From Limnomonas spitsbergensis (lineage: Eukaryota; Chlorophyta; Chlorophyceae; Chlamydomonadales), in contig JAYJMM010000069.1 in the NCBI GenBank assembly GCA_037349105.1, positions 620,001 to 684,000 of the forward strand: 64,000 nt of DNA. The letters run 5' to 3'. Below the pieces are notes generated by a model, which was given only the letters and a program-made list of their open reading frames with translations, did not search any database and was not told the origin of the DNA. Positions 1-64,000 of the stretch are shown piece by piece. Every line of letters starts with the position of its first letter. Position 1 is the first letter of the stretch. Position numbers and translations under genes: made by a program.

Positions 1-1
1 A

Positions 2-772
2 GTGAAGCAATACAAACAAGGCTATCAGCGGGACATGTGGCAGGCCGGGTACCAAGAGACCTCCGCCGTCCCTTTGACCGGCCCTACCGTGGCCCGGTTG
101 GTTGCCCACTTCGACCAGCTAGGGGTCGCCAGCTCGTCTGTCTACGAACGCATCACCTACGCCCGAGACTCCCTGATGGTCCTCTACTCATGGACCAGCG
201 CTATGCGCGGCAAAGATGGGGGCCAGCTTTGCCTTGCTGACCTCCACCACTCGGACTCCCGCTACTCCCGCCCGATCTACCCCGGGTCCTATAGCCCTGG
301 TGTCGCCGTGCCCAGCTCGCTCTTGATCCTCCCTACCCACGGGACCAAAACCAACAAGCGAAGTCGGATTCACCAGCACCCCGTGCTCGTTCACCTTGCC
401 GTTGACCCTGCTATGTGCTTCATCCGCCGCCTGTGGGCCTACCTTGCCTTGTGCTACCCCACCGAGCATGCCGTGACGCATTTCATCTTTCGCTCATGGA
501 CCTCTTTCCGGGGCAACTTCAAAGAGGCCCCTTACAGCAGCTCCTCTTTCAACGACCTGGTCAAGTCGGCTCTGCTCAAGCTCGGCGTTTACACGGGCGA
601 GACCGCTCACGGCTTCCGCCGAGGTGCCTTGCAGGCTACTGCTGCTGCGGGGAGCCCCGAGCCCAGTCGGCTGGCGGCTGCAGTGCAAGGCGGCATCAAG
701 ACCCCTAGCATCCTTGACCGCTACTTAGATCCTTATCGTCACCTAGGCCGCCTCAAGCGAGGTGCTCCCTAG
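2..772 (+). CDS. Tyrosine recombinase, 5' part outside window
   Basis: The reading frame is open from the window edge to a TAG stop, so the N-terminus is probably missing. The C-terminal catalytic half of a tyrosine recombinase can be read. A box-I-like Arg lies in SAMRGKDGG (about residue 68), a basic beta-hairpin-like stretch is TKTNKRSRIHQ, the H-x-x-R box is AHGFRRGALQ (about residue 205), and a candidate nucleophile Tyr is in LDRYLDPYRH near the end. Such enzymes move DIRS/PAT/Kangaroo-type retroelements and Cryptons by strand exchange through a 3'-phosphotyrosine. The neighbouring gag-like frame on the opposite strand favours a YR retroelement, but no reverse transcriptase is visible. 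The family call is fairly firm; the element class is inferred. Confidence 0.72.
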   Translation: MKQYKQGYQRDMWQAGYQETSAVPLTGPTVARLVAHFDQLGVASSSVYERITYARDSLMVLYSWTSAMRGKDGGQLCLADLHHSDSRYSRPIYPGSYSPGVAVPSSLLILPTHGTKTNKRSRIHQHPVLVHLAVDPAMCFIRRLWAYLALCYPTEHAVTHFIFRSWTSFRGNFKEAPYSSSSFNDLVKSALLKLGVYTGETAHGFRRGALQATAAAGSPEPSRLAAAVQGGIKTPSILDRYLDPYRHLGRLKRGAP

Positions 773-934
773 TTCCTTGCTGTTGGATGAATCCGGCCCG
801 TGGGCCTCGTGCCTAGTCTGACCTTGGGGCGTGTAGCCTGCTAGAGGTCAAACTCGCTTTCTTACGCCTCCCCCTCATTCCTTTAACTAAGGTTTAAGAA
901 AAGTGTGGGTTGGTGGGTGGAACTTTTCTACTTT

Positions 935-998
935 ACGGGAAGCTGGGCCGATCAGAGCTTTGTAAAACCACCTTGACTTTACAAAGTAACCTTCCCGT
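935..998. repeat. Nested palindrome between two convergent ORFs
   Basis: Two nested inverted repeats share one centre. ACGGGAAG (935-942) pairs with CTTCCCGT (991-998), and CTTTGTAAA (958-966) pairs with TTTACAAAG (978-986). It lies between the recombinase stop (772) and the end of the opposite-strand gag-like frame (1065). It could be a recombination junction or end of the YR element, or a two-way 3'-end signal. The pairing is seen directly; the role is inferred. Confidence 0.55.
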
Positions 999-1064
999 GT
1001 CCGTCACTGTCCTGACTCCACCAGGTCACACCCTGGTCGGTCTCTCACACTTCGAGGGGTACAG

Positions 1065-1920
1065 TTATGGACAGGCCCTTAGGTAAATCGCAGTATCCAT
1101 CCTGCCAGGTGGCGGAAGGGCTGGGAGGGTACGACGGGGGCGGAAATTAGATTCCCTCGGGTGCAAGACATGAGTTGTTGCTCGTTGAACAAGTGCTGGG
1201 CCAGTGTGCAGGATGGGCTGGTTACGCATGTTCATGTGCACGTTATTCGGCCTTGTATCGGGACTCATTCTGGGCAGGTCATTGTCGCCAGGGATGACAA
1301 TCGGGCTGGTCTGGTACTGGACAGGATTCACGACAGGATTTTGGGCTGGTACTAGGGTGGGGACTCCGTTCAAATTTGGAGAAGGCTGGTCAAGGAGAGA
1401 ATTCCACAAGGTTAAATCACCTTGTTTCATCATCATGGCAAGTTCCCTCAGGAGTCCTCGCTTGGTAGCAGGCGATAAGGATCGCCTCCTCTCGTTATGT
1501 TGTGCTGGGAGCGGGTCGGTGCTACAGCCTGCCACGCAAGGAGTAATGACCTGGGGCGTTGAAGCCGCAATAAACCGCTGTTGCTGGTACTGGTGCTGGG
1601 GGGGGAGCCACGACAGCGACGACTGCGGCAGGCGCAACGACTGCGACAGGGGCTGGCACGGGAGTAGCAGCAGCGACCATGACTGGGATCGGCAGGGAAG
1701 CTGTAGGAGCGACCTCGACAGGGGCTGGTGTCACTGCAGTGACGATGGGTGCTTGTGCTGGTGGGAGCTGGACAGCTGGTGGCTGGTTGAGGTTGAGATT
1801 CGTCACTGCGCGATACGTAGATTTGGTTGCACGCTTAGCGACCATTGTGAATGATAAGTAATGAATATCAAACACCAGGGATTCTTTATGCAAGACAAGA
1901 CTGGTTTGCACGGAATTCAA
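1065..1920 (-). pseudogene. Gag-like Pro/Ala-rich frame, split by a frame change
   Basis: Two overlapping minus-strand frames read as one low-complexity protein with a frame change between about 1637 and 1522. The upstream frame (1920-1522) has a likely start at MVAKRATKSTYRAV and then a long Pro/Ala/Val tract. The downstream frame (to 1065) has a Gln-rich start, an SLSPATKRGLLRELAMMM segment that looks helical, and a Pro/Asn-rich tail. No zinc knuckle, protease or reverse transcriptase motif is visible. Its position tail-to-tail with a tyrosine recombinase suggests the gag region of a YR retroelement. A short intron, programmed frameshift or decay would all explain the break. No homologue is recognised with certainty. 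Confidence 0.35.
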
Positions 1921-2061
1921 ACCGTTGGATGCATGTTGAAGTCGAACAGGCGACTGTTGCGGAACTCAGTCACTCGTCTCGGTCAACGTCGAAACGTTGC
2001 TGGTGTTACTCGGTAGCGGGGGAAACGCTGCTAGGCCTCCGAGAGTGTGATACCTGTAATA

Positions 2062-2120
2062 CTAGAGGGGTCCGACGGTAGGGGGAAAGTCGTTTTCGCT
2101 GTGTCCCTAGGCTACTTTCG
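2062..2120 (+). repeat. Left terminal inverted repeat, two-part
   Basis: Outer block 2062-2076 (CTAGAGGGGTCCGAC) and inner block 2097-2120 both have perfect inverted partners at the right end of the element. The outer 15 bp including CTAG occur in inverted form at 20830-20844. The 20 bp between the two blocks do not match the right end. Confidence 0.85.
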
Positions 2121-2265
2121 GCTTGCTGTCAGTTTTCGACAGCAGAAAGCGACAGCCTGTCGCTTTCGGCGATCGGCTGTCGATATTGTGCTAAAACGAA
2201 CAGCGAACAATGTGAAACACGCTGTCGCTTTACAGCTTTCTCAACAGCCGTTTCTTGTAGCTGAA
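2120..2265. repeat. Left subterminal GCTGTCG/CGACAGC cluster
   Basis: Just inside the left end the short words CGACAGC, GCTGTCG, CTGTCGC and AACAGC recur in both orientations about eight to ten times. A matching cluster lies inside the right end. Clusters of short subterminal repeats are typical transposase-binding regions in several plant and algal DNA transposons; that role is inferred. Confidence 0.6.
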
Positions 2266-2980
2266 CGTCTGCTCTCCCCACTTTTCCTCGTCTAAGGTGT
2301 TCCTCGGAATCCGTCATATCTTATTCTCATACAGGCTATTGCATTCCCTGCACTTCAGGTTGGACGTTTGATTTATATTAGTAGATTCGACTCAGACGGA
2401 AATCGCAACACTCCAATTGGTGACCCAGCCCTCGATTATCGTTTCGTCACGACTGAATTGCACGGCAGATGGAATGAGAGGAGCGCAACATCTACAGCGC
2501 ACAAATGAATTTAGAGAACCAGGTACAAATAATGCCTTCAAGTACCAGCAAAGCATGGCATGTGAATACTACCATCACATCCCATGCTGGTTCAGAGATT
2601 GCACGCATGAGTGTGCAAATGAATACCTTTACGATCTTCTGACGCAACCAGTTTGTCATGTTTGTTGGATGCTCTTAATGTCATCTTGCCCTCCTGTCCT
2701 CCTACCCTGCCTCCTGCCCACCTACCCTCTCGCCTTGACGCCCTCCTGCCCTCCTCCTACCGTCCTACCCTCCTACCCACATGCCCTCATGCTACTACTA
2801 CTCATAGCCATCTACTGCGCGACCAGGTGCTGATTGTGCGTTAAATTCATAGCATAGCATGGCATTAACAATTCTCAAGTACTATCACTCCATGCTATGC
2901 GTGTTGTTATATACATGAGAGTGAAGATAAATAGGCTCATGACTACATTCAACTGCAATGGGAAACACTGCTCCCTTCAG
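2266..2980. other. No clear exon; first intron-type minisatellite at 2684-2790
   Basis: The 5' end of the dioxygenase-like gene should lie here, but no exon is convincing. A stretch at 2684-2790 is built of CCCTCCTACC and CCCTCCTGCC units, the same motif found in introns at 3716-3990 and 13331-13820. The rest looks unique and A/T-rich. Confidence 0.4.
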
Positions 2981-5355
2981 ATTCAAGGAAAGCGCCGGTC
3001 AACTAAGCCGTCATCATCGAGTATCGATCTTCCTACGCAACCTGCGAAAAAGGTGTGTCGTGTTTCTAGAATATTTTGTAGCTAGGTAAAATAGGCTCAT
3101 GTCCCTGCTCCAAACCCTGCTCATGCTCATGTCCCCTGTCACTGCCCCTGTCCCCTATCATACACATGTCCCCTGACCATGCTCCTGACCCTTGTCACTG
3201 CTCATGCCCCCTGTTCCTGCTCCTGTCCCCTTTCATGCACATGTCCCATGTTCCTGTCCCTGGTCATTGCTCAAGCCCCATGGCTATGCTCTTGTCCCCT
3301 GTCCATGCTCATGCTCCTGTCTCCCATCCCTGCTCCTGCCCCTGTCCCTGCTCCTGTCCCTTGACCATGCTCCCCCCCCCTGTCCCTGCTCATGTTACTG
3401 CTCCTGTCCCTTGTCACTGCTCCTATCCCCTGTCACTGCTCCCGTCACTGCTCCTGTCACTGCTTCTGTCCCTTGTCCCTGTCCCTGCTCCTATCCCATG
3501 TCCATGCTCCTGTCCACTGTCCATGCTCATATCACTGCTCCTGCCCATGTCCCCAATCCTGTCCCTTGGCAGTACTCCTGTCCCCTGCCCCTGCTCCTGT
3601 CCCTTGACACTACTCCTGTCCCCTGTCCCTGTTCCTATCCCTGCTCCTGTCCCTCGTCCCCCTGCACCCATCTATTGTCACTGCTCCTGGCCCTGCTCCT
3701 GTCCTATGCCCCTGTCCTTGCCCTTCTACCCGCCTGCCCTCCTACCATCCTGCTCTTCTACCCTCTTGCCCTCCTACCATCCTGTCGTTCTACCATCCTA
3801 CCATTCTACCCACATGCCATTTACCCTCCTGCCCTTTTACCCTCCTGCCCTCCTACTCTCCTCCTCTTCTACCCTCATGCCTTTCTACCCTCTTGCCCTC
3901 CTACCCTCCTGCCCCTCTACCCTCCTACTCTTCTACCCTCCTACCCTTCTACCATCCTACTCTCCTACCCTACTAACCTCATGCTCTCCCACATGCATGC
4001 ACATTCATTTTGTCATGCAGGTCCTATGTGAGCGGTTAGAGTTAGAACCGGAAAATGGAACAAGTGCACCCAGCACAACCGACTCAATCATGCAAGCAAA
4101 GATCCACACAGTACGTTAGTATATTGTACATATCATGCCATGTTTTTATAATCCTCATTTTCAAAGCATATTATGCTTGCATGCTGGGCATTTGGATGAA
4201 ACGTGTGCCTTACATTCTAAATGCAGGAGCTTGTGGCATCTGTACAAGGCAGCGCATCATCTAGTTTGCTTGGTCTGCAGGAGTCTTACACACAGTTCGG
4301 ATTCTGCGTGCAAAAACCGGATAAAAAGACATTGGACATGTTGCAGCAATACGGGGGACCAGAACGCATTTCAAGCTTGGTTGATCCCAAAGATCTTGAG
4401 GAAATCTTTCAGGACTTCAAGGTGCTAAAGAATGGGGATCTTAAGACTGAAACATTCCAAGGCCAACGAAGCATGCTGCCACTGACCACCAAGGGACACA
4501 TCCAGATGTCTTCAAAGGCGAATGTGGAACAGCTGCAAAACGTGAGATACTGGCACAGTGATTGATGTAGGGTACGTATAATATACTCAAGGGATATGGT
4601 CACTGAATGTATGGTGGCAGGGGGGCTACTGGTGGGAAGGCAGTAGAGGCAGGCAAGAAGCAATATATAAAGCACGTAGCAAGGAGTTGGGGACTAAATT
4701 CAAGAATGAGAGCATTAACTTGTGCTAAATTTCCCCGTATCTTGAAACTACGCAGATAGGTCTCAAGATCAGGGCAGAGGGATTGCGACGCCTCAAAGAG
4801 CTAGTTTGGCCGCTGGATTTCAATGGACTGACTGGGAGATCCGACCACGATGCTTTGCTCATGGATATGGTGCAGAAGGGACAACTGGGACAACCTCAAG
4901 CAGCACATGTGGACTTCCCGGCTAGCTCTGAGGAAGAGCTGTTGCGAGTTGCTATTTTGGCTTTAGAGGAGTTTTCTCTTTATGTCTACCCAAGCAGCCA
5001 CACCTTGATGCGGAGAATGATGAAGGCTCATGGTCCCAACTTTCTACTGGACAGTACAATTGAGAAGGATGTAGCCATTGCCCAAAGCATGCAGCAACAG
5101 GATCCGTGGCGACTCTTGGTTCAGCCATGTGAGCTCATCATCTTTGATGGCTACCTCGTACACGCTGGCACAGAAGGCGAACATGGCAAAAGCAGACTCA
5201 GAATGCACTTCTACCTTCAGGCTGTGGATAACAAGGTGTCTGTTAAGGATACCAAGGGTCACACATTGACCTTCCCGGTACAGCGGATCCACGGTGACAT
5301 TGAGAGCAGACATGTTGCAGGCAAGTACACGCAAGTATGGGTCGGACCCCTCTGA
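2981..5355 (+). CDS. 2-oxoglutarate/Fe(II) dioxygenase-like protein (element cargo)
   Basis: Four exons join in phase 0 with GT-AG borders: 2981-3052, 4021-4110, 4227-4541 and 4756-5355 (TGA). Earlier exons are not located, so the roughly 358 residues are a minimum. The last exon carries the iron-binding layout of a 2OG-Fe(II) dioxygenase: an H-x-D in AAHVDFPAS, then about 100 residues on CELIIFDGYLVHAGTEG with the distal His, then SRLRMHFYLQ with an Arg placed to bind 2-oxoglutarate. Family members oxidise nucleic-acid bases, proteins or small molecules. The substrate cannot be told here, and similarity to TET/JBP is not established. The last 18 bases are identical to the right end of the element, so the C-terminus QVWVGPL is partly transposon-end sequence. 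The third intron-like gap (3053-4020) is almost all minisatellite. Confidence 0.6.
3090..3990. repeat. Intronic minisatellite, two motifs
   Basis: From 3090 to about 3715 the sequence is made of 12- to 24-bp variants of TGCTCCTGTCCCTGTCACTG. From about 3716 to 3990 it switches to CTCCTACCC/CTCCTGCCC units. It fills the intron between exons 2981-3052 and 4021-4110. Open frames across it are an artefact of composition. Confidence 0.85.
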
Positions 5356-5554
5356 TTTTATAAACGACTTCTGGCCAGAACATGAGCTCATGTGGTGGGA
5401 GTTAGAACATGGCGCACATGTGAAGGACCTGATACATGTTTGCTTCAAATGATTAGCCATAAGGAGCATGCCAAGGAGCATGTTTTGGTAAGACAAATAG
5501 GGTGCCACTGATTTCCATTAGTTGCACCAAGGCAGGCATGAGTGCTAGGCTCTA

Positions 5555-5965
5555 ACTTGTATCTTGTATCCGTTGCCGTAACATGGGTTAGGGTTGTGAG
5601 ACATGGTTTAGCTGCTTATCGGTTTCTGTAGTTTCTGTTGCCTTTATCTTGTGCGGCCTGTCTTTATATAAATCCCGGTGAACGCTTTATTTGGTATCCG
5701 TTGCCCATAAATGGGCGAAGGTTGTGAGTTATGGTTTACCTACTTATCTGTTCATGTGAGCAGTTATCTTGTTTGGCCTTTCTTGTGTGAAACACCAATT
5801 CAGCGATTCCTCTTGACCTGAACACCCTATGTTTTATCCGTTGCCTTTAGATGGGCTAGGTTTGTGAGGCATGGCTTAGCTGCTTATCGGTTATTGACAG
5901 CCGTTATCTTGTGCGGCCTGCTTTGTGTTAAATCCCAATTCTGCGTTTCCCCTTGACCTCCCAGA
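5555..5965. repeat. Three tandem copies of a ~130-bp unit
   Basis: Downstream of the dioxygenase-like gene, three diverged copies start near 5565, 5693 and 5828. Each contains TATCCGTTGCC, then TTGTGAG and GGTTTA/GGCTTAGCTGCTTATC, then TTATCTTGT and GCGGCCTG. No coding sense is seen. It lies between two convergent genes and may be part of their 3' regions. Confidence 0.7.
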
Positions 5966-6102
5966 ACATGACCCAGTCCCTGCAGTATGCATAGTAGGGC
6001 AAGGTACAATCTTCCTACAGCCCCTTTTTCCAAAGCGCTAGTAAACCCTAGTAGGCACGTTATCGCAGTGTTGACCTAGTAGGCCTGATAAGTGTACGGT
6101 CT

Positions 6103-6170
6103 CACAACTTCAAGAAAGCCGCACAACCTGAGAAAATGCCGCACAGCCGGGAGGTATGCTGCAGAAATTT
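6103..6170 (+). repeat. Isolated seed copy of the 15.9-20.1 kb satellite
   Basis: About three consecutive 20-bp units are present, reading GCCGCACAACCTGAGAAAAT, then GCCGCACAGCCGGGAGG. They match the large satellite nearly 10 kb away in the same element. The surroundings (5966-6515) are otherwise unremarkable, and a copy of the dispersed ACCTCTGGGCC repeat follows at 6500-6546. Confidence 0.7.
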
Positions 6171-6791
6171 TCAGTGTAGGACAAGACCATCAAGGTTTGG
6201 GACCAGCCCCTTCATACACAGCAACCATATATTGTATACCATAACAAGCCAAAGCCTCCCTGAAGTGTTTGTCTCCGTAACACTGGTAAAGTTTGTGGTG
6301 CCATATGTCAGGTCTAATCCCTTATCTTAAGTCGTCCTTTGCTAGGCAAATGCTCTCGACCTTGCCCGGCTTGTGAAATAAGGCCATGTTTGACGGCTCC
6401 AGCAAAAGACACAGCGCCAAGCTTGCTCTAAACTTCTATAAGCCCGCATCTAATGTGAGCTCTCTTTACTTTTATAGCTGTCTTTTTGAATCACGACGTG
6501 GTCGAGCTTCAATTCAGCATGGCCCAGAGGTGTAATATCAATGACCTTATTCGAGTTGCCATCAAGTGAGGATGGGAGTGCCCACGGGAAACGAATATCA
6601 TTATGTTACATCATGCAACACATTTGTAGCAATATAATAATTGCAACACAAAGTATTCAAGGAAGCATCATAAAGACGCACCTTAGTAAAGCATGTTCTA
6701 GAGTTGGTGCCACATCTTTTCACACACGCTTACATAAATCCATACGTGTATAAGAAGTTAATATTCCTATTAGTGATAGCAGCCCACAAAC

Positions 6792-9549
6792 TTAGCTAAG
6801 GCGCACAAAAAAGTGCATATGCTTCTGGGCATTGCTACCGTACATGGATACTTTGCAGCACCCCTGGTGACTAAACACACAGGCAACAGGAGAAGAAAGG
6901 TTGAGGACAGTCGTAATTAAATCAGGCCTGAAGAAAACATCACCCCCAGCCTTCCCCACATTGCAAACAAACATTTGCACAACCGGATTAGACCCGACCA
7001 AGTGGAACAGATGCCTCCTGTCCTCCTCCCTCCAGCCATCACAAAAAGCAAACACAACCTGAGGCATACGGCAGCCAGCCACACATACTTCAAGCGAGGG
7101 CAACTGTGCGCAAACCACAATATCCACACCGTACTGGACAGAAATGCGGGACAAGGAAATTCCACCGTCAACCAATGCATCAGAAAAGGCAGCCAAGATA
7201 TGAGCCTGCCCCGCATTCTTAACCTCAATACCTGTGGCCAGCTTGGCTCCAAAACACAGGCCAAGAGCCAACACAATACCACATCCTGCCCCTATGTCCA
7301 AAAGCTCATAGTCCGTTCCAGAGCCAACCCATTCGTGCACTCGCCCAAAGATTTTTTTCAAAGATGCGTATGTGAAGCTGCCACTCATGCCTACACCGGC
7401 GCTGCCGAGTCCACCAAGTTCAGTAAACAGGCGCCATATCTCCTACACAAATCATGAAGCATTATATTATGATTGGCTAGACTGATAAGACAACAATTAT
7501 TATACCTTCTCGAGACTGCTTTTCTGGTTGTTGGCCTTGCCCACAGACTCTACAGGTTCGCTCTCCGTCTCATCTGAGTCCTCATCTTCGTCCTCGTCTT
7601 CGCTCTCCATCTGCATATATGTAATTACGTGTCATCCACTAATCATCAGGCTACATTATATCATTTTTCTGACATTCCTTTTCATTCATAAAAATTGCAA
7701 TAAGCTTTCACCTGGATCCGTACTGGAATAGGGGGCTCCCGCTCAGAGTAAAGTTTCTTCAACCGCTCAAATCCTTTGCCACTGAAGCGGTGCTGCGGAC
7801 CGAAGACCGTAGCCGGCAAGCACTTCTCCCCCTTCAGCTGAAAGTGAAACATGACAGGCCCAATAAATGCAAACATACAAGATAGTAGTCTTTGAAGGGG
7901 GGTAATGCACTGGTTTATAATCACACATGTTTCAATGATGACATTATTTGGCCAATAGTTTTCCGTCAGGAGGCGCATATCATATGTTAGAGATCATCTT
8001 ACCTCATATTCTGATTTCCTGCCGATTGCAGAACCAGGCGCTCTGAATCCCTTCTTCATGGTTGTGGGGACAAAGTTCACATCGCTCCTGTGGTGAAGAA
8101 TGGACACACTCAGTGTTGGAAAATTGTGGGTGAGAAGGATTTTCAACTTACAACATAACAAAAGTGGAAACCCTGCGAGCCTCGTACGCCTTCGTAACCC
8201 CATCATCATCCTCGATGGAGTACTCAGGGAGCATAACTTCGATGAAGAAGGCGCCTGGGGGAAGGACCTTGGCGATGATGACAATATCAAATTCACGAGC
8301 CAAGGTGAAATCTTCATCATCCCTGGGAAAGAATCCAGACAGGCTGTACTAGTAGCCCTGCATCCCAGGCGCGGCTATAAGAGGCTCGGGTATGATACCT
8401 GCAGAAAAGGAAGAATTTAAGCATGCATACCAATAATTTTGAAATGCAAAGGGCAATACCTCTCGTAATGGCCCTCCAGGCCACCCTCTCCGGCTCCAAG
8501 TTGGGTTCCACGCCATACAGCTCAATCGCGCACTTTCTCAGAAAAGAAATGTTTACTCGCGAAACCTGATCTTCCGGCCCGGGGACAGGACCGAACAAGA
8601 TGTTGAGGTCCACGCTGTCGACAGTGTCATTGGTTGATTGATAGGCTCCCACAGTAACATGTACTTCGTCTTTGCAAAGGGCGAAGAAAATGGGATCGTG
8701 GGCACTGGGGTCCTCCAAGGCATCCAGTTTGTAGGGCATACCGTGGAGGGAGAACACAGTCTTCTGGCGCCTTGCATCGCTGAAAAAGGAGGTCACCTGT
8801 TCAGTGAATAAACTGTTACTTACAGTCAAGTATAGAGATGATACCCTGTTGTTAAGCATGTCATCACTAGATAGAAATAGCTCCGCATCTGTATAATGAA
8901 TAATGTACCTGATCCGGATCTAATGGAATTGTGATCTGCACAGACTCCGTCATTTCCGCACCGCAATCGGAAGGCTGCCCCTGAAACGGCAAAGGACATT
9001 GTTCACTATGATCCATAGCATGAAGCAAATATATCAGGTGGCCGTTCGATCAAATTGGTCTTAGATAGAAACTACATTGCATCCCTAAATTATGAAAATT
9101 AGCCTACCGATATGCTGAGTGGCACCTCCATGGCACCACAGTTGTCCTCAGCGTCATTGTGGTTGCCCTCGGAGTCACTGCTGCTTTCAGACAACTCGTA
9201 CACTGGGAACCTCTGTGGAAAAAAAATGCTGTGACTGAACAACCCAAATCAGTGTCAGAATCAGCTTTAGATGTTAACCATGAAGTCTTACCGCCTCCAG
9301 ATTTGACCTGTCCCATTCTGGAATAGAGGCCTCAATTTCCTGCTCGGTTGGAGGCATCTGATTTTCCAGCGCCTTCACAAATAATATGAAGCCTTCGCCC
9401 TTGTCTGCAAATAAATTCAACTGGTCAGTGGTTGGCAAGAAACGAGACGGCTCAATGACATAGACACAATTGAGCGGTGATTAAAATTTACCTGTCCTGA
9501 ACCGACTCACACCCTCTGGCATCCCATCAACCACCCTGCCCACCGCCAT
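6792..9549 (-). CDS. SAM-dependent methyltransferase-like protein (element cargo)
   Basis: This is a multi-exon minus-strand gene. Exons read: 9549-9492 (ATG, MAVGRVVDGMPEGV), 9404-9292, 9212-9108 (acidic, SESSSDSEGN), 8980-8909, 8779-8460, ~8324-8153, ~8090-8003, ~7838-7711, ~7612-7508 (very acidic) and ~7440-6792. The last exon has LGGLGSAGVGMSGSFTY followed by motif I ELLDIGAGCGIVLAL and GIEV, the start of a class I SAM-binding fold resembling DOT1-type and related methyltransferases. The join between 8909 and 8779 does not keep frame as drawn, so an exon is probably missed there. The N-terminal half is unrecognised. It converges with the dioxygenase gene and diverges from the transposase candidate. 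A chromatin or DNA methylation role is inferred only. Confidence 0.6.
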
Positions 9550-9945
9550 AGGCAGGTGCGGACTGTCCCGGACTGCAAGGTGTATCACATGGGGGGGCAA
9601 GGATCAGAAGGGGATGGGGCAGGGAGGGGGGCTGGAAGGGGATGGATCATAATGGGGTGGGGGGGGGAGGGAAGGCAGGAATCAGAGGAGTGGGGGGGGA
9701 AGGGGGGATATGAGGAACAGAGTAATATGTGTAAATGATATATACCAGTAGCTGAGATGAAACCTAGCCTAGCTTGCTTACCGACTGCAGCAACAACAGC
9801 GAGAGCTGCTGCTGGCGCAGCAGGAGGATAATGACGACAGTGATTGACGGGGCGCCAGCGGAGAGGAGATTTTATCTTCTGCCATTGACCCCAAAGGCAC
9901 GTACATTCATAACGCAAGCATTGAAACGTAGGTATTGTGCAATTT
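9550..9945. promoter_or_regulatory. Shared 5' region of two divergent element genes
   Basis: The methyltransferase-like gene starts at 9549 on the minus strand and the transposase candidate near 9946 on the plus strand, so these 396 bp probably hold both promoters. The most obvious content is a G-rich stretch (about 9590-9710) of GGGGATGGGG and GGGGGGGAGGG runs. No clear TATA box or operator was identified. Confidence 0.4.
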
Positions 9946-12900
9946 ATGTCTGAGTCTTATTTATTTCCCCCTGTAGGTTGCCAGACTCCTCTTGCGCCGC
10001 ACACGCTCTGCGAATGTTGCGACAAGCTGCATGACATAAACTCGTGTTGTTGTGGCACACCTGCACGTTGTTATCCTAGCCGCTGGACATTCTTGAAATT
10101 TTTGCTGGTTTGCCCAAACAATAAATGCTGGAAGGCCAGCAGTGTAACTGGAGGAACTGGAGCGGGCCGGACCTTTGACTTTGAAGCCGTATGGGAGCAT
10201 CGGGTTCGCACCTCCGTTGTCAACAACATTGGAGGCCAATGTCCTGGCATTCCTTGCAACTCAACACTTGTATCGGCTGTTCAACCACGGGGCACACCAT
10301 CTTTGCAGGAACTACTTGCAGCGGTTGACAATCCATCATTTTACGTGTTGCACAAACTCTTTCATCGTCAGCACAATACTTCTGCACAAGCGCTACGCAA
10401 TTTCAGTTTGCAGTATAACATCTTTCGGTACACAGGCGAAATACGGTGTTTACGCAGCTCTTTTTGTGACACAGTCTCACCGTGCGCACATTGTCCTTTA
10501 TTGCAGTCAGAGCTGTCAACAGATATTCTTGGCCTTTCCCACTCTTTGACTAACGATTCTTCTCCAGCTAACTTTACCAACAACCGTTTTTTGACCATAC
10601 CTACGCTTCGACGAAAAGCAGATTTTTTGGCTGCTCAGAGCAAAGACGAGATGAAAGCAGTCACCCGGGGGCGCGCCCAAGTTGCATGTGCAAAAACTGC
10701 TTTGTCTGAGGTGAAAATATTACTGAAAGGCATGAGGAACCAAGGCGATTGTAACCAATTGGTGAAGCTTGTCCAGGCTGCCACTGAGCAAGGTGAGGTA
10801 CTTGCTTGTATTCATGTCTTTCTTTATCTAGCTACTAGCTCACACCATGTTCAAAACCCAAGCAGGCGTCTTACGCGATCACGAGGCCCTTCAAACGTTT
10901 CTGGTAGATTGCTTCACGGCCTTATTGAATGGCCGCCGCCAGCGCTCACTTTCACCGACATCCACCCAATTTTATGTTACTTTAATGCAAACTGGTGGTC
11001 AAATGCTGCACGACTGGGTGTCTACAATATTTTTGGGACCTGCCTCAAGCACCACGAAGCTAGTGAAATCCTCTTTTGAATATCCTTACCTTCTCGGTCT
11101 CACATCTGGTTTCCTTGATAGTGCTGTCTCTCTTATAAGCGCCTGGGGCCTTCTTGATGCTCCTTTTCTTTTGTCGGAGGATGGATCTGCATTACAACAA
11201 CGAATCGATATCACAGTGCGGGCCAACAAAATACATGTTTTTGGATTATCTGGATGCAGCTTCTGTGTGACAACGCTACAGCAATTTCGGCAAGCAGCAG
11301 AAGAACGTCCTCTAGCCTCTACCTTATATGCATACACACTTGTTCCTTTGGTGCAAGGCGCTCCCCACTTCCCATTATTTGCCTTCGCTCATGACAATTC
11401 TAATAAGACATTTAGCACTCAACTAGCTTGGCGGATTTGGCAGTTCATTTGGCAGGTGAGAAGGACATCCCTACATTTATACCCTTCATTTATTGGTCAC
11501 CCTACCTCAAGCTCACAGTGCTTATGCGTGCTGCCCACATATGACTCACCTTCACGTACATTGCTTATTTAATTGCTTATATCACACGCGCAGGAGGCTG
11601 CGAAGAGGAAACTGAAGCTTATTGGTCATACCCACGACGGCGACCGCCGGTTGGTTAACATCGGGTATCAGCTTTGCAAGTATCCTCCTGCTCCTCCCCC
11701 TCCGGCTCCCCCCCCTCTGGCTCCAGCTGATTTGAATGATATAGCCATAGATCACGACCTATTGACCCTACGCATTTTTGTGCAAACCAATGTGGACGGC
11801 TCTCGAATGCATGTTATGGATATTATTGATTGGCTGCATACCGGTTGGCGTCTAAGAAATCAGTTTTTGCAGCCTGTGCGGCGGCTTGACATAGGCGGCC
11901 TATTTGTATCATCTTCGTTCATCATGCAGAACATGGACGCACTTTGTCTCTCTCCTGCTGACATGGACGCATCTGACAAGCAATCCATGCAAGGTATGCT
12001 GAAGCTTTTTGATTTCAAGCAGATGTCAGACGGTTCTGTGCAGAAGACGTCTTTAATTCGTGATGCTTTACGGTCCTCTCCACCAGAAAACTATGGCACG
12101 TTCCTATTTATTGAATTTGCGCACAGATATCTCTCTATGTTTTTAATTAAAGATCGTCAACCCTTGGATATCGTGGAGGATGCCGCTTTCTGCATTATGT
12201 TCATAGGATTTTGGAAACGGGACATTGATATGCGAGACCGAGAATTCCGGGGAAATGTTGGGCCACGGACTGCCCGAAACGACTCCAACTGTTTAACGTC
12301 ACAGACCTGTCACGACGTTGTGTTCACATGCACCATGGTTATTTTGACTATCAAACTATTTAGGCAGCATTTTACGACGGTGAAGGTCGACTTTTCTAGA
12401 CTGTCCAGCCGGTTTTCAGAGTATTTGTTTCAGACGTTGAGGAGCGCTACGAAGACGAGCAATAAAGTTAATGCAGCGCAATACTGCGACATTGTGAAAG
12501 GTTGTTCAGCGTCCCTTTTTCAAGCTGCTTCAGCTGCCAGCTCGTCTAACACCTCTGGGTCTCTTCCGGCTATGAAATACAAGAGAGGCATGCCAAGGTC
12601 TACGGATCGAGTCGTTGCAGGCTGGAATGCTGCAAATTACGATTATTGGCCTCTTGATGAGGTAAGATGGTAGATCGAGTTTTGCTCATTTATGAACACG
12701 TTTTGCCCACACTTTTTGCTTCCACATGCTAAAATAACTGATCAATGCTCTGTGTAGGATATCAGGACACGCATGGACTCAACGCTACGGGTCATCACTG
12801 AGTTGTTCGACGTCCAATTAAAATCAAGCTCGGGCAAAATACACAATATCTGGACAGCCATCAGGAGAGTTCCGCAACCTGGAGGACGGTTCATATCGTC

Positions 12901-15682
12901 ATGTCTTGCGGTCACCAGACTGCAATTGCGTTTGTTGATACCATTCTTGATGAAGGTAGGTGCCTGCCAGCCTGTGACAACATAGCAGTCACGCATCAGA
13001 CAGCTACCTTGATTGGCTTGTTGTTATCATGGCAGGGATACTACTAAGTCAGGTTGCCAGTGTGGGATGGAAGGGAAATACGCGTCATGTTCTGAAAATG
13101 TAAATGATATATTGCTTTCTTTATTCAACCCATTATTTGTGATGTGCACACACAGGGAGCTCCTGACATCATCGCTGCCCTCAATGGGGATCCCTCCTTA
13201 AAAGGTCTTAATCCCTTACAAGATTTTCTCGAGCCACCTCGTATTCCTTCTGACTTGAGTGCCTCCGATGGAGAGGAGGAAATTGCACTTGCTATCAGAA
13301 GGTAATGTATTTGAACATAGTTTGGTACACTCTGTCCTCCTACCCTCCCACCCTCCTGCCCTCCTACCCTCCTGCCCTCCTGCCCTCCCACCCTTCTGCC
13401 CTCCTACCCTCCTACCCTCCTACCCTCCTACCCTCCTGCCCTCCTGCCCTCCTGCCCTCCTGCCCTCCTGCCCTCCTGCCCTCACACCCTCCTACCCTCA
13501 CACCCTCCTGCCCTCCTACCCTCCTCACCTCCGAACCTCCGAACTTTCTAACCTCCTATCCTCCTACCCTCCTATCCTCCTATCCTCCTATCCTCCTACC
13601 CCCCTACCCTCCTACCCCCGTACCCTCTTGCCCTATTACCCTCCTATCATCCCTCTGTCCTACCCTCATTCCCCGCCTAACCCTCCTGCCAGCATGCCCG
13701 TATGTTCTCCTGCCCGCATGGCCTCCTACCCACCTTCCATCCTACCCTCCTACCTTCCTACCCTTCTATCCTCCCATCCTCCTGACCTCCTACCCTTCTA
13801 CCTTCCTGCCTTCCTATGGGCGAATGTTGTGCAGGACCATACCTGATGATGATGGTTACACATCCACTCAAGAAGAAGATTTTGAGGACCTTCCGCCCGA
13901 GGCTGATTTGCCATTTGTCATTGATGAAGATGAAGATGAAAAGCCCCTGCAGGTAGCTCTTTGGACATTGTAGTTCAAAACAGTTGATGTACTTGAAGTA
14001 GTTTTGAGTTTTGGGAGCGCCCTGCATCTTCTAGCTGCCACATATATTGTATATAAGAATGCACCATAATGTGCAGGGGAATGCGGATGTCAAGAATGCA
14101 GCGCGAAAGGATACATGCACCAACAGTGGCAGAGTGGAGCTCAGTATCAAGCGTGTTATGGCAAGTCTTGCCCAGGATGCAGGTAAGGTACATGTACAAA
14201 TACTCAGACATTCCTCATGGCAATAAATGCAGATAATACACATTTTAAGATACAAATTGCTTGTGCTCTCACTGCAACAATAATATCGTGCTTCGTACCC
14301 CGATCACTTCTCACACCAGCTTAGGGTCCTCAGTCCCTCACACCTGATCTGCTTCACACCAGCGTAGGGTCCCCAGTCCCTTGCACTTGCCTGATCTGCC
14401 ACACACCATGTTAGGGTCCCCAGCCAGTACCTCACTCCTGATCTGCTTCACACCAGCGTAGGGTCCCCAGTCCCTTGCACCTGATCTCCCTCGCACCAGC
14501 TTTGGGACCCCAATCCCTCACACCTGATCTCCCTCGCACCAGCTTAGGGTCTCCAATCCCTCACATCTGATCTCCCTCGCACCAGGCCAGGGTCCCCAGT
14601 CCCTCACACCTGATATGCCTCGCACCAGCTCAGGGTCCCATAATATTAGACAATACAAATCCCTAACCCATGGCCCCCATTATTTCCAATCCCTTATAGC
14701 TGATGTTCCTGTCGACGATAGCAATAAAAGTCTAGTGAAGTCTCTTCGGAGGTATGCATATCTAGTGAATGGCTCCATGGCCAGTCAAGGGGACGGGCGA
14801 GGTGAGCGATTTCACCAGAATCAAGTCCGTGATGATTCAGCGCGTGGAGAGGGCACGGTGAAGCCCAAGGATGTCATTGCGGTTGCTTTTCGGGTATGTA
14901 TCCTTTTGAAGTGTTGTTCTTATGACTTAAACATCGGGTATGTATCAATTGGACTTAATCAACTGTATTTCTGGGAAATACTCAACTTGTACTGAGGAGC
15001 TGAGAATATTGAATCATATGACTTCAATCATTGCACCTAACATGCTTCTCTGTGGATTCTGCAGATGGTTAGAGATGACCAGTCGGAGTACCTTGATGTC
15101 CACTATGGCGAGGTGCTGAGGTTACTGAAGAATACTACTGTCAAGGGTGGGAGAATCAAGGTCAAGGAGCAGACTTCTATACATTGGGATGATGACCAGG
15201 CAACATTTTACTGCAAGTGGTTTGAGCGGGAGCCAATACGCGGATCGGCCGGTGAAGATGCAGCTTACCGTGCCTTTACTATGCCATTAGCATGTCATTA
15301 TGGTTACAACTGGGAGGTCCGGGCCCAAGACGGGATGGTTTTATGCCCCGTTAAGATGGTGTGGCGAGAAGATAAAGCACAGTACTGGCTAGATGTGAAG
15401 GAGGAGACCCTAGCCCATGAACATGCCATGGCTGTCACTAACCCAGGGGAGTTTGCTGCGGTGGGTGATCTTCGAGTGTTGCCACAGCAGATGTCGGCTC
15501 CGGCCACTGTGGCAGCAACCCTGGAGGAAGGTAGAGAGCGTAGGGTGAGGAATTCTCTTGTGAGGAAGGAGCGGCAAGTTGTAGAGGCAGCCAAAGCCAA
15601 GGCAATGGAGGCGATACGAAATGCAGGCGCATTGCAAGCAAAGGAGGGAAGGGAAAGTAGGGCAAACGCTAGAAATAAATGA
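9946..15682 (+). CDS. Giant multi-exon protein, transposase candidate
   Basis: Ten exons with consistent phases: 9946-10792, 10866-11455, 11594-12661, 12758-12955, a small one near 13053-13090 (uncertain), 13156-13301, 13835-13952, 14077-14182, 14700-14893 and 15065-15682 (TGA). Together they give about 1,300 residues. The N-terminus is Cys-rich (LCECCDKLHDINSCCCG), possibly a zinc-binding DNA-recognition segment. In the middle, FAFAHDNSNKTF and GHTHDGDRRLVNIGYQL supply conserved-looking Asp residues of the kind seen in RNase-H-fold DDE transposases, followed by a long helical-looking region ending in SSRFSEYLFQTLRS. The C-terminal exons are acidic (VIDEDEDEKPLQ), then basic with a coiled-coil-like Glu/Arg/Ala tail. 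It is the only large protein between the inverted repeats. Transposase function is an inference; no superfamily is recognised. Confidence 0.5.
13325..13825. repeat. Intronic CTCCTACCC/CTCCTGCCC minisatellite
   Basis: About 490 bp of 9-bp units CTCCTACCC and CTCCTGCCC, with some CATCCTACC and TTCTAACCT variants, fills the intron between exons 13156-13301 and 13835-13952. The unit matches intronic repeats at 2684-2790 and 3716-3990 in a different gene of the same element. Open frames here are compositional. Confidence 0.9.
14280..14640. repeat. Intronic ~60-bp tandem repeat
   Basis: Six or so copies of a unit containing CACACCTGATCTGCCTCGC, then ACCAGCTTAGGGTCCCCAG and TCCCT fill the intron between exons 14077-14182 and 14700-14893. 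Copies differ in length from about 45 to 70 bp. Confidence 0.85.
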
Positions 15683-15955
15683 TTCTGTTTGTCTTGTGCA
15701 CGAATGTTGCCGTTTGTTTTCGGAGTGATGCAACACCACTAACATGTACAATGGGCATAATCATTTCTGCTGTTTCAAATAATTTTGACATAGGTTTATG
15801 TCCAATCTTTTTGATTTTTTGAGGTCATTAAGCAGTTACTTCGAGTGCAATCAGAAACACTAGCAGTGGCCTTTTAGGTTAAAATGTAAGATACCACCTT
15901 TGAAAGCAAGAGATATATACACCTCGGATATACACCGGAGAAAATGCCAATCAAC
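15683..15955. other. 3' flank of the giant gene, nothing recognised
   Basis: A/T-rich non-coding sequence between the TGA at 15682 and the start of the satellite. It probably holds the transcript's 3' end; no feature is distinct. Confidence 0.4.
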
Positions 15956-15957
15956 CT

Positions 15958-18900
15958 GAAGGGCTGCCGCACAGCCTGAGCAAATGCATCACAGCTGGGA
16001 GGCATGCCGCACGACCAAAAGAAATGCCCCACAGCCGGGAAGAATGCCACACAACTTGAAGGAATGCCTCACAGCCTAAGGAAAGTCGCACAACCTGAAG
16101 GCAGGCGTCACAGCCTGAGGAAATGCCTCACAGCCGGGGGGAATGCTGCACAATTTGAAGAAATGCCTCACGACCAGAGAAAATACCACACAGCCGGGAG
16201 TAATGCCACACAACCTGAAGGAATGCCGCACAGCCTAAGAAAATGCCACACAGCCGGGAGGAATGCCACACAGCTTGAAGGAATGCCTAACAGCCTGAGA
16301 AAATGCCTTACAGCCAGGAGGAATCTGCACAACCTGATGAAATGCTGCACAGCCTGAGCATATGCCGCACAGCCGGAAGGAATGTTGCACAACCTGAAGG
16401 AATGCTGCACAGCCTAAGAAAATGCCACACAGCCGGGAGGAATGCCACACAGCTTGAAGGAATGCCTAACAGCCTGAGAAAATGCCTTACAGCCAGGAGG
16501 AATCTGCACAACCTGATGAAATGCTGCACAGCCTGAGCATATGCCGCACATCCGGGAGGAATGTTGCACAACCTGAAGGAATGCTGCACAGCCTAAGAAA
16601 ATGCCACACAGCCGGGAGGAATGCCACACAGCTTGAAGGAATGCCTAACAGCCTGAGAAAATGCCTTACAGCCAGGAGGAATCTGCACAACCTGATGAAA
16701 TGCTGCACAGCCTGAGCATATGCCGCACAGCCGGGAGGAATGTTGCACAACCTGAAGGAATGCCTCACAGCCTGAGAAAATGCCGCACAGCCGGGAGGAC
16801 TGACGCACAACGTGAGGGCATGCCTTACAGCTGACACACTTGCTGACAGCCGGGAGGAATGCCGCACAACTTCAAAGAATGCCTCACAGCCTGAGAAACT
16901 TTCTGACAGCCGGGAGGAATGCCGCACAACTTGAAGGAACGCCTCACAGCCAGAGAAAATGCCTCACAGCAGGTTGGAATGTTGCACAACCTGAGGGAAT
17001 GTTGCACAGCCTGAGAAAATGTCGCACAGCCGGGAGGAATGCCGCACAACCTGAAGGAATGCCGCACAGCCAGAGAAAATGCCTCACAGCAGGTTGGAAT
17101 GTTCCACAACCTGAGGGAATGTTGGACAGCCTGAGAAAATGTCGCACAGCCGGGAGGAATGCCGCACAACCTGAAGGAATGCTGCACAGCCTGAGAAAAT
17201 GCATCACAGTTGGTTGGAATGTTGCACAACCTGAAGGAATGTCTTACAGCCTAAGAAAATGCTTCACAGCCGGAAGGAATGCCGCACAACTTGAAGGCAT
17301 GCCTCACAGCCTGAGAAAATGCCGCACAGCCGGGAGCAATGATGCACAACGTGAGGGCATGCCTTACAGCCTGAGAAACTTTCTGACAGCCGGGAGGAAT
17401 GCCGCACAACTTGAAGGAACGCCTCACAGCCAGAGAAAATGCCTCACAGCACGTTGGAATGTTGCACTACCTGAGGGAATAATGCACAGCCTGAGAAAAT
17501 GTCGCACAGCCGGGAGGAATGCCGCACAACCAGAAGGAATGCTGCACAGCCAGAGAAAATGCCTAACAGCAGGTTGGAATGTTGCACAACCTGAGGGAAT
17601 GTTGCTCAGCCTGAGAAAATGTCGCACAGCCGGGAGGAATGCCGCACAACCTGAAGGAATGCCGCACAGCCTGAGAAAATGCCTCACAACAGGGAGGAAT
17701 GCCTCACAACTTGATGGAGTGTCTTTCAGCCTGAGAAAATGCTTCACAGCCTGAGAAACTTGCTGACAGCTGGGAGATATGCCGCATAACCTGAAGAAAT
17801 GCCGCACAGCCTGAGAAACTTGCTGACAGCCGGGATAAATGCCGCTCAACCTGAAGGAATGCCGCACAGCCTAAGGAATGCCTCACAGCCAGGAGGAATG
17901 TCGCAGAACCTGAAGAAATGCTGCACAGCCAGAGAAAATGCCGCACAGCCGAAAGGAATGCCGCACAACCTGGAGGAATGCTGCACAACCTGAGAAAATA
18001 CGGCACAGCCGGGAGGAATGCCGCTCACCATGAAGGAATGCCTTACAGCCTGAGAAACATGCTGACAGCCGGGCGGAATGCTGCACAACTTGAAGGAATG
18101 CCTCACAGCCTGAGGAAATGCCTCACAGCCGGGAGGAATGCAGCACAACTTGAAGGAATGCCTCAAAGCCTGAGAAAATGCCTCACAGCCAGGAGGAATG
18201 CCGCACAACCTGATGAAATGCATAAGGAATGCCGCCTGCACAGCCAGGAGGAATGTCACAGAACCTAAAGGAATGCCGCACGGCCTGAGAAAAAGTCGCA
18301 CAGCCGGGAGGAAAGCCGCACTACCTGAAGGAATGCCACACAGCTTGTGAAAATGCTGCACAGCCAGGAGGAATGCCGCACAACCTGAAGGAATGCCGCA
18401 CAGCCTGAGAAAATGCTGCACAGCCAGGAGGAATGCCGCACAACCTGAGGGCATGCCTTACAGCTGACACACTTGCTGACAGCCGGGAGGAATGCCGCAC
18501 AACTTCAAAGAATGCCTCACAGCCTGAGAAACTTTCTGACAGCCGGGAGGAATGCCGCACAACTTGAAGGAACGCCTCACAGCCAGAGAAAATGCCTCAC
18601 AGCAGGTTGGAATGTTGCACAACCTGAAGGGATGCGTTACGACCTGACAAACTTGCTGACAGCCGGGAGGAATGTTGCTAAACCTGAAGGAATGCCTCAC
18701 AGCCTGAGAAATGCCGCACAGCCGGGAGGAATGCCGCACAACTTGAAGGAACGCCTCACAGCCAGAGAAAATGCCGCACAGCCGGGAGGAATGCAGCACA
18801 ACCTGAAGGGATGCGTTACAACCTGAGAAACTTGCTGACAGCCGGGAGGAATGCCGCACAACCTGGAGGAATGCCTCACAGCCTGAGAAATGCCTCACAG

Positions 18901-20100
18901 TCGGGAGGAATGCAGCACAACCTGAAGAAATGCCACACAGCCTGAGAAGATGCCTCACAGCCAGGAGGAATGCAGCACAACCTGAAGGAAATGCCACATA
19001 GCCTGACCAAATGCCTTACAGCCGGGAGGAATGCCGTACAACCTGAAGAAATGCCGCACGGCCTGAGAAAATGCCTCACAGCTGGGTGGAATGTCGCACA
19101 ACTTGAGAAATGCCTCACAACAGGGAGGAATGCCGCACAACCAGAGAAATGCCTCACATATGGGAGGAATGCTGCATAACCTGAAGAAATGCCGCAAAGC
19201 CTGAGAAAATGCTTCACAGCCGGGTGGAATGCCGCACAGCCTGGAGAAATGCTGCACGGCCTGAGAAAATGCCTCACAACCTGAAGAAATGCCGCACAAC
19301 CTGAGAAATGCATCACAGCCGGTAGGAATGCCGCACAACCTGAAGAAATGCAGCAGAGCCTGGGAAAATGCCTCACAACAGGGACGAATGCCGCACAACC
19401 TGAAGAAATGCCACACAGCCTGAGAAAATGCTTCACACCCGGGAGGAATGCTGCACAATTTGAAGAAATGCTGCACAGCCTGAAAAAATGCCTCACAGCC
19501 GGGAGGAATGCCGCACAACCTGAAGAAATACCACACAGCCTGAGAAAATGCCTCACAACCGGGAGGAATGCTGCACAACCTGATGAATTGCCTCACAGCT
19601 GGTAGGAATGCCGCACAGCTGGGAGGAATGACGCACAACCTGAGAAATGCCTCACAGCTGGTAGGAATGCTCCACAGCTGGGAGGAATGCCGCAAAAACT
19701 GAGAAATGCCTCACAGCTGGGAGGAATGCCGCACAGCTGGGAGGAATGACGCGCAGCTGGGAGGAATGCCGCACAACCTGAGAAATGCCTCACAGCTGGG
19801 AGGAATGCCGCACAACCTGGGAAATGCCTCACAGCTGGGAGGAATGCCACACGACCTGAAGAAATGCAGCACAGCCTGAGAAAATGCCTGATAGCCGGGA
19901 GGAATGCTGCACAACCTGAAGAAATGCCACCCAGCCTGAGAAAATGCCTCACAATCGGGTGGAATGCTGCACAACCTGAAGAATTGCCACACAGCCTGAG
20001 AAAATGCCTCACAACCGGGAGGAATGCTGCACAACCTGAAGAATAACCACACAGCCTTAGAAAATGCCTCAAAGCTGGGAGGAATGCTGCACACCTTGGA
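15958..20100. repeat. 4.1-kb satellite, 20-bp unit in 60-bp higher order
   Basis: The basic unit is AATGCCGCACAGCCTGAGAA with two common partners, AATGCCTCACAGCCGGGAGG and AATGCCGCACAACCTGAAGG, usually cycling as a triplet of about 60 bp. Longer higher-order blocks of roughly 174-180 bp repeat near-identically at 16235-16740 and of about 120 bp at 16960-17700. Because 60 is a multiple of three, long open frames appear on both strands; none has gene-like composition. The left half is the most homogeneous, and the right part (19100-20090) carries many GAGAAATGCCTCACAGCTGG variants. Confidence 0.95.
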
Positions 20101-20103
20101 GGA

Positions 20104-20525
20104 GTGCCTTATGCAAGCAAGCTGGCCAGCAGCTCTAGGCAGGTGCGCAAGCTGGGCAGTAGCTCCATGCTGGCGTCATAGTGTGCCAGCATGCCCAGGC
20201 TCCACTCTGGTGCGCAAGTTATCTAGCCAGCAGTACAAGGCCTGTGCGCAATCTGGGCAGCAGGTCCATGCGGGCGCGGAAGCTTGACAACAGGTCTAGT
20301 CTGGCGCATAAGCAAGCAGTCATGCAGCTTCAGGATGAGGCATAATGGTCTATGCTGGCGTGGAAGCTTGGCAGCACGTCCAGGCTGACGCGGCAACAGG
20401 TCTAGGCTGGCGCGCAGTACTACGATGGTGCGCAAGTTGGGCAGCAGGTCCATGTGGTCGCGAAAGCTCGGCAGCACGTCCAGACTGACGCGAAAGCAAT
20501 TTTGCCAGCAGCTCAAGTAATCCAA
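20104..20525. repeat. Second tandem repeat, ~40-60 bp unit
   Basis: A diverged array follows the satellite, built of GCGCAAGCTGGGCAGCAGG then TCTAGGCTGGC or TCCATGCTGGC units. It ends near 20525, about 165 bp before the right subterminal cluster of the element. Confidence 0.75.
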
Positions 20526-20689
20526 CTGTAGTGAGGGCATATGACATCCGCCATCGTTAAATACACATATATATATAAGTTACGACTTTATACTTTGAAA
20601 CAAGGCAAAGCCAGCGAATGCGTTAACTGTAGGGGCGATGACGGAAAGAGTGGGCATTCCGCTACTCGGCTACTCGGCTGTTGTTTTTT

Positions 20690-20796
20690 CGCTGTTGAAA
20701 GAGCGCTCAAAGGTACAGCACAGTTATCGACAGCGAACGCAATTTCCAACAGTGGAAATCAGTAATTGACAGCGCGCTGTCGATTTCAACAGTTCG
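20690..20796. repeat. Right subterminal GCTGTCG/CGACAGC cluster
   Basis: This is the partner of the left subterminal cluster. CGCTGTTG, TCGACAGCG, CCAACAG, TTGACAGCGCGCTGTCG and CAACAG occur in mixed orientation within about 110 bp of the right inverted repeat. TTGACAGCGCGCTGTCGA is itself nearly palindromic. Confidence 0.6.
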
Positions 20797-20844
20797 CGAA
20801 AGTAGCCTAGGGACACAGCGGTTCTATGGGTCGGACCCCTCTAG
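20797..20844 (-). repeat. Right terminal inverted repeat, two-part
   Basis: Complement of the left end: a 24-bp inner block (20797-20820), a 9-bp spacer, then the outer block ending in CTAG at 20844. The 18 bases at 20825-20842 also occur, in the same orientation, at 5336-5353 across the stop codon of the dioxygenase-like gene. Confidence 0.85.
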
Positions 20845-20849
20845 TAATA

Positions 20850-22110
20850 CATACTGTCTTGTTCCTCGGTACTGGGACCTGATTTAGGCACTGTACTGGA
20901 TTCGGCTCTGGAAGTTGAATAATTCAATCCTAGCGGTCTAATGGGACGCGAGTGCCCGACACGCGTGTCTCAAAACTCTTTCGAGCCGACGGAAGGGTTC
21001 TGGCAAGGAGCGAAGCGACAGGATCGGACCGATTGAGCTATGGAACCACTGTAGAGGTCCTAGGTACCCTGGGGGGTAGGACTCTAATATCTAGTTAAGG
21101 ACTCACTGTTGTGGAGGCTTGGAGAGGTAGCGACAGAAGGAGCGAGGTAGTCGGGAAGTTGTAGTCGTCAGGACAGTTGACCGGAGGGGGGGGGACTGGG
21201 TGCTCGCAAAGGGAGACTGTTGGGGACTAATTAAAGGATAGTGGGACAGCCAGGGATTGAGCCTGGTGGAGTGATCTCGTCTGAGACTTCCCGATAACTA
21301 GCAGAGCTCGCTTATAAGGGAGTTGCAGGGTTTAACCTGTGAGGGTTCAGGACTGGGCTTGCCAGGCGACCTTGCAACTTCCGTATGGAGCGTAAGCGCC
21401 GATAACGTAAGGCAGGTCGTGTCAGCGACTGGTAATTCTGGGGTACTGGTTACATGACCATTACACAAATGCTGCTCACTACGTTCAGCTCGCGTTGGAC
21501 GGCCTCGCGGCCAAGCCATTTTAAGCAGGGCCCAGAGGTGTAATGACGTCGTTAACTTTGCTCAGCTTGTTCATCCTGTTCACTAACCGCCCCACGCTGC
21601 CAAACGTTCATCAGGGCCCACTCCTTGCACACCATACACCCTTCATAAATTTCATACCTAAGTTCTAAGATACTGACAATTGATGACACCGCCATCGTGG
21701 CCATTCCAGCACTCAGGGCCCCAAGGTGTTTTTCAGTAAATACTGCCGAACACCCAAAGGCATTAGTTCACGACCCGGTCAGGTTCAGCCCATCACGACA
21801 ACGTCCCTCGGGTGGCTCCCAAAAGAGCCCTTAACGATAACATTCAAATTGGCATGTCAACGATCGGACACCTCAGTGACTGAGGGGGTTACAGGGGCAA
21901 CCCTGAAGTGCCATACAGATTTTGATGTCCCCCTAGCCCCTAGGCATGAGCACAGCCCCTAGATGGCCCAGGCCGGATGGGGTCCACCGGTCGTACCATG
22001 GCAGTCAGGGTTGGGATTCCCTTGCCTTGAAGAAGACATGGCTTTATTTATCGATGGCTGAAGTTGCAAGGGGGAGCATCCAGATTGGTATCCAGCCATC
22101 GGTCTACGGC
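20850..22110. other. Right flank of the giant element, no gene recognised
   Basis: No coding exon is supported. If the giant element inserted into the retroelement fragment at 1-2061, this flank would be the other half of that element, but no reverse transcriptase motif or matching terminal repeat is visible. A minus-strand copy of the dispersed ACCTCTGGGCC repeat lies at 21490-21550. Confidence 0.4.
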
Positions 22111-22117
22111 TGAACAA

Positions 22118-22600
22118 TTTGTGTGCATGTTAATGACATGACACATCTGGGCCATGCTCAAAAAAATACTCTCGGCCACGTGGGTGACCAGCAGTCTGGT
22201 CGGGAGGAAATAAAGTAATGGGCATAGGAGAGAGGAAAGAAACAAACAGAAAAAGGATAAGGGAAAGACCACCCCAAGGGAAGGAAGTCTGAAGATTCCA
22301 AGACCATCCAGATCCTATCCCCGGCCTATAATAAAACGTCTATGCCTCAATGATATCTACCACATCCTCTACAAAAAGCTGGGCATCCCACCCTAGCCTG
22401 CCTGGGTACAAAGCGTGGAAGTCTCGTGCACAGTGTGGGGGCCTGCTGCCCAACCCCGCACACTCACTGAGTTGATATTGCACGCTAAGACAATGGAAGC
22501 AAGCATGTAGCGGGTCCTCCACATGCTCGCCGACTCCGCTAGCTCAGCATCGCTGGCAGCAGCGCGAGTCATGCTGCTGACCGCTGCACCCAGGGTTACC
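22118..22600 (+). repeat. Dispersed repeat family 1, long copy
   Basis: It starts with AATGACATGACACATCTGGG and a CTCGGCCACGTGGGTG segment, continues with a purine-rich stretch, then TCCTCTACAAAAAGCTGGGC, then GGAAGCAAGCATGTAG, and ends with CGCTGGCAGCAGCGCGAG and GACCGCTGCACC. The same succession of blocks, diverged, occurs at 23288-23530 and twice between 38525 and 39060. Confidence 0.65.
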
Positions 22601-22770
22601 CGGTGCGGAATACGGTACGGTCAAACGGTACGGTACGGGTACGGTACGGTACGGACATAATGTTATGGGCTAGTAAGAAAATAGACAATAAGGTAGTTCC
22701 AAACGGTACGGTACGGTCAAACAGTACGGGATACGGTACGGGATTTTTTTGCCAATACGGCCGTACTGGG
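22600..22770. repeat. GGTACGGTAC-rich simple repeat
   Basis: Repeated GGTACGG words, such as ACGGTACGGTACGGACATAA, occur in two clusters (22610-22655, 22700-22745). The motif is close to self-complementary through GTAC. No function can be assigned. Confidence 0.7.
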
Positions 22771-22949
22771 TACCCCTGGCTGCGCCCTTCTCTAATGTCG
22801 GCCGTGCTGATTGCGCCGAGCCGCGAACTTAAGTTCATGTGCATACATACAAGCACACCGACTCCCTCTTGCTGGTGCGCCTCCCGGCCTGCGCCCCGCC
22901 GTTGTCTGAAACCAGGCGCGGTGGGCGGCGGCATACCTACGTTCGATGG

Positions 22950-23190
22950 CTGGGTCCTTGGGATCCCCTCAGCCGTTCACCCCCAGCTGTGCCGTCTTGT
23001 AGGCTGCGTCCACTAGCGCCAGCAGGTGACAGGTAGAGGCTGTTATGCTGACGCAGTCTGGCACTCTGCCTCAGTTTGGGGACGGCTGCTCCCTGCTCCA
23101 AGTCCTCCAAGGCACCAAGCAATTCCCTACACCAGCTGCGCCCTCCGATGCTCTATTTGGCTGCGAGCTGCATGCAGCCGCCATGAGTGA
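22950..23190 (+). repeat. Dispersed repeat family 2, copy A
   Basis: Shared with 34905-35130: CCAGCTGTGCCGTCTTGTAG, then GCTGCGTCCACTAGCGCCAG, CTCCAAGGCACCAAGCA, CACCAGC and GCGAGCTGC, ending in GCCATG. The two copies differ at many positions, so the family is old. No protein is evident. Confidence 0.6.
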
Positions 23191-23287
23191 TCTGTCTTGC
23201 ACTCTTGATGTGCTCCTGCTGCTACCGCTGCATTGTATAAGCGGAGTGTGTTATGCCACCAACCTCGTTGTGACGGGTGCAAACATG

Positions 23288-23640
23288 TCAATAACGTTAC
23301 ACCTCTGGGCCCGCTGAAAGCTCGGCCGCGTGGGCGCCCAAATGTTCAGAAGGGAGAAAAGAAGAAACTAAAAGGAAGAGGGGCGGGGGCAAACATGTAG
23401 CACAGCCTACACATGCATGCTTGCCATCGCCCCTTGCCACAAACTGCTGGCAGCAGCGTTTTTCACGCTGTTGACCGTGGCGCCGCCGTCCTCTGGTGTC
23501 AGCTGTGCTTACTGCACCGCCAGAGCCTCAACCGCAAGTTATTTAAGTATGTAAACTGCGTGCCAGTGTTGTAGCTGGTATCAGGACGTTACACCTCTGG
23601 GCCCTGCTCATAAAGGCTTGGCCGCGTGGGCGCCTACATA
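23288..23640 (+). repeat. Dispersed repeat family 1, further copies
   Basis: One copy runs 23288-23530 (ACGTTACACCTCTGGGCCC, CTCGGCCGCGTGGGCGCCC, then a GCATGTAG-type block and CTGCTGGCAGCAGCG). A second head segment alone lies at 23583-23640. Confidence 0.65.
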
Positions 23641-23959
23641 AAGGGTTGGGAAGAAAGAACAGAACAATTGAAGAAAGAACAAAATCTCAAACACCAGGGG
23701 ACAGGGGGGGATAAGGAGGAATAGTGTGGGTAATAGCTGTGTTGTAGCTGGTATGCAGGCAACTGTTGCATGCTTAAAATGAGATGCATGCACTGCTGGA
23801 CTGAAAAAACTATTATCCAATGAGAGGTGCCAGTACCGGTACTACTTAATGTTAGTAGGCCCAACGAGACAGGGCTAAGACACCCTCTGACATCAATGCT
23901 CTGTGTAAGTGTGTACGGCAGTACGGTGTCACTGTTTTTAGTGCTCTTCAAGTGACTTA

Positions 23960-24030
23960 AGGCCTTAAGCTACATAATGGCCTACAAGTGAGGGGGTCTG
24001 GTGCAGCAAGCCCACAGGACAGCGACGTGC
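23960..24030 (+). repeat. Dispersed repeat family 3, short copy
   Basis: GCTACATAATGGCCTACAAG, then GAGGGGGTCTGGTGCAGCAAG. Related sequence occurs at 41250-41310 (nearly the same order), 27405-27500, 43990-44070 and 49985-50090. Confidence 0.55.
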
Positions 24031-25740
24031 CCACCGCCACTTTTTCGTCGTGACAGGTCATGTACTGCTGCGTACGGCACACACCCGCCAGCTGTGTAGT
24101 GTCGCTAGCAGAGCCACCTGCGCCTGCGTCTATCATGTCACTTTTCTGCAACAGCAGCAGCTCGTGATGGAGGTCCCCCCCACACAACGTACTGCATGCA
24201 CGAGCATTTATATGCAGGGGCATCGGAAAGCCGCACTTCCGGAATGCAACCGGAAGCTATCAGACACTCTGGAAACCATCAAGGGCAATCCTAGACCCTA
24301 AATCCTACACGTCTAGCATTAACCGTGTTCGTGTCGAAAGCAAGTAAAAGTCCGGGACCCACCCATACTTCTTCATTACCACATTACCACATTGGCTTGT
24401 TTATCAGGACTGAAATTTCCGCAATCTCCCACAATCTTCCAAAAAATCTTCCCCGAGACGTACCGTAAGTGCGACTAGTTTTTGCTCGCTTTTCATCCGA
24501 CAACGCCAAGCTTTTGGGCTGGGGTGCTTTGCTCTGCCGCATCACTCTACCAATCATACGTTTCAAACTTAGAGAAGCTATTGCACGGCCAGCATGGACG
24601 TCCACTTGGTAAGCAGCGACGATTGCAGGGGTGGGTGGGACATGGGGCACAGCAAGACTGGCCGTCTTATTCGAGTTCCACCAGCTATGCTTTCGCATTT
24701 TCTTACTTTCGCTCGTTCTGGATGAGGCTGCTGTAGGACTTCAGATGCTCAATTATGCAGAAACGTCATGCTGCGACGAGTATGAAGGGCATTAGGACAA
24801 GCATCGTCTTTTGTCTGCATGGACAACTAATTTGTTTGATTTCATGCTGATGTCTCTACCGATCCTAATCTGCAAAATATCAGACCCTCCCTCCGACAAA
24901 GGACTGTGAGCACCCTCTCCAATTTCAACCCTTGCCCTCCGATTCACCCTACCTGGCATTTGTATAAAATGCTTTCTGGTGGATACATTCATGCTGTGAC
25001 ATCAGCCCTTGCCCCATGCCCATGCCCATGCAGCCATGCTCACACTCCGTGCCACTGGCACCAGTCCCATGCATCATGCCCCTCAACCTTTTCCTACGCG
25101 CCCCCTGAAAGTGGACACCCTGTCAAACCTTGCTCCCGGCTCCTTCATGCCGATGCCCCCCCCTCACAGCCCTAATCTCAAGCCCCATGCTCCCTGTAGG
25201 AGGTCTCTCTGGGTTGCCACAGCAGCAAATCGCAACCCTGACTGCGTCTCAGCCCCCTGCCCCTGTTCCCCCCCCCCGAAGTGAATACCCTCTCATGCCC
25301 CCTGCCCCCTCAGGGACTGCTCCGCGCCTTTCCTGTGAGAGGCTGCGCTCTCCTTCTTGGGTTGCCACAGCAGCGCATCACAACACTTACTGCCTTTCAC
25401 CCCTCTGCCCCTGACGCCCCCGGAAGTAAATAGCCCTCACGCCACATGCCCCCCATCTCTGGTAGGAGGCTTCTCTCTGCCTCGAGGTTAACCACACAAA
25501 AACACACCGTAACCCTTTCTGCCATTCACACCCCTGCCCCTGCTGTCCCCCAAAGTGAAGACCACCTCATGCCCCATCCGCCCATCCCCCCCCCCATCTT
25601 ACAGGAGGCTGCTGTCTCCCTCTCGAGTGTTGCCACAAAAACATATGGCAACCCTTACTGCCTATCACCCCTCTGCCCCTGCCGCCCCCGGTTGTGAAGA
25701 CCACCTCATGCCCCATCCGCCTATCTCCCACCCTTTTTAC
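24031..25740. other. 5' region and first intron of the Gln-rich gene
   Basis: A possible tiny first exon, ATG GAC GTC CAC TTG at 24594-24608, is followed by a good donor (GTAAGC) in the phase needed by the exon at 25743. From about 25010 to 25742 the intron holds tandem copies, listed separately. Promoter elements were not identified. Confidence 0.35.
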
Positions 25741-25742
25741 AG
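25150..25742 (+). repeat. Tandem copies of a splice acceptor plus exon start
   Basis: Four or five diverged copies of about 120-140 bp precede the real exon at 25743. Each carries an AGGAGGCTGC or similar acceptor-plus-exon start, then GGGTTGCCACAGCAGC or a variant, then CTTACTGCC, CACCCCTCTGCCCCTG and CTCATGCCCC. The last copy merges into the functional acceptor TTTTACAG at 25735-25742. Confidence 0.8.
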
Positions 25743-28700
25743 GAGGCTGCCCTCTCCCTCATGGGTTGCCACAGCAGCACATCGCAGCCCTCCCTGATGG
25801 CCCATGACCTCGGTGCCAGGACCGTCTCCAGCAGCTGGGAGCCGCGCCCGCTGGCTTCTGATTGGAAGGGGACAATCCCCTCCCGCCTCGCCACGACGAT
25901 CGCCGCTGCACCTTGGACAGACATCGGCCGCCCCGCCACCATGATTGCCGCTGCCGCCCCCCCTGGTAGTCCCAGCGGAACCTCTACCCTGCCCCCTGCA
26001 GAACCCAAGGCAGCTTCTGACTACAAGCACTATTTGGACGTCGGGGCGACGCCATGCGCGTCGGGTTGGCCTGCGACCTATGGAGGAGCCCTGTCTGGCT
26101 CTTTGCCCTACAGCCGTCACAGCCCCTCGGCAGGCTCACACCCCGGTTCGTCAAAGTTCCAGTCTGCTCAAGCCGTTTGGTACGAGCACCCCGGCAGGGG
26201 TCCGAACACTGCGGCTGGAGCCTTTGGCGACCAAGGTGCATCGGCAGCTGACGGGGGCGTGTCAGCCTGGAGGCCCGGCTCGGCCGCTGCTTGCCCTGCA
26301 GGTGGGGCTTACGTTCGCGTTTTGTTAAGGGTTCAGGGATTACCCTAAACCTGATGGTATTTAAACCATAGTTAGGGTTCACTTAGGTTGTGGGTTAACA
26401 CTGAACTAGGTCACCTGTTAAACCCAAACTGCTTTGGGGTGTTGGCCTCGACCGCATTAACTCCGCTTGTGTCCAACTCTGGACTGGCCTACGTTTCCAA
26501 CTCTGGACTGGCCTACGCCCTCCGGCCAGGGGCCCAACCAATATGGCAAGCCACGCATGAGGTCTCCAGCTAGAGGCCAGGAGGTAGCTGAACTGTGGTG
26601 GCGCCACACAAATAGAAAAGGTTACCGGTATTGTTTCTTTGGTTGTGAAGCTTGGCGCAGTGCGAGAGATCCGTCATAAGCCCAGCAGAAGGGCACTCAA
26701 CTGAGCTGGATTCAATCTGATGCTGTGTTTTAGTGCGAGGGTTTGTTTAGGGTTTGACACATCCCATCACAGCTCCTCGGACCTTGAAATCACCTTCTCT
26801 GAAACATTGTGTTTTCAAATGTAATAATTTCAAGTATGTGATGTCATCTCCAGAGCGGTGTGGTCTTAGTTTTGGGTGGTGAAGGTTGGGCGACGGTCTG
26901 GGGTCATTTCTAACAAATGTTAAACATGAGTGCTGATCAACATCACATTTTCAAATGTGTGATCAGGTCATTGGGTGGTGACGTCAGGTGACGGTCTAGG
27001 GTCGACCTTCACGAGTAGCTTGGATGGTGATGGCCAGCAGCAGCAGAAGGGCCAGCAGCAAGTGCAGCAGCAACAGAAGGGCCAGCAGCAGAAGGGCCAG
27101 CAGCAGAAGGGCCAGCGGCAGGAGCAGCTGCAGCAGCAGAAGGGCCAGCAGAAGGGGCAACAGCAGCAGGGCCAACAGAAGGGGCAACAGCTGCAGGGCG
27201 AGCAGCAGGTGGGTTTAGCAGGTCCCCTGACCATAACAGCAGACAGGAGGTGTCTCATTCAACCATGTGACACTTGGCAGGGGATGATATGTAAACGGTG
27301 ATGGGCCAGGAGAAGAAGGGTCGGCTGGCTTACTTGGTCTATTGCCATAAAAGCTGGTTGTGCTTCTGGACCGTTGCGTACTTCTGCGTTGCTATTTGTG
27401 TTAGGTTTGCGTCGCTTCAGCTACACTTCAGCTGCAAGCCGACCCACGGCCAGCTTGGGTCTGGTGCAGCAAGGTGCCTGCTGCTGGGGCTGCCGGTCAT
27501 AGGCTGTTGAGTTTGTCCCCTTGGGCTGCCGGCCATAGGCTGTTGAGTTTGTCCCCTTGGGCTGCCGGCCATAGGCTGTTGAGTTTGTCCCCTTGGGCTG
27601 CCGGCCATAGGCTGTTGAGTTTGTCCCCTTGGGCTGCCGGCCATAGGCTGTTGAGTTTGTCCCCTTGGGCTGCCGGCCATAGGCTGTTGAGTTTGTCCCC
27701 TTGGGCTGCCGGCCATAGGCTGTTGAGTTTGTCCCCTTGGGCTACCGGCCATAGGCTGTTGAGTTTGTTCCCTATCCGCCCAATTGAGTGGTTGTCTTGT
27801 GTACCCTTCGATGAACTATCCATTCACCCTGAAACATTCATTCAGAAACCGGGTTATTGTGACCCTCACGACGCAGCGGTTGGTGGGCGGGCTTGTTTCC
27901 ATACTCAAATCTAGCTCTGATCTTGCTCTGGTTTGCCCACAACTATCTGTCTGATCGACGACTTGTGCAACATGATCCAGACAGTAACGTGTGCAACATG
28001 ATCCACGACTTGTGCAACATGATCGACGACTTATGCAACTGATCGTCGACTTGTGCAACATGATCCAAACAGTAACATGTGCAACATGATCCAAACAGTA
28101 ACCTCACTGACATTGGGGCCCTACGACAAATGACACTATCGGTAAGGTACAAACACAGAAACACTGACGCTTTGTCCCCCCCCCCAATGCAGCCTCTTGT
28201 GGATAGGGCAGCAAGCTTCGACAACGCTCTATGCAATGCAAGCCAGCCCTCCAAATTAGTCACAATAGTCTCAATGGAGTCCATGCAGAAGGCTTTCGGG
28301 ACCCGCTCCCGCGGCCAGGGTGCTTCCTCCGGATCCAAAAGATCCCGAGCGGATCCGAGCGCTACGAAACGGATCCGGATGGATCCGACTGGATCTATGC
28401 GCCTGACCCTTGAGGTAGATCCCGTGGATCTCTCCTGTCAGCCATGTGGGCATCCGAATCCCCTCCTGCAGCGCTCCACGGCCTCCTTCAGCTCCGTAGC
28501 CGTACCGCAGGGCTCCGGTTGTACATCCCCACTCTTGTGTGAGGCCGCCTCTCTGGGGGGTGTGAGGTCGTTTCAATCCAGCAGGAACAATGTGCAGATG
28601 CCCAGCTACGCATCAGCTCCCTGCCACGCTGGCGCCACTCCACAGGCCAGCGGCGATCTTTGCTCCTCGCCCCTGCCGCAGCCAGACGACAGCCTGTTTA

Positions 28701-29332
28701 AGATTTTGAATGCATCTTTTAATTCATACAAAATTGTGAAAGCGGCTCAATCTTGCCATGTCGGGACGCATGGCGGCCCTGCAGCCTGTGCAGCTCCACA
28801 CTTCTGTGACCTAGCAGGTAACAAGTATGAATCAGCAGAGCTGCAGCAGTACAGCCCAGCAGTGCAGCAGGAGTACTCCCTATTTTCTCCGTGCCTGCCT
28901 GCCTCGCCAGAGGGCCCCAGCGCCTCGAAAGGCGATGTGCCTCCAGGGTGGGCGCAAGTGCGGACGGCTGCCAAGCCTCAGGGCATCAGCAGCTTCCCTG
29001 CAGCCGCCGTTTCCCGTGTTCCACACTTCCGGAGCCAGGCTTCCTGCCCGGTGTTCACACCTGGCGGTGACCCTGCTGCCCTCCAGGCCAGCTATAGCGC
29101 CCTCTCCCAGGAGGCAGGTAGCCATGAGGCACTGACGCACGCTGACGCGGGTGGAGACCTTGGTGCGGCCAGCCCTCGCCACGCCTGGGATCTGCCCGGA
29201 AGCTGGCCGGTTCTGGAGCCCCATGGCGGCTCTGAGTTTCCGCTTGACATTGAGGAGCTGTTCCAAGCTTCCCCAATGTCTTCGCCTCGTCTGAGGAGCA
29301 AGCCAGCTTCGTTTGGGAGCTATTCACCTTGA
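25743..29332 (+). CDS. Gln/Ser-rich regulator-like protein, unrecognised
   Basis: Three exons join in phase: 25743-26301, 26988-27208 and 28193-29332 (TGA), giving about 640 residues; a 5-residue first exon at 24594-24608 is possible. The first exon is Ser/Ala/Pro-rich. The second is almost entirely Gln-Gln-Lys-Gly repeats (QQQQKGQQQ, 73 codons). The third has a basic patch SRGQGASSGSKRSRADPSA, possibly a nuclear signal, then a long Ser/Ala/Pro region and an acidic end DIEELFQASP. Low complexity, a Gln-rich tract and a basic patch suggest a nuclear transcription or chromatin regulator, but no DNA-binding domain is visible. The intron 27209-28192 contains a 36-bp tandem repeat. The exon structure is fairly sure; the function is not. 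Confidence 0.55.
27487..27775. repeat. 36-bp perfect tandem repeat, ~8 copies
   Basis: The unit begins GGCTGCCGGCCATAGGCTGT and ends TGAGTTTGTCCCCTTG, eight times with only a few substitutions. It lies in an intron. It is contiguous, without spacers. The near-identity of the copies implies recent expansion. The 36-bp length keeps all frames open, so 12-residue peptide repeats appear on both strands; they are not considered coding. Confidence 0.95.
27950..28100. repeat. Short GTGCAACATGATCCA repeat
   Basis: Six or so copies of a 20- to 30-bp unit containing TTGTGCAACATGATCC, alternating with CGACTTGTGCAAC or AAACAGTAAC, at the end of the same intron. Confidence 0.75.
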
Positions 29333-31924
29333 AATAACTAGTCAAGGTGTAAGAGTTCAGGCTGCCCTGCCAGCCGCCTCCCCATGCTTGATCACTTAAT
29401 GTGTACGTCTCATGCCAATCAGGGGAGCTGGCCCAAGGGGAGATGCTCAGGGAAATGTGCCATCGGGCTAAAAACTGCCACTGCATATGAAAACACGGGG
29501 GGGGGACACTGCCAGGGGCGCCTCATACTTGATCACTTGATGCGTACGTCAAGTATCGGTGTTCTTCTTCCTCATAAGCCACTCCTCTTAGCACCTTCCT
29601 TATTTTTATTGGGCAGGCGCTAGCAGGCTCCGGCTCCACTGGGCATCAGTCGGTGCTAGCGGGGAAGGGGTTCGCGAGGTCATTCTCGCCTGGTGGATTT
29701 GAATTTGAAATATAGGTTCCCAGGTCCGCTGCTCGTACTTTTCTGCTCAGAGAGCGTATTCGAGGCGAGCGTCGCAAGGGATCCCAGTGCTGTCTCCCAG
29801 GTGTTTAGTGTGACGGGGTGGACTGGTCAGAAGACGATCCCTGTCCACTAAGAAGAGTGTAGATCATCGTATTCATCATATGATGTTAGGCGAGTCCCTC
29901 TGCAGACAGGCGTGTTCGGTTTAGTGCTTGAGTCCTGGAACATTTGGGATCCGATGTTGTTTTGATCGGATCAAATGTTGTATGTTGTGCGAGTGGACTG
30001 CGTTGCGCTTCCAGACTTGTCTTGAGAATAATATGATGGATCAGCCTTGCAGGCTTGATTTGAGTGGAATGCATCGGGCTACACGGTTTTGGTTTGAGGG
30101 GGATGCGCGGGGCCTCCCGATTTGATTTGAAGGGATTGCATCAACCCTTTAGATGTTGTTTAAGAGGGATCCGATGTGAGTTGAGAACAATATGTTTCTA
30201 GGGTGTCTGTTGGACTGACCCCCGCCTGTCAGTTAGATCCATAATGATGTGTTACGGTATGGGTCCTGTGATTCAGTTGGGTCTTGTGATTCAGTAGGGC
30301 CCATTAGGAATGGGAATAAACAATGTGCTCTTGCGGCATGGAATAAAGAGTTAGTTCTGCCTGGCCCCGTGTTCCTAATTGATCTTTTATGATCCTGGCC
30401 CTGCTTGAGGCTGCGTTTCAAATCAGTATGAATTTCTAAGATAGGTTCTCAGTGGACAGGGACCTTTGCACCCCCGGCTGTGCAAGAACCCAATAAAGTA
30501 GTTTTTGCCCTCGTGCATCTTGAAGCCACTCTTTTTAGGGTGCAATGCCAGTCATCCTGGCCGACGTTGTGTCCCTGAACAATTTCACCTTGTTAGATTT
30601 TGAACCGGAGGCGTTCCTTGTTTGACCTCAATAGTAATTTATCCTTTGCCGATTCTTGGTGGGGTGCATTGCAAGAGTGCCCCATGTATAAGTTTCTCTT
30701 TCAAAGCTGTGGGATCCACCTCCCAGGCAGTTGAAAGCTGTGTGGAAGCTGGGTAGAAGCCCTGAATTCAAAATATCGCCACACCAGATTCTTGCCTGAG
30801 TTTTTCCTCACTGCCAGCTCGATTGATGGCATTGTGTCCGCTTAAGTGTTCACTTTTCCGTGACCGCATCCCAAGATCAAACAACATTCAAGCCTGCTAC
30901 ATTTGTTGAAATGGCATGGCGCGCTTCTATGATTGCCATGTTGATGATGGTCACTTCGATGTTTTGGCATCACACGAGGTTTTGAGGTCCTTCAACATCC
31001 TTTGCTTTCAAGGCCATAATATATTCAAGTCAGCTTCATCCTGGTGGTTTTGGAGCTCTTATCTTGGGCTTTTATCCCCTAGACCCTGGGTTAAGAGGTC
31101 CCTTGTCTAGTCCTCTGTTCACAGCTTTACAGGTCCTGTGTCTCGTCCCCTGTTTAAAGCTTTGTAGGTCCTTGATGGCGTACCATTTTCACAGGTGAAA
31201 AGGTTCTTGTTTGTCGCTTTTGAATTTTCAGACCCTCTGGGTTCTTACTCTTTCCATTGCTACACCTTATTAAGTCGCTGCGTGTGGCGGAAATTAGAAT
31301 AATATCACAGGGTGTGAGTGGAGTGCGGATGACGGTATATGAGCCTCATAAAGAGGAAAGGACGTGTTTCGGTTTCATCTTCTAATAGTCCCCCCTCTCC
31401 CCTTTTGTTGTTTGCTAGCCCTGGGAGGTACTGCTATTTTGCTGGCTGTCCTAGTTCTTTCAGTATCGGAACGGTTCTGTGGGTACCTGTCCCGCCCGAG
31501 GTGTCCCATTAATATTGCTATGTTCTGCATGGCTGAAATCACGCATTCACTGTATGTAATGTCCGGATGACAGGCTTGCTTGTATCCTGTAGGAGATGGG
31601 GAGCGTGGGAGCGTGTTTGGATATATATCGGTATCTACCGTAACGTCCTGAGTTGTGGAGATGCTATTTTGACGCTACAGTTGCGAAACATTCACAACCT
31701 GTCGGTAAGCTTCAGATGCATGCCTGACAGGGTTGATAGTGGACAGGGTATTGAGGAGGTGAGGAGGATACCTATGTCATTTATTGCAGCAGGTAGTTTC
31801 AGGATTATTGGAAGAAAACAACAGAGAAGCAAAATGAAAAGCGATTACGCAAGATTCTGCCGATAGGGCAGCTCAGCTCCTTCGTGAGACTCGGCTTCGT
31901 TTGACTTTCTTGGCGCCAATTGAT

Positions 31925-32140
31925 GAGAAGTCGTGACATTTGAACATGTGGAAGTTGCTCTGATCATCACGATACTTTCCTATGAGGTGACGCACAACGA
32001 TGTGCGGCTTCCCACCTTTGAAGTTTGAAATTGGGTAACTGATGAGTGATGTCCTCAAAAGCCAGAAATCCACTAGCACGTGATTGGTATAGATTACAGC
32101 GCTTAATTGCGTGTAAGCTAAAAAGCCTTGCTAACTTGCA
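31925..32140 (+). repeat. Dispersed repeat family 4, copy A
   Basis: Shares with 53470-53690, in the same order: AAGTTGCT, ATCATCACGATA, GTGACGCACAACGATGTGC (a near-palindrome) and TAGATTACAGC, then AATTGCGT and AAGCTAAAAA. Diverged; no coding sense. Confidence 0.65.
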
Positions 32141-33110
32141 CGCAATGATCGTGTTGTTTGCTTCCAACAGTCCTGAAACTTCCTGCTGCCATGAAATAGC
32201 TGAATGCGTGACGCGTGTTTCCCAGGCGGGTTCCAGGGGTGACGCACGACGCGACTGTTAAGTTGGGAGGACAACGACGAATTGACCGTAATTATTTACA
32301 CAGGAAACTGATTACGTCGTAATAGCACAGCACTGTTCCCAGCCCAATTAAACCACGGCCGCTTCTTCCTCTGTGCGCCTCTGCCTTCTTGTATGTGTCC
32401 ATACCAGCCAGGCAGCACGAATCCATCCATTCATTCAAGGAACACTCCAAGCAACACCCTTTCACCGCCCAACTGCCCAACGGCTCTTTTTAAATTCAAC
32501 CGGCCTATGAATAGACCGGGGCAAGTCCTGAAATCAATCGCCGCTGTTCTTCATCGCTCTCGTGTCGTTGAACATACAGGACTACAGTGCTAAATTCCTC
32601 CCAAACCGCGCCGCAATAACTTGTATATTTGTATTCATGTGCGAGGGGGGGGGCAGGCATAAACTGAGAGACCCCATCTCGGAAACGCATGGAGCCTCAC
32701 GAGAGCTTATCAAACCTGTTTGTTTTGCTTTTTGGCCCAACAGTGACCAAGGTACAAAGTATATTTCCGGATACGGTACGTGACAGAACCGTATATTCCG
32801 CAGTTACATTCACGGAGTCTCCGAGCCCTGGTCACGGAGCTTCGAGTTACAAGTAGCAGCCCAGCATCCCGACATTCCTGGACGTGATGACTGATGAGGC
32901 AGAGCTTCCCGTACATAGTTAAAAAGGGTCTACCGGGACCTTGTTCCCCGACAGCCCACCGGCTTCCTTACCATGTCCCTTTTTAAGGACAGGCTTCCTT
33001 TTGTAAAGAATACCCGTCTAGCTCCCAGAGCATCCAGACCTATCTCTACATACAGACAGCTAGTACCCTATTCTCAGTCAAGTCCAGATCTGCAGTAGGC
33101 AGGTGAAGCG

Positions 33111-33470
33111 TTGCTCAAGCAACGGAGTCACCCCAGCCTGAAGCTACAGCCTACGCCGGCCCTCAGCTCATGCCTCGGCCCTCCTAGAAGTACCGCAACC
33201 TACGGGGACAGCCCTCGACTCCCGGCTTGCAAACCCGGCAGATCAGGCAAGTCTGAAATTGCAGAAGTAGTTTCGCCAACACCCAAGCGGCGCGTAGCCA
33301 ACAGGATCCACTTCCTGACCAGTACCCTGGGTGCTGAGTTCCCCCCTGTTAGCTCCCTTTCACGGAGAGAAGTCCCGCGCGGACCAAAGCGCCCCCTTTG
33401 GCATCCGTCCAAAAAGAGTAAAGAAGCAGGGGGCGGTAACCTCCAGACGAGGCAACCTAGCTTAGCCTAA
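33111..33470 (+). CDS. Doubtful 119-codon ORF, Pro/Arg-rich
   Basis: Open from ATG to TAA with a basic segment PKRRVANRIHFLTSTLG. No start context, exon support or recognisable domain. Possibly a retroelement remnant. Listed only because it is the longest isolated frame in this gene-poor stretch. Confidence 0.15.
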   Translation: MLKQRSHPSLKLQPTPALSSCLGPPRSTATYGDSPRLPACKPGRSGKSEIAEVVSPTPKRRVANRIHFLTSTLGAEFPPVSSLSRREVPRGPKRPLWHPSKKSKEAGGGNLQTRQPSLA

Positions 33471-34904
33471 CCAGAAGAAGCAGCTTTGAACAGCAGCTGA
33501 CTTGCTAACTGTACGGAGTGTAGTTTTTTAAAGCTTCTTGTACCTTTATAGTTGCAGTACAAAGTACATTACAGTACGAGACAGTACTCCAGTTGTGAGT
33601 AGCGGACGCCTTTCTAAGACAACATTTCTACAATTTCAATGGTATTACATTTACCGTTTTAAAGACAGTGCGGCATACAAAGGTCCAAACAATGAGGACT
33701 TCGTAGATTTTACAATAGCTTGACCTGAGAAAACTGCATGATATGAAGATGTCAATGCATTGGGCAGGGCCAGGGCGTTCAAACAACGATGTGCATAGTC
33801 AACGTCCAATGTTAAGTACCCGGTCAACGCATGTCAAACCCCTGGTCAAACCAAGCTCCTCCAAAACACGTTTTTTCCTATTTGAAACCGAGATACTTTC
33901 CCAAAAGTCCTGCATCATCCATGTAAAAGGATGAGGTTGGGACAAGTAGGGGAACTGGGGTCCCTCATTGGTTTTTCTGCCCCTCCCCCCCCCCCTTGTC
34001 TCTGTCCAGCACTTTCTTTTAACAAACAGGTGTCCGATTTGAAACCTAAAAGTTCCATACATCCAATTTTGTGAAGGCTCGAGACAGGGCCTGTAGGACG
34101 GAAGCGAAGAGCCAGATGAAACCCGCCGTCTTAAACGAACCTCCTCAGGCTCTTCTTTTTTGTGCCCGAAATTCCTTGCGAGTTGCAAAGTGACCCAGGG
34201 ACTTGAAGACGACTAAATGGTGGGCATGGACGAACTTGGGGCCGAATATGACAATGCCTGATAGTCATAAGCCAATGCTGTGGACATTTGATGGTGAAGA
34301 ATGGCTGATAAATCAAAGACTATCCTTGGCAGCCAGAGAAAGTCTTGAGGGGGGGGAAAGTGGACCGAAATAGAGCGGCTGGCGCAGGGGCTGGCGATGT
34401 CTGATGTCTAGATTAAGTGCTCTGAATATGTTGTATGTTTAGAACAGTGCACACTTTGAATATGTTGTATGTGATCTTTGCTAGAGCGAGATGGCTGGCA
34501 TGCATGCCCTTGGCATTGAGAAGATGTAGTCATATCGCACTGGCAAGTTTTCTTACGCAGTATACCCATTACAACACAGCAAACATATGATACTTGACTT
34601 CAGTAAGAAATGTAGGATGACCCTAGGAATTTGTGGGACCGTAGGTTTCCTGGGGGACCGCAGGTGCCGGTGAGTTGGGATGGATCGGTGGGGCGTGCGC
34701 TAGTTACTGTTCTCTGTTGATACGTAAAGTTTGCTGTAAGGCCGAGTACGGACGTGAGGCAGAAATATCAGGTAGTACGTGACTGCGTAGTTGCGTCACC
34801 TTGCCTACGGTACCCCAAATACCTACGGCCCGCCCAAAAGCTGCGGTAATTGCCCGCCGTAGGCTGAAATCATGCCCGGTAGACGGCTGCAGACCTGGTC
34901 GTGG

Positions 34905-35130
34905 GGTCCCTGGGGTCCCCCCGGCCAATCATTCCAGCTGCGCCAGCTTGTAAGCTGCGTCCACCAGCACCAGCACCTATGTGAAGGGTAGCGGCTATAG
35001 ATCAGTTGTTGCTAGCCACATTTTGGAGACTCTTGTTCCTCACTCTAGTTTCTCCCAAGGCACCTGGCAGTTCAATGCACCAGCAGCGTTTTCCTCTGCT
35101 CTGTCTGACAGCGAGCTGCGTGTCGGTTGC
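34905..35130 (+). repeat. Dispersed repeat family 2, copy B
   Basis: Diverged copy of 22950-23190: CCAGCTGCGCCAGCTTGTAA, GCTGCGTCCACCAGCACCAG, CCCAAGGCACCTGGCA, CACCAGCAGCG, GCGAGCTGCGTG and GCCATGG in the same order. Confidence 0.6.
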
Positions 35131-36151
35131 CATGGCTGAACCATGGTGTAACATCTTCACAGGTACATGCATGCTGAGATGGTTAGGAGCGGAGGCCCTC
35201 TCTATTAGGAGGGCCAACATTTTAAAGAAATTTCACATGCTCGGGGCTTGTTACGGCCTCACCCGGCCTGGCTTACTTTTCATTATAGATTACACCAAGC
35301 CATCTTTGAGGGGCTGCTGTACGGCCTCCACCGGGCCTGGCCGGCCTCACTGCGGCTTCCTGATCAAGCAGCAGGGATGGAGACAGCACCCGGCCTAACC
35401 GGACGAAGGACGTAGCTAAAATGGTGCTTCAGCGCAGTATTTAAGAACAATATGTCACCAGAGCTGCTCCTGGTTTGCTGCCTAACCTGGGGGAGAGACC
35501 CCAGTGAGTCAGTGACCTCTACAAAGGTTCATGATAGCATCTAGGAGGCCATGCAGATTGCTGACCCATCACAAATGAGTCAACACTAAACTGCAGGTAA
35601 CGATAAGGCAAGATGACAGCGACCCTAATATGGCACAGAGGAAATGCCCGATGGTTTCAGGTGTAACGTCCTCGCAGGAGCTGGTGCTGGCAATGCGTTC
35701 ACATTGGGCATTGCTGGAATGAGGCCGCGTAATGATCGGACCGATTGAATGAGCGATAAAGGAGAGGGAAAGTGAATGAGCTAGAATGAACATGTTGATG
35801 TCAGGCTGGTGTACTTAATATTTTACTCGCGTAGCCTAAACCCTCCAAACCCTGACCACGCAGCCAGGGGAGTGATATGTCCTTGCTCGACGAGCTCTGT
35901 CTTTCCAAGTCTCTTCAGGTTAATTGCAATATAATGGGTGGCGAAAGCGTTCGTCTGTACATCAAGGCCCAGGTAGAGACTGCGTGTGAATAAACTTTCG
36001 CCGCTGCGAGCTGTGTAGCATGCCCTGCAAATTTTCATTGATTACAATCCATGCATACTGAATTTGTATGTTTACGGCGAGAAAGGGGGGAATCCGCTGA
36101 AGATGTTGGGAGGCGATGCTGTAAAAGTGGGCGACGGTGTCCCACTCGTAG

Positions 36152-38291
36152 GTCCTGGGCTACACGAGGTCCAAGGCAAACCAGGAGAGCCACACCTCTC
36201 TGCTTCGGATCGACGGCGTCAACACCAAGAAGGTGGGGGGGGACTGGCAGCTGGGGCTGAGAGTTTGTGCTGCTGAGGGGTGCCGAACATGGGATGCAGC
36301 TAACGGCACCTTTGATGCAATGCATACCATTGTAAGGGCTTGTAAAGATCTGAACCACCAAAAGTGCCGAGGATCACACCACGCTGACCTCGATGCATGG
36401 GGATGACATCTCCTGAAAGGATTCCGACCCCATGGACCAGTGATTTTGGTGCATGCACCGGACAACCTGAAGCTGGCCGCTAGGAGGCCACCATTGGTCT
36501 CATTCAGACCATACTTTAAGCGGCTTGCTACACCGGGACCCAGGGACTGAAGGCCGTGACACGGCTGAAGTGAAGTTGAAGCAGCCTTGAGCAAACAGTG
36601 ATATGCATGCCAAGGCATATCTCCTCAAACATCACCACCCAGACAAATCTATCTCGAATATATGTGAATCTTCAGTTCTTTCTTTCCGGTATGGAGGGGT
36701 AGTGACGTTGATCTGTTGCCTTCCAGCGTTCTGGACTGCTGAGGTAATACGCACAGATGCGCCAAGATAGCTCGACTTCTTGGTTGTGATGGAACACAAA
36801 GTAGTTATTTCCCCCCCTCTGATTCAGGCCTCAAGAGGCATTAATGTTGATGATGATACACCTAAAGACCTTGCTAAAAAAAGGCTCCGCAGTCAGCCAA
36901 CTGTGTTGGTAGAGAAGAGGGATGTTGGTAGGTTACACTATTTTCACATTTGTAGTGCCGGGTCGGAAGCCCTTCTTGTATGACTCATCCTCCAAGGTAG
37001 TGCCTGGAGGCAGGTGATGTCCCCCTAGGGCCACCCATCCAGTCATCCATGCCAGCAGGGTACAGTGAATACTGGCTGACTGCTGATTCTATTGCCATGA
37101 ATAACTAGGTAGGATCCAACTGTCGTCTTACTGACTGATAATCATGGAATCTACGTCATGTGTGACTGCCCTCACCAGCTCACCTATGGTGTTGTTTGTG
37201 TGCCTTCGGTGGCGCCTTTGGTGGCCACCAGTATGCCAATTGGTACCAAACTTTGGGAGGTGACTGAAGCAGAAGAACTAGCTGCGCCAGGCCCTCAGCT
37301 GTAGGCCACAATGTAGCGAAAGCGTAGCCGAAGTACGCTAGAATAAACACCCAGCCCTACCCACGACAGAGAATGCTGATCAAACACTGACATGTACCCG
37401 CCCATTTCTGATCCTTCCATCGTAATTTTGCCGCTTATTCTTTCTTTGCTAAATGATTTGAAGTTTGTTTCATTTCCAGTGTTTGAGTCTATGAGATGTT
37501 TGTGCGGCCAGCTAAACCAACGCTAGATCGATGGAGCATCTCGCTACAAAGCCAGGCAAAGACTTGATTGGCCAATACGGCCTAATTTAGGTGCTCGTTT
37601 GAGAATACTGCAGTATTTCAACCTACGTCAGTGGGGGCATGGTGCAGGAATCCCTGATGCTCAAGGCCTGCCACTGTAGACCATTCAACTTTTTCCCCGT
37701 CATCACTTGGTTGGCTGCCCAACGCCACCTCACCCTTCGGCAGGGCGTTGGGTAGCCACTAGCGCCGCCACCTAAATGGACTAGACTGCAAGGGTGATTG
37801 GGTATTTTCCTGGATTCGCTTATGGCCAGGGTAGCCCTTGTACCTACAGCTTCTTCTTTCCTTGTGCCAATCTTCACTGTTGGGTGCCCTCGTGGCGGAG
37901 CCTTTTTGAGATGGGCCCCGAGGTGTACCGTCATTGACCTAGCTCCTCATCTGCGGTGTGGTCTCCGATCCCCCCATGATGTTGGCTAATGCCTATTGGT
38001 ACTGATTCTGCGGCGATTCAACATCGCCATTGGAATAACATTTGCTTTGTTAACTGACCCTTGGCTTTCTATTTGAACTTTCAGGAGACTGACTTCTACC
38101 TGGGCAAGCGCATTGCCTACGTGTACAAGGCCAAGACCAAGAGGAAAGGGACGTACTTCCGCGCCATCTGGGGCCGTGTCACCCGCCCCCATGGCAGCAC
38201 TGGTGCAGTGCGCGCCAAGTTCCTGAAGAACCTGCCCCCCTGCAGCCTGGGCGCAAGCGCCAGGGTCATGCTCTACCCCAGCCGCGTTTAG
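36152..38291 (+). CDS. RPL35A: Ribosomal protein eL33 (L35a), first exon not found
   Basis: Two exons join in phase 0. Exon 36152-36232 reads [18 protein letters not shown] then RIDGVNTKK, and exon 38085-38291 begins [18 protein letters not shown], passes through [12 protein letters not shown], and ends MLYPSRV before TAG. This matches the eukaryotic 60S protein eL33 from its GxxLGYxRS motif to the end. The first short exon, which should hold the start and the LY-KGT segment, lies upstream; LYVYG is readable near 36062-36078 but no clean donor follows, so it is not claimed. The intron of 1.85 kb is long for a ribosomal protein gene. The 3' end is duplicated: the last ~20 coding bases recur right after the stop (38302-38340). 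Confidence 0.85.
37878..37942 (-). repeat. Dispersed repeat family 1 head, in eL33 intron
   Basis: In the reverse direction it reads GGTCAATGACGGTACACCTC, GGGGCCCATCTC and AAAAAGGCTCCGCCACGAGGG, the conserved head of family 1. Confidence 0.6.
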
Positions 38292-38524
38292 ACAGGGCTG
38301 CCTGGTGATGCTCTGCCCCAGCCGCGTTAAAACAGAACTGTGCTTGACGCGTGTTAAGAATGGAGAAAGGGGAGTTCGGGTTGCAGAAGAGGACTGAATG
38401 CTGTAAAATTAATGCCCCGACTTGACATTTGACCTGTCTCTAGTACCATGGCTAGCATACTTGTGGAGGGCAATGTTTATTTTTGCATCATTTCAGCTGC
38501 AACCCTGTATACCGCTGGCATGGC

Positions 38525-39060
38525 TTGGTCAACGACGTTACACCTCTGGGCCCTGCTCTAGAAGGCTCGGCCGTGTGGGGAGAAAAGAAGAAACTGAAAG
38601 GAAGAGGGGAGTAGAAAGGAAGAAAAGGAAAGGTACACGAGTCTGACACCTCAGCTCCCCTAGAAACTAGCCCTCAACAATGCCTTAACATCTTCCACAA
38701 AAGCAAGCGCAACCCACCCCTGCTGGTCTGGTACAGCTGGTGGAAGTTTGTGGCACCGCCCAGGGACCTGCCCCCCCCCCTGACACTAGGGCATTGGAAG
38801 CAAGCATGACAGTGACGTTACACCTCTGGGCCATGCACAAGAAGGCTCGGCCGAGTGGGTGCCCAACTGTGCATGTGGGAGAAAGGAAAAAATAAAAGGT
38901 AGGGGGTCACAAAATAAAGGAACAAAAGGAGAAGCCGGGAAGGCAAACAAGCATGTAGTGCATCGTCTACATGCTCGCCATCACTCCTTGTTCAGCATCG
39001 TTGGCAGCAGCGTGCCTCTCGCCTCAGACCGCTGCACCGTCCTCTGGCAGCATAGCTTGG
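38525..39060 (+). repeat. Dispersed repeat family 1, two copies in tandem
   Basis: The heads at 38529-38580 and 38813-38862 are nearly identical (ACGTTACACCTCTGGGCC, CTCGGCCG, GTGGG). Each is followed by a purine-rich AGAAAGGAAAA-type stretch, then a GCATGTAGTGCATCGTCTAC block and TTGGCAGCAGCGTG. A related head with a TGCATACCCGCTGGGCC variant follows at 39160-39210, and another variant at 40008-40060. Confidence 0.7.
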
Positions 39061-39210
39061 TGCTGCAAGCCCTGTTGCTAGGGCCACCGGCGGCCTTACG
39101 CCAGTCAACGCTTATCGGCCCAGCAGGGGCACCCCAACAGTGATTGGGTTTCAAACAGTTAAGAACGGTGCATACCCGCTGGGCCCTGCTGAACGCTCGG
39201 CCTCGTGGGG

Positions 39211-41529
39211 CTGGTAGGGAATGACTGGGCTCAATTCCAGCTACCATGCACAGCCTGGGCCATGGTACAGCCATCCTCCTATGTGAGGGGGCAGGTACTT
39301 GGAGCTAGATATAAACAGGGGGAGAATAGAGGATCGTTTTGTAGAATTCGAAAATATGCGCTGGTGAAAGGGGAAATTCATGAGCTATAGCCTGGTGAAA
39401 TAGTGGCACACAAAGGCTGGTCGATGGCGCATGGATGATTGGGTATCGGCATAAGCGATAGGCCACACTTTCGAGGTTCCTATATTTCCTGTACGCAGTT
39501 GACGCCCATATGCAGCAGGGAGACCCCCCTGATATGCAGTAACCTGCCCGACCACATATGCTCACTTGCTCAGGACCACGCACAGGACTCTGTAATGCTT
39601 GACCAGCAGACCCATATGCATCACTTAACCTGAAAATAACAGAGCATGAAGCAAATGGGATAGGGCATGGACCGCAACGTTCAGTACGCGTGTTCTAAAT
39701 AATGGCGTTCAGGCGCGCCACAGGCCGCCTGCATTTCTGAACTAACAGCGGGCAGGGCACATTGCTCATGCCTGGGGTCATTCATGCATTCTAAACTAAG
39801 GAGGATCCTGCATGGGTAAGCTTGACGGCTTTGTTTAGTGTAGTATTCCTACGCGGCAAGTTCTGAAGTGAAGACTTGCAGCACAAGCCATCCTGCATGA
39901 TTAGCCTGCATGAGCATGAGACATCCTCAGATCAGGTAGCACTGGATTGCCATGGACAAGACCAGCAACAAGCGAGTTTGGCCATCATTTGAGCAGACTG
40001 CGCATGCAAATGACGTTGACTGTTTCGGACCTGCTCAACAGTCTCGGCCTTATGGGAGATAATGCGTGTGTGCCCCTATCACTGGAATATCCTAGACCAC
40101 GTTCTTAGGAAGAGAACAGCATTGCAAGGGTTGTTGTTGCCAAGGGTGAAGTTGGAGGGGGTCAAACACTGACCAAGCCACAAGCATGTGACTGAGCAGG
40201 CAGGTTATAAATGAAATAAAAGATCAGATCCGCTCTCTAATCTCCAGCTATCCTAGGCTTGCAAAGATTTTGCGTGATCTTATTCACTTTCTTGTCAACC
40301 AGAAAAACTGCCAACACTACAATTTCCAAAGCGGCCAACACAGTTGGGCCAAAGGACACTCCGGATAACTAGTATAGCGTATACCTATCTTAGATATCTG
40401 GGGTAAAGTCGAAATCTTCATCCTCATCCGTACCAACCGGGGGGATACCAACATCAGCAGCAGTCTCTTGTGGCACAATTGGGGACAATTTGGAAACGTA
40501 TTGAAACAAATCGCTTCACAAGCTCAAGTTCGCGTTACCTAGGCGCTTCTCACCACACCGTGGTGATTAGCAGCGATGCGACTTTTAGAGTCTATCTTGA
40601 ACCCGACCTCGATGGCAGGGATAACCAACCCCGCCAAATGGTGCTGCTTCCAAAATCCGAGGAGGAAACGCCATGCTTCGTTTTTTCGGGTAACAACTCA
40701 CCCTAACTCATCCAGCTTGCAGTTTTGCCTCTGTTCCCGTTTCGTCCTTAGCATTTTGCATCGTATAACAGGTGCATGCTAGCCAAATGCAATCGCGCTT
40801 CGTTTCAAGTGTGCCAGAGCGTCAGTTTACGGGCGAGCTGAAGCAGGTGCGGCGCGCCGAACCTTCAGCGCTGCAGGCTTGTGAAAGCCCAGCATGTTCT
40901 TCCATCTTTGACGCCATATTTGGTTTTGAATGACATTCGGGCTCAGCAGCTTTCAAGCCTGGACTGTTGGCCCCAAATCTCGTGCACGCCATGGCATGCA
41001 GCAGCAGACTGGACGAATACAGCCTAATTAAGCTCTGGCTTTCCAGCATTTTCCTCTGCATGATCTGATGTCCAAAGCATCAGACATCCCAGCCTTGCTC
41101 ATGCAGCTCACATTTCGTTCAGCACTGCATGGCAAGTCATGCCCCCCCTGTTGCCCATGCACATGTTTCCCCCCAGACCTGATATCTGCATCCATGCCTT
41201 TGCCCATGCCTGATGCATGCTCAGTATAATTGCTTTTTAATATAGCGCGATTCAGCCACATCATGGCCTACACCTGAGGGGGCCCGACGCAGCAAGGCGC
41301 TTACTTCTGGGACCACCAGCCGCAGGCATGGTCCCCATTGGTCTGGCCTTGGCTTCCTGGCAGGATCCTTGAGGTGTCCTGGCGCGCACTTGACCATCAT
41401 CACTGAACAGTTGAACCTAGGCCCGCCCCAGGGGACGCCACCATCCACCAACCAACCCGCAAGCATATCACTGCCCCCATGCATTTTACACGCACACGAT
41501 CATTGCCAAATTTAAATTTTGAACTGCAG
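39211..41529. other. Gene-poor stretch; one possible minus-strand exon
   Basis: A minus-strand frame ending at 40390-40392 (TAA) reads FQYVSKLSPIVPQETAAD, then VGIPPVGTDEDEDFDFTPDI, over about 40506-40390. Its acidic tail looks like a terminal exon, but no upstream partner was found. A family 3 repeat copy lies at 41250-41310. The rest shows nothing recognisable. Confidence 0.3.
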
Positions 41530-44500
41530 GTACAACTGGTACAGTTCCCTGTCAGGCTCTCGGAGGACAGCGCTCGAGACATCACCTTCAAAATCAAGTC
41601 GTGCTTGACGGTGCAGCAGCTGCATGCGGTTTGCCAGCGGCATGGCAAGAGCTTCAATCACATCCACGTCAGCGCGGCTGTCACGCACATTGCCCAGATG
41701 CACACGCAAGGATCTCCGTGGACGTGAGACCACGCTTGCTGCCTGCTGTTATGCCTACATTAGTTGTACCTGCATTATACCTGCATTATACCTGCATTAG
41801 TTATACCTGCATTATACCTGCATTAGGGTTTGTTGCAGTGCGCACCAGACCCCCTCAGGCAGGCCGCCCTCACTCACTTGGTCCTAATGCACATCGGTGG
41901 ATTATAGGATTCCTCTGGAGCGACGATTGTCACCTTCATCTGTGTCATTCGTTTTGCACCAACTGATGTGTATAACGCTGTGCGGCAGTATGTTTTCACT
42001 GTTTGAACCCGTGTTATGAAGCTTAATCTTATTTCCGCTTCATTCAGCTACCTTATATTCTGCCTGCTACTGGAGTTGCTTAAAATAATTGTTGTTTGAA
42101 TCTGGATCAGTTCGTTTCTGTCGGTCACCCTGAGTGGTTGTTCTCTATTGGCCAGTGCAGCTGTGCTCCCATCCTGCCGGGTTCATTTGATGTGCAGTTA
42201 CTATTCTGGGGATTTAAAATCTGTGGTGAAGTTTGGACATGGCTTGTGTCTGGGTGACGGGCCTCTCCTCCTCATTATTTATATTTCCCCCTCCTGAACC
42301 TATTACCGGTATCTAATACTTGTCCCCCTCTTTACTTCACCTAAGCCCCGTTCTGAATACCGTACTCATTACGTATATACATTATGACGCCATGTAGGTC
42401 GCGTGCCACGAGCGCCCCCGCTGCATTCCCCGTCCACCGTTCCAGCAGCAGACTCGCATCCAACCCCGCCTCCAGCGACATGCTCCCAAGCACAAGCTAT
42501 TCCCACACGGCGCGGAGCAGCAGCGCCCCGCAGCCGCCCGGCAGCGCGGGTCACTCCAACCAGCCCGCTGCGCGGGGGGGAGCGGATACACCGCCCAGCA
42601 GCAGCCACCCGGCCACCACGCGGACCTCGGACTTGCCGGTGGAAGCCGCTCAACTGATGGACAAGCTGCTGTACATCAGCGCCGGTCACATGGGCCGCTG
42701 CGGTACAAGACAGCTGGCCAACATGATCTGGTCGGTCGCGAAGTGTGGTCACACGCCACACCCCACGTGGCTGCAGAAAGTCATGTCAGGTCAGCCTCGG
42801 ATTCAGCCTCACCTTTTCTGGCGCTTCAGCTGCAATACCTACATTCCGGCTGTAGGGGCTAGGGGCAGCAAGCCATGCTGCTTGGGCAGTTGGCCCAAGA
42901 ATGGTGAAGGTTCAGTTCCCATTGGCGTAATACAACTTAGTGTAAGGTTGTGGCTGCCGAATGGTGAAGGTTCAGTTCCCATAAACTTAGTACGAAGTAG
43001 TGGCCTCGTAAAGGCCTGTTAGATTCGGTCTGTTTCACACTCAAATAACACCTTTTTGCCCTGAGCCTCACAAGGGTGCATTGACAGCTTGCCACCCTGG
43101 TACTCTCCCTCTTGTCTGCATTTTGCTTCAGCTGTCGCGCTTCTTTTGCCCCCACCCACCCACCCACCCCTGCTCATGATTACCTCCCCTACTGCCCTGT
43201 CTGCCCAACAGCTGCTTTGCGGCTCCAGGAGAGAAATTTGCCCGCACGACCCTTCCCCACCCACACTTCTCGATGTCCCAAAAGACCTGCATGGCTGAAA
43301 GCCTGCCCCTTCCCTCTGGCTTGCCTGCTGCTACAGCTGCTTCACGGCCCTGGGAGGAGCCTGACGGAACACCCCACCCACAGATTCATTTACCCCCCTC
43401 CTTCTCGCCTGCCGACTCCTGCAGCTGCTTCGCGGCTCTGGGGGCAATTTGAGGCACAGCACGTTTCCAACATGGCATACGCTCTGGCACGCTTGAACTA
43501 CGACCCCGGGAGAGCATGGCTGCAAAGCCTCATGCAGGTACCTTGCCGTACTGTACAGTTTGACTCGATTTGAAATATTGTTTTGTAAGTTTGACCTTGG
43601 ATCCTGACGCACTGTGGCATCAGAGTGTGGGTGTACCGCACTGCATGCTGCAGTTTGAATTGATTTTGAACTAGGGCCGTGTTGTAGTGTTGCATTAGAG
43701 CCTCGTTCGGGGCCCTCAGCGTTTTTTTCAAAAATCCCAGCCGCAATTTGTACAGCTTGAAAATGCCAATCTGGCAACGCCTGGCCTCAAGAACTGACGT
43801 AGCTCATCCTCTTTTGAGAGAGCAAGTGAACTGAGACCCTGGCACGATGCTTAAGTTCAGATCCGGATGCAGGCGCTTTCCTGCTTTGTTTGAATTTCGA
43901 GCTGGCATTTTGAATGCTCAATCTGCGACCCGTTCACAGTTTAGACTTTGAGCCTGATGCAGGTAGCGTACTGGCCGTGCTTTTTTTTTTGTGTGTCTCA
44001 GCTACATGTCAGCTACACTCCAGCCCCTGGCCGGCGGCCCCGTTTGTGGCCAGCCATGCTGCTTTGACCACCAGGTGTACACTGTCCAGGTTATGTCCCA
44101 ATCGAGCCCTCGGCAGCGGCGGGGCGGCCTGCCGAAGGTGGACTGGTAGTGGAAACAAGAAACGCTGCATACCGGTACTCACACACACCGCAGTGTATAT
44201 TTAATATTTGTACACCCGCATCGCGACAGGTTAACCAATTGAAGTGTGACCCTTGCACTATGTGGCCTTTGAGCCTGATGCAGGCACCCTAGGCACGGAT
44301 CTTTATCTATTTATAAAAAAGATTGAATTGCAACCCTGGTAAAGCGTGTCAGTACAGCCTCCTGCGGGTGGCAAGTACTCTCCTCCACCTTTTTGATGTT
44401 ATCAGACCCGCTAGCATTAGGCGTACTGCACTTATAATATATGTACTTATGTTTTTGCCTGTGTGTGTTTGTTTGTGTGAGTTGACTTTCTCTGTTTGTG

Positions 44501-47500
44501 ACTATGTTCAAATTTGACTGTGTGTGTTGCGTGTCTTTCAGGAGAGCATCAGGACGCTTCCCACAAGCAAGCCCCAGGAGATCTCCAACCTGATTTACGC
44601 CCTCTCCTCCATGTCAGAGCGGCAGAGGGTCGGCGACCAGTGGCTGGCTCTCATGGTGCAGCAGTCCAGGTTCGTTTTCTTCTTTTATTTTTGAAGTTTG
44701 AATTTGTACTTTAATGTCTGCATAAAAGCACCGGTACCGTATCTCGCATACCGGGAATGAATACTGTACCGCAGATTTGATTTGCCTTCCCTCGGGTATG
44801 AAAATTATTTCTTTTAATGCTGTCCTCAGGGAGAACTTTCGACCCAAACTCTTATTTTCTGACTGGCATTGGCAATCGATAATTAGAAATTTCGTGGATC
44901 CCTCAACCCCAAACAACGTTAATGATGAGGGAAGGCCAAGCGAATCTACAGTATGCGAGATACGATATTTGTCTGTTTCCTATGACTTGTAGGAAACACT
45001 CCCTTGTTGGAAACTCTGGTCCAGGTCTCCTGTTCTCCTGTTAAGGTGCTCAATGTAATGATATATTATATGTAACCTTAACCGTACGTGATGAGGAGGC
45101 TGCACAAAATTTACAGGTTTCGGGGGGATGAAGTTAATAGCTTCCTTGGCTACGACCTCAGCCTGTCACAGCCTCAGTCACACCTCTGTCCATTGGTTGC
45201 ACAAGAAAATATTATTGAATGAGAGGGACATGGTAACAAATGACATGGACAATGCTGGTGCAGGTCCTGCATGACGGAGTTCAACGGACAGGAGCTGGCT
45301 AACATGGCGTGGGCCATGGCCAAGTTAATCCGCTTGTCTGGGCATAGCCCTACGCTTGTGACGCAACCCGCGTCATTGGCGCAATGCACTTTGTCGACGC
45401 AACCCACAAGCCTGGCGGGTACCGCTGCCGGCGCGACGAATGCACCCAGCAGCAGCGGCAGCAGCCTAGATGCCGACGACGCTGCAGATGTGTCCAGCAG
45501 GTGTGAAGCTTCCGACAGCTCCTCACCGTTACTCGCAGCGGCTGATGGTAGCGATGCCTTGCCTGTGGTGGCAAGCCCATGGACCCGGGTTTCGGAGCCT
45601 GCCCAGAGCAGCGGCAGGGGTGGCAGCAGTGGGGGCGACTGCTGGCTTTCCGCGCTGCTTTTGGCTGCCAAGCAGCGCATGCATGCCTCGAACATGAGCC
45701 CGCAGGGCCTCTCAAACATCTTGCTGGCATGCGCAAAGTTGCGGTACCGCCCTGCTGACTCCCTGCTCCGCGAGGTGTGCTACTACTCCAAAAGGGACCT
45801 GGGCTTGGGTGTCTTCGGCCCGCAGGCGCTTTCCAACCAGCTCCTCGCGTTCGCGCACCTCGGCTTTCTGCCGCCGGAGGACTACATGCTCGCGTTCGAG
45901 GCCGCAGCTGGGAGCTGCTTGCTGCGGCGGCGGGCGGGCGGCGCTGCCGAAGCCGTGCTCCCGCAACACCTCGCGAACACGGTGTGGGCAATGGCCAGGC
46001 TCGGTTGGACGCCTCAGCGAGGTTTCACCGAGCTGCTGCTGATGCGCACCATGCAGCGCCTGCCGGACATGAAGCCGGCGGAGGTGGCGCAAGTCATGGG
46101 GGCGCTGGCCAAGCTGCGGCTAAAGCCAAATAAATTCTGCTTAGATCTGGCGTGCATCCAGGTGTGTGTTCAGAGAGCTAGGGTTAGGGCCGAGGGAAGG
46201 GTTCAAAGGCAGGGTGTGGCGCTAGGGTTGGGGCTAGGGCTAGGGCCAAGAGAAGGGTAAGGCTTGGGGCTAGGGTAAGGGCCGAGGGAAGAATTTCGGG
46301 CTTGCGGGCTAAAGTAGGGCTAGGGGTTTGGGTTTTCTGAGGGTGGTCACGGTATCCTTTCCCCAGGTGTGTGTCCAAAGAGTGAAGGCTAAGGCTAGGG
46401 TAAAGGTTAGGTCTTGGGTTAGGGAGTAGGACTGGGGTTAAATTGATGTGCGTGGTTCACTGCATTCGATTCTATGTTCAGGGAATTCAAAAAGTTTGTG
46501 AGACGCGCCAAGGATCAAAGAACGACTTGGGACACGGCCGAACATCAGTTTGTTTAGGGATCTACTACTTCAGGGGAAGGTGGACAAAAAGTGTACTTGT
46601 AGATAGCACCGGGGATTTTTTTTTACACTGAGGTAATAGGAGGAAATGTGAATATGATGCTGGGGGGGAAAGTGTATACGATGCTGGAAAACAAGGAAAA
46701 CAAGTGCTTACATGAAGGTGCTGGGGGTGGAAGTTTATACAATGCTGGAAAACAAGTTTTTTGCACTAAGACGCCTTTGAGGGTCTGCCAGGCAGCTCCC
46801 ACTGGGGTGGATGGGGAGAACTCGGTACTGGCCTACGGCAAGCGGCCTTTGGATACGGGCTTTGGATAAGGGCTTTGGATAAGGGCTTTCTTGCACCGGG
46901 TCCCCTAGACCGCAGGCTGAGATGTCGGTTCAGTGCGCGGAGATGTAGCTGAAGTGCAGCTGACGTGTAGCTGCCTTCTCCTTCGCAGGTTCATCAAATG
47001 GCAGACTCCGCCCCCTCCTGCGGGAAGGAAGCGACGGCCATCCTCACCGCCCTGACCTGCCTCGGCCACCGTCCCTGCGACGCATGGCTTCACTGGCTGT
47101 CAGCACTCCTCCTACCGCAGCTGCACGAGCTGTCCGGCCGCAGCCTCGCGATGCTGATCCACAGCTTTGCCCGCCTCAAGCACCGGCCCAGCGGCGGCTG
47201 GGTTCAGGTCTTCTCCACCGCGCTCCTCGAGCGGTCAGCCGAGCTGAACGCTGCGGACGCCGCGTCGCTGCTGTGGGCCGTGGCGGTTCTGGAGCTGGAG
47301 CTGCGGGGCGAGCTGTCAGAGGTGCTGGTGACGACCTTGCTGGTGCGAATGCCTGCTGACAGCCAGGGTGTGTCCGGTAGTGACCGAAGGCTGCACGCTA
47401 GTAAGGCTGCCTGGGCCTTGGGCTGCCTGTACCCCGAGCCGCACCGGCCGGAGTCTGTAACTACCGCGCTCTTGCTGCTGAGCCAAGCGGAGGGTGTTGA

Positions 47501-47513
47501 CGATGACGAATAG
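41530..47513 (+). CDS. OPR/RAP-type organelle RNA-binding protein
   Basis: Six exons join in phase: 41530-41723, 42398-42789, 43425-43537, 44542-44669, 45264-46161 and 46989-47513 (TAG). The start codon exon is not certain (an ATG at 41479 is in frame). The N-terminus has ARDITFKIKSCLTVQQLHAV and FNHIHVSAAVTHIAQMH, the usual opening of chlorophyte proteins of this group. Then comes a Ser/Pro-rich linker and at least seven repeats of the type RQLANMIWSVAKCGHTP, HVSNMAYALARLNYDPG, EISNLIYALSSM, ELANMAWAMAKL, GLSNILLACAKLRYRP, HLANTVWAMARLGWTP and SLAMLIHSFARLKHRPSG. Chlorophyte relatives such as Chlamydomonas TBC2 bind specific chloroplast or mitochondrial mRNAs to allow their maturation or translation. 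The target here is unknown. The protein ends in acidic EGVDDDE without a RAP domain. The call is strong; organelle targeting is inferred. Confidence 0.82.
41750..41830. repeat. 12-bp tandem repeat TACCTGCATTA
   Basis: About six copies of TACCTGCATTA with TAGT/TATA variation, immediately after the donor of the first recognised OPR exon. Confidence 0.85.
42896..43010. repeat. ~60-bp direct duplication in OPR intron
   Basis: GAATGGTGAAGGTTCAGTTC plus CCAT occurs at 42899 and 42959, with diverged flanks containing ACTTAGT and GTAGTGGC or GTTGTGGC. Confidence 0.8.
43200..43424 (+). repeat. Copies of the acceptor of OPR exon 43425
   Basis: CAGCTGCTTCGCGGCTCTGG, which is acceptor AG plus exon start, occurs at the real border (43422 onward) and in diverged form at 43209-43229 and 43334-43354. 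Both extra copies keep the AG and are preceded by pyrimidines. Confidence 0.75.
44752..44966 (-). mobile_element. MITE-like element, copy 1 (OPR intron)
   Basis: About 205 bp with inverted ends. One end reads GCAGATTTGATTTGCCTTCC and the other, inverted, GTAGATTCGCTTGGCCTTCC. The interior matches 53695-53916 in reverse orientation, including ATTAACGTTGTT, GGGGTT, TTATCGATTGCC, GCCAG, AAGAGTTT and GCAGCATT. No ORF. Confidence 0.75.
46156..46445. repeat. GGGCTAGGG-rich intron start with duplicated donor
   Basis: CCAGGTGTGTGTTCAGAGAG at the exon donor (46158) recurs as CCAGGTGTGTGTCCAAAGAG at 46364. Between and after are degenerate GGGTTAGGGC/GGCTAGGG words, telomere-like but irregular. Confidence 0.7.
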
Positions 47514-49430
47514 GCTGAGGAGAGCTGACGGAAGCTGACAGGGCCACTGTGCCAACTGTCAAGCTGACTTAGCCAAGGATGCCGAGTGTCTTGTGGACAG
47601 CAAACACTGAACGGAGGCTGACCGGGTCACTGTGCTAAGTTCAGTATGCTGACGACACTGAGTGTACTGACGATGCTGCTGAGAGCTGACTGTAAGACCG
47701 AGCAAAGCTGACTGTGCTGAGAATGCAGGGTGCAGGACGCAGCAAAGCGGACTATGCTGAGGATGCAGAGGAGGGCAGAGGAGAGCTGTCAGATGATGAC
47801 AGAGCCACTGAGCCCAGCGTAGTGTTGTCTTCTGACGGTGTCGAGGAGAGTTGGTGAGGCCATGCCCATTGTCTGGCCAGGTTACTAGACACAAGGTTTG
47901 TCAGTGCATTGGCACCGGGTATTTGTAACAGCCTGCCCGGCATTTCTCAAGATGCTGCCATTTGCAATTCCTACAATCGGCGTTGCTGAGCTGGCAGTTC
48001 TGGTGAATCGTGAGTTCAAAATTGAGGGCAAATAAGTATATAACACACCGATATAGACCCTAGAGGTGACTAGATGAGTTTTTGCCCATTGAAATACTGT
48101 GCATGTCGTGTTACTTCAGGCTCCTAGGCAATCAGACGTATAGATGGCTTGCTTCCTATGATCTACGTGAAAAACCGTTGTGGGAGTCTCGGGGCGGGCC
48201 TTGGGAGTCTTGGGGAGTACTTGGGGTTGCGACTAGATCTTGTATTTGATAGTTTGTGGACTATAATAGCTCTGACATGGACCACGGTGGGTCACTTACG
48301 ATATACCAGCTTAACATAACACTTAGAAAATTATGTAAATGACCTGTATGCTGGTAGTGATAATCAATCTTCGTGAGTCAGTGGAACTATTACAGGGCCC
48401 AAGGGGCTTCGCCCCCTCGTTGAAGATGTATAGAACGGTGTATACCCGCTGGGCCTTACTGATTGCTCGGCAGTAATTACACCAAAAAAGAAAAATACAT
48501 CGCAGCTATAAATCGCCCAACACTGAAAACAATGGATGTTCCCTTCCTTCATCATACTTGAGTTGTTAATCCCTGAAAAGCAATAAAGAACTGCATCCAT
48601 ATAACCATATAAGTTTTAAAATCGAGCAAAGGCGCAGAGCATCACATTTTGTAAAAAGATCGTTAAAAAGGGTGACGGATGTTCCAACTCCTGGGCATGC
48701 GCAAGCCTTGGACCTCTACAACATAATAAACATGACCGCGGGTCTTTTTCGTGGATAAGAGGGTATGCAGTTGTGTGGGATGCCCACATGGCAGAGCGCC
48801 TTTTGAGCAGGATCCAGAGGTGTAACGTCATTAGCATGCAGTTGTTTGCGAAGTTTTTATCTAGTGCCCATCGTAACGAAAAGTAGAAATATGCTAAGCG
48901 CACGCACTTGCTGTTAGAATTTCCTTGCCCCTGAGTGGCACAAAATGAAATCTGCCAAATTCTGAAGCGCTCGTGAAATTATGAACAAATCCCAAGGAGT
49001 CAAAGGAAACATCATTTTTATGCATGGAACAGGAATGCCTGCCAACCGGCGCGAGCACCAGAAAGCCATGACAGCAAGCAAGGGAAAGACTGGCGAGCCC
49101 CTGCGCCTCCGACCGGCAAACAACCACACAGCGGCGCCGGCGTGAACACCGGAAAAGTAAAACAACAGACGTGCACTTGCTTTAGACTAGGGCTTAAGAC
49201 AACGGGACGCAACAATGCCACACATAATTGCGTGCACCAACCTCTGTGCTGGATAGCATGGCATATACCAGAAACACATGGAAGCAGCCCTGAGCAAGGC
49301 TGCAGTGGGCAAAAACAGGATGGTAATAAAAAATCTGAACAATGTACGGGCACAGATCAAACACATGCGCATGCTAGCGCTCTGTGCAACTATGACATCG
49401 CATTGTGCTGCATGGCAACGCAGATGAGTC
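47514..49430. other. Intergenic; GCTGA-rich 3' flank and family 1 heads
   Basis: 47514-47800 is rich in GAGCTGAC/GTGCTGA words at irregular spacing, downstream of the OPR stop. Family 1 heads occur at 48431-48475 (+, TATACCCGCTGGGCC variant) and 48790-48835 (-). No exon is supported. Confidence 0.4.
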
Positions 49431-49431
49431 A

Positions 49432-49965
49432 CTTGCGCCTGATGGCATCTGATGTACAGGACCACTTAGAGACCTCCTCAATATAACCAAGCAGCCGGTA
49501 GGCTTTACGATGCAGCAGGTCTCCCACCCATCCGCGCTCCTTGTCCCTGATGAAAGGAACCATGAAGTCACAAGCGCCTGATGAAAAAACCATGAAGTCG
49601 CAAGCGCCTGATGGCGTCTGATGTACAGGACCAGTTAGAAGCCTCCTCACAATGACCATGCAGCCGGTAGGAATTACAATGCAGCAGTTTTCCACCCATC
49701 CGCGCCCCTCGTCCCTGATGAAATGAACCATGAAGTCACAAGCACCTGATGAAACGAACCATGAAGTCGCAAGCGCCTGATGGCACCTGGTGGGTTTGAA
49801 AATCCTGCTCTTCAATCCTTACATAACCACGCAGCCGATATGGTGCAGCAGATTTCCCACCCATCCGCGCTCCTCCTCCCTGACAAACTGGACCAACAGG
49901 CAGCCCACATTGGGCGAGTCGGGAATACACCTGAGGGAGGAGGGGGGTGGCCATGCTTCTTTTTT
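49432..49965. repeat. ~175-bp tandem repeat, three copies
   Basis: Copies begin near 49432, 49607 and 49780 with GCGCCTGATGGCATCTG or a variant. They share GCAGCCGGTAGG, ATGCAGCAG, CCCACCCATCCGCGC, TCCCTGATGAA and CCATGAAGTC. On the minus strand each copy reads RDKERGWVGDLLH or a variant, so it could derive from an exon, but frames are broken. Confidence 0.8.
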
Positions 49966-50228
49966 AAAGCGCTTCAGCCACAATTCATAAGCGATTCAGC
50001 TACATCATTGCCACAATTCTGCTTTAATATAGTCACAAGTTAGCTACGTTACGACCTGCGGCTGTGGAGGTCTAATGCAGCTGGCCCGGATTTTTCAGCC
50101 ACTGGCTGTCGGCCAGTCAAGATTTGGTCCTTATGGGCCTAATCGTGGATTTGGTCCTTACATGCCCAATCGTGGCCGCCCGGCGGCCATTTCCAAAGGT
50201 AAACCCTAAACCCCACCAGAGATCATTA

Positions 50229-51441
50229 TCACCTCAGGTTATGCTTTGCAATCAGCCTTTCCACCGCAGGCCTCAACTTGGCTATCCCATCCTTTGAGTG
50301 CAGACCTTGACCCACGATGAACACCACGCTACTGGCCCCATTGTGCTTGGCATCTATTAGTGCCCTGCGCAAGCATCTCGCGTGAGACAACCAGTTAAAG
50401 CACATTTTCAAAATTCAAAACAATTCAAATGAAGACCACGCTGCTGGCCCCGTTCCACTTGACGTCCATCACGGACCTGCACAGGCATTCCGTGTGGGTC
50501 AGCTGTCCGATTAACGATTTCAAAATATCCTATGAGAAGTCCATAATAATTTTAGACCATGTGTCAGTCAGCAGTGCTAGTTTAGGACAGCACCGCTGCA
50601 TGACAGCCCGCAACAGGCAGCCTGGTGCGCACTAAAATGACAACTAAGCAGAGCTATTTTAGTGTGCAAGGAACACTGTTCACACAGTCGTTTGCCCACT
50701 AAAACAACACTGCAACCCGTGAAGTGCATACTGTAACCTTTGATGTACAGTATGCACTTCAAGTGAAGTGCAGGTACACAAAGCTAAGATAAATTGACCA
50801 CGAATACCTGCAATAAAGAATGATGCTCAAGTGCTCACGCCCTCAAAACTGTGGGAATCACCCCAAGCACGCCATGAGCGCCGGTCAGCCCGGATGCCAA
50901 CAGGGAAATATCATGCTTTGAAATGTGTAGCCAGCATGCTCCATGCAACCAAGCATGCTGCACGCCCATGCATATCACACATACCGCTCAGCCACACAGC
51001 TGGTAGACAATGACAAAATGAGTGATATCGTGCATACACAAAAATGCTGCAGCCAGCGAAATGCTTGATGCCCCCATTCATTGTTTGCTGCTTGCAAGCC
51101 CAATGCATGCCAACGCACCGCTCAGCTCGTTCCTCAGCCTCTGCGACGTACAGCCCGTGTAAGTCGATCATGCCGTCTGTTCGTTTGGCATTACTTTGTT
51201 GGTAGATGGCCTGTGACGCCTGGGCTTGCGCCGCTTGGGCCCGTCTGCCAATCTGTTTCGCCTGGTCTGACAGCATCTTAGCTTTGTGCCTGTCGCCTCG
51301 CTGCCAGGCATCTTGGCTTTGTTGGCCCAGCTCCCTCCGCTGCTGGAACAGTTGATCTGCTTCTTGTCGCAAGTCAGAGAACTTGTCTCCATTTGACGAG
51401 CTTTGGGCGTGATGATGATTACCTCCCAGGACATTCCCCAT
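50229..51441 (-). CDS. Smr-domain protein with DUF1771-like helical region
   Basis: Exon 51441-51119 begins MGNVLGGNHHHAQSSSNG (Gly2 after Met might be N-myristoylated), then a long Gln/Arg/Ala helical region typical of the DUF1771 segment that precedes Smr domains, then MIDLHGLYVAEAEERAE with the DLHG motif. A second exon from about 50364 down reads LIDAKHNGASSVVFIVGQ and GLHSKDGIAKLRPAVERLI, containing the G-x-G-x-H loop. Smr domains bind or cleave nucleic acids. The peptide stops at HNLR followed by TGA, but GTGATA could be a donor, so a last exon may exist. One exon between 51118 and 50365 is probably missing. Part of the second exon, with its acceptor, is duplicated at 50428-50485. Confidence 0.75.
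50425..50505 (-). repeat. Extra copy of the Smr exon start with its acceptor
   Basis: On the minus strand it reads CCTGTGCAG, then a frame VMDVKWNGASSVVF. This parallels the real exon's GCGCAG and LIDAKHNGASSVVF at 50364-50315. Both coding sense and the splice acceptor are kept. Confidence 0.75.
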
Positions 51442-51559
51442 TCCGTATTATATAATTCGAATAACACAGCTGGTGAATGCAGTATCTGCAGTGGATCCAA
51501 GAAAGGAGGATACGTCAATCAACCCCTATTTCGTGCTTGAGAACCCCAAGACTGACGTG

Positions 51560-52240
51560 CTAAGGTGCCACTCTGACCGTGTTAGCCATGCTAACCGCGC
51601 TGATAAAATTCCACAAGAGGAGCCACTCTGACCATGCTAGCCGTGCTTGCCGTGCTGGCCAAAATTTTCACAGCAAGAGTTACTCTGACTGTACTAGCCG
51701 TCCTAGTCGTGCAAGCCATGGCGCCATGCTGACCAAAATTATTACAAGGGTAGTTACTCTGACCGTGCTAGCTGTGCTGGCCGTGCTGTCGTGCTGACAC
51801 AAAATCCACAATATGAGACCTTCTGATCGTGCTAGCCGTGCTGAACAAAATATCCACAAGAGGAGTTACTCTGACCGTGCTAGCCGTGCCAGCTGTGCTG
51901 ACCAAAGTTTCTGCTGGTAGCTGGGGTGAAGCTGTCTACGTGTAACTGGAGGTAAGCTGCTTGTCTGGTATTTAGCAGGAAGCTGCCTATCTGGCACATG
52001 GGGGAAACTGTTGGCCTGGTAGCTGGGATGAAGCTGCCTATCTGGTAGGTAATGTGCCTAGCTGGCAGCTGGATGGAAGCTGCTTGTCTGGTACGGTATT
52101 TAGTAGGAAGCTGCCTATCTGGCACCTGAGGGGAAGCAGCTGGCCTGTTAGTTGGGTGGAAGCAGCCTACCTGTTAGTCGGAGGGAAGCTGCCTACCTGG
52201 TAGCTGGGTTAAAGCTGCCTGCCAGGCTCACTGAGTCCTG
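51560..52240. repeat. Two adjacent minisatellites upstream of the Smr gene
   Basis: From 51560 to 51910, about six units of roughly 55-65 bp contain AGTTACTCTGACCGTGCTAG, CCGTGCTG, and ACCAAAATTTCCACAAGAGG or variants. From 51910 to 52240, GAAGCTGCCTACCTGGTAGC-type units of about 27 bp (sometimes double) repeat about ten times. Confidence 0.85.
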
Positions 52241-52774
52241 GTAGCTTCCAAGCACTGGTATAAACGTAACACTTGCCCTTGACCATTAAATTACATTAAA
52301 CACATGTATGGACACGGCCGCTGCGATGAAGAGCACATATTGCCATACGGGCTTCATAGTTCATAATCACACCGGCAATTTTAGAGTTGAATCCTACTCC
52401 CCCCAGGCACCTGCACGATCTGAGCCACCAACACTTGGCTCGAAACAGAGCCAGTATGACTTCAGCGATCAAACCCATGGTGCTCGTTTGTCGGGGTAAT
52501 TAAAACTTCATAAAATAAAAAAACTGGAGATTCCAAGCACTAGCTAGCTGCTTTTGGCGCCAAGAGTGACAGCCAAGTGTGACAGCCTGTTACACCTGAT
52601 CCACACCTGATCTCACCCATTTATCTCTAATACTGTGTGACAGCCCAACAGGCTTCGCTTCTGAAGCTTGTCGTCTACCGGCTCCCAGCCTCCCCCCTCC
52701 CCACCCCTCCCCACCCAACCTTGGCCTGCGCCGCCACAGTTTCATACACAACTTGTTGCTCACGCCCCAGCCTC

Positions 52775-55345
52775 CTATTTTTCCTCCTCCTCCGAGTCGG
52801 AATACCCCAGCAGACCTGCCAGGCCCTCGCTCCCTGGCCTTGAGTCCAGGTCGCCAACGGTGACCGCCAACATGGGGCCGGAGGGCATGGAGGCTTGAGA
52901 TGCGGCCACAGGCTTGAGCTCCTCCGTGTTGTCAGGCCGGGGACGCTTGATCCCACACGAGGGCTGGGAGCACAAGCCGCTTGCCACCGTGCTCAGCGAA
53001 CGAGCCGGAAGCAGCTCTGATGACCCCCGGGGCGATATCTTGGCCGGGCCCGTGGACACCTTGAAAGGCAGTAGCTTTGAGATGGGCCTACAAAGTTAAG
53101 TGCGTGAATGTCAACTGAGTGGGGGAGGAGGGCAACAACTCCGACATGGGCATGCAATGGTGAGCGTGGTGGCAATCCGAATTCATAACTTTCCAGCCTC
53201 ATGGAGTCAGTAAGTACGTAAAAAGCGAGACGCACAAAGTCAAAAGTGGGCGTGACAAGCTGAAAATGGGAAGCAAGACTTCATACGTGTGATATTTGAA
53301 CAGGTGAGAATTGATTTTTTCAAGGAGAAGTGAGTATTTTATGCTTACGGTTTGCAACGACCGCCTTGAAAGCATTGCAATTACGCTGATTTACATCATG
53401 ACTTACTACAGGGAAAACCTTAGTGACGTCTTGCAAATGGGGGTTTAGGTCAAATGACAAAAAGTCATGATTTGTAAACAGATAAGTTGCTATAATCATC
53501 ACGATATCATTCTATAGGGTGATGCACGACAATGTGCAACCCCTGACATAAGGAAATGCCTGACCTGTATCCCAGAAATTTAAAGCACAGTCTATAAAGC
53601 CTGAAACCCCCTAGAACCTACTTGCGGTCTAGATTACAGCTTGCTCATAATTGCGTACCGTACAAGCTAAAAATCGTATGTGCGAGCAATTTCCATTATG
53701 CCGCAATTGACCGTACCGTAGATTGGCTTTGCCTTCCCTCATAATTAACGTTGTTCGGGGTTCAGGAACCCATGAATATACTAGTTATCGATTGCCGACG
53801 CCAGTTTTCAGTGAGAAATTAAGAGTTTTGGTAGACAATTTGCCTCGAGGGCAGCATTCAAAGAAATCGGTTTCATATCCGAGTGGAGGCAATCAAATCT
53901 ACGTTAATAACTTCCGCATAGCATGAATTATGGTGCAATGACCCAGCTCTGGCTCTAATGCAGGCAATTTCCCTGGCCTGCGAGGCCAGCCAATGGGACA
54001 GACGGACTGACATGCAAACAACCACGGGGTGACTCCTGGGGCAGAGTCTGGACGGCCATGGGCCGCCGGGGGGCTCTGCCAAAGAAATCAGATCGAAAAG
54101 CTATTGCGTTGCAGAGATAACGATTGAAAGTCATGCACTATTGTGTTACATCGGCAGGCAGTCAACCAGCCTAAAGGGACAGACTGACATATACCAGTGC
54201 CATACTACGCTTTTGCCTTTCCGCCAAATAATAGTTTATGGGCTGCTCGGACTTGCTGTGCGCTGACATCAATCCCAGAATCTTAGCCTACGAGATTAAT
54301 CCGCAGCCTACGGATAAACATGTTTTGCCTGCGAGCGGGTCAGAACTGGTACGCTTGGTTCCCCGCGTCCTCCCAGCAAAGCATACTATGTTTTTTTGTC
54401 ACATTTAATTCATGGCTTGACTTGCCCTGAACCTCATGCAAGAAAACATCGGTAACATTGTTCAGCCAGCTGACCCGCCCAGCTTGAAACCTACTTTATC
54501 TCCTTCCTGAGCTTCTTAGGCACAATGAGCATGCCCGGCTGCCTCAGGGCTGCATCGATCTCAGCCTCAGACTGGGACCTCAACCGTTCAAACTCCGACC
54601 GTGCGCCCTGATCCAGCTCATCCTCAGTGTTGCGCGTGCCCTCCTTGAGCTCCCTGAGATAGGCAATGTCCTGGCGGTCGAACGCTGGGAGGCAAGCAAA
54701 GCAGGTCAGTGTGTCAGAAGCTGGGTCGGCAGCATGACGGCTCAGTCCATCAGGCCGGTGTAGTGAAGCATGGGGACAGCTGGTTTCCTCTACTCGTCAG
54801 TTAGGCAGGTTCAGGAATGTCCCCCCCTGGTTAACACGCGCCGTACCCCCTCCCCCAGGAAGAGATCCAGTCATCCAAACAGTCATGTCAGCCGCCGGTT
54901 TTGGTTCCGATCCTGTGGCTGCTTAAGTAGCTCTTGTTGCAGCTTTTAGTGCTGATAATGCCGTTGCTTCTTTCGTTGCTGCTGCTGCCGCTGCTGTTAA
55001 GTCTTGGGGCAGGGCTCCCCAGTGCTAGACAAACTTGTCCTCAGGCCACTCACGCCCAGTAAGCCAGCCTCCACCTTGCCCGGCCTCTTCCAGCTGGAAA
55101 ATGGGCAAGGACGTATGAATGAGGGCTGTGAGGTGAAGCGTCAAAATCAATATCCCATGCACCCCAAAATAATGTCCCATGCACCCCAAAATAATATCCC
55201 ATGTGTGAGTGTGACCAGAGGGACATGCAGTGACCTGTCTGTGTCTCACCTCCTTCTTAAACTTGGCATATTCCGGGTCTTTCTCAGCTCCTGGTGGCTG
55301 GACATCGAAAACGCGGTTGCGAGCGCCAACTTTTTTCCCTGGTTC
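52775..55345 (-). CDS. Unrecognised protein, charged coiled-coil and acidic tail
   Basis: Four exons join in phase: 55345-55250 (EPGKKVGARNRVFDVQPP and EKDPEYAKFKKE), 55093-55054, 54684-54495 (DRQDIAYLRELKEG, then a Glu/Arg-rich helix ending PKKLRKEIK) and 53087-52775 (PISKLLPFKVSTGPAK, GIKRPRPDNTEE, GLLGYSDSEEEEK, stop). Earlier exons are not found. The charged helix, a KRPRP patch and the terminal YSDSEEEE are common in nuclear RNA-processing proteins, and there is a loose resemblance to PSME3IP1/NIP30 in the C-terminal order of motifs. I do not assign a family. The 1.4-kb intron at 53088-54494 holds a MITE-like copy and a family 4 repeat. Confidence 0.55.
53470..53690 (+). repeat. Dispersed repeat family 4, copy B
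   Basis: Diverged copy of 31925-32140, with AAGTTGCTATAATCATCACG, GGTGATGCACGACAATGTGC and TAGATTACAGC in order. It abuts a MITE-like element on its right. Confidence 0.65.
53695..53916 (+). mobile_element. MITE-like element, copy 2
   Basis: Inverted ends CGTAGATTGGCTTTGCCTTC at the left and, inverted, CGTAGATTTGATTGCCTCCA at the right. The interior is homologous to 44752-44966 in opposite orientation. It lies in an intron of the minus-strand gene 52775-55345. Confidence 0.75.
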
Positions 55346-58300
55346 CTACAGAGCCCAGTCCCAAATTCCGTCGTTTCAGAGCAGGGATGGACAGCCAGCA
55401 GGCCCTATCATTAGCATTGCTTTAGATCCTACCGCCATGTCTCCACCAGCGATATCTGACTATAAATCTTGTAAATCTGCTGGTGTCAAGAAGGGATTTG
55501 TACGTCCGCTCTGACGGATGAGGAATCTCCGTGTTTGTTGCCTGCACGAGCTTGATAGAATGCTAGTGCTTACGGGGGCGTCATGACAGCTAACTACCCT
55601 GCGCCTCAGAGTACATGGAGTGGGAGCGTGACGATATCTGACGACCAGGGGAGGGGGGGCTAGGGTCCGAGAGAAAAGAGAGGGCTACCAGCGGTTCCGG
55701 GGCGATTATTTGTGCCAGAGCGCGTGTTTTGCACCCTTGAGCAAATCTAAAGATAGTTTAGGGAACATCTTAATATTATAATCTGGCTCGAGCCAATCGG
55801 CGATCGATTCGGTTGCCCTTTGGTGATAGCGAGGCCTGATGGGTACCGACGCGACTTGCCTCGGTGTTCGCGAGGGAGACTTGCTACATGCATAAATGGC
55901 ATTTGTAAGATCAATCCTACAAAATCAAATAAAATTGCTGAATATCGAGAGAGTTTCCTTTAGATCACACCAGGTATCACACTATTCAAACTAGGACTGA
56001 CATTCATTGAGGCCACTCAGGGGGTGGTAGGGGAGGTCCATGATCATGATGCAGAGTGAAAAGCCACAAGTGTGAGTCATTCTTCAAAGAGCCACACTTG
56101 AATTCGTCAAAGAGCCACACTAGAATTCGTCAAAGAGCCACATTTGAATTCGTCAAAGAGACACACTTTAAAAGCCACAAGTGCGAGTCATTCGTCAAAG
56201 ATTTATCTGCCTTTTGCTTTTAAAACATCAATGAAAGGAGTTCAGGGGGCGGCATGAAAGCTTATTGCGTGTTGTAGAGGTCAAAAGTCAAAACTTGTGG
56301 GCAAACTATTTGGGAAAACCTTACAACGGTACTGAACCGGTACTGTTCCTCTCTAGTTTTTTTTATATGGTAGAGGACATATTTAATTTCATTCGATAAA
56401 AAGGAAGTTAAGTGCAATGTGAACAAGGAAATATGAAATAATGTGTAGAGCATTGGGTTACAAAAGCCTTAAGACTTCTTGCGGTGATGAAGCTATATGG
56501 CGCAGCTGTGCATGCTTGCACGCCCATCTACAGCTAGGCAGCAGCTACATGCAGCTGACCCTGAACTGCGATGGTGAAGCTACACCTCGAAAGGCCACCA
56601 TGTTGCCAGTCGTCCTCGTCAGGGGCCAGGACATGACTGTTGCCATGCAGCTGAACTGGCTGCCCATGCTGGGCGAGCCGGTCAGCTGTATGAGCGACCT
56701 GTCGCATCTGCTGTGCGAGCTGGGGTTAAGCAGGCCATGCTTCATGCTGCGCCACGATATCTACGGGCAGGTGCCAGAGGATAGAAGCGCCAGGCAGAGC
56801 AAGAACTGTAGTCCACAGAATCTAGCAGAGATCCCCCTTGGGAATCACCTCGGTGTCCTGCATTTTTTCCATGGGGCTCATTAACCTAGAGGGCTGTTAC
56901 CCTGATACGCACTCGAGCAGGGCCTAGAGGTGTAACATCATTGACATGATTCTTACTCGAGTGAGGGATGAAGAGTGACGAGTGGTGTACACCTAATACG
57001 CACTCCACTCGTCTGCGGGCTTACACAAACTATTACAAAAACTGCATCGTCTTGACAGAAGGAAAACAAGGGAGGCCTTCCCGCCTTAAACAAAAGCGGT
57101 TTTATAAGGTTTGCAGAGACCAGCCAAACCCCTAGGCGTCTGAGGCCCCTCCTGGCCACGAGGTCCTACCCAGGAGGAGCTGTTCGAGAGGCAAAGTTCT
57201 CAAAAGCCTTCAAATGTAAACAAAGGCGCGGCAAACCCAACATCCCATAACAGGTTTCTCGTTCATGTACATCAAGGTCAACCGAATATGGCTGTGCGCC
57301 CGCCCGGACGAACCTTGTTGGGCAGGGCCCTAAAATGGAACATCTTTGATACATCGATGTCAGTGTTTCATCCCCATGGGGCGTGATATGCATGCTTAAT
57401 ATTCTAGGAAATAGGAGGTCACGTAAGCAGTAAGCAACATAATGGAGCCTACTATTGGCAGGGTCACACCTCGTCCCCCACCAGTCCCCACACCTGAAAA
57501 ACGGCACATCCCAGTAAAGACATCAAAGCATCGTCCCAAAGCGCCTCAACAGAGGGCCAGGAGGTGCGACCGGAAGAATAGATGAAGTCGAAGAAATACA
57601 GGCCACTGCAGCTCACATCAAATAAAGTAACCGACAACCTGAAAGTAACCGACAACCTGAAAGCGGTTTGCGGGGGGGGGCGTGGTCCGTGCGCACATCA
57701 GTCCCACCTTGAGCTTTGTCGGCTATCGTCTATCGGATCCAGATCTCAGCCAACAAGAACCTGACATACGGTACAATCTGGATCTAAGATCTGGTTCTCA
57801 ACCGACATGGCCCCCGCATGCAATCTGGATCTGAAATCTGGTTATCAACCAGAAAAACCACGGCATGCAATCTCGATCTGGATCTGAATCAAGGATCTAT
57901 ACTAACAAGACTGGGGTAAACAGATACGAGGACAACGCGATAATCGAACTGCTACCTCTGCTTGTGCATAGCTCTTCAAAGCGCTGACTGAACAGGCCCA
58001 CTCTGTCCTTGTTTGGAAGAAGATAAGATGCCTGTCTGGTGCTCGTTTTTTGATTAAGATGCAGTGAGAGAAACAGATGCATCATTGCCTATCCGTGCAG
58101 CTCCCTACATGTGCGCATAACGCTTCAATGCACCGACTGAAGCAGCGACGTGTTCTTAAAACGGATTATCCTAGGGCGTGGCCTGCCAGAGAGACAGATA
58201 CAAGATCGGCTACCATGTGGCAGGGGCATATGCCCCAACGAGGCCACCCCTGCCTCAACGCACCATCCAGCGCACCCCACACAAATCATCATAGGCATCG

Positions 58301-58800
58301 GTCTACCTTAGGGCCACATGCATGATTTCCTACCCACTGGCTGGGGCATGCCTGCACGCAGACCCCACCAAAGGAACGTGCAAGCTGCCACGATCGGGTG
58401 CGCACCTATTTATTCCGTTGCAAGAGATGCAGGTTGACGCTCACTGTGTTTATTGCGAGCGGTGCAAACATCCTCCCTCGGACGGATGGTGGGGGGGGGG
58501 ATGCTAGCTTGCGTTGCATGCACCCCTTGTAAGCGCCATGCATGCATGTGACACCGTCAGCCCGTGATCCAGCATGGGACGGCACCCCATGTGAGAAGTA
58601 ACCCAGGCAGCACTCCAGTCCTCACTGCCACCATAAGCCGCCACCTCAAGAAGCAGCACAGGCCCTGGGAGGCCCTCACTCCCGTTGTTGGGCGCCCCCC
58701 GAAGAGCGACACACGACCTTGGTGACTCGCATGCCCTCACGACCTTTTGGTGACTCGCATGCCCTCACGACCTTGGTAGCTTGCATCCCCTCATAGGCCC
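55346..58800. other. Gene-poor stretch with short tandem repeats
   Basis: No gene is firmly supported. 56085-56172 holds four 28-bp units of CAAAGAGCCACACTTGAATT plus CGT. 57630-57670 is an 18-bp unit (GTAACCGACAACCTGAAA) twice. 57730-57900 is a ~55-bp unit with GCAATCTGGATCTGAAATCT. A family 1 head lies at 56905-56948 (-). An open frame at 56441-56884 (+) is unrecognised and has no exon support. Confidence 0.45.
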
Positions 58801-61800
58801 TCAGTTCCATCTCGAGCCACCCACTCCAGTACTTGTGTTAGGCCGCCCCGAGGCCGTGATCGTCCCTGCAGCTCCGATACCATTGTTCCTCAGCCCCTTT
58901 CTGCTATTCTCCACCTTGGCCTCAGCAAGCAAGTAGTAGGCGGCAGTCATGGCATTGGCCTCGCCTTGGAGCAGGGCCTACCGGAAGGGAGGGGGAGAGC
59001 GGAGATCAGACAGTGAACAAGTAGCACCAAAGTACCGACAGTAAACCAGCCGGCCAGCCATCACCAGTCGCGAGGGTGTGGCAGGATCAGACTGTGGGGC
59101 GGCCAGGGGCATGTGGTTCTCCGGAGATTGAGTGATGCACACACTGACTGACGGGAGGGGGGGCGGAGAGGGAGTCGGACTGTGCACGAACACCTTTTGG
59201 TACATAAGTAAACGGGCATATTGTGCAGTTGCGTTATGAACAAAGCATCATGTCCAAATTTCAAATGCCGGTTTCGGTCCCGCTCAAAAGTAATTAATGA
59301 TTTGGGTGCGCAGACCTGGCTGCGTGCTTTTATGTATTCAAAAATCACCGCTGCGCAGAGTGTCAGCCAGGTGAAAGCAATATCATTGTACCTGATGTGC
59401 GGCTTTAAATTAAATGCTCTGCAGAAAAATTAACTGCGCGACATGTTTTAGGGGGGGGCGCGGACCCTGTCTAGTTTTACGGTACCGTAGCTATTTCCGC
59501 TTCCCGGTCTGCACCTCTCATGACCGTATGTCGCACCTGCAGCACTTTGCTTCTTAGATGTCCAGCTGCCTCCAGCTCCTGCAGTAGCTGCTCATCCGCA
59601 TAGACTGCCCCGGTGGAGGCCTCCACCCGCACCATGTAGGTGGAGGTACCGGAGGGTTCCCACCTGTTCACCCAAAGGTGGTTGAGGTCGTAGGTTGGTG
59701 TTAAGGCTTAGGTAATCAGTTAGGGTTCAATGAATGGACAAAACACATCTACCCCATAGACCAAACAAGGGTTAAGAGCTTAGGTTAGGGTTTAGGGCTT
59801 GAGTTTGGGGGAAGGGCTAATGTTAGGGTTTCTGTACAAATTTAGGGTTCAGGGTTTATTACAAATTAAGGGTAACATCAACGTGTAGGGCTGAGGTTAG
59901 GTTTAGGGTTAAGGTTGGTAGACGGCTCCCTCTGTCCAGACACATAGTGATGCCCTCCGTGTTCCTATTAGAACGCGACGCCCATCTGTTCACACGAAAA
60001 GGGTGACAGTGGAGCGAGGGAGGGGGGGGGGGATCCGCTGCGAGCTCTCCCTACACAGGTGGGAGCGATGTGTCACACCAAGTTTAGTTTTAGTGTGTGC
60101 CGGACCACTTTGAAGTGGCTGCCGGGCGGCAACCAATGGGCCCATGCGCTCAACCTTGCCCGACTGCCCTTGACTGGTGGACCTAGAGCCAGCTGCCCCT
60201 GCCCCCCTCGGCCGCAGTGGAGGTGAGCCATAGCGCGGAACTGCCAGTAAGCGGTGACGAGCTTGATGCTCCTTATTGACCGAGGAGCTGGAGGTGTGGC
60301 CGCTTGCCTGCCTCCCATCGGTCAAGTGTTTATATGTACCTTTGGCCCTGCCCCTCAAACTCATAGCCCTGCACCATACACAGCTCCCCCCCTCCTCCCC
60401 CCTCAACCTGTCTGTACCTGCTGACCTCTTGTCTCCCCCTCCCCTCTCTCCTCCCCCCCTCCCCTCTCCCCTTAACCTCTGTCCCCTCCCCCCTCAACCA
60501 CACCTTGCTGCCTGCCTGACCCCGGGGTGACTCATCGCCAACTCAACAATCATGTGACTCGGCCTCCTTTCATCCCTCCCTCCCCCCCCCCACTTGCTCC
60601 CCATCCGCCCCCTCCCCCCCTCTCCCACCTTACAGCTTGCCTGCCTGACCCAGGGATGGCTCATCACGCCCTCAAAGATAGTGCAACACAGCTTTCCTTC
60701 CTCCCTCGTCCCCCTCCCCTCCCCCTCTCTCCTCCCCCCTCTCCTCCCTACCCAGCTCTCCCTCCCTGCCCCCTCCTCTCCCACCTTGCTGCTTGCCTGC
60801 CTGACCCAGGGATGGCTCATCACCCCCTCAAAGGTGGTGTAACACAGCTTTCCTTCCTCCCTCATACCCTCCCCTCCCCCTCTCTCCTCCCCCCTCTCCT
60901 CCCTTGTCCCCCTCCCCTCCCCCCTCTCCTCCCTACCCAGGTCCCCCTCCCCGCCCCCTCCCCTTCTCTCCCACCTTGCAGCTTGTCTGACCCAGGGATG
61001 GCTCATCACGCCCTCAAAAGTGGTGCGGCGGAGCGGGTCCACAGTCAACATCCTGGAGAGCAGGTCCTTGGCATGGATGGACAAGTAATCCGGAGCGCTG
61101 TACTTGCCTGCGCATGCGGGTGGAGGGTGAAGGCTGTAGGGTTCAGGGGTGTAAAGCTTGTGAGAAGTGCACACGAGGGTTCAGTTTTCTTTGGTACTTG
61201 CATGCGCATGGGGGGTTCAGGGTTGTTGTACTCACCCGCGCGCCAGGGTGAAGGTCATTCATTCGTGGCATACTCAAAAACAGATTTTATAAACAGGTTT
61301 TCAGAGAGCTACGGTGTTCTCTGAAAACCTCGGGGTAGACCTTAGCTCCACCTACATCGTACCCTCAAACCCCATCTCTAAGACCAACAGCGATCTGAAC
61401 CCCAAACCCCATACTCACTTTCCACCCTCTGGTTGCACGGCTCCTTGACATTTCCCAACCCGTGAGCCTGAATCATCGCCATCCTTTCACGAAGGCCGTG
61501 CGCGATTCGTGATCTTGTCTCGCAGCTCTGCCATCCAAACCACAAAACCCAACCCCAACTACAAAACTGAACACGTCAGATCCCCCCCCCCTGACCCCCT
61601 CAACTTCAACAGACCTTTCAACATCCCTTTGCTCTGGTCCCTGATCCAAACCCTGAACCTTTTCCAATGCTGCATCATCTTAGCCCTAGACCCACCTTCC
61701 CTGTTTCTGTTGCACAGCTCCCATCCGTAACCGTTTACCCTAATCCAGAAATCACCCCTGAACCCTGTACCCACCCTCCATGATTTTGTTGCACAGCTCC

Positions 61801-62526
61801 TTCTTGTCGCCCCCTGAGCTATGGAAGGGCAAGAAGCCAGCCAGGCAGGCAAACAGCACCACACCTAGCGACCAAACATCCTGAAAAGGGGGTGGGGAAG
61901 GGGGGGAGGTGTGAATGGGTGTGGAAGGGCAAGAAGATAGCCAGACGGGCAAACAGCACCACACCTAGCGACCAAACGTCCTGAAGAGAAGGTGGGGAAG
62001 GGGGGGAGGTGTGAAGGTCAAGAAGCTAGCCATGCGGGCAAAAACACCACACCTAGCGACCAAACGTCCTGCAAAGAGGGAGGGGAAGAACCGAAGAAGT
62101 TATGTGCAGATCCAGGGTGAAGGGTGAAGGGTTGACGGTACTGCAGGGTACATGCTTGAGGGCGCACGTCCCATTTCTGCTCCATTGTTTTCCTTTGCTA
62201 GGTATTCTGTTCCTTTTTCAGACTGTTCCCAAATCAAAGCCTGACATAGACTTCCAAATGCCTTTTTGCGGGTGGGCAGCTGAAGTACAGTCGCACTTTT
62301 CCAGACGACCAGGCCTGGCAATCAGGAATGCATGGAATAAACGCGGTCCTAGCACTCCCACCAGAGACCAAGCCGTTGTACATGCCAAAGACCTATGTCT
62401 TGGCTCTGCCACAAAAACAAACATGCCGCAGCGCTCGCCCCCCACCCCCCGCCCTAGCACTCACCGTTGGTGGGCCGTCGTACTGCTTCCGGGCCACAAT
62501 CTCAGGCGCAGCGTAACTGGGTGAGC
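58801..62526 (-). CDS. SNF1/AMPK-like Ser/Thr kinase, N-terminal lobe outside
   Basis: Minus-strand exons: 62526-62465 (SPSYAAPEIVARKQYDG, activation segment with the APE motif), 61880-~61777 (DVWSLGVVLFACLAGFLPF, subdomain IX), 61107-60975 (KYSAPDYLSIHAKDLLSRML, DPLRR, HPWVRQ; subdomains X-XI), 59663-59537 and 58977-58801 (TGA). The last two read ADEQLLQELEAAGHLRSKVL and ALLQGEANAMTAAYYLLAEA, which together resemble the UBA/autoinhibitory helix segment after the kinase domain in AMPK-related kinases. A Ser-rich linker exon may lie near 60290-60100. A short connector between 61777 and 61107 may be missing. Catalytic Lys, HRD and DFG lie upstream beyond the repeat region or outside the window. 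The family is an energy/stress-signalling kinase group; the exact subfamily is uncertain. Several exons have tandem partial copies in adjacent introns. Confidence 0.75.
59690..59925. repeat. Degenerate TTAGGGTTT-like intron sequence
   Basis: Irregular GGTTAGGGTTTAGGGCTTGA words in a kinase intron. Similar words occur at 46180-46440 and 62540-62790. They are too irregular for a telomeric array. Confidence 0.6.
60395..60974 (-). repeat. Tandem copies of kinase exon 3' end plus donor
   Basis: On the minus strand, FEGVMSHPWVRQA followed by a GCAAGGTGGGAG-type donor is repeated downstream of the real exon end at 60975. Copies lie near 60795-60850, 60640-60695 and, more diverged, 60500-60560. Between copies the sequence is CCCCTCCCCCTCTCCTCC-type minisatellite. 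Confidence 0.85.
61905..62080 (-). repeat. Two extra copies of kinase exon DVWSLG with acceptor
   Basis: Upstream (in gene sense) of the exon at 61880-61777, two further copies keep the acceptor AG and read DVWSLGVVLFAR or a similar start: 61922-61982 and about 62015-62072. They are followed by a frame change or missing donor. Confidence 0.85.
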
Positions 62527-63800
62527 CTGCACACACATGTCCAGGGTGTAGGGTTTAGGGCTTAGGAGCAAACTAAGGTTATGGTGTAAACTAGGATCTA
62601 TGCATTTACTAAGTTTATGGAGTAAACTCAGGTTTCTCTGCATACTAGGGTGCTGGTGAAAACTAGGGTCTACGTGTTGATTAGGGTCTATGTGACTATG
62701 TGTAAACCAGGGTTTAGGTCCAAACTAAAGGTCAGGTACAAAGTAGGGTTGAAGTGTAAACTAGGTTTTAGGTGGAATGTAGGGTTCAGATTCAAACATT
62801 TTGCCACCCCCCCCCCCTCTACCCCTAACCTCCTCTCCACATAACCTCCTCTCCCCCCTCTACCCCTAACCTCCTCTCCCCCCTCTACCCCTAACCTCCT
62901 CTCCCCCCTCAACCCCTAACCTCATCTCCCCCCTCTACCCCTAACCTCCTCTCCCCCCTCTTTACCTAACCTCCTCTCCCCCCTCTACCCCTAACCTCCT
63001 CTCCCCCTAACCTCCTCTCCCCCTAACCTCCTCTCCCCCCTCAACCCCTAACCTCCTCTCCCCCCTCTACCCCTAACCTCCTCTCCCCCTTCTACCCCTA
63101 ACCTCCTCTCCCCCCTCTACCCCTAACCTCCTCTCCCCCCTCTACCCCTAACCTCCTATCCACCCCTAACCTCCTCTCCCCCTAACCTCCTCTCCCCCTA
63201 ACTTCCTCTCCCCCCTCAACCTTTAACATTCTCTCCCCCCTCTCCCCCTAACCTCCTCTCCCCCTAACCTCCTCTCCCCCCTCTACCCCTAACCTCCTCT
63301 CCCCCCTCTACCTTTAACATTCTCTCCCCCCTCTCCCCCCTACCCCTAACCTCCTCTCCCCCCTCTACCCCTAACCTCCTCTCCCCACTCTACCACTAAC
63401 CTCCTCTCCCCCCTCAACCCCTAACCTCCTCTCCACCCCTAACCTCCTCTCCCCCTTTTACCCCTAACCTCCTCTCCCCCTTTTACCCCTAACCTCCTCT
63501 CCCCCCTCTACCTTTAACATTCTCTCCCCCCTCTACCCCTAACCTCCTATCCCCCCTCTACCCCTAACCTCCTCTCCCCCTAACCTCCTCTCCCCCCTCT
63601 CCCCCTAACCTCCTCTCCCCCCTCTACCCTTAACCTCCCCTCCCCCCTCTACCCCTCACCTCCTCTCCCCCCTACCCCTAACCTCCTCTCCCCCCTCTAC
63701 CCCTAACCTCCTCTCCCCACTCTACCACTAACCTCCTCTCCCCCCTCTACCCCCAACCTCCCCTCCCACCTCTACCCCTAATTTCCTCTCCCCCCTCCGC
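62527..63800. repeat. Intronic minisatellites, AACTAGGGT then CCCCTAACCTCCTCTCC
   Basis: 62540-62790 consists of degenerate 18-22-bp units with GTAAACTAGGGTTTAGG. From about 62806 to 63800, nearly 1 kb is built of CTCTACCCCTAACCTCCTCT plus CCCC units (about 25 bp, with shorter 16-bp variants). Both lie where the kinase gene's next upstream intron is expected. Confidence 0.9.
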
Positions 63801-63901
63801 CAGTCCCGCTCACCACCCCTTCAGCCTCCTGTGCTCCCCCCCCCCCCCCCCCTAATCGCCCTCTCCCACCCATTGCACTGACACTGCAAATCTTCTCTCA
63901 G

Positions 63902-63937
63902 CTTCATCCCCATCATTAAGAATGCCGACAACCCAAA
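63902..63937 (+). other. Possible short plus-strand exon
   Basis: Between TTCTCTCAG and GTAAGTGGG, 36 bases read FIPIIKNADNPK. The splice signals are good, but the strand is opposite to the kinase and no partner exon is in the window. Confidence 0.25.
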
Positions 63938-64000
63938 GTAAGTGGGTTCAGGGCACATGATTCACAGTCAAGGGTTTAGGGTTAAGGATTCACGTTTGAA

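Follow-up and report, generated by a model that had tools for sequence, protein, structure and literature searches.

Within a window of 64,000 nucleotides from the green alga Limnomonas spitsbergensis (contig JAYJMM010000069.1), three genes lie between paired inverted repeats, raising the questions of whether the interval is a mobile element, which of its proteins would move it, and what two putative modification enzymes contribute.

Ends, target duplications and genomic copies

We placed the limits of the element at window positions 2063-20843 (18,781 bp), with TAGAGGGGTCCGAC at both ends. The features of its ends and flanks, together with an internal repeat array, are as follows.

2056-2062, no strand: left target duplication GTAATAC, single in uninterrupted paralogous sites, with one base differing
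2063-2076, plus strand: outer inverted repeat of the A end, 14 bp, TAGAGGGGTCCGAC, perfect relative to the B end
2097-2120, plus strand: inner inverted repeat of the A end, 24 bp (108 genome matches, none for the control)
2121-2262, no strand: subterminal CTGTCG cluster, putative transposase binding sites, evaluated by shuffling
15965-20108, no strand: minisatellite of about 68 units of 60 bp, whose sequence words recur in all 10 of the other whole copies
20797-20820, minus strand: inner inverted repeat of the B end, 24 bp, perfect relative to the A end
20830-20843, minus strand: outer inverted repeat of the B end, 14 bp, perfect relative to the A end
20844-20850, no strand: right target duplication GTAATAC, directly abutting the B end

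The element ends in TAG..CTA rather than CTAG, because the C is the last base of the 7-bp target duplication and is missing at other copies, where the terminal TAGAGG is preceded by varied bases; CTAG was thereby ruled out as the true terminus. Consequently, the perfect, two-part inverted ends of the original prediction, including the inner 24 bp, were retained, while its outer repeat of 15 bp with CTAG was shortened to 14 bp and its coordinates shifted by a few bases. The left 200 bp contained five CTGTCG motifs, a count reached by none of 5,000 single-base shuffles, and the right 200 bp contained two, reached by 23 of 5,000, with 20 further occurrences in the window beyond the element. Clustering is strong at the left end only, such that the predicted subterminal GCTGTCG clusters held up at one end.

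Searches of the 260 Mb genome recovered 38 exact matches to the outer end (in its 15-base form as predicted) and 108 matches to the inner repeat with up to three mismatches; the reversed patterns, serving as controls, had none, which ruled out chance inverted repeats. An exact 7-bp duplication flanked 25 of 30 paired copies, all 25 of which combined one A-type with one B-type end, while the duplication was absent in three pairs and of another length in two. The target duplications shared no strong common sequence across copies. When the flanks of the element were joined, they matched 14 other places at 91-97% identity through the junction, and the uninterrupted paralogous target sites were gapless at both of the two inspected. 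The element is real and mobile. Thus, the multi-copy transposon that had been proposed was recovered, with other ends and matching duplications present in the same genome, and the arrangement that would have spoken against it, an uninterrupted region of relatives with the genes but not the ends, was encountered in reverse, as uninterrupted paralogous sites without the genes, within this genome. Since the copies are nearly identical, they are recent.

Gene content differed among copies. The large protein was missing from, and the methyltransferase lost in, all ten other whole copies, and the dioxygenase was wholly or mostly lost in eight of them; in four further copies the large protein was not found within 3.0-3.5 kb at the expected place. 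Two copies besides that in the window carried all three genes, specifically C94, which has its own target duplication, and C35, which is decayed. Gene order and directions were the same in both, ruling out a one-off gene cluster.

The large protein as candidate transposase

As predicted, the three genes within the element all contain introns, with four exons for the dioxygenase, about ten for the methyltransferase and nine for the large protein.

2939-5355, plus strand: PhyH-type 2OG-Fe(II) dioxygenase, 372 aa, exons 2939-3052, 4021-4110, 4227-4541 and 4756-5355 (splice model, Pfam)
6792-9549, minus strand: class-I SAM methyltransferase, about ten exons (hand-read splice model), of which 6795-7442 is the catalytic one, with an early in-frame stop (TAG) near 8350
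9946-15682, plus strand: transposase candidate, 1,294 aa, nine exons, with D388, D494, D558xxH and E755 (splice model and relatives)

All eight introns of the large-protein gene are GT..AG, and the N-terminus of its product is cysteine-rich. Eight relatives were found in databases, six of which came from Chlamydomonas eustigma, and the D, D, DxxH, E residues were conserved between these and the large protein. Published accounts assign the same pattern to the transposases of hAT, Kolobok, P, MuDR and Dada elements. The protein was without a recognised family, in keeping with the original prediction, in that no Pfam transposase model matched it (as spliced) or its eight relatives, the scans of the latter returning three weak, unrelated matches. 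Sequence comparison with solved structures gave three chance-level matches (best E 0.27), and a second search gave none up to E 10. The predicted model was poor (mean pLDDT 41.6, pTM 0.30). We drew no firm inference from its strand order. Throughout the analysis, VIA-align lists were a re-check of Foldseek's own matches and exclude nothing.

The large protein would be catalytic, and the element is very probably an autonomous cut-and-paste transposon with this 1,294-aa protein as its DDE transposase; its lineage is best read as unassigned. It is conceivable that a different, unseen transposase moves the ends and that all three genes were captured as passengers, that of the large protein among them, as its absence from the other whole copies and the four further ones might suggest, along with a structural model that lends no support from the fold. 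However, we consider this very improbable, given that the D, D, DxxH, E residues are conserved in relatives from another alga and ENA, that C94, a copy with its own target duplication, encodes the first 1,082 residues unchanged and uninterrupted, and that cut-and-paste families usually include transposase-less copies.

The dioxygenase and methyltransferase

Pfam PhyH matched all five dioxygenase relatives (best E 6e-8), while the window protein itself scored 19.7 bits, under the cut-off of 22. H52, D54, H137 and R148 were invariant in five dioxygenase sequences, forming the HxD...H...R motif of PhyH-type 2OG-Fe(II) dioxygenases. The predicted 2OG-Fe(II) dioxygenase was thus upheld by both PhyH and the invariant HxD/H/R residues. 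When the spliced dioxygenase and five relatives were scanned against Pfam, PhyH and 2OG-FeII_Oxy_5 alone appeared and TET/JBP was absent, and on these scans a TET/JBP identity was set aside, distant kinship being possible. Matches to solved structures were at chance level only.

For the methyltransferase, Motif I and the class-I fold feature were found, in agreement with the predicted SAM methyltransferase. In the window copy the reading frame is cut short by a TAG codon near 8350, a position that is open in C94, and because of this stop the copy may lack the enzyme. The protein weakly resembles DOT1, and a single-sequence search gave two chance-level matches only. It leans toward the DOT1 protein methyltransferases. 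Because no DNA methylase model was among its Pfam matches and the DOT1 rows were the best of its matches, DNA methylation is not favoured as its activity. The original prediction had also suggested that the enzymes mark or unmark DNA; for this no link was found, the dioxygenase being PhyH rather than TET/JBP and the methyltransferase leaning toward DOT1.

Dioxygenase dN/dS was 0.16-0.26 relative to nine copies and rose to 0.47-0.92 among C119c, C35, C38a and C95, such that the gene looks relaxed between transposase-less copies, and methyltransferase dN/dS was 0.23 relative to C35. PhyH relatives of the dioxygenase also occurred elsewhere; for one of these (C118), the 9.9 kb examined contained no match to the transposase. 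It is quite possible, if somewhat short of probable, that the two enzymes are neutral passengers without a role for the transposon, the dioxygenase acting for example on small molecules like other PhyH proteins. Their frequent loss from other whole copies, the stop in the window methyltransferase, the relaxed dN/dS between some copies, and the relatives elsewhere, C118 included, are all compatible with such a status. Against it, the three-gene lineage has retained both genes, at low dN/dS, and C94 and the decayed C35 keep their order and directions.

Proposed mechanism and significance

Under our preferred reading, the 1,294-aa DDE transposase would bind the A and B ends, which are asymmetric, and cut at TAG..CTA, and the element would then be joined to a 7-bp staggered cut. 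The same protein would also mobilise transposase-less copies, which differ internally but have the ends in common. The dioxygenase and methyltransferase would form part of the three-gene form and might act on chromatin or nucleic acid, favouring expression or transposition. That the element writes or removes marks on its own chromatin is a hypothesis; a role of both enzymes in chromatin or against silencing is a tentative proposal that we judge somewhat unlikely. We regard as doubtful, too, the broader idea of a new superfamily-level lineage, so far mainly from green algae, with its own DOT1-like and PhyH-type pair countering the silencing of its copies.

No published description of the element was found in the open-licence literature. 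The element pairs another class of dioxygenase with a methyltransferase, on a transposase that family models do not recognise. If the enzymes do act against silencing, it would offer a natural system for the writing and erasing of chromatin marks by a mobile element; if they do not, it would still represent a DDE-like transposase lineage awaiting classification, whose copies are nearly identical.

Comparison with known systems

The ends, TAGAG, agree with YARNG, the terminal pattern of hAT elements. In rust fungi, hAT7 elements likewise generate duplications of 7 bp, and a TET/JBP dioxygenase is carried by some of the families (PMC12730594). Those elements were classed by similarity to hAT transposases, whereas no hAT model was among the Pfam matches of the spliced large protein and its eight relatives, in scans with no hAT positive control.

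Dada transposases, as described in the available parts of PMC3706591 and PMC8869645, have D, D, DxxH, E, an N-terminal CCCC zinc finger, a length of 1,402 aa in one case, and 6-7-bp duplications, thereby resembling the long, multi-exon protein here with its cysteine-rich N-terminus and 7-bp duplication. The residue pattern is, however, common to hAT, Kolobok, P and MuDR, and so not Dada-specific. Moreover, the Dada families described there (Dada-U6 and Dada-U1) lack terminal inverted repeats, which are perfect here, and Dada families whose ends can be defined are inserted in small RNA genes, while ARAGORN, which covers tRNA and not snRNA genes, found no tRNA gene at 20 of 20 loci (10 copies and their flanks). 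Those accounts mention no accessory modification enzymes, compared with two here. The element might instead be a divergent offshoot of a superfamily already described, with Dada-like or hAT-like (hAT7) affinity the likeliest; judged from published descriptions and Pfam, this is possible but on balance unlikely.

Large DNA transposons with an accessory 2OG dioxygenase are also known from the Kyakuja/KDZ group of fungi, described as TET/JBP carriers in the sections consulted of PMC12730594. There, Kyakuja is given 7-bp duplications, as here, together with CA..TG ends that lack inverted repeats, unlike the TAG..CTA ends and perfect repeats of our element, and Zisupton 8-bp duplications; the KDZ dioxygenase is TET/JBP, in contrast to the PhyH type and added methyltransferase found here. 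The KDZ domain (Pfam PF18758) had no match in the spliced large protein or eight relatives, a negative result with power because the same model matched the genome at 18 other places, all of them outside the element. A low-power profile comparison of the large protein with two of the genomic KDZ places returned a probability of 0.5%. KDZ membership was ruled out by the lack of a PF18758 match and by the TAG..CTA ends with repeats.

Other mobile elements have been associated with modification enzymes. DNA transposons with a Mariner transposase have an adjoining methyltransferase gene, as here, but differ in having an endonuclease too and, in one case, a cytosine-C5 DNA methylase domain. An RNA demethylase domain is present in Ty3/Gypsy elements of orchids (PMC9289625), which, although LTR retrotransposons and in this unlike the element described here, likewise exemplify the acquisition of a modification-enzyme domain by a mobile element.

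Ends and mobility of the element

The window is located on contig C69 of a 260-Mb genome comprising 124 contigs, and contains the transposon, hereafter the element, at:

2063-20843, element, bounded by perfect outer and inner inverted repeats

The outer repeat, TAGAGGGGTCCGAC, and likewise the 24-bp inner repeat were perfect at both ends of this copy (the window copy), and the sequence between them was unlike at the two ends, being GGTAGGGGGAAAGTCGTTTT at the left (A) end and CCATAGAAC at the right (B) end. As the original prediction had anticipated, the inverted ends recurred in other copies: the genome contained 38 occurrences of the 15-mer first proposed as the outer end and 108 of the inner repeat (≤3 mismatches), while reversed-pattern controls for both returned 0 occurrences each in the genome search.

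The element is mobile. Among the matches listed for the repeats, we took as pairs those ends that faced each other ≤30 kb apart and read both ends of each, leaving out unpartnered ends on C84 and C41; the sample comprised 30 pairs, 29 including the window copy and one on C39. The matching target duplications that had been expected were exact and 7 bp long at 25 of the 30, and all 25 of these joined one A end to one B end. At the C40 pair, which has an altered tip base, the duplication reads as 8 bp, and at the C23 pair as 6 bp; none was found at C38a, C99b, and C121. The C99b pair, with a B end on both sides, may be a false pair. No strong sequence was common to the 24 duplications compared. 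Insertion proceeds by a 7-bp staggered cut.

We also searched with both flanks of the window copy joined by a single GTAATAC (507 bp). Among the 41 matches listed, two of which were the window's own two halves, the junction was crossed as one piece at 14 places with 91-97% identity, followed by weaker ones; at C79 and C52, the two checked, it was crossed without a gap and the target was present once, with one base different. Since the joined flanks match elsewhere in one piece, the site into which the element inserted belonged to a different repeat family.

Several other features of the surroundings and ends were observed. The sequence around the element (window 1-2055 and 20851-21350) was repetitive, its joined flanks having 39 other places among the matches listed, window 1-770 appeared tyrosine recombinase-like in a by-eye translation, and GC skew was strong (-0.55) at the window end (62001-64000). 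At G000:C24:204095-204120 (loci L005 and L006), two outer ends stood back to back with CTAG as their overlap, resembling the insertion of one element right against another's tip. Eight inner-repeat matches at G000:C41:1308501-1332803, in one direction and spaced about 3.49 kb apart, suggest that one end of the element has given rise to a tandem array.

Gene content of other copies

All three genes of the element were present in C94, where 28.7 kb separate the inner repeats. Its transposase was identical to that of the window copy over residues 1-1,082, the extent of the stretch fetched, without stops, and the DNA of that stretch was 99.74% identical. About 10 kb of additional sequence separates the methyltransferase from the transposase in C94, and the 4.0 kb of it that was read did not match the window element at the threshold applied. 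C35 retained the gene arrangement of the window copy in diverged and decayed form: within the 15.9 kb read, only the final sixth of the transposase was recovered, carrying stops, and there was no intact outer end.

None of the 10 other whole copies read (9.5-17.3 kb) had a transposase or methyltransferase match. Dioxygenase exons 2-4 were kept in C38a and C95, fragments remained in five (C3, C11, C40, C69b, and C90), and the gene was absent from C9, C38b, and C84. All 10 shared minisatellite words near the B end, where about 68 units of 60 bp form an array in the window copy. Likewise, C121, C17, C103, and C111a yielded no transposase in the 3.0-3.5 kb read where the gene would be expected. 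Copies without a transposase have spread and are therefore mobilized in trans.

The transposase candidate

The transposase candidate, encoded by nine exons, is 1,294 aa long and has a cysteine-rich N-terminus. Both searches for its relatives scored only the 8,000 candidates with most words in common, and yielded eight database relatives, six from Chlamydomonas eustigma and two unnamed ENA proteins; among the candidates scored, the C. eustigma proteins were nearest (49-52% identical), which makes a green alga the probable host. EDG, DGD, and the D and H of DWxH were invariant in the first alignment, one relative had DSLH in place of DWxH, and the FSEY glutamate was common to the four sequences extending that far. 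These motifs correspond to the D, D, C/DxxH, D/E pattern reported for hAT, Kolobok, P, MuDR, and Dada transposases in portions of PMC3706591 and PMC8869645. Because the structure predicted for relative P0004 from eight sequences was unusable (mean pLDDT 41.6, pTM 0.30), it is from the motifs that we infer an RNase-H fold. Cleavage would be performed by the large protein, and the CTGTCG cluster on the left is its putative binding site.

The two enzymes

The window dioxygenase scored 19.7 bits against Pfam PhyH, just below the cut-off of 22 bits, while all five relatives matched PhyH (best E 6e-8) and four of the five matched 2OG-FeII_Oxy_5 (best E 0.0055). HxD, H, and R were invariant in five sequences. 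The genome search gave 23 dioxygenase matches, some being pieces of a single copy; two of them, C118 and C101, were only 67% and 62% identical, and the 9.9 kb read around C118 had no transposase or methyltransferase match. Outside the element, many methyltransferase relatives of about 40% identity were present (C26, C117, C86, C70, C113, and others), several of them in near-identical copies, and four database relatives were short unnamed ENA and JGI proteins.

The enzymes show constraint when lineages are compared, and this signal weakens among copies that are decayed or lack a transposase. For dioxygenase exon 4, dN/dS was 0.16-0.26 between the window and nine other copies, 0.17 against C118, and 0.23 against C101, with one base different from C94. 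For the methyltransferase exon it was 0.23 between the window and C35, with only two bases different from C94 and six from C121. Against constraint, some of the copy pairs listed gave higher values, namely C119c-C35 (0.92), C35-C38a and C35-C95 (0.60), and C119c-C38a and C119c-C95 (0.47). The two enzymes might alter chromatin or nucleic acid to the element's benefit; for the methyltransferase, as a putative DOT1-like enzyme, we propose that the simplest role would be histone methylation, holding copies open.

Comparison with known transposons

We place the element among the DNA transposons, in an unassigned DDE-like lineage. The KDZ model matched 18 places in the genome search, none inside the element; KDZ-type transposase domains occur elsewhere in the genome, for example at loci L101 and L102, and Chlamydomonas relatives hold Zisupton and Kyakuja, according to a section of PMC8226300. 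Enzyme cargo has been reported, in excerpts of the respective sources, as TET/JBP genes carried by several superfamilies in fungi (PMC12730594), methyltransferases in Mariner elements (PMC3627910), and an RNA demethylase domain carried by retrotransposons of orchids (PMC9289625). Sections of PMC12730594 also describe 7-bp duplications for hAT7, and for Kyakuja 7-bp duplications and CA..TG ends without inverted repeats. The element thus shares its 7-bp duplications with both hAT7 and Kyakuja, and differs from the latter in its perfect inverted repeats.
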